Shown here: positions 1 to 48,826 of the stretch, one piece after another | Position numbering within the stretch: position 1 is the first letter of the stretch | Layout of the letters: every line of letters begins with the position of its first letter | Assembly (NCBI GenBank): GCA_017610225.1 | Contig: JAFCCM010000007.1 | Coordinates: forward strand, 1-48,826 | DNA from: Candidatus Aenigmatarchaeota archaeon | Lineage (GTDB): Archaea > Aenigmatarchaeota > Aenigmatarchaeia > CG10238-14 | Reading direction: 5' to 3' | DNA: 48,826 nucleotides | Notes under the pieces: generated by a model | Database searches by the model: none | Told to the model about the DNA's origin: nothing | What the model saw: the letters and a program-made list of their open reading frames with translations, nothing else | Position numbers and translations under genes: made by a program

Positions 1-2
1 CT

Positions 3-686
3 GGAACTTCAGGTATTAGTGGTAGTTCAGGTACTAGTGGTAGTTCAGGTATTAGTGGTATTGATGGGACAACTGGTGGGACGGGTACTAGTGGTTCAAG
101 TGGAAGTTCGGGTATAGATGGTAGTAGTGGTTCATCAGGAACTAGTGGTACTAATGGTTCAAGTGGAAGTTCAGGAACATCTGGTACAGATGGTAGTAGT
201 GGTTCATCAGGAATTAGTGGTACTAATGGTAGTAGTGGAACATCTGGATTAGATGAATTATCAAACGATGCTTCTCCACAACTTGGTGGTGATCTTGATT
301 GTAATTCACATGGTATTAATATGGGTGATCAAATAATAGATCAACCTAAAATTAGAGATTACGGAGAATCAGTTAATGTTCTTGGAAGTCTTGGGGGTGG
401 GACAGATACAATAAATCTTGAACTTGGTAATGTTGTAACAGCAACAGTTGATACAGCTACACAAACATTTACTTTTACCAATCCATCTGCTTCAGGAACA
501 GCTTGTTCATTCACTTTAATTTTAACAAATGGTGGTTCACAAACAGTGAACTGGCCTGCAAGTGTAGATTGGGAAGGTGGGAATGAACCTGATTTAACTG
601 CTTCTGGAATTGATATTTTAACATTCATGACAGTTGATGGAGGAACTATATGGTATGGTTTTACTGCTGGATTGGATATGAGCTAA
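3..686 (+). CDS. Collagen-like tail fibre protein, 3' part (5' end outside window)
   Basis: The reading frame is open from the left edge and ends at TAA 684-686, so only the C-terminal 227 residues are seen. The first ~84 residues are uninterrupted Gly-X-Y triplets dominated by GSS, GTS, GIS, GTN and GID, which is the pattern of a collagen-like triple helix. Next comes a junction with SPQLGGDLDCNSHGI, a phrase common at the start of phage fibre domains, then a Ser/Thr/Gly-rich beta domain. Collagen-like shafts are frequent in phage fibres and give rigid trimers. An internal ATG at 321 begins a 121-aa ORF, but the frame is open across it and no separate gene is needed. A structural fibre role is inferred from the repeats and the neighbouring tail genes. 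Confidence 0.8.
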   Translation, partial: GTSGISGSSGTSGSSGISGIDGTTGGTGTSGSSGSSGIDGSSGSSGTSGTNGSSGSSGTSGTDGSSGSSGISGTNGSSGTSGLDELSNDASPQLGGDLDCNSHGINMGDQIIDQPKIRDYGESVNVLGSLGGGTDTINLELGNVVTATVDTATQTFTFTNPSASGTACSFTLILTNGGSQTVNWPASVDWEGGNEPDLTASGIDILTFMTVDGGTIWYGFTAGLDMS

Positions 687-717
687 TGAAATATGACAAG
701 TTAATGGGAGAAAATAT

Positions 718-3081
718 ATGTTAGCAACAAGAATGAGAATGTCTACAGGAGCAGATTTTTATCCTTATAAAATAGATCAAAGTTGTAGATTTAATGATGA
801 CGATAGTGCTTATTTATTTGCAGATCAACCACAACTTGCAGTTGATCGAAACGCATATACTCTTAGCTGTTGGGTAAAACGGGCTAATCTTGTAGCTAAT
901 GAGAAAATACTTGAAGGATGGTATTCTGTCAATTCCTTTGAAGAAATTGGTTTTCACGATGGAAAATTTGAACACTATCTTTACCTCTCGGCAGTTAAAC
1001 AGATTTTAATATCAACTGCTATTTTTCGTGATCCTACAAGTTGGTATCATATCTTTTTTCGTTATGATTCTGCACAAGCTATAGCATCTAATAGATCCCG
1101 TTTATGGGTTAATGGTGTTGAAATTACGGTGTGGGATACAGAAACACGATGTAACCAAGATCAAGAGTCGCTGATGGCTGGAGGCCCTGCTGACCATTGG
1201 ACTATCGGGAGACAAGGAAAGGATGCAAGCTATTATTTAGATGGTTACTTATCTGAATATTATCTTATTGATAGTAATGCTACTTTATTAGTTACAGATT
1301 TTGGACAAGAAAAAAATGGAATATGGATACCTAAAAAATATACAGGTTCATATGGTACTAATAGTTTCTATCTTGATTTTGCTGATAGTGCTGATTTAGG
1401 TAAAGATGTAAGTGGAAATAATAATGATTTTACTTCAAGCGGATTGGCTGCTAATGACCAAGTTGAAGATAGTCCTACTAATAATTATCCTGTGTTAAGT
1501 CCAATAAATAAAAACCCATCTTTTATTTTAGCAAACGGTAATTTAAACCCATACTATACCAACTCATATTTTAAAACAGGTTTTTCTACTATGGCTTTAC
1601 CAACTTCAGGTAAGTGGTACTTTGAATATAAACTGGCTACTGATTTAATATATTTAATGATTGGTTTACAAGAGGAAAACTCTGGCTTAAACCCTGTTAC
1701 TAATAATACTTATATTGGAGCAGACTCCTATGGTTGGTCATTTCAGAGCGCAAATACTATCTATAAAAAGTATCATAATGCATCTGCTGTTACTCTTTCT
1801 GGTGATACACCGTCCTCAAATGACGTAATGCAACTTGCAGTAGATGTTGATGTTGGTAAAGTTTGGTTTGGGGTTAATAATGCTTGGTTAGACTCTGGTG
1901 ATCCTGTTGCTGGAACAAATGAAGCATACTCTGGCCTCCCTAAAAACTTAGTTCCTGGGTGTTCAGTTTATGGTTATAGTGATACGGCTGCATATATTAA
2001 TTTCGGTCAACTCGGTTTTGCTTATACACCTCCAACAGGATATAAAGCTCTGTGTTCAAAGAATTTACCAACACCTTCAATTAAAAATAGTGCAGTAGGG
2101 TTTGATGTTATAACTTATGAAGGTAATTCAACAGTAAGAGATATAACAGATTTATCTTTTCAACCTGATTTAATCTGGATAAAAAATAGAGATGTTGCTT
2201 ATCATCATGCCATTCAAGATTCTGTTCGTGGATTTACAACAAATAAAAAGATTAGTAGTAATGAATTTTATATTGAAAATGCTGCTGATATTGATGACCA
2301 ATATGGTTATATATCAGCAGTAAATTCAACTGGATTTACACTAAGCAAAGATGGAACAGGTACTAATGATTGGGCACAAATGAATAAAAGTACGGAAAAT
2401 TATGTTGCCTGGTGTTTTAGAATGGGTATTAAGTACGGATTTGATATTCAATCTTATACTGGTACAGGTGTTGCTCATGCTGAAAATCATGATTTGGGTG
2501 GCGTACCAGAGTTAATAATAGTTAAGAATTTAGATGTAGCAAGAAATTGGGCTGTTTATCATCACTATGCTTTAAATAAAACTGACCCTGAAACAGATTA
2601 TGGATTGTTAAATCAAGTAAATGCTTGGGCTGATTTAAATACTGTATGGAATGATATAGCACCCACTTCAACACAATTCACCCTTGGGACAAATGCTTAT
2701 ACTAATGAAAACACGAAAAATCATATAGCCTATCTTTGGAGAAGCATACCACAATTCAGTAAAGTATTTTCTTACACTGGTAATGGTAATGCCAATGGGC
2801 CGTTTGTTCATTGTGGATTTAAACCAAGATATATTATGATTAAAGATGCTTCTGCTGCTTATAATTGGTGGATGTTTGATACAGAAAGGGATACCTATAA
2901 TTTAGTTACCAATGATTTACATCCAAATATAAATAATGCTGCAGCAAGCGCTGGTGCAATGGATATACTATCTAATGGTTTTAAATTAAGAGATTTAACA
3001 AACGGATTTAATAATAATGGTAATCTACATATTGGAATAGCCTATGCTGAACAGTCAGGCAAATGGAGTAACGCAAGATAA
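718..3081 (+). CDS. Large tail fibre/receptor-binding-type protein with lectin-like domains
   Basis: This 787-aa protein starts at ATG 718 behind GGAG. Residues ~15-220 look like a concanavalin A/LamG-type jelly roll (NAYTLSCWVKR, then a WYHIFFRYD strand). A linker DVSGNNNDFTSSGL follows. Residues ~290-430 resemble a SPRY/B30.2-like sandwich (GKWYFEYKL ... YGWSFQS ... VGKVWFGVNN). The C-terminal ~330 residues hold three related modules, each opening with a Y-x-G-N/T-G strand and then a 'GF.P..i.iK' strand, near residues 460, 580 and 680. Marine and environmental phages often carry this layout in host-binding fibres. Its position between the collagen-like fibre and the propeller gene supports an adsorption role. 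The receptor is unknown. Confidence 0.7.
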   Translation: MLATRMRMSTGADFYPYKIDQSCRFNDDDSAYLFADQPQLAVDRNAYTLSCWVKRANLVANEKILEGWYSVNSFEEIGFHDGKFEHYLYLSAVKQILISTAIFRDPTSWYHIFFRYDSAQAIASNRSRLWVNGVEITVWDTETRCNQDQESLMAGGPADHWTIGRQGKDASYYLDGYLSEYYLIDSNATLLVTDFGQEKNGIWIPKKYTGSYGTNSFYLDFADSADLGKDVSGNNNDFTSSGLAANDQVEDSPTNNYPVLSPINKNPSFILANGNLNPYYTNSYFKTGFSTMALPTSGKWYFEYKLATDLIYLMIGLQEENSGLNPVTNNTYIGADSYGWSFQSANTIYKKYHNASAVTLSGDTPSSNDVMQLAVDVDVGKVWFGVNNAWLDSGDPVAGTNEAYSGLPKNLVPGCSVYGYSDTAAYINFGQLGFAYTPPTGYKALCSKNLPTPSIKNSAVGFDVITYEGNSTVRDITDLSFQPDLIWIKNRDVAYHHAIQDSVRGFTTNKKISSNEFYIENAADIDDQYGYISAVNSTGFTLSKDGTGTNDWAQMNKSTENYVAWCFRMGIKYGFDIQSYTGTGVAHAENHDLGGVPELIIVKNLDVARNWAVYHHYALNKTDPETDYGLLNQVNAWADLNTVWNDIAPTSTQFTLGTNAYTNENTKNHIAYLWRSIPQFSKVFSYTGNGNANGPFVHCGFKPRYIMIKDASAAYNWWMFDTERDTYNLVTNDLHPNINNAAASAGAMDILSNGFKLRDLTNGFNNNGNLHIGIAYAEQSGKWSNAR

Positions 3082-3098
3082 TAGAAGGAGTAATATAA

Positions 3099-4646
3099 AT
3101 GGCAGAATGGAAAGATAGTCATGATCAGTATCTAGACGAATGGGTATCTTTTCCTTATGAAATAAAAAGGTATCAAGAATGGTTACCTGTTTACACTCCA
3201 TTTCCTGATATTGGTGATGTACTTGCACAAGAGATGTATGATGCTATAGAAGGAAAAGTTGAAAATCTTGAAGAATATCTTGCACAAATTATTTATTATT
3301 TAGGACAATTAACATTAAAATTAAATGCAATTGAATATTATATGACTAAAGCTGCTGTTCAAATGGAAGCATATTTAGATAGTACCAAGGTATTAGAAAT
3401 AGAACAAATACATGGAGTGGATGCATCTTTAGTTATAGGTTCAACATATAATGATTTACCTAATATTAATACAGCAAATTTGACTGATTGGCAAATAGTT
3501 GGGTTGAGTGATTTTAATTTTATTGGTTCTGACAAACCAGCTGGTAATGCAGGTCGGGGTGTTTGGGGAGATGGTAATTTTATTTATTTTGGAAATGGTT
3601 ATGATGGAATAGTTACTTATTTAGTTGATGAATTTGGTAATCTAACACATGTATCTACCAATACTCAAATTAATGAATATTACAATGACAAAATATGGGG
3701 AGATGGTAATTTTTTATATGTTACAACACTTTCAGGTGGAATATATTCATTTTCAGTTGATGAATTTGGTACATTAAACCTTATTGATTATCATAATCCC
3801 GGAGATATCACTTACAACGTATGGGGAGATGGTAATTTTATTTATACTGTTACTGGATATCCTTATCAATCTGATGGTAAAATACATTCATACTCAGTAA
3901 ATGGATCTGGTAATTTAACACATATAGATTCTCATACTCTCAATCAAGGAATGTGTGTGGGTATATGGGGAGATGGTAATTTTATATATGTAAGTCATGG
4001 ATTAAATTTATGTAGTTATTCAGTAGATGGGTCTGGTAATTTAACACATATAGATTCTAAAGCAACAGCCTCTTCTATTAATGGAATTTGGGGAGATGGT
4101 AATTTTATATATGCTGTAGGTTATGGAATATATAGTTTCTTAGTAGATGGATCTGGTAATTTAACTCAAATAAATCATATTTATCCAGGAGGTATAGCTC
4201 AGGATGTTTATGCTGATAATAATTATATTTATATGGCAAATGAATATGATGGATTAAGAGTATATTCAGTAGATGGATCTGGTAATTTATCTCAGGTATA
4301 TCATCATAATCCAGCTGGTAGTAACCGTGTTGATAATATTTGGGCTGATAATAATTTTATATATACAACTCTGCTTTATGATGGTGAAATATATGTTTAT
4401 AATAAAGCCAGTCAACAAATTTTATATGAATATGAAGGAATTGGTTGGGATAATGATTCTACAATAATAAAATATATAGCTGATTGGGATTTTGGAAAAG
4501 ATTATTTAATTCATCCATTAATTACCTTTGATGGGACATATGGAATTTATCCTAATATAGATGTTTATACTAAAGCGAAAACCACAATCGAAGGATCAAA
4601 AGATAAAATAAGCGACTCAAAAGAAGTGTTGGAGGACTATATGTAA
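3099..4646 (+). CDS. Tail-associated protein with seven-bladed beta-propeller
   Basis: This 515-aa protein starts at ATG 3099 behind AGAAGGAG. An N-terminal ~115-residue alpha-helical or coiled region probably handles attachment or trimerisation. It is followed by seven repeats of about 40 residues. Each has a WGDGNFIY (or ADNNYIY) strand, a variable turn, then YSVDGSGNLTHIDS. The seven WGDGNFIY-type strands begin near residues 154, 199, 242, 288, 328, 369 and 413. Seven blades predict a closed propeller. The C-terminal ~80 residues are not repeated. At DNA level the repeats are also clear (tggggagatggtaatttt recurs), suggesting recent blade duplication. A carbohydrate- or protein-binding role in the tail is inferred. 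Confidence 0.7.
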   Translation: MAEWKDSHDQYLDEWVSFPYEIKRYQEWLPVYTPFPDIGDVLAQEMYDAIEGKVENLEEYLAQIIYYLGQLTLKLNAIEYYMTKAAVQMEAYLDSTKVLEIEQIHGVDASLVIGSTYNDLPNINTANLTDWQIVGLSDFNFIGSDKPAGNAGRGVWGDGNFIYFGNGYDGIVTYLVDEFGNLTHVSTNTQINEYYNDKIWGDGNFLYVTTLSGGIYSFSVDEFGTLNLIDYHNPGDITYNVWGDGNFIYTVTGYPYQSDGKIHSYSVNGSGNLTHIDSHTLNQGMCVGIWGDGNFIYVSHGLNLCSYSVDGSGNLTHIDSKATASSINGIWGDGNFIYAVGYGIYSFLVDGSGNLTQINHIYPGGIAQDVYADNNYIYMANEYDGLRVYSVDGSGNLSQVYHHNPAGSNRVDNIWADNNFIYTTLLYDGEIYVYNKASQQILYEYEGIGWDNDSTIIKYIADWDFGKDYLIHPLITFDGTYGIYPNIDVYTKAKTTIEGSKDKISDSKEVLEDYM

Positions 4647-4954
4647 TGCCATCAATATCAAGAATGAATGATCATTGGACAGGAATTTGTTGCTGTCATC
4701 TAGACCATGATCCTATATGTATTCCAATGGGTGGTTTTATAATCACAGCTGGTGGTAATCATAAATCATCAGGACCAGGAGTTGCCAGATTACAAGATAT
4801 GACCGTGGGGTATTGTGGACACACTGGGATCATTGTTACTTCCAGTCTTAAAAATAAAACTAATAGTAGAGGAAAAGCTACAATTGGATCACAAGTAGCA
4901 GGATGTCATAGCGGTAAAGTAATAACTGGAGACACAAAACATATAACAGGGTAG
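4646..4954 (+). CDS. PAAR-like tail tip protein
   Basis: This 102-aa protein starts with an ATG that overlaps the previous stop (TAATG). It has the phage PAAR layout: glycine-rich short strands, 'PGVARLQDMTVGYCGHTGIIVTSS', then 'KATIGSQVAGCHSGKVITGD'. PAAR proteins form the sharpened cone at the end of contractile tail spikes, usually with a bound metal held by His/Cys residues. Several His and Cys are present (CCCHLDHD, YCGH, GCHS). Its position after fibre genes and before a cell-wall amidase fits a membrane-piercing tip. This also implies a contractile tail (myovirus morphology), although no sheath or tube gene lies in the window. Confidence 0.72.
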   Translation: MPSISRMNDHWTGICCCHLDHDPICIPMGGFIITAGGNHKSSGPGVARLQDMTVGYCGHTGIIVTSSLKNKTNSRGKATIGSQVAGCHSGKVITGDTKHITG

Positions 4955-4965
4955 GAGATATATAA

Positions 4966-5481
4966 ATGAAAATACCTTTAAGACCTTCGAGATTGACTGT
5001 AAGGCGGCAAACAGTTAAATATATAATAATACATCATACGGCAGAATTATATCCAGCACCTGAAAGTCAAATTGACAATGCAAAATATCAAATGCCGGGA
5101 TTATTCAAAGGAGTACTTGAGCAAAAAACTGCAGATGTAAATTATCATTATGTTATTGATAAGATAAAAGAAGACTACGTAGCTGTGGTGTGCAGGCCTT
5201 TTGTGTATCTCTGCGAATATGATGATATTCATGATGATATAAATAAAAGGAGCGTGCATGTTGCATTAATGGGAAACTATGGGTACAAGGTCCCAGAAAA
5301 ACGCTTATATGAGATCCTTGCCTTTAGACTCTTAAATCCTTTTATGAAAATGTTTCATATATCTCCAAACAAGATAAAATTTCATAATGAAGTAACAAAC
5401 ATTAAAGACTTAATGTGCCCCGGGGATTTCCTAGACAAAGAAGTTATAATATCAATGGTCAGGAGGTTTGTAATAAAATAA
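4966..5481 (+). CDS. N-acetylmuramoyl-L-alanine amidase-like peptidoglycan hydrolase
   Basis: This 171-aa protein starts at ATG 4966 behind TAGGAGATATATAA. It has the Amidase_2/PGRP fold markers: YIIIHHTA (His23/His24), NYHYVID (His61), FHNEV (His140) and MCPGD (Cys151). The pattern is His ... His-x10-Cys, matching the T7-lysozyme/PGRP zinc site. The enzyme would cut the amide bond between MurNAc and the stem peptide. It has no signal peptide, no transmembrane segment and no separate binding domain. It sits directly behind the PAAR tip gene, so it may be a virion-associated hydrolase or the lysis endolysin. No holin is evident nearby. Confidence 0.75.
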   Translation: MKIPLRPSRLTVRRQTVKYIIIHHTAELYPAPESQIDNAKYQMPGLFKGVLEQKTADVNYHYVIDKIKEDYVAVVCRPFVYLCEYDDIHDDINKRSVHVALMGNYGYKVPEKRLYEILAFRLLNPFMKMFHISPNKIKFHNEVTNIKDLMCPGDFLDKEVIISMVRRFVIK

Positions 5482-6770
5482 TGCAATTATGTGATTATGG
5501 TTGTGGTAGAGAAGCAAAATATCCTTTTAAGAATGGAAAGTGGTGTTGTAGTAAATCTTATAAATCATGCCCAGAGATACGAAAAAAAATTTCAATAAAA
5601 ATAAAAGAATCATGGCAAGACCCAAATAGCGGTCTTAATTCAGATTCACGTAGCATAAAAATAAGTAATTCAAATAAAGATTTATGGGAAGATCCAAATA
5701 GTGTATTTAATTCTATTTCATGTAAAGAAAAACGAAGCAATACAATGAAAAAATTAAGAAAAGATCCAAATAGTAAATATCATTCAATTTCATATAAAAA
5801 AAATTTAAGTAATAGTATGAAAGAAATATGGAAAGATCCAAATAGCGGACTTAATTCAGATATACGTAGTGAAAAAATAAGCAATATAATGAAAAATGCG
5901 TGGAAAAATCCAGATGGTGTATTAAATTCATCTTCATATAGAGAAAAACGAAGTGATACAATGACAGAATTTTGGAAAGATCCAAATAGTAAATATAATT
6001 CAAATTCATGTAAAGAAAAACAAAGTAACAATACAAAAGAAGCATGGGCTGATCCCAATAGTGAGCTTAATTTAATTTCAAAAGAAACCCGAAGTAACAA
6101 TACAAAAGAAGCATGGGCTGATCCTAATAGTGGGTTTAATTCAAATTCATGTAAAGAAAAAATGATTAAATCACATTATATTACAATTGAACAAATCAAG
6201 GAACGATATCCTTTCTTTTCAAAGATAGAAGAACTAAGATATAATTCAGATAAACCTGATGAAAAAGAAATACAAGTCCATTGTATAAATCATAACTGTA
6301 AAAACTCAAAAGAGAAAGGTGGATGGTTTACCCCAACATATATTCAGCTTTATGAAAGAATAAGACATCTTGAAAAAGATTATGTCAATGATGGATGTTA
6401 TCTATATTGTTCTCAATACTGTAAAGATACATGTCCTTTATATAATTTATATAGCGATCCATATAGAGATACTGGCAAACCTTATACTTCTGGTGAACTT
6501 GATGTATTTAACAAACATATTTTAAAACGAGATAATGAAATTTGCTACTACTGTAGCGACCATCATGCAACTATAGTTCATCACCTAAGACCACAAAAAT
6601 TAGAACCATTCTTTGCTTTAGATCCAGATTATGCTATATCTGTTTGTAAGAAATGTCATTACAAGTATGGACATCCAACAGGTAGCCCTCATTCCACAGG
6701 CAATTTAGCAAAAATTATTTGTAGTGTAGAATCACAAAAATTTTTAAATCAAAAATTGGAGAATATATGA
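5481..6770 (+). CDS. HNH homing endonuclease with NUMOD3-like tandem repeats
   Basis: The frame is open further upstream, but I choose ATG 5481, which overlaps the amidase stop and lies 14 nt after AGGAGG (5461-5466). This start aligns with the start of the paralogue at 46866. The product is 429 aa. It has an N-terminal zinc-finger-like part (LCDYGCG ... GKWCCS ... SCP), then about eight 23-24-residue repeats with core W-x-DPNSG-x-NS (roughly residues 35-230). A middle region with CxxC/CxxHC clusters follows, then a C-terminal HNH nuclease (LKRDNEICYYC, IVHHL, CKKCHYKYGH). Homing endonucleases of this type move as free-standing genes. Its last codons overlap the next gene by 4 nt (ATGA). Confidence 0.82.
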   Translation: MQLCDYGCGREAKYPFKNGKWCCSKSYKSCPEIRKKISIKIKESWQDPNSGLNSDSRSIKISNSNKDLWEDPNSVFNSISCKEKRSNTMKKLRKDPNSKYHSISYKKNLSNSMKEIWKDPNSGLNSDIRSEKISNIMKNAWKNPDGVLNSSSYREKRSDTMTEFWKDPNSKYNSNSCKEKQSNNTKEAWADPNSELNLISKETRSNNTKEAWADPNSGFNSNSCKEKMIKSHYITIEQIKERYPFFSKIEELRYNSDKPDEKEIQVHCINHNCKNSKEKGGWFTPTYIQLYERIRHLEKDYVNDGCYLYCSQYCKDTCPLYNLYSDPYRDTGKPYTSGELDVFNKHILKRDNEICYYCSDHHATIVHHLRPQKLEPFFALDPDYAISVCKKCHYKYGHPTGSPHSTGNLAKIICSVESQKFLNQKLENI

Positions 6771-7672
6771 AAAAACTTGAACAAATCAGAATTTTAGTAG
6801 TTGGGGACATTATGCTCGATAAGTACGTTGTAACAGAAGTTAATAGAATATCTCCAGAATCACCTGTACCCATTGCAGAAGTAATAGAAGAATATTCAAA
6901 TTTAGGTGGAGCAGGCAATGTTGTAAAAAATATTAGAGACTTGGGAGTACAAGTTGATTGTTTAGCTTCTATTGGAAAAGATAATAATGGTCAAATAATA
7001 TCACGAAAATTCAATAATTTAAACATTGGTAATTATCTTATTAATGAATCAGAGATTACAATAGTTAAAGAACGAATTGTAGCGAATTCTAGAAAAATCC
7101 AAATGTTGAGAATTGATAGAGAAATAATTAAAAAAGTCCATCCTGATATTACTATTGAAAAACTTCAAAAATATTTTACAAATCACTCTCCAAATATTGT
7201 AATTGTTTCGGATTATGCAAAGGGGCTAATAAATAATGAAGTTATGAGCTACTTAAAAGAACAGCCTTATAAAATTATAGTAGATCCTAAGCCAGTTCAT
7301 ATCCCTTATTATAATGGAGTATTTATGATTACTCCAAATGAAAAAGAATGGAAAGAAATACAAATAGAATATCCACACGTACCACCTAATGTAAAATATT
7401 TATTAATTACAAAAGGAAAAAATGGGATGTATCTTGAAGATTATAATCAGTCATGGGAAATTCCTGCGGAAGAAGTACATCAAGTATATAATTTATCTGG
7501 AGCAGGAGATACAGTTATTGCAATGATAGGCGTATGTTTATCATTAGAAATAAATCCAGTTCAATCTGCAAAAATTGCAAACGCATGTGCTGCATATGTA
7601 GTAACTAAACCAGATACATCAACAGTTCCAAAAGAGTTATTTCTAAAAATTATAAAAGAAAAACAAGGATAA
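6767..7672 (+). CDS. PfkB-family sugar kinase, HldE/RfaE domain-I type
   Basis: This 301-aa ribokinase-fold protein has the heptose-7-phosphate kinase signatures LVVGDIMLDKY (residues 10-20), RISPESPVP (27-35), GGAGN (47-51) and the ATP/anion-hole motif GAGDT (245-249, Asp248 catalytic base). In bacteria HldE domain I makes D-glycero-D-manno-heptose 1,7-bisphosphate. The nucleotidyltransferase half of HldE is absent and no GmhA, GmhB or HldD homologue lies nearby. The phage enzyme would therefore depend on host or distant genes, or use another sugar. The gene overlaps the HNH gene by 4 nt. The family assignment is firm; the exact substrate is inferred. Confidence 0.8.
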   Translation: MKKLEQIRILVVGDIMLDKYVVTEVNRISPESPVPIAEVIEEYSNLGGAGNVVKNIRDLGVQVDCLASIGKDNNGQIISRKFNNLNIGNYLINESEITIVKERIVANSRKIQMLRIDREIIKKVHPDITIEKLQKYFTNHSPNIVIVSDYAKGLINNEVMSYLKEQPYKIIVDPKPVHIPYYNGVFMITPNEKEWKEIQIEYPHVPPNVKYLLITKGKNGMYLEDYNQSWEIPAEEVHQVYNLSGAGDTVIAMIGVCLSLEINPVQSAKIANACAAYVVTKPDTSTVPKELFLKIIKEKQG

Positions 7673-7676
7673 TAAA

Positions 7677-7817
7677 ATGACAAATACAAACGAGACAGGC
7701 ACATACAAAAGACATAGACAAAAAAGAACAAGAGATATAAAGAAAAGAAAAAAAGAAAGAAGATTAGAGCGTCAAACCGTCATAGACCCCTATTTAGAAA
7801 AACTCAATAAAAAATAA
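7677..7817 (+). CDS. Small highly basic protein (46 aa)
   Basis: ATG 7677 lies four bases after the HldE-like stop, behind AAGGATAATAAA. The 46-residue product is very rich in Arg and Lys (RHRQKRTRDIKKRKKERRLERQ) and has no Cys. It looks like a helical nucleic-acid-binding or RNAP-binding peptide. I recognise no family. It is the last gene before the promoter-like gap ahead of the RNA polymerase block. Confidence 0.45.
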   Translation: MTNTNETGTYKRHRQKRTRDIKKRKKERRLERQTVIDPYLEKLNKK

Positions 7818-7842
7818 AGTCTGTTTCCATTAAAGTAATTCA

Positions 7843-7865
7843 ATCTATATATATTATATTATGAA
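7843..7865 (+). promoter_or_regulatory. Putative phage promoter element upstream of the RNA polymerase block
   Basis: The 83-nt gap 7818-7900 holds ATCTATATATATTA at 7843-7856, followed by an A/T stretch ending in TGAA. The same 14-mer occurs at 18501-18514 with an almost matching tail, in another intergenic gap. The match, the placement and the distance of about 35-55 nt to the next start suggest a transcription start element, perhaps for a phage RNA polymerase. No clear -35 TTGACA is seen. Confidence 0.38.
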
Positions 7866-7900
7866 TAGGCGAATAAATAACTTTTGGAGGACAAAACTTT

Positions 7901-9331
7901 ATGCTAGATTTTGAATTAAAAACTAAACTCTGCACAATAATTTTTTCTGAGGAAATAAAAATCCCAATACAACTCACTCCATCATCTGTAACAAATAAAT
8001 TTCATATTGTAATTGATTTTATCAAAAATGTATCAGAATTTAACGGTGAAGAATTTGATATATGGTTTCAGAATTTAATAGAACAAGGATTGGATGAAGA
8101 AAATAGAGCTCTAACAGTTACAAAAAATCTTGATAAATTAAAAGAATATGTAGATGCATATTTAAATTATGTCAATATTGACTATAGTATATTTGTTGAT
8201 GAAACAAAAGTTAAGAAAAACAGTATATTATTTAAAGCTGATGAAATTCAAAAAATCATTCAACTATCAAGTTATCTAAAAGTATATTCAATTTTTTCTA
8301 ATAGTGAAACTTTAAAGCTTGGAAAGAAACTTCATACTTTAATTTATAATAAGTTAGCATCAAGTATTATGGAAACAGATATTATTAACAAAATTTTCAC
8401 TGTTATTAAAACTAAAACATTTAGATATAATCTTACAGATAGATTTATGTGGGAATATATAAAAACAATTCAATGCAAAGATATTGGGATTCATATTATT
8501 GAAATATTCAATTTTATTATGAATCATATACTTATTCTATGTGAAGAAACAAAAAATCCAATTACTTATTTTGTTGGAGTTGTTGATGAATCAGTTAAAT
8601 GGTTTCTTAGATCTGTTTATAAAGGCTCAATTGTTTATGATGATTCTATTTCAACAGAAGATATTCACGGAAGTGAAAAAGACAATTTAAGGACATATAG
8701 TTTTAATGATACTCTTGGAAGATTAAAAGGAATTGCATTTGAAAAAATATATAATGATCTTGAAAGACAAAATATTTCTATGGATGTTGATGATGAAGCT
8801 ATAATTAAATTTCAAAATAGATTAAATGGTATTGATTTTACTTCTCCTTTATGTGGATGTTTAGTATTTCCAATGTTATCACAAATAACTAATATACCAT
8901 ATATTCATTTTAAAACAGTTTCATCAGATCATGCTGCAGTCTTATCATATTATGTTTTTAAATTATTACAAAAAACTTTTCAAGGAGAATATAAAAATGT
9001 ATTCTCACTTCTTCAATTTTTTCCAAAGACAAGTCCATCAGTAACCACAACATATAGAATAAAATCTATTCATAATTATCTTGATATTCAAAATTCAACT
9101 AAAAACTTTTTCGGATTTACTACAAAGATATTACCTCATGATATACTATGTCATTATGTGGGAAGAGTATCACGAATAAATTTTATCAATTTATTAACAG
9201 GCGATGGATTATCCGGAATCCCATTAAGTAAAATAGAAGGAGAAATGATCCATTTTTATACAAAATACTTTGCAGGACAATTAGATGACAAAATTGCTAC
9301 AATGACTGCTTTAATGAACTCCGACTTTTAG
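7901..9331 (+). CDS. Hypothetical protein of the RNA polymerase block (476 aa)
   Basis: ATG 7901 follows a strong site (TTTTGGAGGACAAAACTTT). The 476-aa product is Lys/Ile/Asn-rich, looks alpha-helical overall, and has no transmembrane segment or cysteine cluster. I recognise no domain. It is the first gene after the promoter-like element and is co-directional with beta' and beta. Some phage RNA polymerases carry an extra promoter-recognition subunit (as in the phage AR9 enzyme), so this protein is a candidate RNAP-associated factor. That role is inferred from context only. Confidence 0.6.
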   Translation: MLDFELKTKLCTIIFSEEIKIPIQLTPSSVTNKFHIVIDFIKNVSEFNGEEFDIWFQNLIEQGLDEENRALTVTKNLDKLKEYVDAYLNYVNIDYSIFVDETKVKKNSILFKADEIQKIIQLSSYLKVYSIFSNSETLKLGKKLHTLIYNKLASSIMETDIINKIFTVIKTKTFRYNLTDRFMWEYIKTIQCKDIGIHIIEIFNFIMNHILILCEETKNPITYFVGVVDESVKWFLRSVYKGSIVYDDSISTEDIHGSEKDNLRTYSFNDTLGRLKGIAFEKIYNDLERQNISMDVDDEAIIKFQNRLNGIDFTSPLCGCLVFPMLSQITNIPYIHFKTVSSDHAAVLSYYVFKLLQKTFQGEYKNVFSLLQFFPKTSPSVTTTYRIKSIHNYLDIQNSTKNFFGFTTKILPHDILCHYVGRVSRINFINLLTGDGLSGIPLSKIEGEMIHFYTKYFAGQLDDKIATMTALMNSDF

Positions 9332-9360
9332 AACAAAATGTAAAGAGTGGAGGATTAATT

Positions 9361-9798
9361 ATGACAAAAAAATTAAATGAAATCGAAATACTACAGGAAC
9401 TTATCCGAAGCATATATGATAAAATAGACCCTGTTGATAAATTCAAATACTTAACTGACAAAAAAATAAAAGATATCTTACATGGTGAAAAACCAGGATG
9501 TTTTATGAGTTTACCAAGAATTGGTCAAGACACATCTGCTTATCTACTTCCTATATGTAATAGAGCTGGATTTGAAGATACAGATATAATTTCTTTATCA
9601 ATAAAATTAGTTCAAAAATTAATATCAGATAAATCAGATTCATTTGACGTTAATGATTTAAATACTACATTATCAAAATTACAACATAAACATAATGTGT
9701 TTTCAAAAAAGATACCTCATCCAGCAAAGATGGCCGGTCATAAATCCAACACTACAAGACTGTTTAATAATATTAAGAGTCATTTAAAAAAAGGATAA
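9361..9798 (+). CDS. Hypothetical protein of the RNA polymerase block (145 aa)
   Basis: ATG 9361 follows AGTGGAGGATTAATT. The product is 145 aa and mostly helical, with a basic C-terminus (KMAGHKSNTTRLFNNIKSHLKKG). No known motif is visible. It lies ten bases before the beta' gene in the same transcriptional direction, so it could be an RNAP assembly or omega-like accessory factor. No sequence feature proves this. Confidence 0.55.
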   Translation: MTKKLNEIEILQELIRSIYDKIDPVDKFKYLTDKKIKDILHGEKPGCFMSLPRIGQDTSAYLLPICNRAGFEDTDIISLSIKLVQKLISDKSDSFDVNDLNTTLSKLQHKHNVFSKKIPHPAKMAGHKSNTTRLFNNIKSHLKKG

Positions 9799-9807
9799 TA
9801 ACATCAA

Positions 9808-12800
9808 ATGGCAGATATTAAAATTCTAGATGTAAACAAATTTGCTCGTGGGATGATACCAGTAACTAATACAGAATTTCATACAAAAACTGGAGAATAT
9901 CACGAGAATGGTTTGTTTTCCGAAAAAATTTTTGGTGTGGAAGGTTCATTAGATCGTTCAAAATCTTTTTCATATATGAATTTAAATACATTGATAATAC
10001 ACCCGACTGCTTATAAAATATTAATACGATTAGATAGAAAACTTGAAAAATTATTTTCGACTGAACAACCATTTTTAATTGAGGATGATGGAAGTTTAAA
10101 ACCTGATAATAATGGAATCGTTGGTATTAATGCATTTAAAGAAATATTCCCAAAAATAAAATTTAGGGGTGATACATCTGTTAGAGAAAAACTAATAACT
10201 ATATTACAAAATAGCTATAAAGATAAAATTTTATTCATTGACAAACTACCCATTATTCCTCCCGATCTTAGACCAATTTTTCAAGATGAAAATGGAATGT
10301 GGTTAATTGATGAATTAAATAATATTTATGTATCAATATTAAGAAAATCATTTCAAATAAAAAGTGCTGGAAAAAGTGGAGCTTTATATGATTTATTAAA
10401 CTTTGGAGTTCAGAAAGCTATTAATGAACATGATAAATTTATTAAAACTAAAATTGGAAAGAAACGAGGATTAATAAGAGGATCTCTTTTAGGAAAAAGA
10501 GTTGATTATTCTGGAAGAGCAGTTATTACTCCCGGGCCTAAATTAAATGTAAATGAAGTTGGGTTGCCTTTAAGAATGGCAGTTTCTCTTTTTGACCCAT
10601 TTATAAAACATTATTTTTTATTTTCAAAAATCTTTAAAAAGAAAGATGAATTAGAAAAACAAATACAATCATATACAGGATTAGATTTATCCGTTGATAG
10701 TGTTCAGAGAGTTATCAGAGCAATTAAAGCTGGGGATACAATCCCACCCAAATTAAGAAAAATGTTTTTTGATGCAACTGAAATTGTAATGATGAATCGA
10801 GTTATTTTGGCTAAACGAGATCCTGTACTTCATGATTCTTCTTATAGAGCATTTACACCTATTCTAATTGAAGGTAATACAGTTCAAATGTGTACACTTG
10901 AAGTGGGAGGATTCAATGCTGATTTTGACGGAGATCAAATGGCGTTTTTTCATCCTTTAACAACTGAATCACAAATGGAAGCAAAAGAAAAAATGATGCG
11001 AGCAGTAGGTAGTAAAAATGACACTGATGTTACTTTTGAGATTTCTAAAGAAATGGTTGTTGGTTTATATGTAATGACAAAACCATCTACTATAAAAACA
11101 TCACCCGTTGCAATATCTAAAGATATTTTAGAGAAAGCTACAAATCCATATATTCCCGTTAAATATGGAGGTAAGAATACCACAATGGGAAGAGCAATTT
11201 TTAATAGTGCATTACCATCAGGATTTAGATTTATTGACACAATAATTACAAAAAAAATTGTAAACGGATTAATTCCTGAACTTATTGATAAATATGGAGA
11301 AGAAATTACAAAAAAATCTTTATCAAAAATTGCAAAAATAGGATTTAAATTTGCAACAATAATGGCAACAACCTTTAGTTTAGATATGATTGAAATCCCA
11401 GATTCAATTAAAAGAATGAAAGAACAATTGGAAGATGCATCTCCGGAAGAAGCTTCTAAGTTATTAAAACAAATGGAAGGAATGCTTAAAGAACATTTAA
11501 AAAATACAGGGCTTGCAGATTTAATTGAGTCTGGAGCAGGTAAAGGATGGGGTCAACCAATGCAAATTCTTGTTGCAAAGGGAATTATATCAGATCCAAA
11601 AGGAAGACTATTAGACCCCATTAAAGGTTCATTTTCTGAAGGTCTAACAAACCAAGAATTCTTTAATGCTTCATCTGGTGCAAGAAAAGGATTAGTTGAT
11701 AGAACATTAAATACAGCATCAACCGGATATTTTACAAGACAGCTTGTATATTTATTATCTCCGGTAGAGGCTAATCCACATTTAAAAGATTGCAAGACAA
11801 ATAGAACTATTACATTAAGGCTTAATAAAACTATGATTAAAAGATTACATGGAAGATATATAATTAAAAATGGAAAAGTTATATCTTTCAAAGCTAGTGA
11901 TTATAAACCTGGCGATGTTGTGGATTTAAGAACTCCTATTTATTGTAAAAGTCCAAAGATCTGTTTAACTTGTTATGGAGACTTGGTTAAAAGACATAAG
12001 AGTCCATATATTGGTGTGTTAGCTGGCACATCAATTGGAGAAAGAGGGACTCAATTAATTATGAGAACATTCCATACGGGTGGTGCTGCTACAGTTATAA
12101 CAAGAGACATATTAACAGATATTCTTCAAAATGATCCTTTGATAGAAATTAAAAAACAACAATTATCAAAATATTTAGAACAAGTTGATGATAAATTAAT
12201 TGCTTTAAAACCATGTAAAGTTTCTATTGATATGAGTAATTATAAATTAAATGATAACATGGAAGTTAAAGATAATATAGTTTGGGTTAAAAATCTTTTA
12301 TCACAAATAGAATTTGACGATTTAATTTTTGCTATGATTTTAGATTACAATATTGAACTACAAAAAACCAAATCTATAATTAATAATCAAACAACAATTT
12401 TAGAATATAATAAAGGAGATGTGATCCTCACTGTGCCACTTGCTACAGATGATATTAAAGATCAAGTGAATTATGTGCAACGATTAGTTGGGGGTAGAGA
12501 GTTATATAAGAATCCAGAACATTTATTATTAAAAGTATTTAAAGTATATAGCGAACTTTCAGATATGGATATTGTTAATTTTGAAATATTAATATCACAA
12601 TCATTGAGAGATAGAACAACTCCAGAAATCCCAGCAAGATTAGGTAAAAAATGGGATCCAATAATGGTTAATCTAAAAAATAATGTATTTGCTTCTGGTT
12701 TTATTCAGGGACTTGCATTTGAAAATATAAATAAAGCTATCGAGACTGGATTGGTTTCAGAACATGATTTAGACCCATCAATATTAGAAAGATTAGTAAC

Positions 12801-12816
12801 AGGAGAATTAAAGTAA
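9808..12816 (+). CDS. Phage multisubunit RNA polymerase beta' subunit, undivided, lacking the N-terminal zinc site
   Basis: This 1002-aa beta' homologue is in one reading frame. The N-terminus (GLFSEKIFG) aligns with the start of bacterial beta', but the Cys4 zinc-binding domain that should follow is missing. Catalytic and structural motifs follow: GKRVDYSGRAVITPGP (~229-244), the Mg-binding NADFDGDQM (Asp372, Asp374, Asp376), a bridge-helix/trigger-loop region GARKGLVDRTL...GYFTRQLV (~624-648), the second zinc site Cys713/Cys719/Cys722, and SIGERGTQLIMRTFHTGG (~738-755). All three catalytic Asp are present, so it should be active. It is shorter than bacterial beta' (~1400 aa). In phiKZ-like phages beta' is split into two genes; here it is whole. 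It overlaps the beta start by one base. Confidence 0.95.
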   Translation: MADIKILDVNKFARGMIPVTNTEFHTKTGEYHENGLFSEKIFGVEGSLDRSKSFSYMNLNTLIIHPTAYKILIRLDRKLEKLFSTEQPFLIEDDGSLKPDNNGIVGINAFKEIFPKIKFRGDTSVREKLITILQNSYKDKILFIDKLPIIPPDLRPIFQDENGMWLIDELNNIYVSILRKSFQIKSAGKSGALYDLLNFGVQKAINEHDKFIKTKIGKKRGLIRGSLLGKRVDYSGRAVITPGPKLNVNEVGLPLRMAVSLFDPFIKHYFLFSKIFKKKDELEKQIQSYTGLDLSVDSVQRVIRAIKAGDTIPPKLRKMFFDATEIVMMNRVILAKRDPVLHDSSYRAFTPILIEGNTVQMCTLEVGGFNADFDGDQMAFFHPLTTESQMEAKEKMMRAVGSKNDTDVTFEISKEMVVGLYVMTKPSTIKTSPVAISKDILEKATNPYIPVKYGGKNTTMGRAIFNSALPSGFRFIDTIITKKIVNGLIPELIDKYGEEITKKSLSKIAKIGFKFATIMATTFSLDMIEIPDSIKRMKEQLEDASPEEASKLLKQMEGMLKEHLKNTGLADLIESGAGKGWGQPMQILVAKGIISDPKGRLLDPIKGSFSEGLTNQEFFNASSGARKGLVDRTLNTASTGYFTRQLVYLLSPVEANPHLKDCKTNRTITLRLNKTMIKRLHGRYIIKNGKVISFKASDYKPGDVVDLRTPIYCKSPKICLTCYGDLVKRHKSPYIGVLAGTSIGERGTQLIMRTFHTGGAATVITRDILTDILQNDPLIEIKKQQLSKYLEQVDDKLIALKPCKVSIDMSNYKLNDNMEVKDNIVWVKNLLSQIEFDDLIFAMILDYNIELQKTKSIINNQTTILEYNKGDVILTVPLATDDIKDQVNYVQRLVGGRELYKNPEHLLLKVFKVYSELSDMDIVNFEILISQSLRDRTTPEIPARLGKKWDPIMVNLKNNVFASGFIQGLAFENINKAIETGLVSEHDLDPSILERLVTGELK

Positions 12817-15800
12817 TGATTCAATTTAAATCTTTGGTTCAATATACTAGAGTAGTTGATGGAATTAGATTTCCACAAAATAATAAAGAACCTTTTTTGC
12901 TTGTATATTTTTCGGAAAATTCTAATCTTATTGAAGATTATCCAAAGTTGAATTTAAGATTAGTTGATTTAAAACATGTGGTCGTACCCTTGACAAAAAT
13001 TCCTAGAACTCGAATGACACCAGCATTTAAAAAGATATATCAACAATATAAATTATTACCTTATGCATCCAATATGGCATTCCCAAAAAATCGAAATATA
13101 TTATATGATTTATCTAATTACTTAAATGCAATTGATGTTATGTATAAACCAACAACATATAGGCAAAGAGCTGGATTTTTAATTAATAATGCTTTATTAA
13201 AAGCATTTGTTACATTCCCAAGTAATTATAAAAAAACATTAATCTATTCTATTGATATGACAAAAGATTTAAATTCATTTGTCAATAGAAAAGTATTTCC
13301 TCTTTTACGGCATATTAAAGATGGAGATTTATATTTTGATAATTTAATTTTAGCGATGGTTGGGGAAACAGATACCAGATATAGATTATTAATAAAAAAT
13401 GGGGAATTTAAATTTAGTAGACTTTTTCAGCTTTTAAAACGTATAAAACCGATTAGTTCTGAAGAGGAACAAGAAGAAGAGATCAAAAATGCTTCCCAGG
13501 TCGTTTACAGCACCGTTTCTAATAAGATAGATGTTAGTGGTAGGGGAACTGTAAAAAATGCCATTCACGACTATTTAAGAAAGGACAAAAAAACATTTGA
13601 AAAAGCTTCATCAAATGAACTATCATCTGATGAAATAAATAGGGCTACAATCGCTTCAATCTTATTTAAAGTCAATGGAAATTTGGAAAAATCAAAGAGA
13701 CTTGCGAAATCAATTCCATCTAAAAACTTAGCTATTGCAGTTAAAAAAATAAGTAGCCAATATAAAGACGAAATGTTAAAACCACAAGAAACTATAAATA
13801 CAAGTGAGATGATAATCAACAATCAATCTAATATTCCAAAAAGAGTTGATAACAAATCACCTGAGCATATTTTTAACAAACGACAAATAGATTTTCAAAC
13901 TAATCTTAGAAAAGATTTGATCAATGCATTTAAAGTTTTAGAGACTCAAGATATCCCATTGAAATTTAAATCTTTTAAAATGTCAGATTTACCAAGTAAA
14001 ATGGGAGAAATAAGAAAGTCTGATGTCGCTCTTATTACAGTAATCTTGGTAGATAAATTTGGCAATGAGCACATTATTCATCTTGAAATTCCAAAGATTG
14101 ATCCTAACACTGGAACCTTTAGAGTTAATGGTGAAAGAAAATGTTTAATAAATCAAATATCAATAAATCCAATTAGTTTTCCAAAAGAATTTGATTCTAA
14201 ATTTGAAAGCTCATATTCAACATTTCATATTTATAGTAAGAGAACTAAAACCAAACAATATCTAGAATCATATATGGGATCATTCCGTCTGCCATTTATT
14301 ATTTTATTATCTTACGCATTTGGATTTGAAAAAACATTAAAACAATATAAAATTAAACATACAATTACAGAAACAAAACCTTCTAAAGATAAACTATTCT
14401 GTAAAGTTCCATTATCATATATTGTATTTGAAGGTTTAGATACAAATCTTAAAAAAGAATTAGCTCAATCTTTTATACAAGCTAAAGTTATAAATTATAA
14501 AGTAGAACAAGAATTCGGTTCAAAAGAATATTTTAATGATTTAATAATTGCTATAACAGGCAGAGTAGATTCAACATATTTAATAACAAATAATGTTAAA
14601 TATATAGTAGACCCTATTGCTAAACAAGTGTTAGTTAATCAACAACTTCCTAGTAATTTGTCTGTTATTATGGAATATATGGCAACCAAAGCAGTCACGG
14701 GATTTGTGCAAGATAGAAATGATATAACAAATCAAAGAATAAGAAATTCTGAAATTCTAGTCCATCTAGCACAAAAACAAATTTTAGCAGCATATACAGA
14801 TTATAAAAATCAAGTATTGTCTGGTAATGAAGATGCCAAATTAACATTACAAGAAAATAAATTAATGAGTCAATTTATTAATTTAGAAATAGTTCAAAAT
14901 ATGGAATATGCAAATCCAGTTGAAGAGATGGCTACAATTACAAAAGTATCACCAGTTGGTAAAACAGTTGGAGGTATTCCTGATAAACAAGCTATTCAAT
15001 TAGATGCTAGAAATGTACACCCTTCATATTTTGGAAATATAGATCCATTAGATACAGCAGAAGGTGGAAATATTGGTATTACTCAACAGTTAACTGTTGA
15101 TGCATATATTACTTCTGCTAGAGGAATGTTTTCTCAAAAAGAAATTACCAATAAAGAAAACTCTGGAATGCTTTCAACTACAACAGCAATGATTCCATTC
15201 ATTGAAAATAATGAAGGTGCAAGAATCATAATGGCTGCCAATCAAGCTAAACAAATGCTTCCATTAAAAAATCCAGAAGCACCAATCATTCAATCTGGTT
15301 ATGAATCTACATTAACAAATGTTCTATCTGATGCTTTTATTAAACGATCACCTTGTAACGGGAAAGTAATAAATATAACAAAAGATTCTATCAATATATT
15401 ATGTCGAGATAATAAAAAACAACAGGTTGATATTACACCACAACATTTAAAATCTGGATCTGGTGTTGATACTTTAAGTGTTTTTACACCTCGAGTTAAG
15501 GAAGGACAAACTATTAAAACAAGACAAATCGTTGCAGAAGGTGGGTGTATGTCGGGTGGAAGTATATCTTTAGGACGAACTCTCTCTGCATGTTATATGG
15601 CGTATAAGGGATATAATTTTGAGGATGGTATTGTCATAAGTGAAACTGTTGTTCAAAATCAAAAGCTAACATCTCTTCATGGTATAGCTATAGAAGTAAC
15701 TGTTGAGGAAGGTGATAGAATAGTTAAACTTGCCGATATTGGACAAAAAACTAAAAAGGGAGATCCTCTATTTGTAAAAGCAATAGGAAGTCTTGAAGAA

Positions 15801-16913
15801 TTACTAGGTGGTACATTAGAAGAGGAAGAAGATGAAACAGCAGATATTTATGATGGAAAATATATCAAAAAAAGTCCGGGTGGGACTATAGTAGATATTG
15901 AAGTCTTTTCAAACTTTTCAGATGATCAATTTCCAGAATTAAAAACTCTTATTAATAGAACCAATAGAAGATATAAAAAACCATCAAAAGAAAAATTTAA
16001 AGATAGAGGAACTACTGTCAAAGGGATCTTAATTAAATTTAAGATTGAACAAGAGTTACATATTGGGGTTGGAGATAAATTATGTAATAGATATGGAAAT
16101 AAAGGAATAATCTCATTGATTGAAAAAGAAGAGCTTATGCCAAGAACTCCGTGGGGAGAAAGAATAGAAATTATCTTTAACCCACTGGGGGTTGTTAGTA
16201 GAATGAATATGGGGCAAATGTTTGAGCTTTATTGTGGGCTCATTTCAAAAACACTAGCTTCCAGAATTATAAAGAGTAAAAATAAAGCAGAAGTTGTAAA
16301 ATTATTTAGAATTGTATTAGGTAAATTGGATACTTCTCCTGGAAAACAATTCGCAAGTTCGTTTGTTAAAAATATAGAAAAATTAGGACCAAAACAATTT
16401 AAAACAATGGTAGATCAAATTAGAACAACTAAATCTGTTCCAATAATTATTCCTCCATTTAAAGCCCCCTCACATAAAGATATTGCAAATACTTTGAAAG
16501 TTCTTGGGTTAAAAACAGGTTATAAATTAAAGCTTCCAGAATATAATACAACAACTAAAAGTAATGTACCTTTTGGATATATTTATATGTCAAAATTAGA
16601 ACATATTGGAGCAAATAAAATACATTCAAGGTCAACTGGTCCAATGGTTGGTAAAACATCTCAACCAACTGGGGGCAAAAGAAAAGAGGGTGGTCAAAGG
16701 ATAGGTGAAGGTGACACATATGCTCTATTATCTTATAATTGTCCTACAGTTTTATCTGAATTATTAGGACCTCTTTCTGATGATGTTGCAACTAAAAAAG
16801 AGATAGAATCAGATATAATTCAAACAGGGTCAGCTGAGTTTAGAGAAACAAAAGTATCTCCGACAAAAGATTTATTAAATGCTTATTTTATAGCTTTAAT
16901 GTTGGGAAATTAA
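12816..16913 (+). CDS. Phage multisubunit RNA polymerase beta subunit, undivided
   Basis: This 1365-aa beta homologue has ATG overlapping the beta' stop (TAATG). Recognisable regions are GTFRVNGERKCLINQ near residue 434 (bacterial 'f.inG.ErV...Q'), NFEDGIVISE near 936, KFKDRGTTVKGI and GVGDKLCNRYGNKG near 1085 (active-site lysine region), LGVVSRMNMGQ, and the C-terminal GGKRKEGGQRIGEGD clamp/switch region near 1285. Length is close to E. coli beta (1342 aa). It pairs with the beta' encoded just upstream. The gene order beta'-beta is the reverse of bacterial rpoB-rpoC. No alpha or sigma homologue is recognisable in the window, in line with the alpha-less phage RNAPs. Confidence 0.95.
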   Translation: MIQFKSLVQYTRVVDGIRFPQNNKEPFLLVYFSENSNLIEDYPKLNLRLVDLKHVVVPLTKIPRTRMTPAFKKIYQQYKLLPYASNMAFPKNRNILYDLSNYLNAIDVMYKPTTYRQRAGFLINNALLKAFVTFPSNYKKTLIYSIDMTKDLNSFVNRKVFPLLRHIKDGDLYFDNLILAMVGETDTRYRLLIKNGEFKFSRLFQLLKRIKPISSEEEQEEEIKNASQVVYSTVSNKIDVSGRGTVKNAIHDYLRKDKKTFEKASSNELSSDEINRATIASILFKVNGNLEKSKRLAKSIPSKNLAIAVKKISSQYKDEMLKPQETINTSEMIINNQSNIPKRVDNKSPEHIFNKRQIDFQTNLRKDLINAFKVLETQDIPLKFKSFKMSDLPSKMGEIRKSDVALITVILVDKFGNEHIIHLEIPKIDPNTGTFRVNGERKCLINQISINPISFPKEFDSKFESSYSTFHIYSKRTKTKQYLESYMGSFRLPFIILLSYAFGFEKTLKQYKIKHTITETKPSKDKLFCKVPLSYIVFEGLDTNLKKELAQSFIQAKVINYKVEQEFGSKEYFNDLIIAITGRVDSTYLITNNVKYIVDPIAKQVLVNQQLPSNLSVIMEYMATKAVTGFVQDRNDITNQRIRNSEILVHLAQKQILAAYTDYKNQVLSGNEDAKLTLQENKLMSQFINLEIVQNMEYANPVEEMATITKVSPVGKTVGGIPDKQAIQLDARNVHPSYFGNIDPLDTAEGGNIGITQQLTVDAYITSARGMFSQKEITNKENSGMLSTTTAMIPFIENNEGARIIMAANQAKQMLPLKNPEAPIIQSGYESTLTNVLSDAFIKRSPCNGKVINITKDSINILCRDNKKQQVDITPQHLKSGSGVDTLSVFTPRVKEGQTIKTRQIVAEGGCMSGGSISLGRTLSACYMAYKGYNFEDGIVISETVVQNQKLTSLHGIAIEVTVEEGDRIVKLADIGQKTKKGDPLFVKAIGSLEELLGGTLEEEEDETADIYDGKYIKKSPGGTIVDIEVFSNFSDDQFPELKTLINRTNRRYKKPSKEKFKDRGTTVKGILIKFKIEQELHIGVGDKLCNRYGNKGIISLIEKEELMPRTPWGERIEIIFNPLGVVSRMNMGQMFELYCGLISKTLASRIIKSKNKAEVVKLFRIVLGKLDTSPGKQFASSFVKNIEKLGPKQFKTMVDQIRTTKSVPIIIPPFKAPSHKDIANTLKVLGLKTGYKLKLPEYNTTTKSNVPFGYIYMSKLEHIGANKIHSRSTGPMVGKTSQPTGGKRKEGGQRIGEGDTYALLSYNCPTVLSELLGPLSDDVATKKEIESDIIQTGSAEFRETKVSPTKDLLNAYFIALMLGN

Positions 16914-16925
16914 AAGGAGTCTAAA

Positions 16926-17513
16926 ATGTCTGAAAAATCACAGTTAGCACTTTGTGGAGAATCTAATTTCTCGCCGGAAGAATTAGATGATGAAGAAACA
17001 TTTTTTGATATTACATCTAAAGCTATTTTACATTCTTCCGAAATAGATATTATAAATAGTATCGGAACAGATGATTTTAAATACACTTATAAAGAACTAA
17101 TTAATGATATTAAACAATTTTCGTTTAGAAATCAAAGAAGATTTATAGAAGAAGTTTTAGAAAAAATAAGTGAGATTTATGATTTTGAATTTCCTTCAAA
17201 AGTCGATATATATAACATAAATGATATAAATGAATTATATCATTTTATGGAATTTGTAGAATTTGATAACATTAATTTTATAAGTAGGGTATGGAAATAT
17301 TTAAGAAAAGATATAAAAGGATTAGATATTGAAAAATTCTGTATATCAAATGCAATTAAAATTATAAAAGAAGTTGAAGACCAGATACAATCTCATGATT
17401 TTAATGAGAAAATTACTTTATTTTTAAGAACATATTATAAAGATAAATTTATTAAATGGTTTGTTCGTCAAACCGAAAATTCTAAAATCGAAATAATGAT
17501 AGAACAAATATAA
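16926..17513 (+). CDS. Hypothetical protein downstream of beta (195 aa)
   Basis: ATG 16926 follows AAAAGGAGTCTAAA, 12 nt after the beta stop. The product is an acidic, helical protein with an N-terminal segment rich in Ser, Glu and Asp (FSPEELDDEETFFD). No domain is recognised. The tight spacing makes co-transcription with the polymerase genes likely. Confidence 0.6.
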   Translation: MSEKSQLALCGESNFSPEELDDEETFFDITSKAILHSSEIDIINSIGTDDFKYTYKELINDIKQFSFRNQRRFIEEVLEKISEIYDFEFPSKVDIYNINDINELYHFMEFVEFDNINFISRVWKYLRKDIKGLDIEKFCISNAIKIIKEVEDQIQSHDFNEKITLFLRTYYKDKFIKWFVRQTENSKIEIMIEQI

Positions 17514-17555
17514 TGAAAGGAGAATATCTATAAAAACATATAGGAGATTAGTAAT

Positions 17556-18203
17556 ATGGATGAAAAAGGTTATTTAAATATGTTAATTGAGTCAAAAAAT
17601 AAATCTAAATTAAATTTTAAGGAACATAAATTACAAGAGAGTTTTGCCTGGCAACCAACTACTGTATATGTTCATAAGCTTGTTAAATATGATAAAGTTA
17701 TTGAAGAAAGATTAAAGAATTTGGTAATATCTGGTGTTTTAAATAATACTAAAAATGTTTATCTATATTCTTTTATCCATCCAGATGCTGAATTTTGTTT
17801 ATCCATGACTTCAGGAACATTAATTAAAGGAAGGTTTTCTGGAAAAGCGTGGAGTTCATATGTTGATCCAATGAAATTAATGATAAATAAAAGAATTGGA
17901 GCATCAGGTTTTAGTTTAGAAAAAATTCATGAAAATAAGTTTACAAGTAATATGTTTTTAGCTTCAGGAAGAAATGCTTCATTTCAAAAAATAACCGAAG
18001 TTCCATGTGAAGCAATAGGTACCACAATTCCAATTGTAACAATTCCTATTAATTATATATGGGAAAATTTTAGAACAAAATTAGATACCCCAAATAAATT
18101 AAAAGTTTCAACATTACAATTCAAACGAGGAAAATTATTTTCACTTCCTCAGATAGTTACAAAGTCAAACTATATATATGAATATAAAATGATAGCCAAA
18201 TAA
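17556..18203 (+). CDS. Hypothetical protein (215 aa)
   Basis: ATG 17556 follows ATAGGAGATTAGTAAT. The 215-aa product has alternating hydrophobic strands in its middle (NVYLYSFIHPDAEFCLSMTSGTLIKGRFSGKAW) and no transmembrane helix. I recognise no family. The leader carries a second copy of the phrase ATAATGAAAGGAGAATAT that also precedes the next gene, so the two start regions are related by duplication. Confidence 0.6.
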   Translation: MDEKGYLNMLIESKNKSKLNFKEHKLQESFAWQPTTVYVHKLVKYDKVIEERLKNLVISGVLNNTKNVYLYSFIHPDAEFCLSMTSGTLIKGRFSGKAWSSYVDPMKLMINKRIGASGFSLEKIHENKFTSNMFLASGRNASFQKITEVPCEAIGTTIPIVTIPINYIWENFRTKLDTPNKLKVSTLQFKRGKLFSLPQIVTKSNYIYEYKMIAK

Positions 18204-18219
18204 TGAAAGGAGAATATTT

Positions 18220-18480
18220 ATGAAAAAAATACCAACAATTAATATTAAAAAAGGAGATTTTAACTTAACCGTACCCCGAGAAGAATTGGTTGAGGTAAAT
18301 GAAACTGCAGATGGAGTTTGTTTTAATTTTAAAGGTGGACTTTCTCTAATGCAGATTGAACAATTTATGAAGAGCCATACAAAACAACTGATTAAAAATA
18401 CTGTAGATAACTTTCCTAATACAAATTTGATTGTAGATCTTAATGATCCCAATACTCCAATAAGAGTTGACGCAACATAA
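18220..18480 (+). CDS. Hypothetical protein (86 aa)
   Basis: ATG 18220 follows GAAAGGAGAATATTT. The 86-residue product reads as a short beta-rich N-terminus followed by a helix (LSLMQIEQFMKSHTKQLIKNTVDNF). No family is recognised. It is the last gene of the RNA polymerase block, followed by a ~590-nt non-coding region. Confidence 0.55.
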   Translation: MKKIPTINIKKGDFNLTVPREELVEVNETADGVCFNFKGGLSLMQIEQFMKSHTKQLIKNTVDNFPNTNLIVDLNDPNTPIRVDAT

Positions 18481-18500
18481 AATTCATTTATAAAATTTAT

Positions 18501-18523
18501 ATCTATATATATTAATAATTGAA
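18501..18523 (+). promoter_or_regulatory. Putative phage promoter element upstream of the structured RNA region
   Basis: ATCTATATATATTA at 18501-18514 is identical to 7843-7856, and the next nine bases end in TGAA in both copies. It lies about 55 nt before the tRNA-like element, so it may start a transcript through the non-coding region and the vWA gene. Two copies only, so the consensus is provisional. Confidence 0.38.
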
Positions 18524-18556
18524 AGGAAATGTTTTAAGTTAATTTTTAGGAGACTG

Positions 18557-18641
18557 AATGTAATTCCTGTAGCTCAATTGGTAGAGCAACTGTCTTATAC
18601 ACAGTATGTCTTAGGTTCAATTCCTAACAAAATATTACATT
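18557..18641 (+). ncRNA. tRNA-like RNA element (anticodon UAU) with aberrant acceptor stem
   Basis: The core is an almost textbook tRNA: T70-A71 at positions 8-9, D stem GCTC/GAGC with AATTGGTA loop, anticodon stem ACTGT/ACAGT with loop CTTATAC (anticodon TAT at 18596-18598, which would read AUA Ile), variable loop ATGTC, and T arm TTAGG-TTCAATT-CCTAA. The normal 7-bp acceptor (18563-18569 with 18628-18634) forms only three pairs, with two C-A mismatches. Instead 18557-18564 pairs perfectly over 8 bp with 18634-18641. No CCA end lies in place. It is therefore either a decayed tRNA-Ile gene or a tRNA mimic on a longer stem, as in bacterial Y RNAs. Confidence 0.6.
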
Positions 18642-18669
18642 TACCACTCCTATTTTTATTTTCTGTAGA

Positions 18670-18692
18670 GACTTTATATAGTTTCAGATTAT
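18670..18692 (+). repeat. 23-nt repeat, copy 1 (GACTxxxTxTAxTTTCAGA)
   Basis: First of three ungapped copies in this intergenic region; the others start at 18818 and 18908. Shared bases are GACT at the start, T and TA at positions 8 and 10-11, and TTTCAGA at 13-19. Each is preceded by a purine run (AGA, AGA or AAG). The function is unknown; a repeated RNA motif or protein-binding site is possible. Confidence 0.45.
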
Positions 18693-18745
18693 CTATTGGA
18701 GATGAATACCTATAACTATATCTACTATTCTACACTAGTATATTC

Positions 18746-18796
18746 TATAACGTTATTAATAAGACCAAAGGGTCAAGAGTTATTAATGATGTTATA
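18746..18796 (+). ncRNA. 21-bp bulged RNA hairpin
   Basis: 18746-18766 pairs with 18771-18774 plus 18780-18796. There is a 4-bp apical stem GACC/GGTC with loop AAAG, then a 5-nt one-sided bulge (AAGAG), then a 17-bp lower stem containing two G-U wobbles and no mismatch. No T-run follows, so it is not a standard terminator. It may be a protein-binding stem of the non-coding RNA. Confidence 0.55.
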
Positions 18797-18817
18797 TCAG
18801 CATTTTATGTCTAAGAA

Positions 18818-18840
18818 GACTTTGTGTATTTTCAGAATAC
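18818..18840 (+). repeat. 23-nt repeat, copy 2
   Basis: Second copy of the GACTxxxTxTAxTTTCAGA motif. Here the motif itself folds into a 6-bp hairpin, TGTATT/AATACA around TTCAG. Confidence 0.45.
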
Positions 18841-18907
18841 AATGCAATGATACTGCGTTCTCGTATACCACCTAAATACATATATACTTCTGGGCACCAT
18901 TTTAAAG

Positions 18908-18930
18908 GACTGGATGTAGTTTCAGAAAAC
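18908..18930 (+). repeat. 23-nt repeat, copy 3
   Basis: Third copy of the motif. It overlaps the 5' arm of the hairpin at 18912-18952. Confidence 0.45.
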
Positions 18931-18952
18931 TTTGATTTTTCACCGATCTACA
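18912..18952 (+). ncRNA. Hairpin at the end of the non-coding region
   Basis: A perfect 9-bp stem is formed by TGGATGTAG and CTACATCCA, enclosing about 28 nt that include TTTCAGA and a TTTTTC run. It is followed by CACCTTTTTATTT, which gives it a weak terminator character for the upstream transcript. Confidence 0.45.
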
Positions 18953-19073
18953 TCCATCACCTTTTTATTTGAATTATAGTAGGGAAGTGAATTTAACTTT
19001 ATTGTTATATTGATTGTCCGTCGGTAAAAATGAGAATAAAACTAAAATAACTTTAGAAAAGGAGAAAAAGAGA

Positions 19074-20597
19074 ATGACATTAACTATCGACTCTGGAATT
19101 TTACAATATATTCCAAAAGGTTCATACTACGAAAAGAAAGATGAACAGTTTGACAAGATTTTTAAAATGTGGAATGAATTATTTAAACACGATAGAACAT
19201 TATTTACCCTTTCAACTCTTCTTGAGGGAACTGGATTTTCTAAAGGTATGATGACTCATCTTCTTTTAAGCAATCCAATAAAAAAAGGAAGTGGTAAAGA
19301 TCTAATGATTCCTGATGGATTGGATGAAGATTTTGAGAAAAATGTAATTATGTATAATCTTGCAAAAGAAAAAACTCCACGAGCTTTAAAGAATCTGTTA
19401 TTATTAGCAGGTAAGGATATAAATTCTAGACGAGTTAACAATTCCAGAACAAGAAAGATTATACTTGATTTTTTATTCAAAGATAAACAACCAAGAGAAT
19501 TAGATAGTATGGCAATTAACTTTAAAAAGAAAATGGCCACTCTTATTAGACATGCTCTTGGAAAATATGATCTTCACAAAGTTCTTAATGAAGATAAAAA
19601 AACTATTAATAAATTTTTTGGAAAATATAATACAAAACAAATTTTACCTATAATCTATCATTTATTTGATAAACAACATCCTTTAATGAAATTTGGTACT
19701 ACTGTATATTACCCAAAAATTAATGCTTACTGGGAAGCTCGAATTGCTGCACAACTCGGGGATGTTGATAAATTCAAAAAACTTTTGAAATATCTTCCTG
19801 TAAGAACTTCTATGGGATTCAGAAATACATTTAAATTAGATATTGATAAAGAAGAAATTTATAAAAAATCAACAATGGGTACTCGAGAAAAACTACAAAT
19901 GGAAACAGCGGCTAAAAAATCTGGAGTGAAAGTTAAAGTCAATTATTCAAAACAAGATTTGTATGATTTGTGGAAAGCTTTGTATCATAAAATCATAACT
20001 GGGGATAAAACTAATATATCAAAGATAAAGGATACAATTGACAAAAAACAAGAAAAACTCCCTTATATTGATCTTGGAAGTACAGTTGTTATTATTGATG
20101 CATCTCATTCTATGATGGGAAGTAAAGAAAGACCATTACATCCATTTTTAACTAGCCTTTGTATTTCAGCTACATTGAATAATATTAAAGAAATAATATT
20201 TACAGGAGGGTATACTTCTGAAGGCGTTTTAATTCCTTCTGGGTCTACAAGATTATGGTCAGGGTTATTAAAAGCTGTAGAATTCGAACCCAAAACAATT
20301 GTAGTTATTTCTGATGGTTACGAAAATACAATGCAAGGAATGTTTAATAAAGTATATAAACATTATAAAGGAAAGGGTTATGAATTCAATCTATTACATA
20401 TCAATCCTGTATTTGCTGCGGCAGCTAACAAAGGTAGTGCAAGAAGATTAGTTACAGATATTAATCCTATGCCAGTTGGAAATTATAAGTATCTAGAAAC
20501 AGAAATTATTTTTAACAAGATGATTGAAAATACTAATCTTGTTAAAAATCTATTAGTAAACAAATATCAAAAGATGATTGGAGGAATTAAAATATGA
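19074..20597 (+). CDS. vWA-domain protein with Ro60/TROVE-like layout
   Basis: An upstream TTG (19014) is in frame, but ATG 19074 has the ribosome site (AAAAGGAGAAAAAGAGA), giving 507 aa. The N-terminal ~300 residues are helical and repeat-like. The C-terminal domain is a vWA fold with a MIDAS motif DASHS (Asp342, Ser344, Ser346), then GSTRLWSGL and VVISDGYEN. Helical repeats followed by vWA at this length match Ro60/Rsr proteins (~530 aa), and a segment around NSRTRKIILDF...MAINFKKKMATLIRHALG loosely resembles the TROVE helices. Ro60 binds misfolded RNA and Y RNA. A tRNA-like RNA region lies directly upstream, as in bacterial rsr loci. The vWA call is firm; TROVE identity is a hypothesis. 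The stop overlaps the next start. Confidence 0.6.
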   Translation: MTLTIDSGILQYIPKGSYYEKKDEQFDKIFKMWNELFKHDRTLFTLSTLLEGTGFSKGMMTHLLLSNPIKKGSGKDLMIPDGLDEDFEKNVIMYNLAKEKTPRALKNLLLLAGKDINSRRVNNSRTRKIILDFLFKDKQPRELDSMAINFKKKMATLIRHALGKYDLHKVLNEDKKTINKFFGKYNTKQILPIIYHLFDKQHPLMKFGTTVYYPKINAYWEARIAAQLGDVDKFKKLLKYLPVRTSMGFRNTFKLDIDKEEIYKKSTMGTREKLQMETAAKKSGVKVKVNYSKQDLYDLWKALYHKIITGDKTNISKIKDTIDKKQEKLPYIDLGSTVVIIDASHSMMGSKERPLHPFLTSLCISATLNNIKEIIFTGGYTSEGVLIPSGSTRLWSGLLKAVEFEPKTIVVISDGYENTMQGMFNKVYKHYKGKGYEFNLLHINPVFAAAANKGSARRLVTDINPMPVGNYKYLETEIIFNKMIENTNLVKNLLVNKYQKMIGGIKI

Positions 20598-21550
20598 TAA
20601 ATATTTTACAAAAATTCAAAGACCTACAATTTGGGGAACCACAAACAGATCAACAAATGACAGTTATCCCAATAGTTGGAGCTGATCGAGGGGATGTTGC
20701 GGAACCATCTAATATAACCTTCCAAAAAACATCAAGTTATGGAACAATGGTTTTTGAAAATATAGATACAAAAGTTGGAATTATTCCCTCTAATTATATG
20801 ACAAGAGGTAAAAGTGCTCAAGATCATGCCATGAGTGGTTCTGGAATTGTTCTTCCTGGAAGGACAAGTTTCAATAATGCATGTTGTATTGAATCAAGTC
20901 AAGGGGGAATGCTAAGTGGAGCTGAAAATTTAGATATTCTTCCGGCTAGTTTGAGAAAAGCTTTTACTGACATGCAACTTAGACGTGAAAAAGGATATAG
21001 TAAATTGTGGCCAAGAATTAAAAATTGGTTAAAAGGTATACCAGGCATTAGAACTGGTGATGCACATCTAACATATTTTTATGATGATCCTACTTATAAA
21101 GATGCAATAGAATCATTTTGTGCTGCATTTGAACCTGTCCCAAATCAATTGGGAGCTTTCATCCTTTTTGAAGGAATCCCTATTGGTATTGAAATTATGC
21201 CTACTGCAAATCATTGGGCAGAATATTGGGAATTGTTAATTCGTGGTTGTTACGGAGCAGAATTAGTAAAACTGCAAGCAACCAATGAAATAAAAAAGAG
21301 TTCAACATTAATAATTCCAAATATACCTGATGATTCATCCCCAGAAGAAATTGAAAAACTATTTTCAAATTTCTCTCATTCTATACAATCATCAATGATT
21401 CCATTATTAAACGCTATACAGATTACTGGTAGAAATTCAGATGTAAATGCACATGGTTTACATATTGAAGTTCTCAAAACAGATTCTGGTGGCGGTGGAG
21501 ATATTATTACTCAAAATACTGAACCTATTTATTTATCTATTGTTTTATAG
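20594..21550 (+). CDS. ARPP-1-like domain protein
   Basis: This 318-aa protein overlaps the vWA gene by 4 nt (ATGA). The order of motifs resembles the ARPP-1 family: an opening 'MTVIPIVG', a YGTMVFENIDTKVGII strand pair, 'LPGRTSFNNACCIESSQGGM' where the family has its 'iPVSCvE.grW' signature, and a final Ser-Gly-Gly-rich tail. The molecular activity of this family is not established. Its overlap with the vWA protein suggests they act together. The assignment is moderate. Confidence 0.5.
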   Translation: MINILQKFKDLQFGEPQTDQQMTVIPIVGADRGDVAEPSNITFQKTSSYGTMVFENIDTKVGIIPSNYMTRGKSAQDHAMSGSGIVLPGRTSFNNACCIESSQGGMLSGAENLDILPASLRKAFTDMQLRREKGYSKLWPRIKNWLKGIPGIRTGDAHLTYFYDDPTYKDAIESFCAAFEPVPNQLGAFILFEGIPIGIEIMPTANHWAEYWELLIRGCYGAELVKLQATNEIKKSSTLIIPNIPDDSSPEEIEKLFSNFSHSIQSSMIPLLNAIQITGRNSDVNAHGLHIEVLKTDSGGGGDIITQNTEPIYLSIVL

Positions 21551-21557
21551 GTGACTC

Positions 21558-21737
21558 ATGGCTGATATATTAATAAAATTTCAACGTAGAATTGTGAGTT
21601 ATCTATATGGATGTAAACCAGTAATTTGGATTAAAGTAGCTGATTTGCTAAAGCTGCTTAGTAAAAATGATGATAAAAATCGTCACCTATTAGAAGTACC
21701 AAAAAAGTTAAGAGAAAATGATAATCTGCAGGATTAA
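21558..21737 (+). CDS. Small hypothetical protein (59 aa)
   Basis: ATG 21558 lies seven bases after the ARPP-1-like stop, behind a weak TAGGTG. The product starts MADILIKFQRRIVSYLYG, is basic and amphipathic, and ends in an acidic tail. No family is recognised. It ends just before the structured intergenic RNA. Confidence 0.4.
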   Translation: MADILIKFQRRIVSYLYGCKPVIWIKVADLLKLLSKNDDKNRHLLEVPKKLRENDNLQD

Positions 21738-21792
21738 TTGATTTTAGATTAATCTACTGGGTTATTGTTATTGCTCTATTGAAATAAAACTG

Positions 21793-21917
21793 CCGCCTCT
21801 CGCCTTCATTGGTTATTGGTATGGGTTTTATTCTTAATTCCGAAAGGAAAAAGGATAAGATTTATACTAATGCCAATGAAGGTGAGGAGCGGAAAGTATA
21901 CTTATCTTTTTTCCTTT
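21793..21917 (+). ncRNA. Structured intergenic RNA with two competing helices
   Basis: Helix A joins 21793-21812 to 21873-21892: 20 pairs with one C-A mismatch and two G-U wobbles. It encloses an inner arm capped by a GAAA tetraloop (TTCC 21838-21841, GGAA 21846-21849). Helix B joins 21843-21859 to 21901-21917: 17 continuous pairs with one wobble. Its 5' strand lies inside the loop of helix A, so A and B make either a pseudoknot or a two-state switch. The 3' arm of B is T-rich like a terminator arm. The element ends ~33 nt before the next gene. Confidence 0.65.
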
Positions 21918-21949
21918 TTGTTTCTAATTACAAATAAGGAGTTATTACA

Positions 21950-22528
21950 ATGAAACAACGAAGTCTTGAACAATTCATCGAAAGATTAGATTGCGATGTA
22001 TATCCAATTACTATTCTAAAGTTTTTATTAAATAAAGGAAAAATTCTATCATATTTTAATAAAGCGGTAGATCCTGATTTTAAAGTTAGAATGATGTATA
22101 AAGTTAATTATAGTGAGTGTGAACAATGTCAAGAAAAAACTAAAGAATTGGGAGTGTTATGTAGACAACATACTTCTATTCAAAGAGTATTGACAGCTAA
22201 TCGAGTTGCTCTTGATTTAGATACAAATGTTTATTTTTATAAGAATGAAATATTTAGAATGGTTGGAAACAAATTAGTAATAATATATTGCCCGCACCCA
22301 AAATTAATCAAAGGTCCAATAACTGATTTGAAGGTTAGAAAAGTTAACCCAATAACAGTTGAGGATTCGTCTTTAATAAAACTGCCGACATATAATATAG
22401 TTAGACAATATATGTCGTCAGAGTTAATGAACGAATATATGAGGTGTTGGTTTAATTATGATTTTTCAATTATCACTGTACCAAATGATCGAAATAAAAG
22501 TAATTGGTGCTTAGCATCAAATTATTAA
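21950..22528 (+). CDS. Hypothetical protein with Cys/His cluster (192 aa)
   Basis: ATG 21950 follows AATAAGGAGTTATTACA. Around residues 55-76 it has C-x2-C-x9-C-x3-H (YSECEQCQEKTKELGVLCRQH), a possible zinc knuckle. The rest has no known domain. Its expression could be controlled by the structured RNA just upstream. Confidence 0.55.
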   Translation: MKQRSLEQFIERLDCDVYPITILKFLLNKGKILSYFNKAVDPDFKVRMMYKVNYSECEQCQEKTKELGVLCRQHTSIQRVLTANRVALDLDTNVYFYKNEIFRMVGNKLVIIYCPHPKLIKGPITDLKVRKVNPITVEDSSLIKLPTYNIVRQYMSSELMNEYMRCWFNYDFSIITVPNDRNKSNWCLASNY

Positions 22529-22558
22529 AAACAAAAAAAAAGAAGGAGGAAACATTAC

Positions 22559-23497
22559 ATGAGTCCAAACATTGATGATTATTCAGATATTGAAGGTGGA
22601 GGAGTTGTTAGTAAAGAACCAGTAAAACCAGAGGATGAATTTTTCCATAGTATTTACATTGCTGGACAGTCCAGATTAAATCATATTAATATTACCGAAG
22701 AAGCAAAAAAGATCCAAGTTAGAGGAGTTCAATATAATTTAACAGAAGCTAATATGATTATTATTCATGTCAAAGAAATACTCGCAAAAATAAAACAAGG
22801 AGCTAGAGGAGAAATAACAGAATGTTTTTCATATAAAGATGGAAGTGCTCCCTGGTTTGGAACTACAAAAACTCCAGATGGAGGTCAAAGACAATGCCCA
22901 TTAAATTCATCTGAAAGAGCTGTAGTAGAATTTTGTAAAGATTGTAGATCTCAAATTTTAGTAGCTGGGATTTATTGTGATGCAGCTGGTAAACCAATTT
23001 TATCAGAAAAGAAAACACCAATCTTTGTTTTTATACGTGGTAAAGGAATGAAATATAGTAACGTATCTGATTATTTAGGTGATATGTATAAAAAGGATCT
23101 TACACCAATTTTTACACCAGTTACAGAAAGAACCACAAAATTTGAAAAAGCGAATGTAAATAACAAACGATTTGTAACCAAACTTACTGTTGGTGAAGCA
23201 AATTCATCATTTGGTCCAAAAGATATTTTTATATTAACGTCTGGTCAACAAATTCCGGATGATAACGTTATTGAAATTCTAAAAGTTAGTCAAAAAACTA
23301 AAGATAAATTTATTGAAAAATTTGATTGGTCAAAAGGTGTTGGTTCATCTCAAGTAACTGACCAATCCCAACAAGCAGATGGTGTATTGAATATGGGTGG
23401 TGATGAAACTCTACCTAAAACAGAAGATCCGCCAAAACCAGAACCAGAACCAGAACCAGATTCAAAACCGTTTAGTTTTGATGATGTTCCATTTTAA
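22559..23497 (+). CDS. Putative ssDNA-binding protein with SSB-type C-terminal tip
   Basis: ATG 22559 follows AAGAAGGAGGAAACATTAC. The 312-aa protein has a middle domain with a possible zinc ribbon (QCPL ... FCKDCRS ... GIYCD, residues ~112-142). A low-complexity Pro/Glu linker (PEPEPEP) follows, and the last residues are FSFDDVPF. An acidic linker ending in D-D-V/I-P-F is the hallmark of bacterial SSB C-termini, which dock replication and repair partners. I therefore suggest a replication SSB comparable in role to T4 gp32. The core fold is not recognised, so this rests on the tip motif and on the nearby replication genes. Confidence 0.5.
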   Translation: MSPNIDDYSDIEGGGVVSKEPVKPEDEFFHSIYIAGQSRLNHINITEEAKKIQVRGVQYNLTEANMIIIHVKEILAKIKQGARGEITECFSYKDGSAPWFGTTKTPDGGQRQCPLNSSERAVVEFCKDCRSQILVAGIYCDAAGKPILSEKKTPIFVFIRGKGMKYSNVSDYLGDMYKKDLTPIFTPVTERTTKFEKANVNNKRFVTKLTVGEANSSFGPKDIFILTSGQQIPDDNVIEILKVSQKTKDKFIEKFDWSKGVGSSQVTDQSQQADGVLNMGGDETLPKTEDPPKPEPEPEPDSKPFSFDDVPF

Positions 23498-23549
23498 CTA
23501 AAACCGAATGTTATTTTTAACCCTTAATTAATTACCAGGAGAATGAATT

Positions 23550-24782
23550 ATGCCAACAAGTGAAAAACAAAAGCATGAAGAACAGAAATACTACGAGAGA
23601 TTAAATATCTCAGTTTTATCAATTACAAAAATTAAAAATTTAATTAAAAAAGATATTATTGATACTCTCAATGCATGGGAAAATAAAAGATATGTTGATA
23701 AACAATGTTTTAGAATAATCGGTCCTGCTGGTGTTGGTAAAACAGATATTTGTGGGCAATTAGTAAATGAGTTATCTAATGAAACACCCCATAAATTTTC
23801 TATGATAATGGTAAAAGCTCCCGTTTTGTCAAGAGATGATTTTATCATTCCGTTTCCAGTTACTAATAAAGATGGTGCTACTACATTTAAAATGTTATAT
23901 TCAGATTTTGTACCTGTTGAAGAAGATAGTTATGGAATCTTTGTAATAGATGAATTTTCAAGAGGAGATCATGCATTACAACAATTGTTATGGCAAGCAA
24001 TGAATGAATATGCTATCCATTTACATCATTTCCCAAAAGGTTGGTTTGTTATAGCAATTGATAATCCAGATGATTCGGAATACCAAATGGATATAATGGA
24101 AGATGCTGCTGGTCTTAGACGACAGTTACATTTATACTCCGAAGTAAGTGCTAAAGATTTTCTACAATATGCAATTCAACAAGGATATCATAAACTGGTT
24201 ATAGAATTTGTACAAACTCACCCTGATTATTTATATGATTTTGAATCACAAAAACAGGGATCTGTATATGCAAATCCAGCCAGTTATGAGAAATTATCAG
24301 ACCATTTAATTAAAATTGATATGAATGGTGGAGTTTCAAATAATTATGAAACCGTTGAAATTATAGCATCTGGTCTTTTAAATACTAATATGGCAAAAAT
24401 GTTTATAAGTTTTGCTAGAGACCAAAGAGATATTAATCCAAAAGATATTTTCTATGATTATAATTCTGTTAAAAAACCAATTGAAGCTTTTGTAAAAGAT
24501 GGAGATAATTCCATGTTAAGTCAAATCATGGTCAGTTTTTGTACTTTTATGACATCTTCAATGCCAGAATTTGATAAACAACATTTGAATAATATTGAAA
24601 ACTTCTTACTGTTGATGCCAATTGATACCTCTGCTCTTTTCATATCTCAGGTTGATTCGTTTGATAGATCATCAGAAGAATTTAAATATATGACTAAGAT
24701 ACACATTTCTCTAATGAAAATATCCAAAAAATACAGAAAAGATTTTTACGAACCAGTTGTGGCTGTTGGTCGATCTAATTAA
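23550..24782 (+). CDS. MoxR-type AAA+ ATPase
   Basis: ATG 23550 follows CAGGAGAATGAATT. The 410-aa protein has Walker A GPAGVGKT (residues 58-65), Walker B FVIDEF (~131-136), and AIDNPDD before an arginine-bearing segment EDAAGLRRQ. MoxR ATPases work with vWA partners as chaperones or metal-insertion machines. Such a partner, with a metallopeptidase domain, is encoded immediately downstream, so the two probably form a module. Confidence 0.8.
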   Translation: MPTSEKQKHEEQKYYERLNISVLSITKIKNLIKKDIIDTLNAWENKRYVDKQCFRIIGPAGVGKTDICGQLVNELSNETPHKFSMIMVKAPVLSRDDFIIPFPVTNKDGATTFKMLYSDFVPVEEDSYGIFVIDEFSRGDHALQQLLWQAMNEYAIHLHHFPKGWFVIAIDNPDDSEYQMDIMEDAAGLRRQLHLYSEVSAKDFLQYAIQQGYHKLVIEFVQTHPDYLYDFESQKQGSVYANPASYEKLSDHLIKIDMNGGVSNNYETVEIIASGLLNTNMAKMFISFARDQRDINPKDIFYDYNSVKKPIEAFVKDGDNSMLSQIMVSFCTFMTSSMPEFDKQHLNNIENFLLLMPIDTSALFISQVDSFDRSSEEFKYMTKIHISLMKISKKYRKDFYEPVVAVGRSN

Positions 24783-24796
24783 TTTTAACCGGTGTT

Positions 24797-24815
24797 GTTT
24801 TGATTTAATCAAAAC
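24797..24815 (+). other. Small perfect hairpin between MoxR and metallopeptidase genes
   Basis: GTTTTGAT and ATCAAAAC form an 8-bp stem around TTA in the 66-nt gap. It is followed by a G-rich stretch rather than a T-run, so it is not a typical terminator. It may stabilise or separate messages. Confidence 0.35.
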
Positions 24816-24848
24816 GGGAATGGGTGGGCAAATGTTAAAGGAGATAAA

Positions 24849-26165
24849 ATGATTTCATCAGACGAACGATTGAAAAATCTCATTGCGAAATTTGTATTAA
24901 AATATAATTACTGGGGTTATTTATTTTCAAGAATCAGAAGAAAACCAGTATATAATCTACCATCAATAATGGGAGTTGGACCAGAACCAGATGGTACTAT
25001 TACTTTAGCATATCAACCTGATTTAGTTGATAAAACAGATGATGCTAACTTAACTTACGTTCTGGAACATGAAGGAATGCATTTATTAAATAAGCATTGT
25101 GCAAGATTATTAAGAATAGTAGCCAATGACTTTGGAACATTTAAGTTAATGGGTAAGATGAAGCTATGGAATATTGCTGCAGATTGTTGTGTAAATTTAC
25201 AAGCTCGACTACCTGATACAATAACGATTGCTGACAAAGTATGGCCTCTTGAATTTCCAAAAAAATATGGTTTAGAAGATGGGATGTTAAGTGAAGCTTA
25301 TTATCTAGAATTGTTAAAAAGAAAACAAAAACATGATAAAGATAATAAAGGAAAAGGAAAAGGAAGAAAAAGTTTTGGTGTAGCTCCAATAAGTACTGGA
25401 AAGAATGGAATGGATGATCATTCAGGGTGGTCAAATATTAAAGGCGTCTCTGATTTAAGTTCTCTTTCTAGAAAAATTGATTCTCATCTACAAGATATTA
25501 TTAAAGAGTCTGTTAAAACCTTCAATAAAGATAGGGGAAGAATGCCGTCCTATATTGAAAGTTTAATTCAAGGAGCATTAATGCCTCCAAGAGTTCCATA
25601 TTATCAAATAATAAGAAAGTTAGTTCGTGGTAGTAAAATGAGTAAATTTAAAAGATCATTTACAAGAATAAATAGGAAAAGAACTTATGTTTTTGCTTTT
25701 GGAGAAGAAGAAAATATGCCAGCAATTTCTCCATTTCCAGGAAAAACTAGAGACTTTTCATTTAAAATTGTTATACTGATTGATACTTCAGGAAGTCAGG
25801 GACCAGATGATATTAAAGAAGCTCTTTCTGGAATTAAAAATATTATAGATACTGATAGACATACTCAAACCACTGTACTTGAAATTGATACAGTAATTCA
25901 TAAAGAATATAAAGTGAAAAAGGTTAGAGATATTGATCCTAAAATCATTGGTAGAGGTGGAACAGAATTGGGACTTGGGCTTAAAAGAGCCAGAGATCTT
26001 TCATGTGATGTATGTTTAGGATTCACTGATGGTTACACAGAAGATATAAACAGAATTCCTAGAAAATATCTACCAAAAAAAATAATTTGGATTATTGGAG
26101 CTAATTCTGGTACATCTGAAAATATAAATAAAACAGGATTTGTAGTTAAGGTTCCTGATATGTAA
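24849..26165 (+). CDS. Putative metallopeptidase with C-terminal vWA domain (DUF2201 type)
   Basis: ATG 24849 follows TAAAGGAGATAAA. The 438-aa protein has an N-terminal zinc-peptidase-like domain with HEGMH (His74, Glu75, His78) and a WNIAADCCVN helix. A basic, flexible linker follows (residues ~155-185, Lys/Gly rich). The C-terminal vWA domain has the MIDAS motif DTSGS (Asp312, Ser314, Ser316) and GGTELGLGL. This combination matches the vWA-like/DUF2201 metallopeptidase family, which usually sits beside a MoxR ATPase, as here. The substrate is unknown. Confidence 0.72.
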   Translation: MISSDERLKNLIAKFVLKYNYWGYLFSRIRRKPVYNLPSIMGVGPEPDGTITLAYQPDLVDKTDDANLTYVLEHEGMHLLNKHCARLLRIVANDFGTFKLMGKMKLWNIAADCCVNLQARLPDTITIADKVWPLEFPKKYGLEDGMLSEAYYLELLKRKQKHDKDNKGKGKGRKSFGVAPISTGKNGMDDHSGWSNIKGVSDLSSLSRKIDSHLQDIIKESVKTFNKDRGRMPSYIESLIQGALMPPRVPYYQIIRKLVRGSKMSKFKRSFTRINRKRTYVFAFGEEENMPAISPFPGKTRDFSFKIVILIDTSGSQGPDDIKEALSGIKNIIDTDRHTQTTVLEIDTVIHKEYKVKKVRDIDPKIIGRGGTELGLGLKRARDLSCDVCLGFTDGYTEDINRIPRKYLPKKIIWIIGANSGTSENINKTGFVVKVPDM

Positions 26166-26174
26166 GGAGTAAAT

Positions 26175-26333
26175 ATGCTGAGAAAACCGATTAATTTATT
26201 TACATATATTTTAGCTTTTATAGTTTGGGGATATTCATTTGGTAATGGTTTAATATATCTAATTATTGCTATTGGTTTATTATTTCACTCATTTATGAGC
26301 TGTGATACAATAGATATTAGGAGAAATTCATGA
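26175..26333 (+). CDS. Small membrane protein (52 aa)
   Basis: ATG 26175 follows TGTAAGGAGTAAAT. The product has one or two hydrophobic segments (NLFTYILAFIVWGYSF and LIYLIIAIGLLFHSFM) and a short polar end. It overlaps the topoisomerase start by four bases. Phages often carry such small inner-membrane proteins; the function cannot be stated. Confidence 0.5.
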   Translation: MLRKPINLFTYILAFIVWGYSFGNGLIYLIIAIGLLFHSFMSCDTIDIRRNS

Positions 26334-28117
26334 CTAAAAAAGATTATTCTGCAAAGGATATTACAGTATTAGAAGAAATTGAACATATTCAACTCAACGC
26401 AGGGATGTATATAGGCTCAACAGAAAATCCTGTGCATTTGTTGGAAGAATTAATTGATAATTCTCTCGATGAAATTTTAGCTGGATATGCTAATATAATT
26501 GCTGTAAATATTGACACCAAAAATCATGTTTATGCTGTACTCGACAACGGAAGAGGAATACCAATTTCTAATAATACTCCTATAACAATTTCGTCAAAAC
26601 TATTCTCTGGAGCTAAATTCCAGGATAGGAAAAGTGCATATGAGATTGCAGCTGGCATCCACGGAGTGGGACTTGTTGCAGTCAATGCATTGAGTTCAGA
26701 ATATCAAGTTGAAATTTATAGAAATGGTAACTATGCTAAATTTGAATTTATCAATGCAAAATTAAAGAAAAAGAAAATTGTTTCATATAAAGAAACTATA
26801 CCATTTTCAACAAAGATTCAATTCAAACCAAGTAAAGAAATATTTGAAACGTTAGTTCCAGACATTGATAGGATACGAAAAAGACTTACAATAGCTGCTG
26901 CAGAACTGCCTGATGATATAATCTTGGTTTTAAATGTTGATGGTAAAAAGGAAATATTTAAATTATCAACCGAAACATTTTTTAAAGACTATTGTTTAAC
27001 CAATAAAGAAATACCTATTTTAACATTTGAATCAAATACTCCTCCAGAGAAATTTAAAGTCATGATGGCATATGAAATAGAAGGAAGTGTAGCTCCAAAA
27101 ATATTATCATCTGTAAATCTATTACCAGTTGATGGTGGAGGAGCTCATATCAATACATTCTCTGATATGTTAAAAAACTTTTTTCAACTTAAAGCTAAAA
27201 AACTTGATTATACATTTCAAGCAAGAGATTGTATGGTTGGGTTAAGAATATATTTATCTCTTAACCTTAAGAACCCAAAATTTGGTGGACAAGCTAAACA
27301 AAAATTAATTAATAGAAAGAGTGAATTTACTAAACTCATTAAAGTTTTAAAAGATGAGTTTGAATCATTCGTAACTAAAAATCCAGAATTTCTTGAAATA
27401 TTATTAGAACGATTTCAATCGTACAGAAAAAAGCTTGATTCTAAAGGTTTTGTACAGAATAATATAAGTAAACGAGCGTCAACTAAATTTACTAAATTAA
27501 GAGATTGTACAACCAGAGAAGGGGAGTTGTATATTGTGGAAGGTGAATCTGCTGGAGGATCTATATTACAATCTAGAGATACTGCCATACATGCTGTCCT
27601 TCCATTAAAAGGAAAATCAATTCCAAATATTACAACTAAAAAAGATGTCCTTAAAAATAAGGAAGTTGAAGAATTAATCAGAGCTATTGGAACAGGCATA
27701 GACGCACATTTCAATATGAAAAATCTCAGGTATAGTAAAATTATATGTGCCACAGACGCTGACCCTGATGGAAATCATATTGCTTGTTTATTAACTACTG
27801 TTATAGCTGTATTACTTCCTGAAATTATAAAACAAGGAAGATATTATATAGCTCAAACTCCTTTATTTGCAATAAATGAAAAGAAAATATTTATTCCTTT
27901 ATGGACAGAAGAGGAGTTAGAAAAAGCTAAAAAAGATAATAGAAATATTAGTAGATTTAAAGGATTGGGAGAATTAAATCCTAAACAATTGAAGGTATGT
28001 TTATTAGATGTTAAAACGCGGCATCTGATTCCTGTTACATATAGTAGTGATATGGAATCTCTTATGAAAATATTTTCAAGTGCTGATGAAAAAAGAAAGT
28101 TGTTAGATAAAATTTAA
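26330..28117 (+). CDS. Type II DNA topoisomerase, large/ATPase subunit (GyrB/ParE; T4 gp39-like)
   Basis: This 595-aa protein has a GHKL ATPase domain with LLEELIDNSLDE (ATP/Mg Asn), DNGRGIP and GIHGVGLVAVNAL. The transducer follows, then a TOPRIM domain with EGESAGG (~404) and DADPDG (~475). It is slightly shorter than bacterial ParE. It would form a heterotetramer with the breakage-reunion subunit encoded at 31242. Phage topoisomerases act in replication initiation and in removing supercoils. The start overlaps the small membrane protein gene. Confidence 0.93.
   Translation: MTKKDYSAKDITVLEEIEHIQLNAGMYIGSTENPVHLLEELIDNSLDEILAGYANIIAVNIDTKNHVYAVLDNGRGIPISNNTPITISSKLFSGAKFQDRKSAYEIAAGIHGVGLVAVNALSSEYQVEIYRNGNYAKFEFINAKLKKKKIVSYKETIPFSTKIQFKPSKEIFETLVPDIDRIRKRLTIAAAELPDDIILVLNVDGKKEIFKLSTETFFKDYCLTNKEIPILTFESNTPPEKFKVMMAYEIEGSVAPKILSSVNLLPVDGGGAHINTFSDMLKNFFQLKAKKLDYTFQARDCMVGLRIYLSLNLKNPKFGGQAKQKLINRKSEFTKLIKVLKDEFESFVTKNPEFLEILLERFQSYRKKLDSKGFVQNNISKRASTKFTKLRDCTTREGELYIVEGESAGGSILQSRDTAIHAVLPLKGKSIPNITTKKDVLKNKEVEELIRAIGTGIDAHFNMKNLRYSKIICATDADPDGNHIACLLTTVIAVLLPEIIKQGRYYIAQTPLFAINEKKIFIPLWTEEELEKAKKDNRNISRFKGLGELNPKQLKVCLLDVKTRHLIPVTYSSDMESLMKIFSSADEKRKLLDKI
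28086..28109 (+). repeat. 24-nt direct repeat, copy 1 (end of topoisomerase gene)
   Basis: This segment near the 3' end of the topoisomerase gene matches 28915-28938 at 23 of 24 positions. The second copy is non-coding. This suggests duplication or insertion of the two intervening genes. Confidence 0.55.
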
Positions 28118-28133
28118 GGAGGAGAATACAACA

Positions 28134-28616
28134 TTGGAAATAAAACCATCAAAATTTATTATCAAACTAATCAAAAACTTTTTTACTCGGTATAAAATCA
28201 CACAAATATTAAAATATAATGACAAAAAAATAGATAGAATTGAAAAACTTATAGAGATAATAATTAGTGAATTAGAATTAGATAATAAAACTTATATTGA
28301 TTTTGATTTACAAGAAGTAAACAAACTTTTTGATATTGAACATAAAAATATTAAACTATTTTCTCTTCCTATTCAAGAAAAATTAAATAGATATAGTTAT
28401 GATATTAATTCTTTTAATAAATATTATAAAAAAATGTCCAATGAATATTTTGATTTTACTGATGGTGTTTATTATACAGATCTAATTATGTTATTACCAA
28501 ATTATAGTATTCAACAATTTATCAGTAGATGGTTAATGATTTTTACTGGTTATGATTATAAAATAGAAAATAAATTTAGAAAAATAAAAAGGAGAATAAA
28601 TAAATGGATATTTTAA
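28134..28616 (+). CDS. Hypothetical protein (160 aa, TTG start)
   Basis: The start is TTG 28134, supported by a strong AAGGAGGAG 9-17 nt upstream and no better ATG. The product is Lys/Ile/Asn/Tyr-rich and helical, with a basic C-terminus (KFRKIKRRINKWIF). No family is recognised. It overlaps the next start by 13 nt. Confidence 0.55.
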   Translation: MEIKPSKFIIKLIKNFFTRYKITQILKYNDKKIDRIEKLIEIIISELELDNKTYIDFDLQEVNKLFDIEHKNIKLFSLPIQEKLNRYSYDINSFNKYYKKMSNEYFDFTDGVYYTDLIMLLPNYSIQQFISRWLMIFTGYDYKIENKFRKIKRRINKWIF

Positions 28617-28912
28617 TCACATCAAACTCGGAAGAAAATATAAATTATGCAATAAGACATAACATATGGCAAACAAAAAGAACTTTTCATAATGTTAATG
28701 AGGGCGATTTAGCATTTATAAAAACTAGAGGCGGAGACGAAATCAAATTTTTTGGTATAATAGAAACAGTTGGCCAAGATACTATTCGTAGATGGCCGGA
28801 TAGTGATTATGATGAAAATTCTTCAGGAGAAACAGAATTTACAATTAAGGTTAAACCTATTAACCTTCAAAGTTTTAAAGGAAATCACGGAGCTATAAAA
28901 TATAGACAATAA
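28604..28912 (+). CDS. Small PUA/EVE-like domain protein (102 aa)
   Basis: ATG 28604 follows AAAAGGAGAATAAATA. The order 'ITSN.EN...A..HNIWQTK ... VNEGDLAFIKTRG...FFGIIE' resembles EVE/PUA-like beta-barrels, which bind modified bases in nucleic acid. The resemblance is short and not decisive. It lies between the two halves of a duplicated 24-nt sequence. Confidence 0.42.
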   Translation: MDILITSNSEENINYAIRHNIWQTKRTFHNVNEGDLAFIKTRGGDEIKFFGIIETVGQDTIRRWPDSDYDENSSGETEFTIKVKPINLQSFKGNHGAIKYRQ

Positions 28913-28914
28913 TA

Positions 28915-28938
28915 ATGAAAAAAGAAAGTTGTTGGATA
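28915..28938 (+). repeat. 24-nt direct repeat, copy 2 (intergenic)
   Basis: Near-identical copy of 28086-28109, with one mismatch. It lies in a 117-nt gap that otherwise holds a possible TATAAT at about 29008. Confidence 0.5.
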
Positions 28939-29029
28939 GAGAAAATTAATGAGTAAAAATATAAAAGAAATCGAAAAAAAGATTTTTAGAAGTTACTAAT
29001 TTAGTTTATAATCTTAAAAAGGAGAATAT

Positions 29030-29341
29030 ATGTACGAAGAAATAAATACTAGAGTAGAAAATATGAAAAAAGGAGATAGAGTTAATTTCTTTTGGGCTCA
29101 CTTTCCTGATGGTAATATTATAAATGGTGGAAATGATATTCTTGAAATATCAAATAAAGTAGATAAACCTAGTAAAGAATGGATAGAACAAGAAGGATGG
29201 TCAAATGATCAAACATTAGAATTTGAAAAACTGAGAACATCCGATCAATTAATTCTAGTAACATTACAAACAGATTATTGTGATCCATCCACTGTTATAA
29301 TGGATAAAACTATGCATATAACATTGCACAGAAAGAAATAA
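29030..29341 (+). CDS. Hypothetical protein (103 aa)
   Basis: ATG 29030 follows AAAAAGGAGAATAT. The product begins with a helix then 'KKGDRVNFFWAHFPDG', which looks like a small beta-barrel strand, and ends in a basic strand. No family is recognised. Confidence 0.55.
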   Translation: MYEEINTRVENMKKGDRVNFFWAHFPDGNIINGGNDILEISNKVDKPSKEWIEQEGWSNDQTLEFEKLRTSDQLILVTLQTDYCDPSTVIMDKTMHITLHRKK

Positions 29342-29358
29342 GTGTCAAAAGGAGAACA

Positions 29359-29652
29359 ATGAAAACAATAACTAAAACATTTAATCTTTATGAATTCAAA
29401 GAATTAAATATAATAGCACAAGAAATAGCTATCTATAATCATATTATATTTGAATTGGAAGTAATGGATAAAGATAGCTGGTTATATCATTGTGTAATTG
29501 AAATGGAAAAAATGAATACTCCATGGTTAACATCTACCTATATTTATGAAAAACATAAAGATGATATTATAAAAATAATCGAAGATAATGAATATCTATT
29601 TTTTAAAGACGGTGAATTAATCCCACCTGATTATTATGAAGGAGAAACTTAA
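29359..29652 (+). CDS. Hypothetical protein (97 aa)
   Basis: ATG 29359 follows AAAAGGAGAACA. The protein is acidic with aromatic residues and reads as 'NLYEFKELNIIAQEIAIYNH'. It resembles small conserved phage proteins without known role. Its stop overlaps the next start by one base. Confidence 0.55.
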   Translation: MKTITKTFNLYEFKELNIIAQEIAIYNHIIFELEVMDKDSWLYHCVIEMEKMNTPWLTSTYIYEKHKDDIIKIIEDNEYLFFKDGELIPPDYYEGET

Positions 29653-29819
29653 TGAGAAAAAAAGTTTTAACAAAAGAATGCCCATCATGTAACGATTTAT
29701 CAATTGATGAAGATAGTAATTTTCGTTGTAACTGGGGTGATTCTAAAATCCCAAAAATTTTATCACCCAGAAAACGAAAAAAAGCTGTAAGTTGTAAATT
29801 AATAGGGAAGGAGAAATAA
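29652..29819 (+). CDS. Small zinc-ribbon-like protein (55 aa)
   Basis: ATG 29652 overlaps the previous stop (TAATG), with GAAGGAGAAAC ahead of it. It has CPSC near residue 10, C27 and C48, and a basic Lys/Arg patch. A single zinc ribbon for nucleic acid or protein binding is plausible. Confidence 0.5.
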   Translation: MRKKVLTKECPSCNDLSIDEDSNFRCNWGDSKIPKILSPRKRKKAVSCKLIGKEK

Positions 29820-29821
29820 GA

Positions 29822-30103
29822 ATGCCTTACATAAACAAATCTGCCAGAATTAATTTTGATAAACACCTTAATGAAGTTGGCCCGCACACAACCGCTAAAG
29901 GAGATTTAAATTATTGTGTAACTCAATTAGCCTTACATTATATTAAAGCTCATGGCAAATCATATACAAATATATCTGAAGCAGCTTCAGCATTAGTGGA
30001 CGCTGCTGATGAAATAAAACGAAGATTGCTTGGTCCTTATGAAAATCAAAAGATAAAAGAAAATGGCGATCTGGAGTTATATCATGAGCTTTTCTTGCAA
30101 TAG
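29822..30103 (+). CDS. Conserved phage protein, DUF6899-like (93 aa)
   Basis: ATG 29822 follows GGGAAGGAGAAATAAGA. The sequence 'MPYI...R...D.HLNEVG...GDLNYCVTQLALHYI ... AASALVDAADEIKRRLLGPYENQKIKENGD' matches my memory of a widespread small phage/plasmid family (DUF6899-type). Function is unknown. The 3' end overlaps the next gene. Confidence 0.6.
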   Translation: MPYINKSARINFDKHLNEVGPHTTAKGDLNYCVTQLALHYIKAHGKSYTNISEAASALVDAADEIKRRLLGPYENQKIKENGDLELYHELFLQ

Positions 30104-30314
30104 ATGTAATAAAAAAACTCATATTCAAAGAAATAGTATGTTTAACAATGATATGATTTGTCGAGATTGTCTACAATTAGAAATAGAACACCCTCAATTT
30201 GAAAAAGCAAGAGAAGCTGTTATAGATTCAATAAGTAGAGGAGATTATGGTTTTAAAGGTATTGGTCTCCCAGATAATTTGAAGTACAAAGGAGAACGAT
30301 TAAGTGAAACTTAA
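30084..30314 (+). CDS. Small two-CxxC zinc protein (76 aa)
   Basis: The frame is open from ATG 30063, but I prefer ATG 30084 (MSFSCNRC), preceded by TGGAG. The product has CNRC and CRDC motifs 22 residues apart, typical of a zinc ribbon, then 'HPQFEKAREA' and 'GDYGFKGIGLP'. This matches a conserved small protein of phages and bacteria with no assigned role. Its end overlaps the next GTG start. Confidence 0.6.
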   Translation: MSFSCNRCNKKTHIQRNSMFNNDMICRDCLQLEIEHPQFEKAREAVIDSISRGDYGFKGIGLPDNLKYKGERLSET

Positions 30315-30801
30315 AATATATTTAATAGGACAAATAACCAAAAATCCAATAACTTATGATTGGAGAAAAAATTTAAGAGAAATGATAAGGGCATATCCAA
30401 AATTTACTCAAGAAAATACTGAACTTATAGATCCATGTAATAATAGTTTTAGTAATCTAATGTTAAAACAAACAATAAATAAAGTTATAAGTTTTTCAAA
30501 AAATATAATTGAAAAAAAAGAAGCAAAAGTATTTCCAGTGGTAGATGAAGGATATGTAAAATATTCAAATGCTTGTATATTTAATGCTAATCATTATACA
30601 TCAACAACCCCTTTTGTCGGCACAATATTTGAATTAGCATGGTATAAAAAAGAATCATGGAAACCTATTATAGGAGTATTTAATGGGAATCCAGAAGATG
30701 ATTATTTATGCAGTCACCCATTCGTTTGGGAAACTGTTCACACGTGGGTTGAGAATCCAGAAGAAGCATTATCGTTATTGATAAGTCTTCATCAAAAATA
30801 A
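30304..30801 (+). CDS. Nucleoside 2-deoxyribosyltransferase-like protein
   Basis: The start is GTG 30304 behind AAAGGAGAACGATTAA. This 165-aa protein opens 'KIYLIGQITKNPITYDWR', like the 'iYLAGPi' strand of the nucleoside deoxyribosyltransferase fold. It has a 'YSNACIFNANHY' region and 'PFVGTIFELAWYKK', where the GT..E contains the usual catalytic Glu. Such enzymes exchange or hydrolyse bases on deoxynucleosides or nucleotides, and phages use them in nucleotide salvage or base modification. The substrate is unknown. Confidence 0.6.
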   Translation: MKLKIYLIGQITKNPITYDWRKNLREMIRAYPKFTQENTELIDPCNNSFSNLMLKQTINKVISFSKNIIEKKEAKVFPVVDEGYVKYSNACIFNANHYTSTTPFVGTIFELAWYKKESWKPIIGVFNGNPEDDYLCSHPFVWETVHTWVENPEEALSLLISLHQK

Positions 30802-30813
30802 TAGGAGCTAAAA

Positions 30814-31242
30814 ATGGACAAAGCTGATTTCTACATTGGTATAGATAAAGATTCAAAATGGATAGGGACTTTACTAAAACATGGAGACCCAGTAAGTATT
30901 ATCCTATCGAGAATTCTTTTAACAATAAACCCAATTGAATATGAAGAATTATTCAATGAAGTATTAGAAGAATTATATTACAGCGCTAAACCAGAAAATG
31001 GATGGCCACATATATGGCAAGATAGTCAAATGACCGATTATTCATATCATTTATTTAATGGGAAAGTTTGGTGTTCAATGATGGGTGGACAACTATTTGA
31101 CCCACTTATTATAATAGGTGGTGAAGATTTAATTACCGCAGAAAAATATGCACCAAGGATTAAAGTTGAATACCCTTTTATGTTGGCACCTTTTATAGTG
31201 CCCATAGATCTAAATGAAACGTATTGTGGAGTGTTTAAATAA
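30814..31242 (+). CDS. Hypothetical protein (142 aa)
   Basis: ATG 30814 follows AATAGGAGCTAAAA. The protein has 'DFYIGIDKDSKWIGTLL' and 'GWPHIWQDSQMTDYSYHLFNGKVWCS', a pattern I associate with a conserved phage protein of unknown role. Its stop overlaps the topoisomerase subunit start. Confidence 0.55.
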   Translation: MDKADFYIGIDKDSKWIGTLLKHGDPVSIILSRILLTINPIEYEELFNEVLEELYYSAKPENGWPHIWQDSQMTDYSYHLFNGKVWCSMMGGQLFDPLIIIGGEDLITAEKYAPRIKVEYPFMLAPFIVPIDLNETYCGVFK

Positions 31243-32555
31243 TGGATAATATATTACCAAAACTATATAAAGAGTATGGAGAATACTCCAATTGGAGAAA
31301 TTTTCCATATTCTAAAGATGGTCTTAAACCAGTCGAAAGAAGAATATTATTCTCAACTCTTCAAATGGCTAGAAGTAAATTAACAAAGTCTGCTAGAGTT
31401 GATGGTCATGTTATAGGTAATTATCATCCACATGGTTCTGTTTATGGTTCAATTGTTCAATTAGTTAGACAAGGATTTCTAGAAGGGCAAGGAAATTTTG
31501 GTTGTAATGTTGGAGTAGAACCAATTGGACCAGCAGCGTCACGTTATACAGAAGTTAGATTATTACCATTTGTAATAGACTTAGTATTTAAAAATCTAGA
31601 ATTTGTTCCATGGATAGTAAATGATCTTGACCAAAAAGAACCCTTATATTTACCTACTATGTTTCCCCTATGTTTAATTGGAAATATTTATACTCAGGCA
31701 ATTGGATTTGGTTATAGATCATATATTCCGTGTTATAAAATTGAGGATTTATATAAAAGATTACAATGGCTTATAGGAGAAAGAAAAAGAAAAATTACTA
31801 TCCAGCCAATTACTGATTGTACAATCACAGCTTCAAATGACGATCTTGAACAACTATTGACAACAGGAAAATCAAAAATAAGTGTTGAGGGAATTATTGA
31901 AGAAATGCCCAGAAACAATACCGTGATATTAAAATCATGGCCTCCTGGAAAAAAGTTTGAATCTATTTTGAAGAAATTTCAAAAAGAACTAGACTCGGGA
32001 AGTATAGGTTTTTCAGATTTATCTGCTGACACAACTGTAATTATGTTCAAAGTTTTAAGAGAAAGAAATAGAGATGCAATATATAACAACTTTGTTAAAA
32101 AATTAAAAATTGCAATTCAAGGTAGCATATCATTTGAAACAACAGTTATAAATCAAAACGAAAAAGTTGAGGTTAAATCTCTTGACGAAATGTTAGTAGA
32201 AACATATGAAATTTATATAAAATCCGAAGAGGATTTTTTAACAGATAAAATAAATAAAATACAACAAAGAATTGACGAGTTAAAAATACTACAAATTATA
32301 AGACCATTGCTGAGTGAATGTTTAAGAAAACAATATAATATAGAGTCAACTGTTGATGAAATATCTATTAAATCAAAAATTGATAAAAAAATTATTCAAA
32401 ATTTATTTGAAAAGTATAGAATTAAGAAACTATTGACTATAGATTTTGATACAAAATATTTAAAAGATGAAAGTTCACAAATTAAACTGAATTTAAATAA
32501 TCTTAAAGACCATGTTCTAAAAGATTATCAAGAAATGATTTTTAATAAACATTAA
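31242..32555 (+). CDS. Type II DNA topoisomerase, breakage-reunion subunit (GyrA/ParC; T4 gp52-like)
   Basis: This 437-aa protein has 'SKDGLKPVERRIL', 'GHVIGNYHPHGSVYGSIVQLVRQG' and the catalytic tyrosine in 'PAASRYTEVRL' (~Tyr105). It covers the winged-helix/CAP, tower and coiled-coil regions but lacks the C-terminal DNA-wrapping beta-pinwheel, as in T4 gp52. It would pair with the large subunit at 26330. The two genes are separated by nine small genes. Confidence 0.92.
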   Translation: MDNILPKLYKEYGEYSNWRNFPYSKDGLKPVERRILFSTLQMARSKLTKSARVDGHVIGNYHPHGSVYGSIVQLVRQGFLEGQGNFGCNVGVEPIGPAASRYTEVRLLPFVIDLVFKNLEFVPWIVNDLDQKEPLYLPTMFPLCLIGNIYTQAIGFGYRSYIPCYKIEDLYKRLQWLIGERKRKITIQPITDCTITASNDDLEQLLTTGKSKISVEGIIEEMPRNNTVILKSWPPGKKFESILKKFQKELDSGSIGFSDLSADTTVIMFKVLRERNRDAIYNNFVKKLKIAIQGSISFETTVINQNEKVEVKSLDEMLVETYEIYIKSEEDFLTDKINKIQQRIDELKILQIIRPLLSECLRKQYNIESTVDEISIKSKIDKKIIQNLFEKYRIKKLLTIDFDTKYLKDESSQIKLNLNNLKDHVLKDYQEMIFNKH

Positions 32556-32571
32556 CAAGGAGGAATATCCA

Positions 32572-32964
32572 ATGATTAAATTTCAATATCCGGTCGAGAT
32601 TACAAGAGAATTTACTTTTGATTCAGCTCATAAATTAATAGACTATGATGGAAAATGTGCTAATCTTCACGGTCATACATACCATCTTCAAATTTCGTTA
32701 AAAGGAAAAATTAATCCAGAAACAGGCATGCTTATAGATTTTGGAGATTTGAATAAAATAATTACTAAATTAATTTTAGATAAAATAGATCATGTTTATT
32801 TAAATGATGTAATGGATATTAATCCTACTGCCGAAAATATGATATGTTGGATATGGAAACAATTAGAAAGAGAATCAATTGGTGAACTATTAAGTAAAAT
32901 AAAATTATGGGAAACTCCAAATTCGTTTGCAACAATTACAGCAGATGATATATTAGAGGAGTAG
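32572..32964 (+). CDS. queD: 6-pyruvoyl-tetrahydropterin/6-carboxytetrahydropterin synthase (QueD-like)
   Basis: This 130-aa protein has the zinc ligands His20 (DSAH), His33 and His35 (LHGH), catalytic Cys29, 'GMLIDFGDL', 'DHVYLND' and 'PTAENM'. QueD makes 6-carboxy-5,6,7,8-tetrahydropterin in the path to 7-deazaguanine (preQ0). Phages use preQ0 for tRNA queuosine or for 7-deazaguanine in their DNA. QueC, QueE, FolE and a DpdA-like transglycosylase are not seen in this window. Confidence 0.85.
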   Translation: MIKFQYPVEITREFTFDSAHKLIDYDGKCANLHGHTYHLQISLKGKINPETGMLIDFGDLNKIITKLILDKIDHVYLNDVMDINPTAENMICWIWKQLERESIGELLSKIKLWETPNSFATITADDILEE

Positions 32965-32979
32965 ACGGTATATAAAATA

Positions 32980-34377
32980 ATGGATATTATAAAAAAATCT
33001 GGGTTATTAATTTCAAAAGAATATAAGGATAGGGAATTTTATAAAAAAGTTATAGAGGAATTAACTAGAAGAAGTAAGGCGTATCAAACTTCAAATTATA
33101 TAGTTAATGAATTTTTCCTTGAATCAGAAAAATTTCTTCTTATTCCCAGAATGTTTCCAATAGATGAGTATCAATTTTGTCAAATTAAAAATTATCAGCA
33201 TGAAGGAGATACGATTGATATTTCTCACAATATAAAACCCAGAAGTGAGACTCAAAAATTAGCTATAGAACATATGATGAATAATGATAGTGCTATCTTA
33301 CAACTGTTGCCAGGTGTTGGAAAAACTGTTATATCTATTTATATGATTGCTGAAAGAAAAAAGAAATCTTTAATTTTAGTGCATAGAGATAGTCTTGGAG
33401 ATCAATGGCGTGATAGATTTTTACAATTTACAAATCTTAATAAAGATGATATTGCAAGGGTTTCATCTGCAACTTTTAAAGAAAATTTCCAGAAACCTAT
33501 TGTAATTTCTACTGTTCAAACCTTTATATCTTTATTAAAACGAAATCGAAAAGAATTTCTCTATGCATTAAATGATGCAAACATTGGAGTATTTATAGCT
33601 GATGAAGTTCACACATCAGTTGGTGCTCCAACCTTCTCAGAATGTTCAATTCATATTCCAGCTAAATATACTTATGGTCTTAGTGCAACGCCATATAGAT
33701 ATGATGGCAATGGTGATATAATCGAGTATCACTTAGGAAAAATATTTTCTGATGATGATATAACAGGAACCATGCCTGCAAAGGTTACCGTATTACTTGT
33801 TGATTATCAAATAGATACTCCAGCAAGGTGGAAATATATTCATTGGGGTGGAGAATTTCAACGAGCTAGATATCTAAATTTAATAAAAAAATCAAAACCT
33901 TTTCTTCTAGCAATAAAAGGGTTGTTAAAACGATTGAAAAAAGATAGAAATATGATAGTAATGCTTGAGAGAATAAAATTAATTGATGAATTATATGATT
34001 GGTTAGATCATAAAAGTAAATCCAAGTTTTGTAGTTCTGCAAAACTAGATGCTCTCGAACCACAAATTACTTTTACAACACCTGGAAAATGTAGAGATGG
34101 AATTGATGCACCTCAGAAGGATTGTTTAATAATGTCTTCACCAATATCTAATATTGAACAATTATCTGGAAGAGTTATTAGGACAAAAGATGGTAAGAAA
34201 ACTCCAATTATTATTGACATGGTTGATTATGGGTGTACTTATATTTCAAATACTTTTAGAAATAGGAATGAATATTACAAGAAGAAGAAATGGGATATTA
34301 ATTATATCTTTCTAAAAAATAATATATTATATAATATTGATGAAGAAAAAGCATTTAATATTATAAGAGGTGAATAA
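32980..34377 (+). CDS. Superfamily 2 DNA helicase, UvsW-like
   Basis: This 465-aa protein has Walker A LPGVGKT (~110-116), 'LVHRDSLGDQW' (motif Ia), Walker B ADEVH (~207-211), motif III SATPYR, and 'GKCRDGIDAPQ' with 'QLSGRVIRT' (motifs V-VI). The DEVH variant and length fit the phage UvsW family, which remodels branched DNA and R-loops in recombination-dependent replication. The ribosome site is weak: AGGAG lies ~18 nt upstream. The next gene follows with no gap. Confidence 0.82.
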   Translation: MDIIKKSGLLISKEYKDREFYKKVIEELTRRSKAYQTSNYIVNEFFLESEKFLLIPRMFPIDEYQFCQIKNYQHEGDTIDISHNIKPRSETQKLAIEHMMNNDSAILQLLPGVGKTVISIYMIAERKKKSLILVHRDSLGDQWRDRFLQFTNLNKDDIARVSSATFKENFQKPIVISTVQTFISLLKRNRKEFLYALNDANIGVFIADEVHTSVGAPTFSECSIHIPAKYTYGLSATPYRYDGNGDIIEYHLGKIFSDDDITGTMPAKVTVLLVDYQIDTPARWKYIHWGGEFQRARYLNLIKKSKPFLLAIKGLLKRLKKDRNMIVMLERIKLIDELYDWLDHKSKSKFCSSAKLDALEPQITFTTPGKCRDGIDAPQKDCLIMSSPISNIEQLSGRVIRTKDGKKTPIIIDMVDYGCTYISNTFRNRNEYYKKKKWDINYIFLKNNILYNIDEEKAFNIIRGE

Positions 34378-34773
34378 ATGAAAATTAAAACAGATTTTGT
34401 AACCAATAGTTCATCTACAAGTTATATAGTTATAATCCCTATGAATTTTAAAACTACTCAAGAAGAATTAGAAGCTTTAATAGATTTGGAATTGGATGAA
34501 GAAGAAGAAGGTGAAGAAAGTTATTTCTTTAATTCTGCTCTTGAGGGTATTGAATTATTACAAAGTGGGCATACTATAGATAATGAAGATATTAATGAAA
34601 ATTCATTTTATGCTCTTAAATATCTTTTAGTAAAAAAAGGATTAGTTATAGCTCAGGTTGACGGTGGAGCAGGTGAAATAACCACTATAACAGGAATAAA
34701 ACCTGAAGTAATTGAAAAAGCATTTTTATTAACATGTAATTTAAAAGAAATAAAGGAGTTAATAGACAGATGA
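34378..34773 (+). CDS. Protein with DFVTNSSSTS leader (131 aa)
   Basis: The first 17 residues are MKIKTDFVTNSSSTSYI, nearly identical to the start of the protein encoded at 37984. The rest differs between them. This one has an acidic stretch (DLELDEEEEGEE) and a mixed alpha/beta C-terminus. The same N-terminal phrase is found at the start of many otherwise unrelated bacterial and phage proteins. It has no signal-peptide features. The gene overlaps gp47-like SbcD by four bases. Confidence 0.6.
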   Translation: MKIKTDFVTNSSSTSYIVIIPMNFKTTQEELEALIDLELDEEEEGEESYFFNSALEGIELLQSGHTIDNEDINENSFYALKYLLVKKGLVIAQVDGGAGEITTITGIKPEVIEKAFLLTCNLKEIKELIDR

Positions 34774-35780
34774 AATTTGCATATACAGCTGATATTCACT
34801 TATCAAAATATGGACAAGATACCATTGAACAAACCAGTAGTTTGCCAGAAAGATTGCATAGTATCAAAACAGTTTTAACTCAAATAGCTAAATATTGTAT
34901 TGCCTATGATATAGATACGGTTATTATCGGAGGAGATCTTCTGCATGGGAAATCAATAATCTACGCAATTGCTCAAAAAATAATGCTTGATTATTTTAGA
35001 AAATACCCGAATTTAACATTTTATGTAATTGATGGAAATCATGATCTATCTGGCAAAGGGTTTGACGCAATATCTTCTTTAATATCATTAGATAACGAAC
35101 CAAATGTTAAAAGAATAAAAGAAGATAATGAAATGCTAGAAAATATATTATTTGTACCATATTCATATGATATGGTGAAAATAATTAAAATATGTAAAGC
35201 TGATATTTTAATATCTCATTTCGGATTAAATGAAGGAATTTTGAATTCCGGCATAAGTATTATAGCTGATATTGGATTAAAAGATCTAATTGGAAAATAT
35301 AAACTGGTTCTTTTGGGACATTATCACAAACCTCAAGAAATTGTAAATGATAACATTAACTTATATTATGTAGGAAGTCCAGTTCAATTAGATTGGGGCG
35401 AGAAAAATGAAGAAAAGAGATTCCTGGTTGTTGATACAGAAACATTACAAGTTGAAAGTATCCCAACGACAGGTTATAAAAAATATCTTGAATATGAAAT
35501 TACCGAAGAAAATAAACAAGAAATTATTGAAAGAGCTCGTAAAGAACAACAGTGTGGTTCATATGTTAAGATTGTAAAGAAAGACAAAATTGATCTAGGT
35601 AACAATATAGATGATCTTCAGATAATTGATAAAACTGAAATAGATATAACAAATAGGGGGATTAGCTCAAGTATGTCAAAAGCTGATATATTTAGACGTT
35701 ATGTAGAAGCTAAAGAAATTCCTGAGAATGAAATTGAAAATTATCTAAAGGCAGCAACTCAACTAATAGAAGGGGTATAA
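34770..35780 (+). CDS. SbcD/Mre11-type nuclease (T4 gp47-like)
   Basis: This 336-aa metallophosphoesterase has DIH (Asp8, His10), GGDLLHG (54-60), GNHD (89-92), 'ISHFG' and 'GHYHKP' near 185: the full two-metal site. With SbcC/gp46 it forms the Rad50-Mre11-like complex that resects DNA ends for recombination and replication, and can degrade host DNA. It lies directly upstream of its partner with one base between. Confidence 0.92.
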   Translation: MKFAYTADIHLSKYGQDTIEQTSSLPERLHSIKTVLTQIAKYCIAYDIDTVIIGGDLLHGKSIIYAIAQKIMLDYFRKYPNLTFYVIDGNHDLSGKGFDAISSLISLDNEPNVKRIKEDNEMLENILFVPYSYDMVKIIKICKADILISHFGLNEGILNSGISIIADIGLKDLIGKYKLVLLGHYHKPQEIVNDNINLYYVGSPVQLDWGEKNEEKRFLVVDTETLQVESIPTTGYKKYLEYEITEENKQEIIERARKEQQCGSYVKIVKKDKIDLGNNIDDLQIIDKTEIDITNRGISSSMSKADIFRRYVEAKEIPENEIENYLKAATQLIEGV

Positions 35781-35781
35781 A

Positions 35782-37974
35782 ATGAGAAAAATAACATTTG
35801 AAAAAGTCGGAATGAAAAATTTTGGGCCTTATATAGACCCCTTAGAATTTGAAATAAAAGATGGAATTCTCACACTTATATGTGGTCCAAACGGTATAGG
35901 GAAAACAATGTCACTAGATGCTATACCATATACTTTATATGGAATAACAAGCAAAGGTGCCAGGAGTGATGATGTAGTTAATAACATAATTGAAAAAAAT
36001 TGTCATACTTGGGTAAACTTTAAAATTGATGACGATAGTTATTCTGTAAATAGGTATCATAAACATAGTAAATATAGAAATACAGTTTTACTTTCTAAGA
36101 ATGGTGAAAACCCTTATAAGAAAGGTCAAAAAGAAGTTCTGCCAGAAATTGAAAGATTAATTCTTCCCAGACAATTATTTATGAATACCATTATGTTTGG
36201 TCAAAAAGTAAAAGACTTCTTTACAGATCTTGGGGATGCAGATAAAAAAGATATTTTTAGAAAAGTTTTAAAACTTGAAGAATATGTTTTATATTATAAT
36301 AGTGCAAAAAAAGAATTGGATCAAATTGATTTGGATTCTAATAAATTAAAAAATGATATAATAGTTAATCTTACTTTAACAAAAGATGCAGAAAGTCAGG
36401 TTGAAGATCAAAAATTATTGGGGGATGAATTTTATAAAAATAAACAGAATCAGCTGAATGAACTTGAAAAGAAAAAACAAGTTAATAATACACTTCTTAA
36501 CAATTGGATAGATTCTATTAATAAATTAAAAGAAAATGATACTAATTTGGAATCTAATTCGGCTGAAATTACAACTCTAACCAACGAATTAAAAAATATT
36601 GGTTCTGTTCTTGAAAGCGAAAAAGAGAAAGTTCGGGTGGGAGCATTTAAAAAAGAATCAGAAATAAAAGATAAGGCTAATAAATTTAAAACAGAGATTA
36701 TAAATGATTTTAAAGAAGTTGCCAATTTTCTTCAGCAAGGAAAAGATGAAGCAGGAAAAAAAGTTAAAGAAAAACATTTAATACTTATAGATAATAAATC
36801 TAAAATCAGAGAAACATTTATGATTCTTAAAGGAAACGAAACTTCATTACAAGAATCTATTGATGAAATGGCAGATTCAGTTTTATCTGCTGAGCTTACT
36901 GTTTGCCCAACATGCGAACAAAAAATCACAGAAGAAAGCCGTAATCTTTTAATAAAAAAACGTGAATCATTAATCGCTCAAAAAGCTAAAGTTACTAATA
37001 ATATTGAAATAGAGAATAAGAAAGAAACAGAAATAAATACACAAATAGGCAATTTTTTAGAAGAGTCTAATAAAAGTTCACAAGCATATGATATAAAAAT
37101 TAAACAATGTAAGATTGATGAAGATAAAAATATTAATAATAATAATAATAAATTATCTAATTCTATTGCTAAAATTCAAGAAATTATTAAAAATTTAGAA
37201 GAAGAACTAATGAGAAAGTTTGCTGATAAAACACTCTCATTGGGAATAGAATTACAGAAATTAAAAGATAACAAAGCATCAATTGAAATTATTATAAAGG
37301 ATATTTCAGAACACGAAACTACGATTCACAACATTAAAAATGATATAACTCAAATAGATCGAGATGTTAAACGTATTCAAGAATTAGAGTTTGATATAAC
37401 AATATTAAATGCTGCAAAACAAAGAATTATTGATTTAAACAATCTAGTTAATACAATGAATAATAATATTCTTGAATTAGAAAAACATCAAAAAGTTGTT
37501 TCGTTTTGGAAAGAAGGTTTCTCTTCAAAGGGTATACCATCTATGTTAATAGATGATTCAATACCTTTTATGAATAAAAGAGTTTCATATTATTTAGACA
37601 AAATTTCAAATGGTAGATATATAGTATCATTTGATACTCTTGATGAAACTAAAAGTGGGGAATTTCGAGATAAGATATCTGTCAAAGTTGTTGATACAGA
37701 AACTAAAGCTAATAAAAGAGTTCAATTATCAGGCGGACAAACACGTCTAATTGATATTGCAACAATTTTAACTTTAGGAGATTTACAATCTAAAGTACAA
37801 GAAACATCATTTAATATATTATTATTCGATGAAATTTTTGATAGTTTGGATGATATGAATGTAGAATTTGTATCAAAGGTATTACGGATTCTAACAGATA
37901 TTAAATCTGTATTTGTTATTTCTCATAAACATGTTGACCAACTTGAAGCAGATGATGTTTACAATTTTAGTTAG
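35782..37974 (+). CDS. SbcC/Rad50-type ATPase (T4 gp46-like)
   Basis: This 730-aa protein has Walker A GPNGIGKT (35-42), two long coiled coils around the zinc hook CPTC (Cys375, Cys378), the ABC signature LSGGQTR (~649), and Walker B ILLFDE (~680) followed by a D-loop 'SLDD'. It is the partner of the SbcD-like nuclease just upstream. All catalytic motifs are intact. Confidence 0.93.
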   Translation: MRKITFEKVGMKNFGPYIDPLEFEIKDGILTLICGPNGIGKTMSLDAIPYTLYGITSKGARSDDVVNNIIEKNCHTWVNFKIDDDSYSVNRYHKHSKYRNTVLLSKNGENPYKKGQKEVLPEIERLILPRQLFMNTIMFGQKVKDFFTDLGDADKKDIFRKVLKLEEYVLYYNSAKKELDQIDLDSNKLKNDIIVNLTLTKDAESQVEDQKLLGDEFYKNKQNQLNELEKKKQVNNTLLNNWIDSINKLKENDTNLESNSAEITTLTNELKNIGSVLESEKEKVRVGAFKKESEIKDKANKFKTEIINDFKEVANFLQQGKDEAGKKVKEKHLILIDNKSKIRETFMILKGNETSLQESIDEMADSVLSAELTVCPTCEQKITEESRNLLIKKRESLIAQKAKVTNNIEIENKKETEINTQIGNFLEESNKSSQAYDIKIKQCKIDEDKNINNNNNKLSNSIAKIQEIIKNLEEELMRKFADKTLSLGIELQKLKDNKASIEIIIKDISEHETTIHNIKNDITQIDRDVKRIQELEFDITILNAAKQRIIDLNNLVNTMNNNILELEKHQKVVSFWKEGFSSKGIPSMLIDDSIPFMNKRVSYYLDKISNGRYIVSFDTLDETKSGEFRDKISVKVVDTETKANKRVQLSGGQTRLIDIATILTLGDLQSKVQETSFNILLFDEIFDSLDDMNVEFVSKVLRILTDIKSVFVISHKHVDQLEADDVYNFS

Positions 37975-37983
37975 GAGTTGTAT

Positions 37984-38676
37984 ATGAAAATAAAACAAGA
38001 TTTTGTTACCAACAGTTCCAGTACATCATTTGTTTTACATACAAAATGTACTGGATTTCTGCCTATTAGATATTTTCCTGGAAACGGAAGTAGTTACGCT
38101 GAACAAACAGAAGCAACACAAACCATGATGTATAACATATTTAAGGGAAGTAAATATAATATAAAATCTGGTTCATATTCATATAATTCTGCTTGGATGA
38201 TTGTAACTGATTCTGAATATACTCAAAATGATTATGATAGAGATCCTTTAGAATTAACTTTACATATGATTAATAACAATAAATGGATTGATAATGATGC
38301 AGAAGTAAAATGTGTAAATACAATATTAAAAATAGAAACCAAACCACACACTACAAATCATGACAAACCTATTAATAAGGAAATAGAAGATTTATTAAAA
38401 GTAATTATAAAGGGTTTAAATATTCCATTTTGTTCATTGGTTTACACATGTATCCCTAAAGATACTGGAAGTGGTGGATGGGATGGTGGAGATCCATCAG
38501 GTAAATATACAACAACTCCAGAACTTGCTATCCATGAAACAAAAGTTGGAAATATTTTTATTATAAATAATAAAATAACTGACATATTGACCGGACCAGA
38601 AGATGCTTTTCAAATGTTAACTAAGATTGAAGATGTATTTAATAAAGGAGAGATGATGGGGAGAATAGATGAATAA
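37984..38676 (+). CDS. Protein with DFVTNSSSTS leader (230 aa)
   Basis: An upstream TTG (37978) is in frame, but ATG 37984 is better placed behind TTAGGAG and gives MKIKQDFVTNSSSTSFV, matching the protein at 34378. After the shared leader it has a Gly/Ser/Tyr-rich region and 'PKDTGSGGWDGGDPSG'. No domain is recognised. Its last codons overlap the radical SAM gene, linking the two. Confidence 0.62.
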   Translation: MKIKQDFVTNSSSTSFVLHTKCTGFLPIRYFPGNGSSYAEQTEATQTMMYNIFKGSKYNIKSGSYSYNSAWMIVTDSEYTQNDYDRDPLELTLHMINNNKWIDNDAEVKCVNTILKIETKPHTTNHDKPINKEIEDLLKVIIKGLNIPFCSLVYTCIPKDTGSGGWDGGDPSGKYTTTPELAIHETKVGNIFIINNKITDILTGPEDAFQMLTKIEDVFNKGEMMGRIDE

Positions 38677-39691
38677 AATAAAAATAGTTAATTTGTTTAT
38701 AACTAGAAGATGTAATCTCAGATGTTCGTACTGTGGAATCGTAAGAAATTATAAAAATAAACCAACTATATATCCCGATATGAAACATTACTATGAAAAT
38801 GAAATGTCAACGGAATATGTAATAGAATTGTTGGGGAAATTTAAAGCTCATAATCCAGATATCTTTATAATTATATATGGGGGTGAACCAATACTAAGAA
38901 AAGATTTGCCTGATATTATAAACTTTTGTAACAAAGAAAATATCAATTATACAATCATTACAAATAATACTCCTGAGATTCAACCATTAATAGACCGTTT
39001 GTTTGAAAAAACAGGAGGAGATATACGAGGATTTACTTCATCAGTAGATCCTATATTCAATCAAAAAGATGGATCTGATCGAGTAAAGAAAAGTATTAGT
39101 GGTTTAACAAATCTTTTAAAACGTCAATATATAGTCAAAGATCTAGTAGCCGAAATTACAGTTATGCGTGAAAACATTCCATATCTTTATGAACTCATTA
39201 AAGAATTAACTGGATATGGTATTAATAGTGATATAACTTTTATTGATACTGCAAAAAATCCATATTATGATTTTTCAAATGTTACAGAACCATGGAAACT
39301 AGTTCATATATCTCCTGAATTGGCAAACCAATTTCAAATGATATATGATGATAAAAGTTTAAATATTCATATGAAAGAATTTTTACTACCAGAAATTTGG
39401 AATATATTACCATCAAATATGGACTGTGGTATTGAAAAAGATTTACATAATATTTCTGTTGATGCTGATGGCTCGATTAGATTATGTACTCGTATTAGAG
39501 GCTATCATACTCCAATATCTATTAATAAAGATAATCTATTTAATTCAAATATGGAAGTTAGTTATAAAACAAGAATGCATATTAGTAAAGATAAAAAACA
39601 ATTTTGTAAACTATGTAACCATACATGTTTACTTATGAGTAAGTACGGAGATAAGGTGGACGAGTTAGTCCATACAAAAATAAGAAGTTAA
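38669..39691 (+). CDS. Radical SAM enzyme with SPASM-like C-terminal cysteine cluster
   Basis: This 340-aa protein has the radical SAM cluster C-x3-C-x2-C (Cys15, Cys19, Cys22 in RRCNLRCSYC), 'YGGEPIL' for SAM binding, and a C-terminal set of cysteines: 'MDCGIEKD', 'GSIRLCTR' and 'FCKLCNHTC'. These could hold a second iron-sulfur cluster, as in SPASM/twitch enzymes that modify peptides. It is longer than QueE and has the extra cluster, so I do not assign it to deazaguanine synthesis. It overlaps the DFVTNSSSTS protein gene, a possible substrate. Confidence 0.8.
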   Translation: MNKIKIVNLFITRRCNLRCSYCGIVRNYKNKPTIYPDMKHYYENEMSTEYVIELLGKFKAHNPDIFIIIYGGEPILRKDLPDIINFCNKENINYTIITNNTPEIQPLIDRLFEKTGGDIRGFTSSVDPIFNQKDGSDRVKKSISGLTNLLKRQYIVKDLVAEITVMRENIPYLYELIKELTGYGINSDITFIDTAKNPYYDFSNVTEPWKLVHISPELANQFQMIYDDKSLNIHMKEFLLPEIWNILPSNMDCGIEKDLHNISVDADGSIRLCTRIRGYHTPISINKDNLFNSNMEVSYKTRMHISKDKKQFCKLCNHTCLLMSKYGDKVDELVHTKIRS

Positions 39692-39704
39692 CGGAGGAAA
39701 TATT

Positions 39705-40025
39705 ATGGCAGTAGATTCAAGTATTATAGATAATGCAATAGAATTCTGGAATATTATTAGGGATGAAAAAGTTGTAACCGTAAAGTTTGAAAAAAGATCT
39801 GATGGTTCCACAAGGATAATGAAATGTACTTTAGATTTTACACTAATTCCTAAAAAAGATTATCCAGATAAAAATATTAATATTGCAAAGATTTTAAAAT
39901 TAATGCAAAAAAGTAAAATTATTCATGTCTACGATTTAGAGAAAAAAGGATGGAGATCAGTTCCATTTGATAATGTTGAATATCTAAAAACAGTAGATAA
40001 AACATATAAAATTAAAGCAGACTAA
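39705..40025 (+). CDS. Small SH3-like barrel protein (DUF2693-like, 106 aa)
   Basis: ATG 39705 follows ACGGAGGAAATATT. Strands 'VTVKFEKRSDGSTRIMKCTLDFTLIP' and 'IIHVYDLEKKGWRSVPFDNVEYLK' resemble the phage DUF2693-type small barrel that ends in 'WRSF'. The role is unknown. It opens the gene run that leads into the ubiquitin-like locus. Confidence 0.5.
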   Translation: MAVDSSIIDNAIEFWNIIRDEKVVTVKFEKRSDGSTRIMKCTLDFTLIPKKDYPDKNINIAKILKLMQKSKIIHVYDLEKKGWRSVPFDNVEYLKTVDKTYKIKAD

Positions 40026-40037
40026 AGGAGGTCTTTA

Positions 40038-40409
40038 ATGACAATATTGGGAGATTTAATTAAAGAAATTGGTGAAAATGAGTTGACATTACAAGTTAAA
40101 AAGATATGTCAGGAAATATACAATGAAGAAATTAAAAAATGTAAACACCCAGAAAGATTACCAACTGGACCAAATACTTTTTTATCTATTGAAATTCCTG
40201 GTATTAAAAGTAATCAAGTTTCTTATTTAACTTTAGAGAGAGAAAGTGAAGAACATTATTTAATAGTTTTATGGAGTTTATATGAGAAATTTTATCTTGA
40301 CAAAACTAAAAATTTAAAAAGAGTAAAAGTTTGGGAAATAAATGAAAACAAAGCAGAGAAAATTTTAATTAACTTCGCAAAAACCGTAAAATTACTAAGA
40401 GGTGAATAA
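40038..40409 (+). CDS. Hypothetical protein upstream of the Ub-like locus (123 aa)
   Basis: ATG 40038 follows AAAGGAGGTCTTTA, an optimal ribosome site. The product is a mixed alpha/beta basic protein with 'HPERLPTGPNTFLSIEIPGIKSNQVSYLTLE'. No family is recognised. It abuts the E2-B-like gene with no gap, so it may belong to the same functional unit. Confidence 0.55.
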   Translation: MTILGDLIKEIGENELTLQVKKICQEIYNEEIKKCKHPERLPTGPNTFLSIEIPGIKSNQVSYLTLERESEEHYLIVLWSLYEKFYLDKTKNLKRVKVWEINENKAEKILINFAKTVKLLRGE

Positions 40410-42965
40410 ATGATAAAACAAGAAATAATTATTGATGAATGGAACACCAGTTACTTTGATACTTTATATGATGATACCAATAAAAGAAAAGGTACATTAG
40501 ATAGAAAAAAACAAATACCAACCAATCTATTTATTAGTAAATTGAAGAATATTCAAAAAATAAAATCCATACCCAATATTATACTCCCACCAAATTGTAG
40601 ATATACTGCAAATACAGATAATTATAAATTATTTATAATTGAAGAACCACCTCAACTAAGAACAATATATCTTAATTATGATATGTCGGGAGTTATTGCT
40701 GGTTTAAAAGCATCTGGAGATCTTAAAAAATTTGGTTACGAAAATTGGTTTAAAGAAAATAAAAAACCATACCAATTTTATTTAGCATTTCCATATATAA
40801 TTTATATTATAGTATTAAATTCAAACAATCAGTATATAAAACTAAGAACTTTTACAAGGGTTACTTCTCTTAGTAGTCATGGAGATTATCTATGCAAAAT
40901 TCCTTTAATGAATATTAATAACACTCAATCAATTTGTATGGGACCTTTTTCAAAATTGATTGACGATAAAAATCCAACAACTGCTATTGGAAGTATTATA
41001 AAAACATTTTGGGAAAACATATTTAATCAAGATTATATCTATAATGTACAAGCATATAACGATATACCATTTGTTTGTGATTATTTAACATGGCAATATT
41101 ATAGTCAACAAGATCCAATGTTTATATATAATGTTGAATGGATCCCTTATAAAACTATTACTTATGAAATTAATAAATTTAAGAATGGATACACAACTCT
41201 TCGTGATGAAATTACTCTAAAAGGTTTAGCTAACAAAATTTTCTACAAATCATCACCAACATCTTTAGTAGATAGAAAAACAAATCTAAAGGTATATGAT
41301 AATGTAACAGATTCTATTAACATTGATAGAATTCCAATATTTGTAAATGACTCTTTTATGTTAAAAAATAAAAGATGTTTCGTAAGATCATTTATGTCTT
41401 CAAGACAAACTTCTGATATTACTCATGTAAAACTCCAATATTCTGATAAAAATATTAGAATATATAGATTAACAAACCAATTCAAAGATAAATTAAGAAA
41501 AAATATTATAGAAGAAAGGTTTATTCATTCAACAACTTTACCAGATGGTACAATAGTTAAACAAGGGTGTATAATAGAATCTACTAATGTCTATGGTCAT
41601 ACAATTTATAATAAAGTTGGTTATATGAGATATGGGATTGATGGAAAAATTGAAGTTCGTATTAAATCTTCATTAACTGCATTAGAAGATATGAAAGATA
41701 TTAAAGTCATTGATATACAAAATATTAATGTTAATGGAATCCAATTAGTAAAAGGTAAAATTTATTCAGTTTTATTCCAATATAGAAATACAACAGCTCC
41801 TATTAAACTTCTTAGAAAATTAAAAATTAATGATATAGATATTTCTAGTAATGGTAAAATAATAGTATCTTTTGAAAGGGTAGACAATTTTAATAAAATA
41901 CCAATAAATTTAGATGATTTATATAAAAGACTTATAAATTCAAAAAAATTCAAAAAAATATCATCTATATGTAGAATAGGTACAACCATGATTTATAATG
42001 ACTCTATAAAAATTCATGCTGATATGATAAATTATTTATTTATGGAAAATACCTCTACTAATCTTCCCGAATATAATCAAACCATGGAGACTATATTTAA
42101 AGATAAAGACCATTTATTCATTGAAAGTTTTGATATGAACCTGTCGTTTAAATTGGGTGATAAAGTTGTTGTATCCGATTGGTTAAATCCAGGAGAGATG
42201 TTAAAAGTTAAAACTATAATGGGTTTTAGAACCATAGATAATGCAAAACTCAATATATTATTAGAAGATCAACATGGAAATAAATCTGAGCATACTTATC
42301 TAAGAAGAGCACCAAATAATTTTACAGTTAATGTGGGTACGTTAAGGCATATTGAAAAAGAATATAAAGGAATAACTTCTGGAACTAAAATTAAAGCAAA
42401 CAAAGCCAGGTTGTCGAATTTTCCAATGAAAGATACAAATATAATTATTGGTTTCTTAACAGATACTGGTGGTAATATTCCATTAGTATTATGTTCAAAT
42501 GGTGCAACCCTTTGGGCTGATGACTTAATAGAAAATTTTAATTTAATTACTATGAGTAATAAAAAATGGAAATCTCTTAAACATACTCCAATTATAGATC
42601 AAAGAACTTTTAAATTTCATCCTGGAGATATGACTACAATTCCATATAGCGATAATCACCTTTTACAAAATTTATTAACTTTACAATATGCGGGAGATAA
42701 AATGATTTGTCAATATTTATCTGAAGAACAGAAATGTATAAGTCCAGAATATAATGGTTATTTTGGCACAGAAATAAAATCTATAGTAAATAGAATAGGA
42801 TTTTTAAATCCTAGATATTCACAAAAACAATTACAAGAACATAAACTTATTACTGCATATCCAAACTTTCATGGTATGTATAATTTTAACCCAGATGTTC
42901 AGATGAAATATCATGTGGATGAAAGGAGAGTTATCAATGTTTCCGATTTACCTATACGAAGGTAA
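40410..42965 (+). CDS. Large protein with prokaryotic E2-B-like (UBC-fold) domain, 851 aa
   Basis: Residues ~70-215 read like the prokaryotic E2 family B. 'IEEPPQLRTIYL' opens it, 'YQFYLAFPYIIYIIVL' gives paired strands, and 'YLCKIPLMNINNTQSICMGPF' matches the 'LyklPlpNv...g.vC.G' signature, with Cys176 as candidate catalytic cysteine. A helix 'AIGSIIKTFWENIF' follows. The remaining ~630 residues are unlike any family I know; they contain small beta-barrel-like segments (e.g. 'FKLGDKVVVSDWLNPGEMLKV'). Known E2-B proteins (PRTRC protein B) are ~250 aa, so this is a large fusion. It overlaps the JAB gene and would take the Ubl from E1. The domain call is moderate. Confidence 0.6.
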   Translation: MIKQEIIIDEWNTSYFDTLYDDTNKRKGTLDRKKQIPTNLFISKLKNIQKIKSIPNIILPPNCRYTANTDNYKLFIIEEPPQLRTIYLNYDMSGVIAGLKASGDLKKFGYENWFKENKKPYQFYLAFPYIIYIIVLNSNNQYIKLRTFTRVTSLSSHGDYLCKIPLMNINNTQSICMGPFSKLIDDKNPTTAIGSIIKTFWENIFNQDYIYNVQAYNDIPFVCDYLTWQYYSQQDPMFIYNVEWIPYKTITYEINKFKNGYTTLRDEITLKGLANKIFYKSSPTSLVDRKTNLKVYDNVTDSINIDRIPIFVNDSFMLKNKRCFVRSFMSSRQTSDITHVKLQYSDKNIRIYRLTNQFKDKLRKNIIEERFIHSTTLPDGTIVKQGCIIESTNVYGHTIYNKVGYMRYGIDGKIEVRIKSSLTALEDMKDIKVIDIQNINVNGIQLVKGKIYSVLFQYRNTTAPIKLLRKLKINDIDISSNGKIIVSFERVDNFNKIPINLDDLYKRLINSKKFKKISSICRIGTTMIYNDSIKIHADMINYLFMENTSTNLPEYNQTMETIFKDKDHLFIESFDMNLSFKLGDKVVVSDWLNPGEMLKVKTIMGFRTIDNAKLNILLEDQHGNKSEHTYLRRAPNNFTVNVGTLRHIEKEYKGITSGTKIKANKARLSNFPMKDTNIIIGFLTDTGGNIPLVLCSNGATLWADDLIENFNLITMSNKKWKSLKHTPIIDQRTFKFHPGDMTTIPYSDNHLLQNLLTLQYAGDKMICQYLSEEQKCISPEYNGYFGTEIKSIVNRIGFLNPRYSQKQLQEHKLITAYPNFHGMYNFNPDVQMKYHVDERRVINVSDLPIRR

Positions 42966-44229
42966 GGAATTACCAGAAGATGAAATATGTTATTTAATTG
43001 CAAAACAAGGTATTTTTCTAAAAAAGAAAGTAGGACTGGTTGAAAGTTTAACAAAGGTTGATAAAATATCAATTCTTAATGAATTAAAACCATGGGCTAA
43101 AATGAGCTTGCCCAAAATATCTGGCCCTCAAATGGGTAAAATAATATCATTTTTTAAAGCAGTTGTGAATGAATTTAGTGGGGAAGCAAATGTTTTATTG
43201 TATTATAATGAAACAGAAAATAAATATATCACATCTGTTCCTAAACAAGAAGTATCTGCAGCTGCTTGTGATTATGAACAAGGCACCAGTATTCCTGGTT
43301 ATGATCTTGTAGGAACAGTTCACAGCCATGCTAGAATGTCTGCTTTCCATTCTGGTACTGATGATAAAGATGAGAAACATTTTGACGGACTTCATATTAC
43401 AATTGGTAACTTAACTGATGACTATTCTAGTATTTCAGCATCAATTGTCGTTAATGGATTTCGGGTTATTGTAGATCCATGTGATTATATCAATAAATGT
43501 GTAGCGGTTAAAATTCCTCAAAAATCCTTTACACCATATGCAGCATCAAAGGTATATAGATATATTAATGGAAAGATGGTTCAAACTGAATCAGACCAAA
43601 TCACAACTCCTGTAGTTAAAAGATATGATGAAAGATATAATATTCAAGTTTCTGAAAAACAAAAACAATTCAATAAAAAATGGTTAAAGAAAGTTTCTAG
43701 AAGAGTATATACTCCTAGTACATACACTCGTAACCAGACTTATATGGATCATGAATTCTTTGACTTTTTTGGAAGTGGATATGATTCTCTCACAGAGTGG
43801 ATGGTTAGTAAAGGGAAAGATGGTAAAACTAAGAATATGTTAAATGTTGGACCTATTAAAGATAGTATTGAATTTTCTAAACATGAAGATCTTGATGATT
43901 ATAACCCATGTATAAATTGTGTATTTAAAGATTCTAAATTAGAATATGCATATGACATTCTACAAACTGGTATAGATCCAGGAGAAGATTTACCTGAAAC
44001 TAATAATTTTGAACCAGAAACAGATCTAATGGCAAAAGATGATGGATTAGCAGCTTATGATCCCAAACAAGAATCTGAACAAACCCCTGAGGATTTAGTA
44101 GAGGAACAATTGAGGAGTCAAGCTTATTTGCATGAAAATAATAATGAGTTGATTCCTACGCCAAAGAGCAATCCAACAACTCCATTCTCAAGAGTTAAAA
44201 AATTTTTTAAAGGAACTATAAGAAGATGA
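42937..44229 (+). CDS. JAMM/JAB-domain isopeptidase (deubiquitinase-like)
   Basis: The frame opens at ATG 42913, but ATG 42937 (MFPIYLYEG) has AAAGGAGAGTTATCA ahead of it, giving 430 aa. The JAMM zinc motif H-x-H-x7-S-x2-D is complete (His129, His131, Ser139, Asp142, in VHSHARMSAFHSGTD). It is followed by 'GLHITIGN' and 'NGFRVIVDP', typical of prokaryotic JABs. The C-terminal ~200 residues are a charged, probably disordered tail ending in a basic stretch. JAB enzymes cleave Ub-like proteins from targets. The Ubl encoded nearby already ends at its last Gly, so deconjugation is more likely than precursor processing. It overlaps the E1 gene by four bases. Confidence 0.88.
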   Translation: MFPIYLYEGKELPEDEICYLIAKQGIFLKKKVGLVESLTKVDKISILNELKPWAKMSLPKISGPQMGKIISFFKAVVNEFSGEANVLLYYNETENKYITSVPKQEVSAAACDYEQGTSIPGYDLVGTVHSHARMSAFHSGTDDKDEKHFDGLHITIGNLTDDYSSISASIVVNGFRVIVDPCDYINKCVAVKIPQKSFTPYAASKVYRYINGKMVQTESDQITTPVVKRYDERYNIQVSEKQKQFNKKWLKKVSRRVYTPSTYTRNQTYMDHEFFDFFGSGYDSLTEWMVSKGKDGKTKNMLNVGPIKDSIEFSKHEDLDDYNPCINCVFKDSKLEYAYDILQTGIDPGEDLPETNNFEPETDLMAKDDGLAAYDPKQESEQTPEDLVEEQLRSQAYLHENNNELIPTPKSNPTTPFSRVKKFFKGTIRR

Positions 44230-44903
44230 ATATTAAAATAATTGGATTAGGTGGTATTGGAAGTATTTTAATTGAAAGACTATGTAGATTTTTAAATTAT
44301 TCTCAAGCTGATACTCACTTTAATATAACCTTAATTGACGGTGATGAATACGAAGATAAAAATCTTGAACGTCAAGAGTTTACAAGGTTAGGTGATAAAG
44401 CTGAAATTAAAGCAAATGATCTTAAAATTAAATATTTAAATCTCAATATAGATTACATTATAGATTATATTAATACAGATACAATATCTAGAGGTATAAG
44501 TGAGAAAGATATAGTCTTTCTTTGTGTTGATAATCACAAAACTCGAATGGTTGTATCTAATTATTGCAAAACATTAAATGATGTTATCTTATTTTCTGGA
44601 GGGAATGAACTTACAGATGGTAATGTACAAATCTTTATCAGAAAGGGAGGTGTTGATTTAACACCAGATTTATGTGCATATCATCCTGAGATTGCAAATC
44701 CATCTGACAAATCTCCAGATGAAATGTCTTGCGAAGAATTATCAAAGTCAGAACCACAACTGTACTTTACTAATTTAAGTGTGGCCACTATTATGTGTTG
44801 GGCATATTACAACGTTGTTGTCCAGCAAAATATCAAGGCATCTGAAATTTACTTTGACATGTCAATTATGTCTGTTGATGCAAAAACTCGAATCGTGAAA
44901 TGA
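44226..44903 (+). CDS. E1-like Ubl-activating enzyme (ThiF/PRTRC-type)
   Basis: This 225-aa Rossmann-fold protein has GLGGIGS (7-13), 'LIDGDEYEDKNLERQEF' with the Arg finger, 'DKAEIKA' with the ATP-contacting Lys region, and 'VFLCVDNHKTR'. Near the C-terminus 'DEMSCEELSKSEPQLYFTNLSVAT' aligns well with the catalytic-Cys region of PRTRC-system ThiF proteins (Cys169). It would adenylate the C-terminal Gly of the Ubl encoded next and pass it to an E2. It starts inside the JAB stop (ATGA). Confidence 0.87.
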   Translation: MNIKIIGLGGIGSILIERLCRFLNYSQADTHFNITLIDGDEYEDKNLERQEFTRLGDKAEIKANDLKIKYLNLNIDYIIDYINTDTISRGISEKDIVFLCVDNHKTRMVVSNYCKTLNDVILFSGGNELTDGNVQIFIRKGGVDLTPDLCAYHPEIANPSDKSPDEMSCEELSKSEPQLYFTNLSVATIMCWAYYNVVVQQNIKASEIYFDMSIMSVDAKTRIVK

Positions 44904-44939
44904 TTTCACAAAATCAAAACAAAGGAGAAATAAAGAATT

Positions 44940-45422
44940 ATGCCGATTTACTTAAGAGAAGAACTCGAAACAATGAACGTAAAAAATGAATTAAAACCAA
45001 TGGCAGTAAAGTTGGGTCTTACTGGATATTCCAAAAAGACTAAAGCTGTTGTTATCGACGCAATCATGGAAAGCCAAGGACCAAAAACAAGTCCGAAAAA
45101 AGCTACAGCATCAATTGCTCCTGCAGCAGCTGCTAAAGCTATGAACGCTATTGAGTTTTGTGCTACATCTGTTCTTACAAAACCTTCAGCGAAAAAAGGT
45201 GACAAATGCTCTACCACTATTCGTGTAACCAGTGGAGCTTCATCTGGTAACTTTCCGGTTGCTGGCCGTACAGTTGCTGAAGTTAGTGAATTTCTTAGAG
45301 AAGTTCTTAATATTGAAAAAATGTCCCCAGGTTTAGTAAATGGAAAAAATGTTGAAGGAACTTATACCCTTAAAGATAAGGATGAATTAGAGTTTCTGAA
45401 ACCAGCTGGATCAAAGGGATAG
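44940..45422 (+). CDS. Ubiquitin-like protein with N-terminal SAP/HeH-like domain
   Basis: This 160-aa protein starts at ATG 44940 behind AAAGGAGAAATAAAGAATT. Residues ~12-47 (VKNELKPMAVKLGLTGYSKK then KAVVIDAIM) match the SAP/HeH/Rho-N helix-extended-helix pattern that binds DNA or RNA. An Ala/Pro/Ser linker follows (~50-70). Residues ~90-160 fit a beta-grasp Ubl: TTIRVTSG, GRTVAEVSEFLREVL, a GLVNGKNVEGTYTLKDKDELEFL turn and strand, and the very end PAGSKG. PRTRC-C/Prok_Ub proteins end in a similar GTKG. The terminal Gly is exposed and ready for activation. The codons are less A/T-biased than those of neighbours, hinting at high expression. Confidence 0.72.
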   Translation: MPIYLREELETMNVKNELKPMAVKLGLTGYSKKTKAVVIDAIMESQGPKTSPKKATASIAPAAAAKAMNAIEFCATSVLTKPSAKKGDKCSTTIRVTSGASSGNFPVAGRTVAEVSEFLREVLNIEKMSPGLVNGKNVEGTYTLKDKDELEFLKPAGSKG

Positions 45423-45439
45423 AAAGCGGAGTTAAATAC

Positions 45440-45469
45440 ATTGCTGGGGAGCGAAAGTTCCTCAGCAAT
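45440..45469 (+). promoter_or_regulatory. GNRA-capped RNA hairpin between Ubl and second E1-like gene
   Basis: 13 bp pair without mismatch (two G-U wobbles) around a GAAA tetraloop at 45453-45456. No T-run follows, so it is not a classical terminator. An alternative pairing joins 45435-45442 to 45488-45495 and would cover the ATG at 45489. It may stabilise the upstream Ubl message or limit translation of the next gene. Confidence 0.55.
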
Positions 45470-45488
45470 ATCCAAGGACTGTAACTAA

Positions 45489-46424
45489 ATGTATTATATG
45501 AACTCAAAAAAGCACAAGATAGATCTATGTTATAAAACTGTATGTATAATTGGTTTAGGTAGTTTGGGAAGCTTTTTATACAAACATCTTTCTTATAATG
45601 AAGATATTAAGAAATTAATATTGATTGATCCACAAACAGTAGAAAAAAATAATTTAGATAGCTCATTCTTCAGAAATAATGATATTGGAAAACCAAAAGT
45701 TGAATGTTTGCTAAATAGAGTAGATCCATTATTTACAAGAACACAAATATTCCAAAGTGAATATAATGAAGGAACAACAAAATTACCTCCATGTGATTTA
45801 GTTATAGATTGTCGAGATTTTATATGTAGCAGAAAACAAGAAATTGATGTTAAATTTTATATTGATGAAAGAAGTTTGGTCATTGATTGCAGACAGTTTG
45901 TAAATAGAAGATCTCACTCGGGTAGTTATTTTATGGTTTTAAAGAAAAGTGAAATTAGGGAAGCAGCATTTATAGCTTATAAATTAATTTCAACCCCAAA
46001 AATTTTAAATAAAATGATAAACAATAAAGTCCTTCAATCTTTAAATATTGATGAAACAATATCTAATATATTCCAAGATATTAAATTAAAAAATTCTAAT
46101 GATTTAGTATATGAAACCCACAAAGGATTAGAAAAAATTCATTCATTTGAAGATTATATTAATACAACTGTACAAGAAGCACAGAAAAAAGATATTGATG
46201 TTTTTGTTGGTGAAGAACATCTTTGGAAAAAATTTAGTTTTATGTCATTTACAACTTCCCCAGAATATGCTGTAATTCCAAAAGGGAGTGACACAACAAA
46301 AGTTCTAGAGATAATAGGAGATCTTATATCAAAGCAAAAAGAAAATTTGGAATACTCAATGAGCTTATCTTCAAAAGGGGGAATGATTAGTGTTTTACTC
46401 ATTAGAGAAACAGGCGCCGCATGA
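45489..46424 (+). CDS. Second E1/ThiF-like protein, degenerate
   Basis: ATG 45489 is chosen, 10 nt after AAGGA (ATG 45498 is the alternative). The 311-aa product has the Rossmann glycine motif GLGSLGS, 'LILIDPQTVEKNNLDSSFF', 'IGKPKVECLLNRV' with the conserved Lys, and 'LVIDCRDF'. The Arg-Gln pair normally following the Asn (N..RQ) is replaced by DSS, and there is no clear catalytic Cys region in the C-terminal half. It therefore looks like an inactive or specialised E1 half, perhaps a partner for the active E1 at 44226. Its 3' end overlaps the E2-like gene. Confidence 0.72.
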   Translation: MYYMNSKKHKIDLCYKTVCIIGLGSLGSFLYKHLSYNEDIKKLILIDPQTVEKNNLDSSFFRNNDIGKPKVECLLNRVDPLFTRTQIFQSEYNEGTTKLPPCDLVIDCRDFICSRKQEIDVKFYIDERSLVIDCRQFVNRRSHSGSYFMVLKKSEIREAAFIAYKLISTPKILNKMINNKVLQSLNIDETISNIFQDIKLKNSNDLVYETHKGLEKIHSFEDYINTTVQEAQKKDIDVFVGEEHLWKKFSFMSFTTSPEYAVIPKGSDTTKVLEIIGDLISKQKENLEYSMSLSSKGGMISVLLIRETGAA

Positions 46425-46866
46425 TATAGAAGTCGCCTTTAAAAAAATGACTTCCTGGATTAAAAATAATAAAATTAAACATGGTCGAGGAGAAATATCT
46501 TTATTCCCTTTAGAAATCCATCCAACACATATGTTTAAAGAAAACAAATTATTTAAAATTGAAGATTGTAATAACAATTTTAAAATCAATGGGTTAATAT
46601 TTATAACGGAAAATAATAAAGTTCAATCTATAAAAATTATGAATGGCTCCCATCCTAATATGGACCCAGAAACAAGAGAATATTGTATAGATGAACAATT
46701 AAAAAATAAAGAATTTGATATGAATTATCTTTTTACAATCATATCATTACTTGAAACTTGGCACACTAATAATTGTTATAGAAAACCAAATCCTAAACAT
46801 TATAAAATAATAGAAATACCAAAAATTGGTGGTATAACCAATGATAGACTTAGGAGAAAAACTTAA
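46390..46866 (+). CDS. E2-like (UBC-fold) conjugating enzyme with HPN motif
   Basis: The start is GTG 46390, ~9 nt after AGGGGGA; the gene overlaps the second E1-like gene by 35 nt. The 158-aa product has 'INGLIFITENNKVQSIKIMNGSHPN' followed by 'EYCIDEQL'. This is the classic E2 order: beta-strands, His-Pro-Asn (88-90), then the active-site Cys (Cys99) in C-I/L-D. The helix 'MNYLFTIISLLETW' matches the 'll.si..ll' helix after the E2 active site. Length matches canonical E2s (~150 aa). It should take the activated Ubl from E1 by thioester transfer. Confidence 0.75.
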   Translation: MFYSLEKQAPHDIEVAFKKMTSWIKNNKIKHGRGEISLFPLEIHPTHMFKENKLFKIEDCNNNFKINGLIFITENNKVQSIKIMNGSHPNMDPETREYCIDEQLKNKEFDMNYLFTIISLLETWHTNNCYRKPNPKHYKIIEIPKIGGITNDRLRRKT

Positions 46867-47792
46867 TGAAACTTTGTGATTATGGTTGTGGACAGGAAGC
46901 CAAACATCAGTTTAAGAATGGTAAATGGTGTTGTAGTGAAAATTGGCATTCTTGTCCATTTATTCGTAATAAAAATAGTGAAATAATGAAAGGAAAAAAT
47001 ACAGGGCCTCAATCTGAAGAACACAAAAGAAAAAGAAGTAAATCAATGAAAGGAAAAAATACAGACCCTCTCTCTGAGGAGCATAAAAAGAAAATAAGTG
47101 AATCACATAAAGATAAACCTCTTTCTGAAGAAACAAAAAGAAAAATAAGTAAATCACATAAAGATAAACCTCTTACTGAAGAACATAAAAAAAATATAAG
47201 TAATTCAAATAAATTTACATTAAAAGATTATAAAGAAAAATATCCATTTTTCTGTAGTATTGAAGAATTAAGAGAAAATAAAAATGGGGAAATTCAAGCC
47301 CATTGTAAGAATCATGAATGTGAAAATTCAAAAGAGAAAGGTGGTTGGTTTAATCTTACAATAAAACAAATAACAGATCGAAAAAATAATTTAGAAAATG
47401 AGGGTGAAGATAAATCTTATTTCTATTGTTCTCAACACTGTAAAGATACATGTATATTATTTGGTTTGAGCACTGACCCATATAAAAATACTAATAAACC
47501 ATATACTTCTGGTGAACTTGATATATTTAATAAATTAGTTTTAAAACGAGATAATGAAATCTGCTATTACTGTGGTGACCATCATGCAACCATAGTTCAT
47601 CATTTAAAACCACAAAAACTTGAACCATTCTTTGCACTTGACCCAGACTATGCTATATCAGTATGCAAAAAATGTCACTACAAATATGGCCATCCAACAG
47701 GTAGCCCTCATTCAACTGGTAATTTAGCAAAAATAGTTTGTAGTGTGGAATCACAAAAATTTTTAAATCAAAAAAATAAGAAAGGAAAATAA
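46866..47792 (+). CDS. HNH homing endonuclease with NUMOD3 repeats, paralogue of the one at 5481
   Basis: ATG 46866 overlaps the E2-like stop (TAATG). The 308-aa product has the same zinc-finger N-terminus (LCDYGCG...GKWCCS), then four short NUMOD3 repeats of 17-20 residues (core LSEEHKKKISESHK), the same CxxC middle region, and an HNH C-terminus nearly identical to the first copy. DNA identity is high over the C-terminal ~285 nt. The two genes differ chiefly in the central repeats. It is inserted between the E2-like gene and the second beta' region. Confidence 0.83.
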   Translation: MKLCDYGCGQEAKHQFKNGKWCCSENWHSCPFIRNKNSEIMKGKNTGPQSEEHKRKRSKSMKGKNTDPLSEEHKKKISESHKDKPLSEETKRKISKSHKDKPLTEEHKKNISNSNKFTLKDYKEKYPFFCSIEELRENKNGEIQAHCKNHECENSKEKGGWFNLTIKQITDRKNNLENEGEDKSYFYCSQHCKDTCILFGLSTDPYKNTNKPYTSGELDIFNKLVLKRDNEICYYCGDHHATIVHHLKPQKLEPFFALDPDYAISVCKKCHYKYGHPTGSPHSTGNLAKIVCSVESQKFLNQKNKKGK

Positions 47793-48002
47793 ATGAGCTC
47801 AATGACTTCATTTGAAAAACATCTCAATACTATCATAATGGAAAAAATAGAAAACTATGGAATGATTGTTACAAAGGAAGATGCTAAAGAAATTGTAAAA
47901 GCAATTGTTCCCGAACTTAATGAATTAGTATCTGAAATAATTAAAGAACATTTTCGTAGTTTGGCGAAACATATTTTAGAAAAATTTAACTCAAAGGAGT
48001 AA
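47793..48002 (+). CDS. Hypothetical protein (69 aa)
   Basis: ATG 47793 lies directly after the HNH stop, behind AAAGGAAAATAA. The product is a helical, charged protein (FEKHLNTIIMEKIENYG ... LNELVSEIIKEHF) that may form a coiled coil. It precedes the second beta' gene by two bases, so it may be an accessory factor of that polymerase. No family is recognised. Confidence 0.5.
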   Translation: MSSMTSFEKHLNTIIMEKIENYGMIVTKEDAKEIVKAIVPELNELVSEIIKEHFRSLAKHILEKFNSKE

Positions 48003-48004
48003 GT

Positions 48005-48826
48005 ATGCCAAAAATACTAAACTATACAGAATTCTGTGAAGATTTACCTGAAGTTACGTCGATAAAAATCATTGGAAAAAAATATTTTCATCCACAGGGT
48101 TTATTTTCTGAACAAATCTTCGGACCTTTAAAAAACTATACATGTCAATGTGGAACATATTATGGTGTTTCTAAATCTGGTGGCCAGTGTGATCTATGTA
48201 AAGTAGACATAGTAAATAGTAATGTTCGTAGAACAAGATTTGCAAAAATAACATTGCCAATGCCTGTAGTTAATCCGCTATTCTATGATCTACTTGTACA
48301 TATCGGTGGTAAGACTTTAAAAACTGCAATTGATGATTTAATGAAAATGGAAAAAAGTGTATTATATCAAGACGGTGATGATATGGTCGTAACTGTTAAT
48401 CCCGAATATATTCCAAAGGGAACAACAACCTGGGAAAAAACAGATGCTATATTAAAACTTGTACATTTTATTGCAGAACGTGAAGCTGGTTATGAAGTTG
48501 AAGAATGGCAATTAGTTTTAGATAACATTGATAATCTTTTAATTGATCATGTTATTGTTCTCCCACCAGAGTTAAGACCAACTATGTTAGCAGGTGGAAA
48601 AAATAAACAATTAATGGATAAAATAAATAGATACTATACTCAAATTTTAACTAAAAAAGAAATCATACGAGATACAATTCTTAATATTCATAGAGATAAG
48701 GATTTGTATTATACTTATTTTAAACAAATTCAAAAAGATGTTAATGAATTATATACTAGAATATTAGAAAAAATGGCAAAAAAAGAAGGATTAATAAGAG
48801 GAAATATTCTTGGAAAAAGAATTGAT
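48005..48826 (+). CDS. Second RNA polymerase beta' paralogue, N-terminal part (runs off window)
   Basis: ATG 48005 follows AAAGGAGTAAGT. The 274 codons seen are open to the end. 'FHPQGLFSEQIFGPLKNY' is followed by the complete zinc-binding site Cys47/Cys49/Cys62/Cys65 (C-x-C-x12-C-x2-C) and 'NSNVRRTRFAKITLPMPV', matching bacterial beta' closely. The last residues, KKEGLIRGNILGKRID, align with KKRGLIRGSLLGKRVD in the first beta'. The catalytic NADFDGD region lies beyond the window. It is clearly a different gene from the beta' at 9808, and indicates a second phage RNA polymerase. Confidence 0.92.
   Translation, partial: MPKILNYTEFCEDLPEVTSIKIIGKKYFHPQGLFSEQIFGPLKNYTCQCGTYYGVSKSGGQCDLCKVDIVNSNVRRTRFAKITLPMPVVNPLFYDLLVHIGGKTLKTAIDDLMKMEKSVLYQDGDDMVVTVNPEYIPKGTTTWEKTDAILKLVHFIAEREAGYEVEEWQLVLDNIDNLLIDHVIVLPPELRPTMLAGGKNKQLMDKINRYYTQILTKKEIIRDTILNIHRDKDLYYTYFKQIQKDVNELYTRILEKMAKKEGLIRGNILGKRID

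What the first reader, a model, noticed from the sequence alone, without database searches (positions are those of the whole stretch)
40410..46866. Complete phage-encoded ubiquitin-like conjugation locus
Six consecutive, mostly overlapping genes read as E2-B-like fusion, JAMM isopeptidase, E1 with Arg finger and candidate Cys169, Ubl ending in GSKG, a second E1-like protein, and a small E2 with HPN...YCID. All the chemistry for attaching and removing a protein tag is present in a phage genome beside replication and transcription genes. Components resemble PRTRC-type prokaryotic Ub systems (Prok_Ub, Prok-E2_B, JAB, ThiF). The doubled E1/E2 complement and the Ubl fusion are not the usual layout. 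The tag may mark host proteins, phage replication proteins or DNA-bound factors.
Basis: partly seen in the sequence, partly recalled or inferred. Interest (0 to 1): 0.95.

Follow-up and report, generated by a model that had tools for sequence, protein, structure and literature searches.

The report
Phage-encoded ubiquitin-like protein-tagging cluster
Six neighbouring genes in this phage contig resemble the parts of a ubiquitin-style kit (an activating enzyme, two conjugating enzymes, a tag protein, a tag-removing enzyme and a second activator-like protein) and are predicted to attach a small protein tag to other proteins and take it off again, in a layout that related phage contigs share but the bacterial relatives examined here did not show.

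Summary
Six genes (40410-46866) encode a PRTRC-B-like E2, a JAMM isopeptidase, a ThiF-type E1, a ubiquitin-like protein (Ubl), a second ThiF-fold protein (E1b) and a small E2-like protein. Of 52 related viral loci with enough flank, 45 hold all six plus a downstream phage RNA polymerase gene, in one order. Key catalytic residues are near-invariant across viral and bacterial relatives. The Ubl tail (AGxKG, sometimes extended) equals that of a plasmid PRTRC protein C. The core resembles the bacterial PRTRC cassette, but curated cut-offs are not reached and PRTRC E, F and ParB were not among the proteins scanned, so I call it PRTRC-related. Unusual here: a Rho_N-type domain on the Ubl, the small E2 (motif strong, fold support modest), and E1b, which lacks the E1's Arg-Gln pair and ends G-(A/G/S)-(A/S) in 70 of 73 full-length relatives. 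Most likely a reversible Ubl-conjugation system kept as core genes of a phage clade; targets unknown, possibly phage nucleic-acid machinery. No conjugation was measured. New variant of a known kind.

The parts
40410..42965 (+). Long E2-like protein (851 aa): N-terminal PRTRC-B / Prok-E2_D-like domain with Cys176 (codon 40935-40937), long C-terminal extension of unknown fold
   Evidence: Prok-E2_D in 12 of 16 members at E<=0.1, best 3.6e-6, window member 16.2 bits under the cut-off of 25; Cys176 and Asn168 in 64 of 64 distinct rows with a residue, 4 gaps
42913..44229 (+). JAMM/JAB metallo-isopeptidase (438 aa; start more likely 42937) with E91, H137-S-H139, S147, D150 and a C-terminal CxxC
   Evidence: Prok-JAB 3.3e-6; PRTRC_A 3.5e-10; the five residues E, H, H, S, D each in 72 of 72 distinct rows with a residue, 1 gap; CxxC nearly invariant
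44226..44903 (+). E1 (ThiF family, 225 aa), Arg49-Gln50, Asp102, candidate thioester Cys169 (codon 44730-44732)
   Evidence: ThiF 8.3e-18; PRTRC_ThiF 1.2e-12; of 75 distinct rows D38 75, N46 73, R49 74, Q50 71, K62 60, D102 75, C169 73 with 2 gaps
44940..45422 (+). Ubiquitin-like protein (160 aa): N-terminal Rho_N/HeH-type domain plus beta-grasp domain ending AGSKG
   Evidence: Rho_N 12 of 17, TGS 12 of 17, ThiS 9 of 17 members; K159 and G160 in 68 of 68 distinct rows with a residue; tail matches a plasmid PRTRC_C
45489..46424 (+). E1b (311 aa): ThiF-fold domain about 11-202 without the Arg-Gln pair, plus C-terminal domain about 205-311 ending TGAA
46390..46866 (+). Small E2-like protein (158 aa) with HPN motif (88-90) and Cys99 (codon 46684-46686)
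38669..39691 (+). Radical SAM protein, constant upstream neighbour; membership in the system uncertain
   Evidence: Radical_SAM 6e-14; present in 44 of 44 E1b-positive viral loci with 7.5 kb upstream
39705..40025 (+). Small conserved protein of unknown function (g397), constant neighbour
   Evidence: 44 of 44 such loci; no NCBIfam hit
40038..40409 (+). Small conserved protein of unknown function (g400)
   Evidence: 39 of 44 such loci
47793..48002 (+). Small conserved downstream protein (g478)
   Evidence: 47 of 55 E1b-positive viral loci with 3.5 kb downstream
48005..48826 (+). Start of a multisubunit phage RNA polymerase subunit gene (runs off the contig), constant downstream neighbour
   Evidence: PHROG RNA polymerase beta subunit 4.3e-16; the full gene in L001 matches phage genes several of which are annotated RNAP beta or beta-prime; present in 55 of 55 such loci

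Best explanation
The cluster is most likely a phage-borne, PRTRC-related ubiquitin-like conjugation and deconjugation system that would tag proteins with the Ubl and remove the tag again. Proposed steps, all inferred from conserved residues and family knowledge: the JAMM enzyme trims Ubl precursors after the AGxKG tail (needed only where an extension exists; the window's own Ubl already ends in KG) and later cleaves conjugates; the E1 (44226-44903) adenylates the Ubl C-terminal glycine and takes it on Cys169; it hands the Ubl to Cys176 of the long E2 and/or Cys99 of the small E2; an E2 places it on a lysine of the target. E1b probably acts as a partner of the E1 or as the docking platform of the small E2 encoded beside it (its C-terminal domain being either an E2-recruiting module or a second modifier). 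The Rho_N-type domain on the Ubl and the fixed position between recombination-nuclease and RNA polymerase genes suggest, weakly, that the marked proteins sit on nucleic acid, such as the phage's own replication or transcription machinery (my estimate for this target class about 0.35).
For: Family matches for E1, JAMM, E2 and Ubl. Key residues conserved in nearly every distinct sequence. Small E2: HPN and Cys in 46-48 of 48 distinct rows and E2 enzymes as best fold and sequence matches. Synteny: of 52 viral loci with room, E2 in 51, JAMM 51, Ubl 50, RNAP 48, E1b 47, small E2 45; the 45 that hold all seven have one order. Ubl tail conserved with variable residues after it: of 47 distinct E1b-positive loci 28 end at KG, 15 carry +Cys, 4 a longer or other extension; of 21 E1b-negative 8 end there, 11 are extended, 2 lack the searched tail. 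A cultured Bacillus phage, KLEB27-3, encodes four head-to-tail Prok_Ub repeats each ending AGVKG, near PRTRC-like E2, JAMM and E1 genes, which fits cleavage after KG. Purifying selection on all six against two close relatives: dN/dS 0.09-0.10 (E1b) to 0.47-0.51 (long E2); neighbours for comparison SbcC 0.25-0.27, radical SAM 0.11-0.14.
Confidence: 0.75

Rival explanations
1. A peptide- or small-molecule-modifying (RiPP-like) pathway: the ThiF-like proteins and the neighbouring radical SAM enzyme would modify a peptide, as MccB and SPASM maturases do.
For: E1b's nearest PDB sequences include MccB and MoeB; the radical SAM gene is present upstream in 44 of 44 loci and its best NCBIfam hit is the PapB ranthipeptide maturase, 58.6 bits against a cut-off of 340.
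Against: Does not explain a JAMM isopeptidase, two E2-like proteins with conserved cysteines, and a beta-grasp protein with a conserved KG end. No precursor peptide was identified, though I did not search for one.
Confidence: 0.08
2. A sulfur-carrier system: the Ubl would be thiocarboxylated by the E1, as ThiS or MoaD, to supply sulfur for tRNA, nucleotide or cofactor modification.
For: Ubl matches ThiS and TGS profiles; E1 matches ThiF and MoeB models.
Against: E2-type proteins with conserved cysteines and a JAMM with its full catalytic set fit conjugation better; the Ubl tail matches PRTRC_C. No rhodanese domain among the 9 proteins scanned with Pfam.
Confidence: 0.1
3. The system tags host proteins (RNA polymerase, nucleases or defence proteins) for host takeover or counter-defence, instead of phage proteins.
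For: Analogous bacterial systems act in phage-host conflict (PMC10097602, passages); the long E2 evolves fastest of the six (dN/dS 0.47-0.51), as a target-facing part might.
Against: The cluster keeps one position in the clade and Ubl, E1 and long E2 identities follow those of the RNA polymerase gene (Spearman 0.77-0.79), more like a core function than a patchy conflict gene; not decisive.
Confidence: 0.3
4. A decaying remnant of a bacterial defence or plasmid cassette without function in the phage.
For: E1b lacks the Arg-Gln pair; PRTRC scores are below curated cut-offs.
Against: dN/dS below 1 for all six genes, conserved catalytic residues and one order in the 45 loci with all parts.
Confidence: 0.03

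Closest known systems
PRTRC system (ParB-related, ThiF-related cassette; bacterial plasmids), which I equate with operon type 6d of Iyer et al. 2006 (PMC1779556; section 14 and passages read; the paper does not use the name in what I read)
   Same: E2, JAMM and E1 genes in the order B-A-ThiF and a small Ubl with AGxKG end (A. aromaticum plasmid); JAMM and E1 profile matches
   Different: No ParB, E or F among the proteins scanned; Ubl gene after the E1 instead of before the E2; Ubl carries a Rho_N-type domain; long E2 of 851 aa without an invariant downstream histidine; extra E1b and small E2; scores under the family cut-offs
E2-JAMM-E1-Ubl sets in bacterial MAG contigs (L066-L081), among them Methylomirabilota
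   Same: E1 38-48% identical to the window's in these 16 loci, 44-47% in Methylomirabilota; same gene order in L074; same Ubl tail pattern
   Different: No small-E2 match, and E1b only as one weak hit in L079 about 6.5 kb from its E1 (little flank after the E1 in L070, L072, L077 and L080); Ubl mostly short, without the Rho_N-length N-terminus; an AAA+ gene precedes the set in L074 (Pfam) and, by eye, L071, where no E2 match was found
Bacillus phage vB_BauM_KLEB27-3 gp194-gp199
   Same: Phage with PRTRC-like E1, JAMM, E2 and a Prok_Ub protein
   Different: Ubl is a four-repeat polyubiquitin-like precursor; no E1b or small-E2 match in the 18.6-kb stretch
CBASS Cap2/Cap3, Bil and Bub pathways
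   Different: No CD-NTase among the proteins scanned, no E1-E2 fusion, single-domain E1; lies in phage contigs at a conserved position, not in a bacterial defence operon

Membership tests
PRTRC system | Proteins reach NCBIfam cut-offs of PRTRC_A and PRTRC_ThiF | tested here: not met
   39.7 of 101.8 bits and 47.7 of 144.75 bits
PRTRC system | E2 (B), JAMM (A) and ThiF genes adjacent in this order | tested here: met
   Window order equals the order B-A-ThiF on one PRTRC plasmid
PRTRC system | Small Ubl of the PRTRC_C family ending AGxKG | tested here: inconclusive
   Tail met: EbN1 PRTRC_C ends RRAAGTKG, phage Ubl KPAGSKG; but profile match only E 0.0028 over 6 proteins and no PRTRC_C hit for the window Ubl
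PRTRC system | ParB-related protein, PRTRC E and F in the cassette | tested here: not met
   None among the 8 window proteins scanned with NCBIfam; phage neighbour profiles do not match PRTRC E or F. ParB models were not run on all window ORFs
PRTRC system | E2 with absolutely conserved downstream histidine (PMC1779556 section 14) | tested here: not met
   No histidine among invariant or nearly invariant columns of the 16-member alignment; Asn206 (62 of 64) and Asp208 (57 of 64) are conserved downstream
E1 / ThiF superfamily (44226-44903) | ThiF-family domain with ATP-site D, N, R-Q, D and a candidate thioester Cys | tested here: met
   thioester formation itself not tested
UBC/E2 (46390-46866) | HPN motif followed by catalytic-position Cys | tested here: met
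   46-48 of 48 distinct rows; catalysis not tested
UBC/E2 (46390-46866) | UBC fold | tested here: inconclusive
   Order of helices and strands fits; E2s are the best matches but weak; no Pfam E2 hit
JAMM isopeptidase (42913-44229) | Distal E and HxH...S..D motif | tested here: met
   72 of 72 distinct rows with a residue; Prok-JAB over cut-off, 27.4 against 25
Active E1 (E1b, 45489-46424) | Arg-Gln pair and conserved thioester Cys | tested here: not met
   0 of 48 rows have Arg at 58 or Gln at 59, the positions aligned to the E1 pair; Cys108 (47 of 48) lies in the stretch aligned to MoeB DCTD, Cys134 40 of 48; no other Cys column above half
Beta-grasp domain at E1b C-terminus | Beta-beta-alpha-beta-beta order and homology or fold match to a Ubl | tested here: inconclusive
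   Strand/helix order fits; hhalign to the Ubl finds nothing; no convincing PDB or Pfam hit; domain not folded alone
Type II CBASS (Cap2/Cap3) | CD-NTase plus E1-E2 fusion protein (recalled; partly PMC10097602) | tested here: not met
   No CD-NTase among 8 proteins scanned with PADLOC, only ThiF-part matches to E1-E2 models
Bil | BilA with two Ubl domains and a two-lobed E1 (PMC11354881 passages) | tested here: not met
   E1 is one 225-aa ThiF domain and the Ubl has one beta-grasp match plus Rho_N; the BilB motif was not tested
Bub | Operon-defining components | not tested
   Defining papers not held

The most novel reading that the evidence does not exclude
A phage clade runs a two-tag system: besides the Rho_N-Ubl ending in KG, the pseudo-E1 E1b carries its own built-in modifier, and its C-terminal G-(A/G/S)-A carboxylate is activated by the neighbouring E1 and conjugated through the small E2, so that an activating-enzyme-like protein is itself the tag, on proteins of the phage replication or transcription apparatus.
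Probability: 0.22. Interest if true: 0.9.

Novelty: new variant of a known kind. Interest (0 to 1): 0.74.

Why it matters
Ubiquitin-like conjugation in bacteria is known mainly from anti-phage defence and, by sequence, from PRTRC-type cassettes whose function I did not find described. A conserved, constrained set at a fixed place in the genomes of a phage clade would turn the usual direction round and give PRTRC-type chemistry a setting in which function can be tested. E1b, a ThiF-fold protein with a conserved G-small-Ala end, has relatives that bear only generic ThiF-type names in the search made. KLEB27-3, a phage isolated on a Bacillus strain, offers a cultured relative of the core set.

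Tried and rejected

Literature: search listings (20 of 83 shown; 6; 10; 14; 20 of 24; 20 of 27; 0 for KLEB27-3; 20 of 206; 15 of 297) show no title on a phage-encoded E1-E2-Ubl-JAMM set; the 224-jumbo-phage survey PMC7824862 holds none of the terms E1-like, E2-like, JAB, Ubl, ThiF (term search). Passages only were seen of PMC7824862, PMC9674854, PMC7466150, PMC10097602, PMC13373217, PMC12687455 and PMC11354881; of PMC1779556 section 14 and passages. The library lacks most subscription papers, so an earlier report cannot be excluded.

Rows: L014 and L015 scored no small E2; by eye the frame after E1b holds HMN/HLN and a later Cys, not counted in the tallies, and they are absent from the E2s table. 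L064 has only a distant E1 match and counts as a miss in the 52. The 62 viral loci include near-identical copies (for example L010/L011/L018, L043/L054, L060/L061, L025/L037, L029/L030/L032); counts by locus (and the neighbour counts) include copies, residue counts are by distinct row. Alignments left out duplicates and fragments: with the window, 16, 26, 17, 17, 16, 17, 54, 48 and 38 sequences. The notebook says no Cys is conserved near the C-terminal half of E1b; searches give the counts used here.
Full report
What is there. Six plus-strand genes lie head to tail at 40410-46866. Profiles identify the second to fifth as JAMM (Prok-JAB 3.3e-6), E1 (ThiF 8.3e-18), Ubl (weak ThiS, Rho_N at the N-terminus) and a second ThiF protein, E1b (6.4e-12); NCBIfam places the JAMM and E1 closest to PRTRC_A and PRTRC_ThiF, far under the curated cut-offs. 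The first gene is a weak Prok-E2_D match by itself, but 12 of 16 family members hit that model at E<=0.1, best 3.6e-6. The sixth has no Pfam hit.

The Ubl. Of 17 members Rho_N hits 12 (best 3.8e-13), TGS 12 and ThiS 9. The tail is AGxKG (first position A, sometimes S, G or T) with variable residues beyond it in part of the family. A plasmid PRTRC_C ends the same way. In the cultured Bacillus phage KLEB27-3, gp199 has four Prok_Ub copies (5e-27 for the protein; over the PRTRC_C cut-off, 61 against 45.95 bits), each ending AGVKG, the first three followed directly by the next copy, near genes for a Prok-E2_D-like protein, a JAMM and a PRTRC_ThiF-like E1. This resembles eukaryotic polyubiquitin genes (recalled) and supports cleavage after KG.

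Conservation and context. One scan with the E1 gave 21 viral loci, a second with its alignment 62, and the genome collection 19. Of 52 viral loci with 4 kb before and 6.5 kb after the E1: E2 51, JAMM 51, Ubl 50, RNAP gene 48, E1b 47, small E2 45; the 45 with all seven genes have one order. In 44 of 44 E1b-positive viral loci with 7.5 kb upstream the radical SAM gene and g397 are present, and in 55 of 55 with 3.5 kb downstream the RNAP gene. Contigs with E1b reach 277 kb (L054), and a 340-kb contig (L062) has only the core, so these are probably large phages; the window itself is 48.8 kb and its genome size and host are unknown. It also carries tail fibre, RNAP, topoisomerase II and SbcCD-like genes. 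Among 44 distinct loci the pairwise identity of E1, Ubl and long E2 follows that of the RNAP gene (Spearman 0.77-0.79; JAMM 0.53, E1b 0.48, SbcC 0.53, radical SAM 0.47), compatible with shared descent. dN/dS against L001 and L065 is 0.09-0.10 for E1b, 0.14-0.20 Ubl, 0.18 E1, 0.25-0.32 small E2, 0.29-0.32 JAMM, 0.47-0.51 long E2.

Origin. Bacterial MAG contigs (L066-L081) carry JAMM and/or E1 and Ubl relatives, most with an E2 match, and no small-E2 match and no adjacent E1b match; in L074 an AAA+ gene comes first. The L074 E2 is known only by its match to the phage E2 profile, having no Prok-E2_D hit. The phage set looks like this core plus a Rho_N-type domain on the Ubl, an enlarged E2, E1b and the small E2; the direction of that change is my inference, no tree was built. 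It is PRTRC-related; I do not file it as a PRTRC member since cut-offs, the extra cassette proteins and the E2 histidine were tested and not met.

How it probably works, and what is not shown. See the explanation section: conjugation through E1, one or both E2s, with JAMM for maturation and reversal. Shown: families, conserved residues, fold models, synteny, selection. Inferred: every reaction, the role of E1b, the targets.

Noticed in passing
L022:3718-4425 (Bacillus phage KLEB27-3 gp199, OM634661.1): Annotated hypothetical, but four tandem Prok_Ub repeats each ending AGVKG: a phage polyubiquitin-like precursor near PRTRC-like E2, JAMM and E1 genes; the only match among 50,697 phage records at E<=0.01.
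   Followed up: partly
window 46866-47792: NUMOD3/HNH homing endonuclease gene sits directly after the small E2; in L001 the small E2 and g478 genes overlap with no gene between, so likely an insertion.
   Followed up: partly
L049:10649-11275: The Ubl reading frame continues past the KG tail into 67 residues that look like NUMOD3 repeats (by eye).
   Followed up: no
L015:10727-11953: Ubl-like sequence and E1b appear in one reading frame without the KG tail; could be a natural fusion or a sequence fault.
   Followed up: no
L074:6717-8492 and L071:7130-9100: In these Methylomirabilota contigs an AAA+ ATPase gene (L074 by Pfam; L071 by eye) precedes the JAMM-E1-Ubl set, a candidate unfoldase partner.
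   Followed up: partly
L086 (Sporosarcina psychrophila plasmid pSP10-266k): JAMM-like and ThiF genes directly before dnaX and delta-prime DNA polymerase III genes, another neighbourhood of PRTRC-like parts with replication genes.
   Followed up: no
window 9808-16913 and 48005-48826: Multisubunit RNA polymerase genes at two places, as in phages with virion and non-virion polymerases (recalled).
   Followed up: no
L065 (contig DAOVGR010000079.1): A close relative (E1 93% identical) is filed in a Thermoplasmatales archaeon MAG; host link or misbinning not resolved.
   Followed up: no
Phage records H75-H81: Vibrio phages D69, D181 and D148, Burkholderia phage BgVeeders33, Salmonella phage Arash and Acinetobacter phage ME3 hold stretches related to the KLEB27-3 E1; their neighbourhoods were not looked at.
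   Followed up: no
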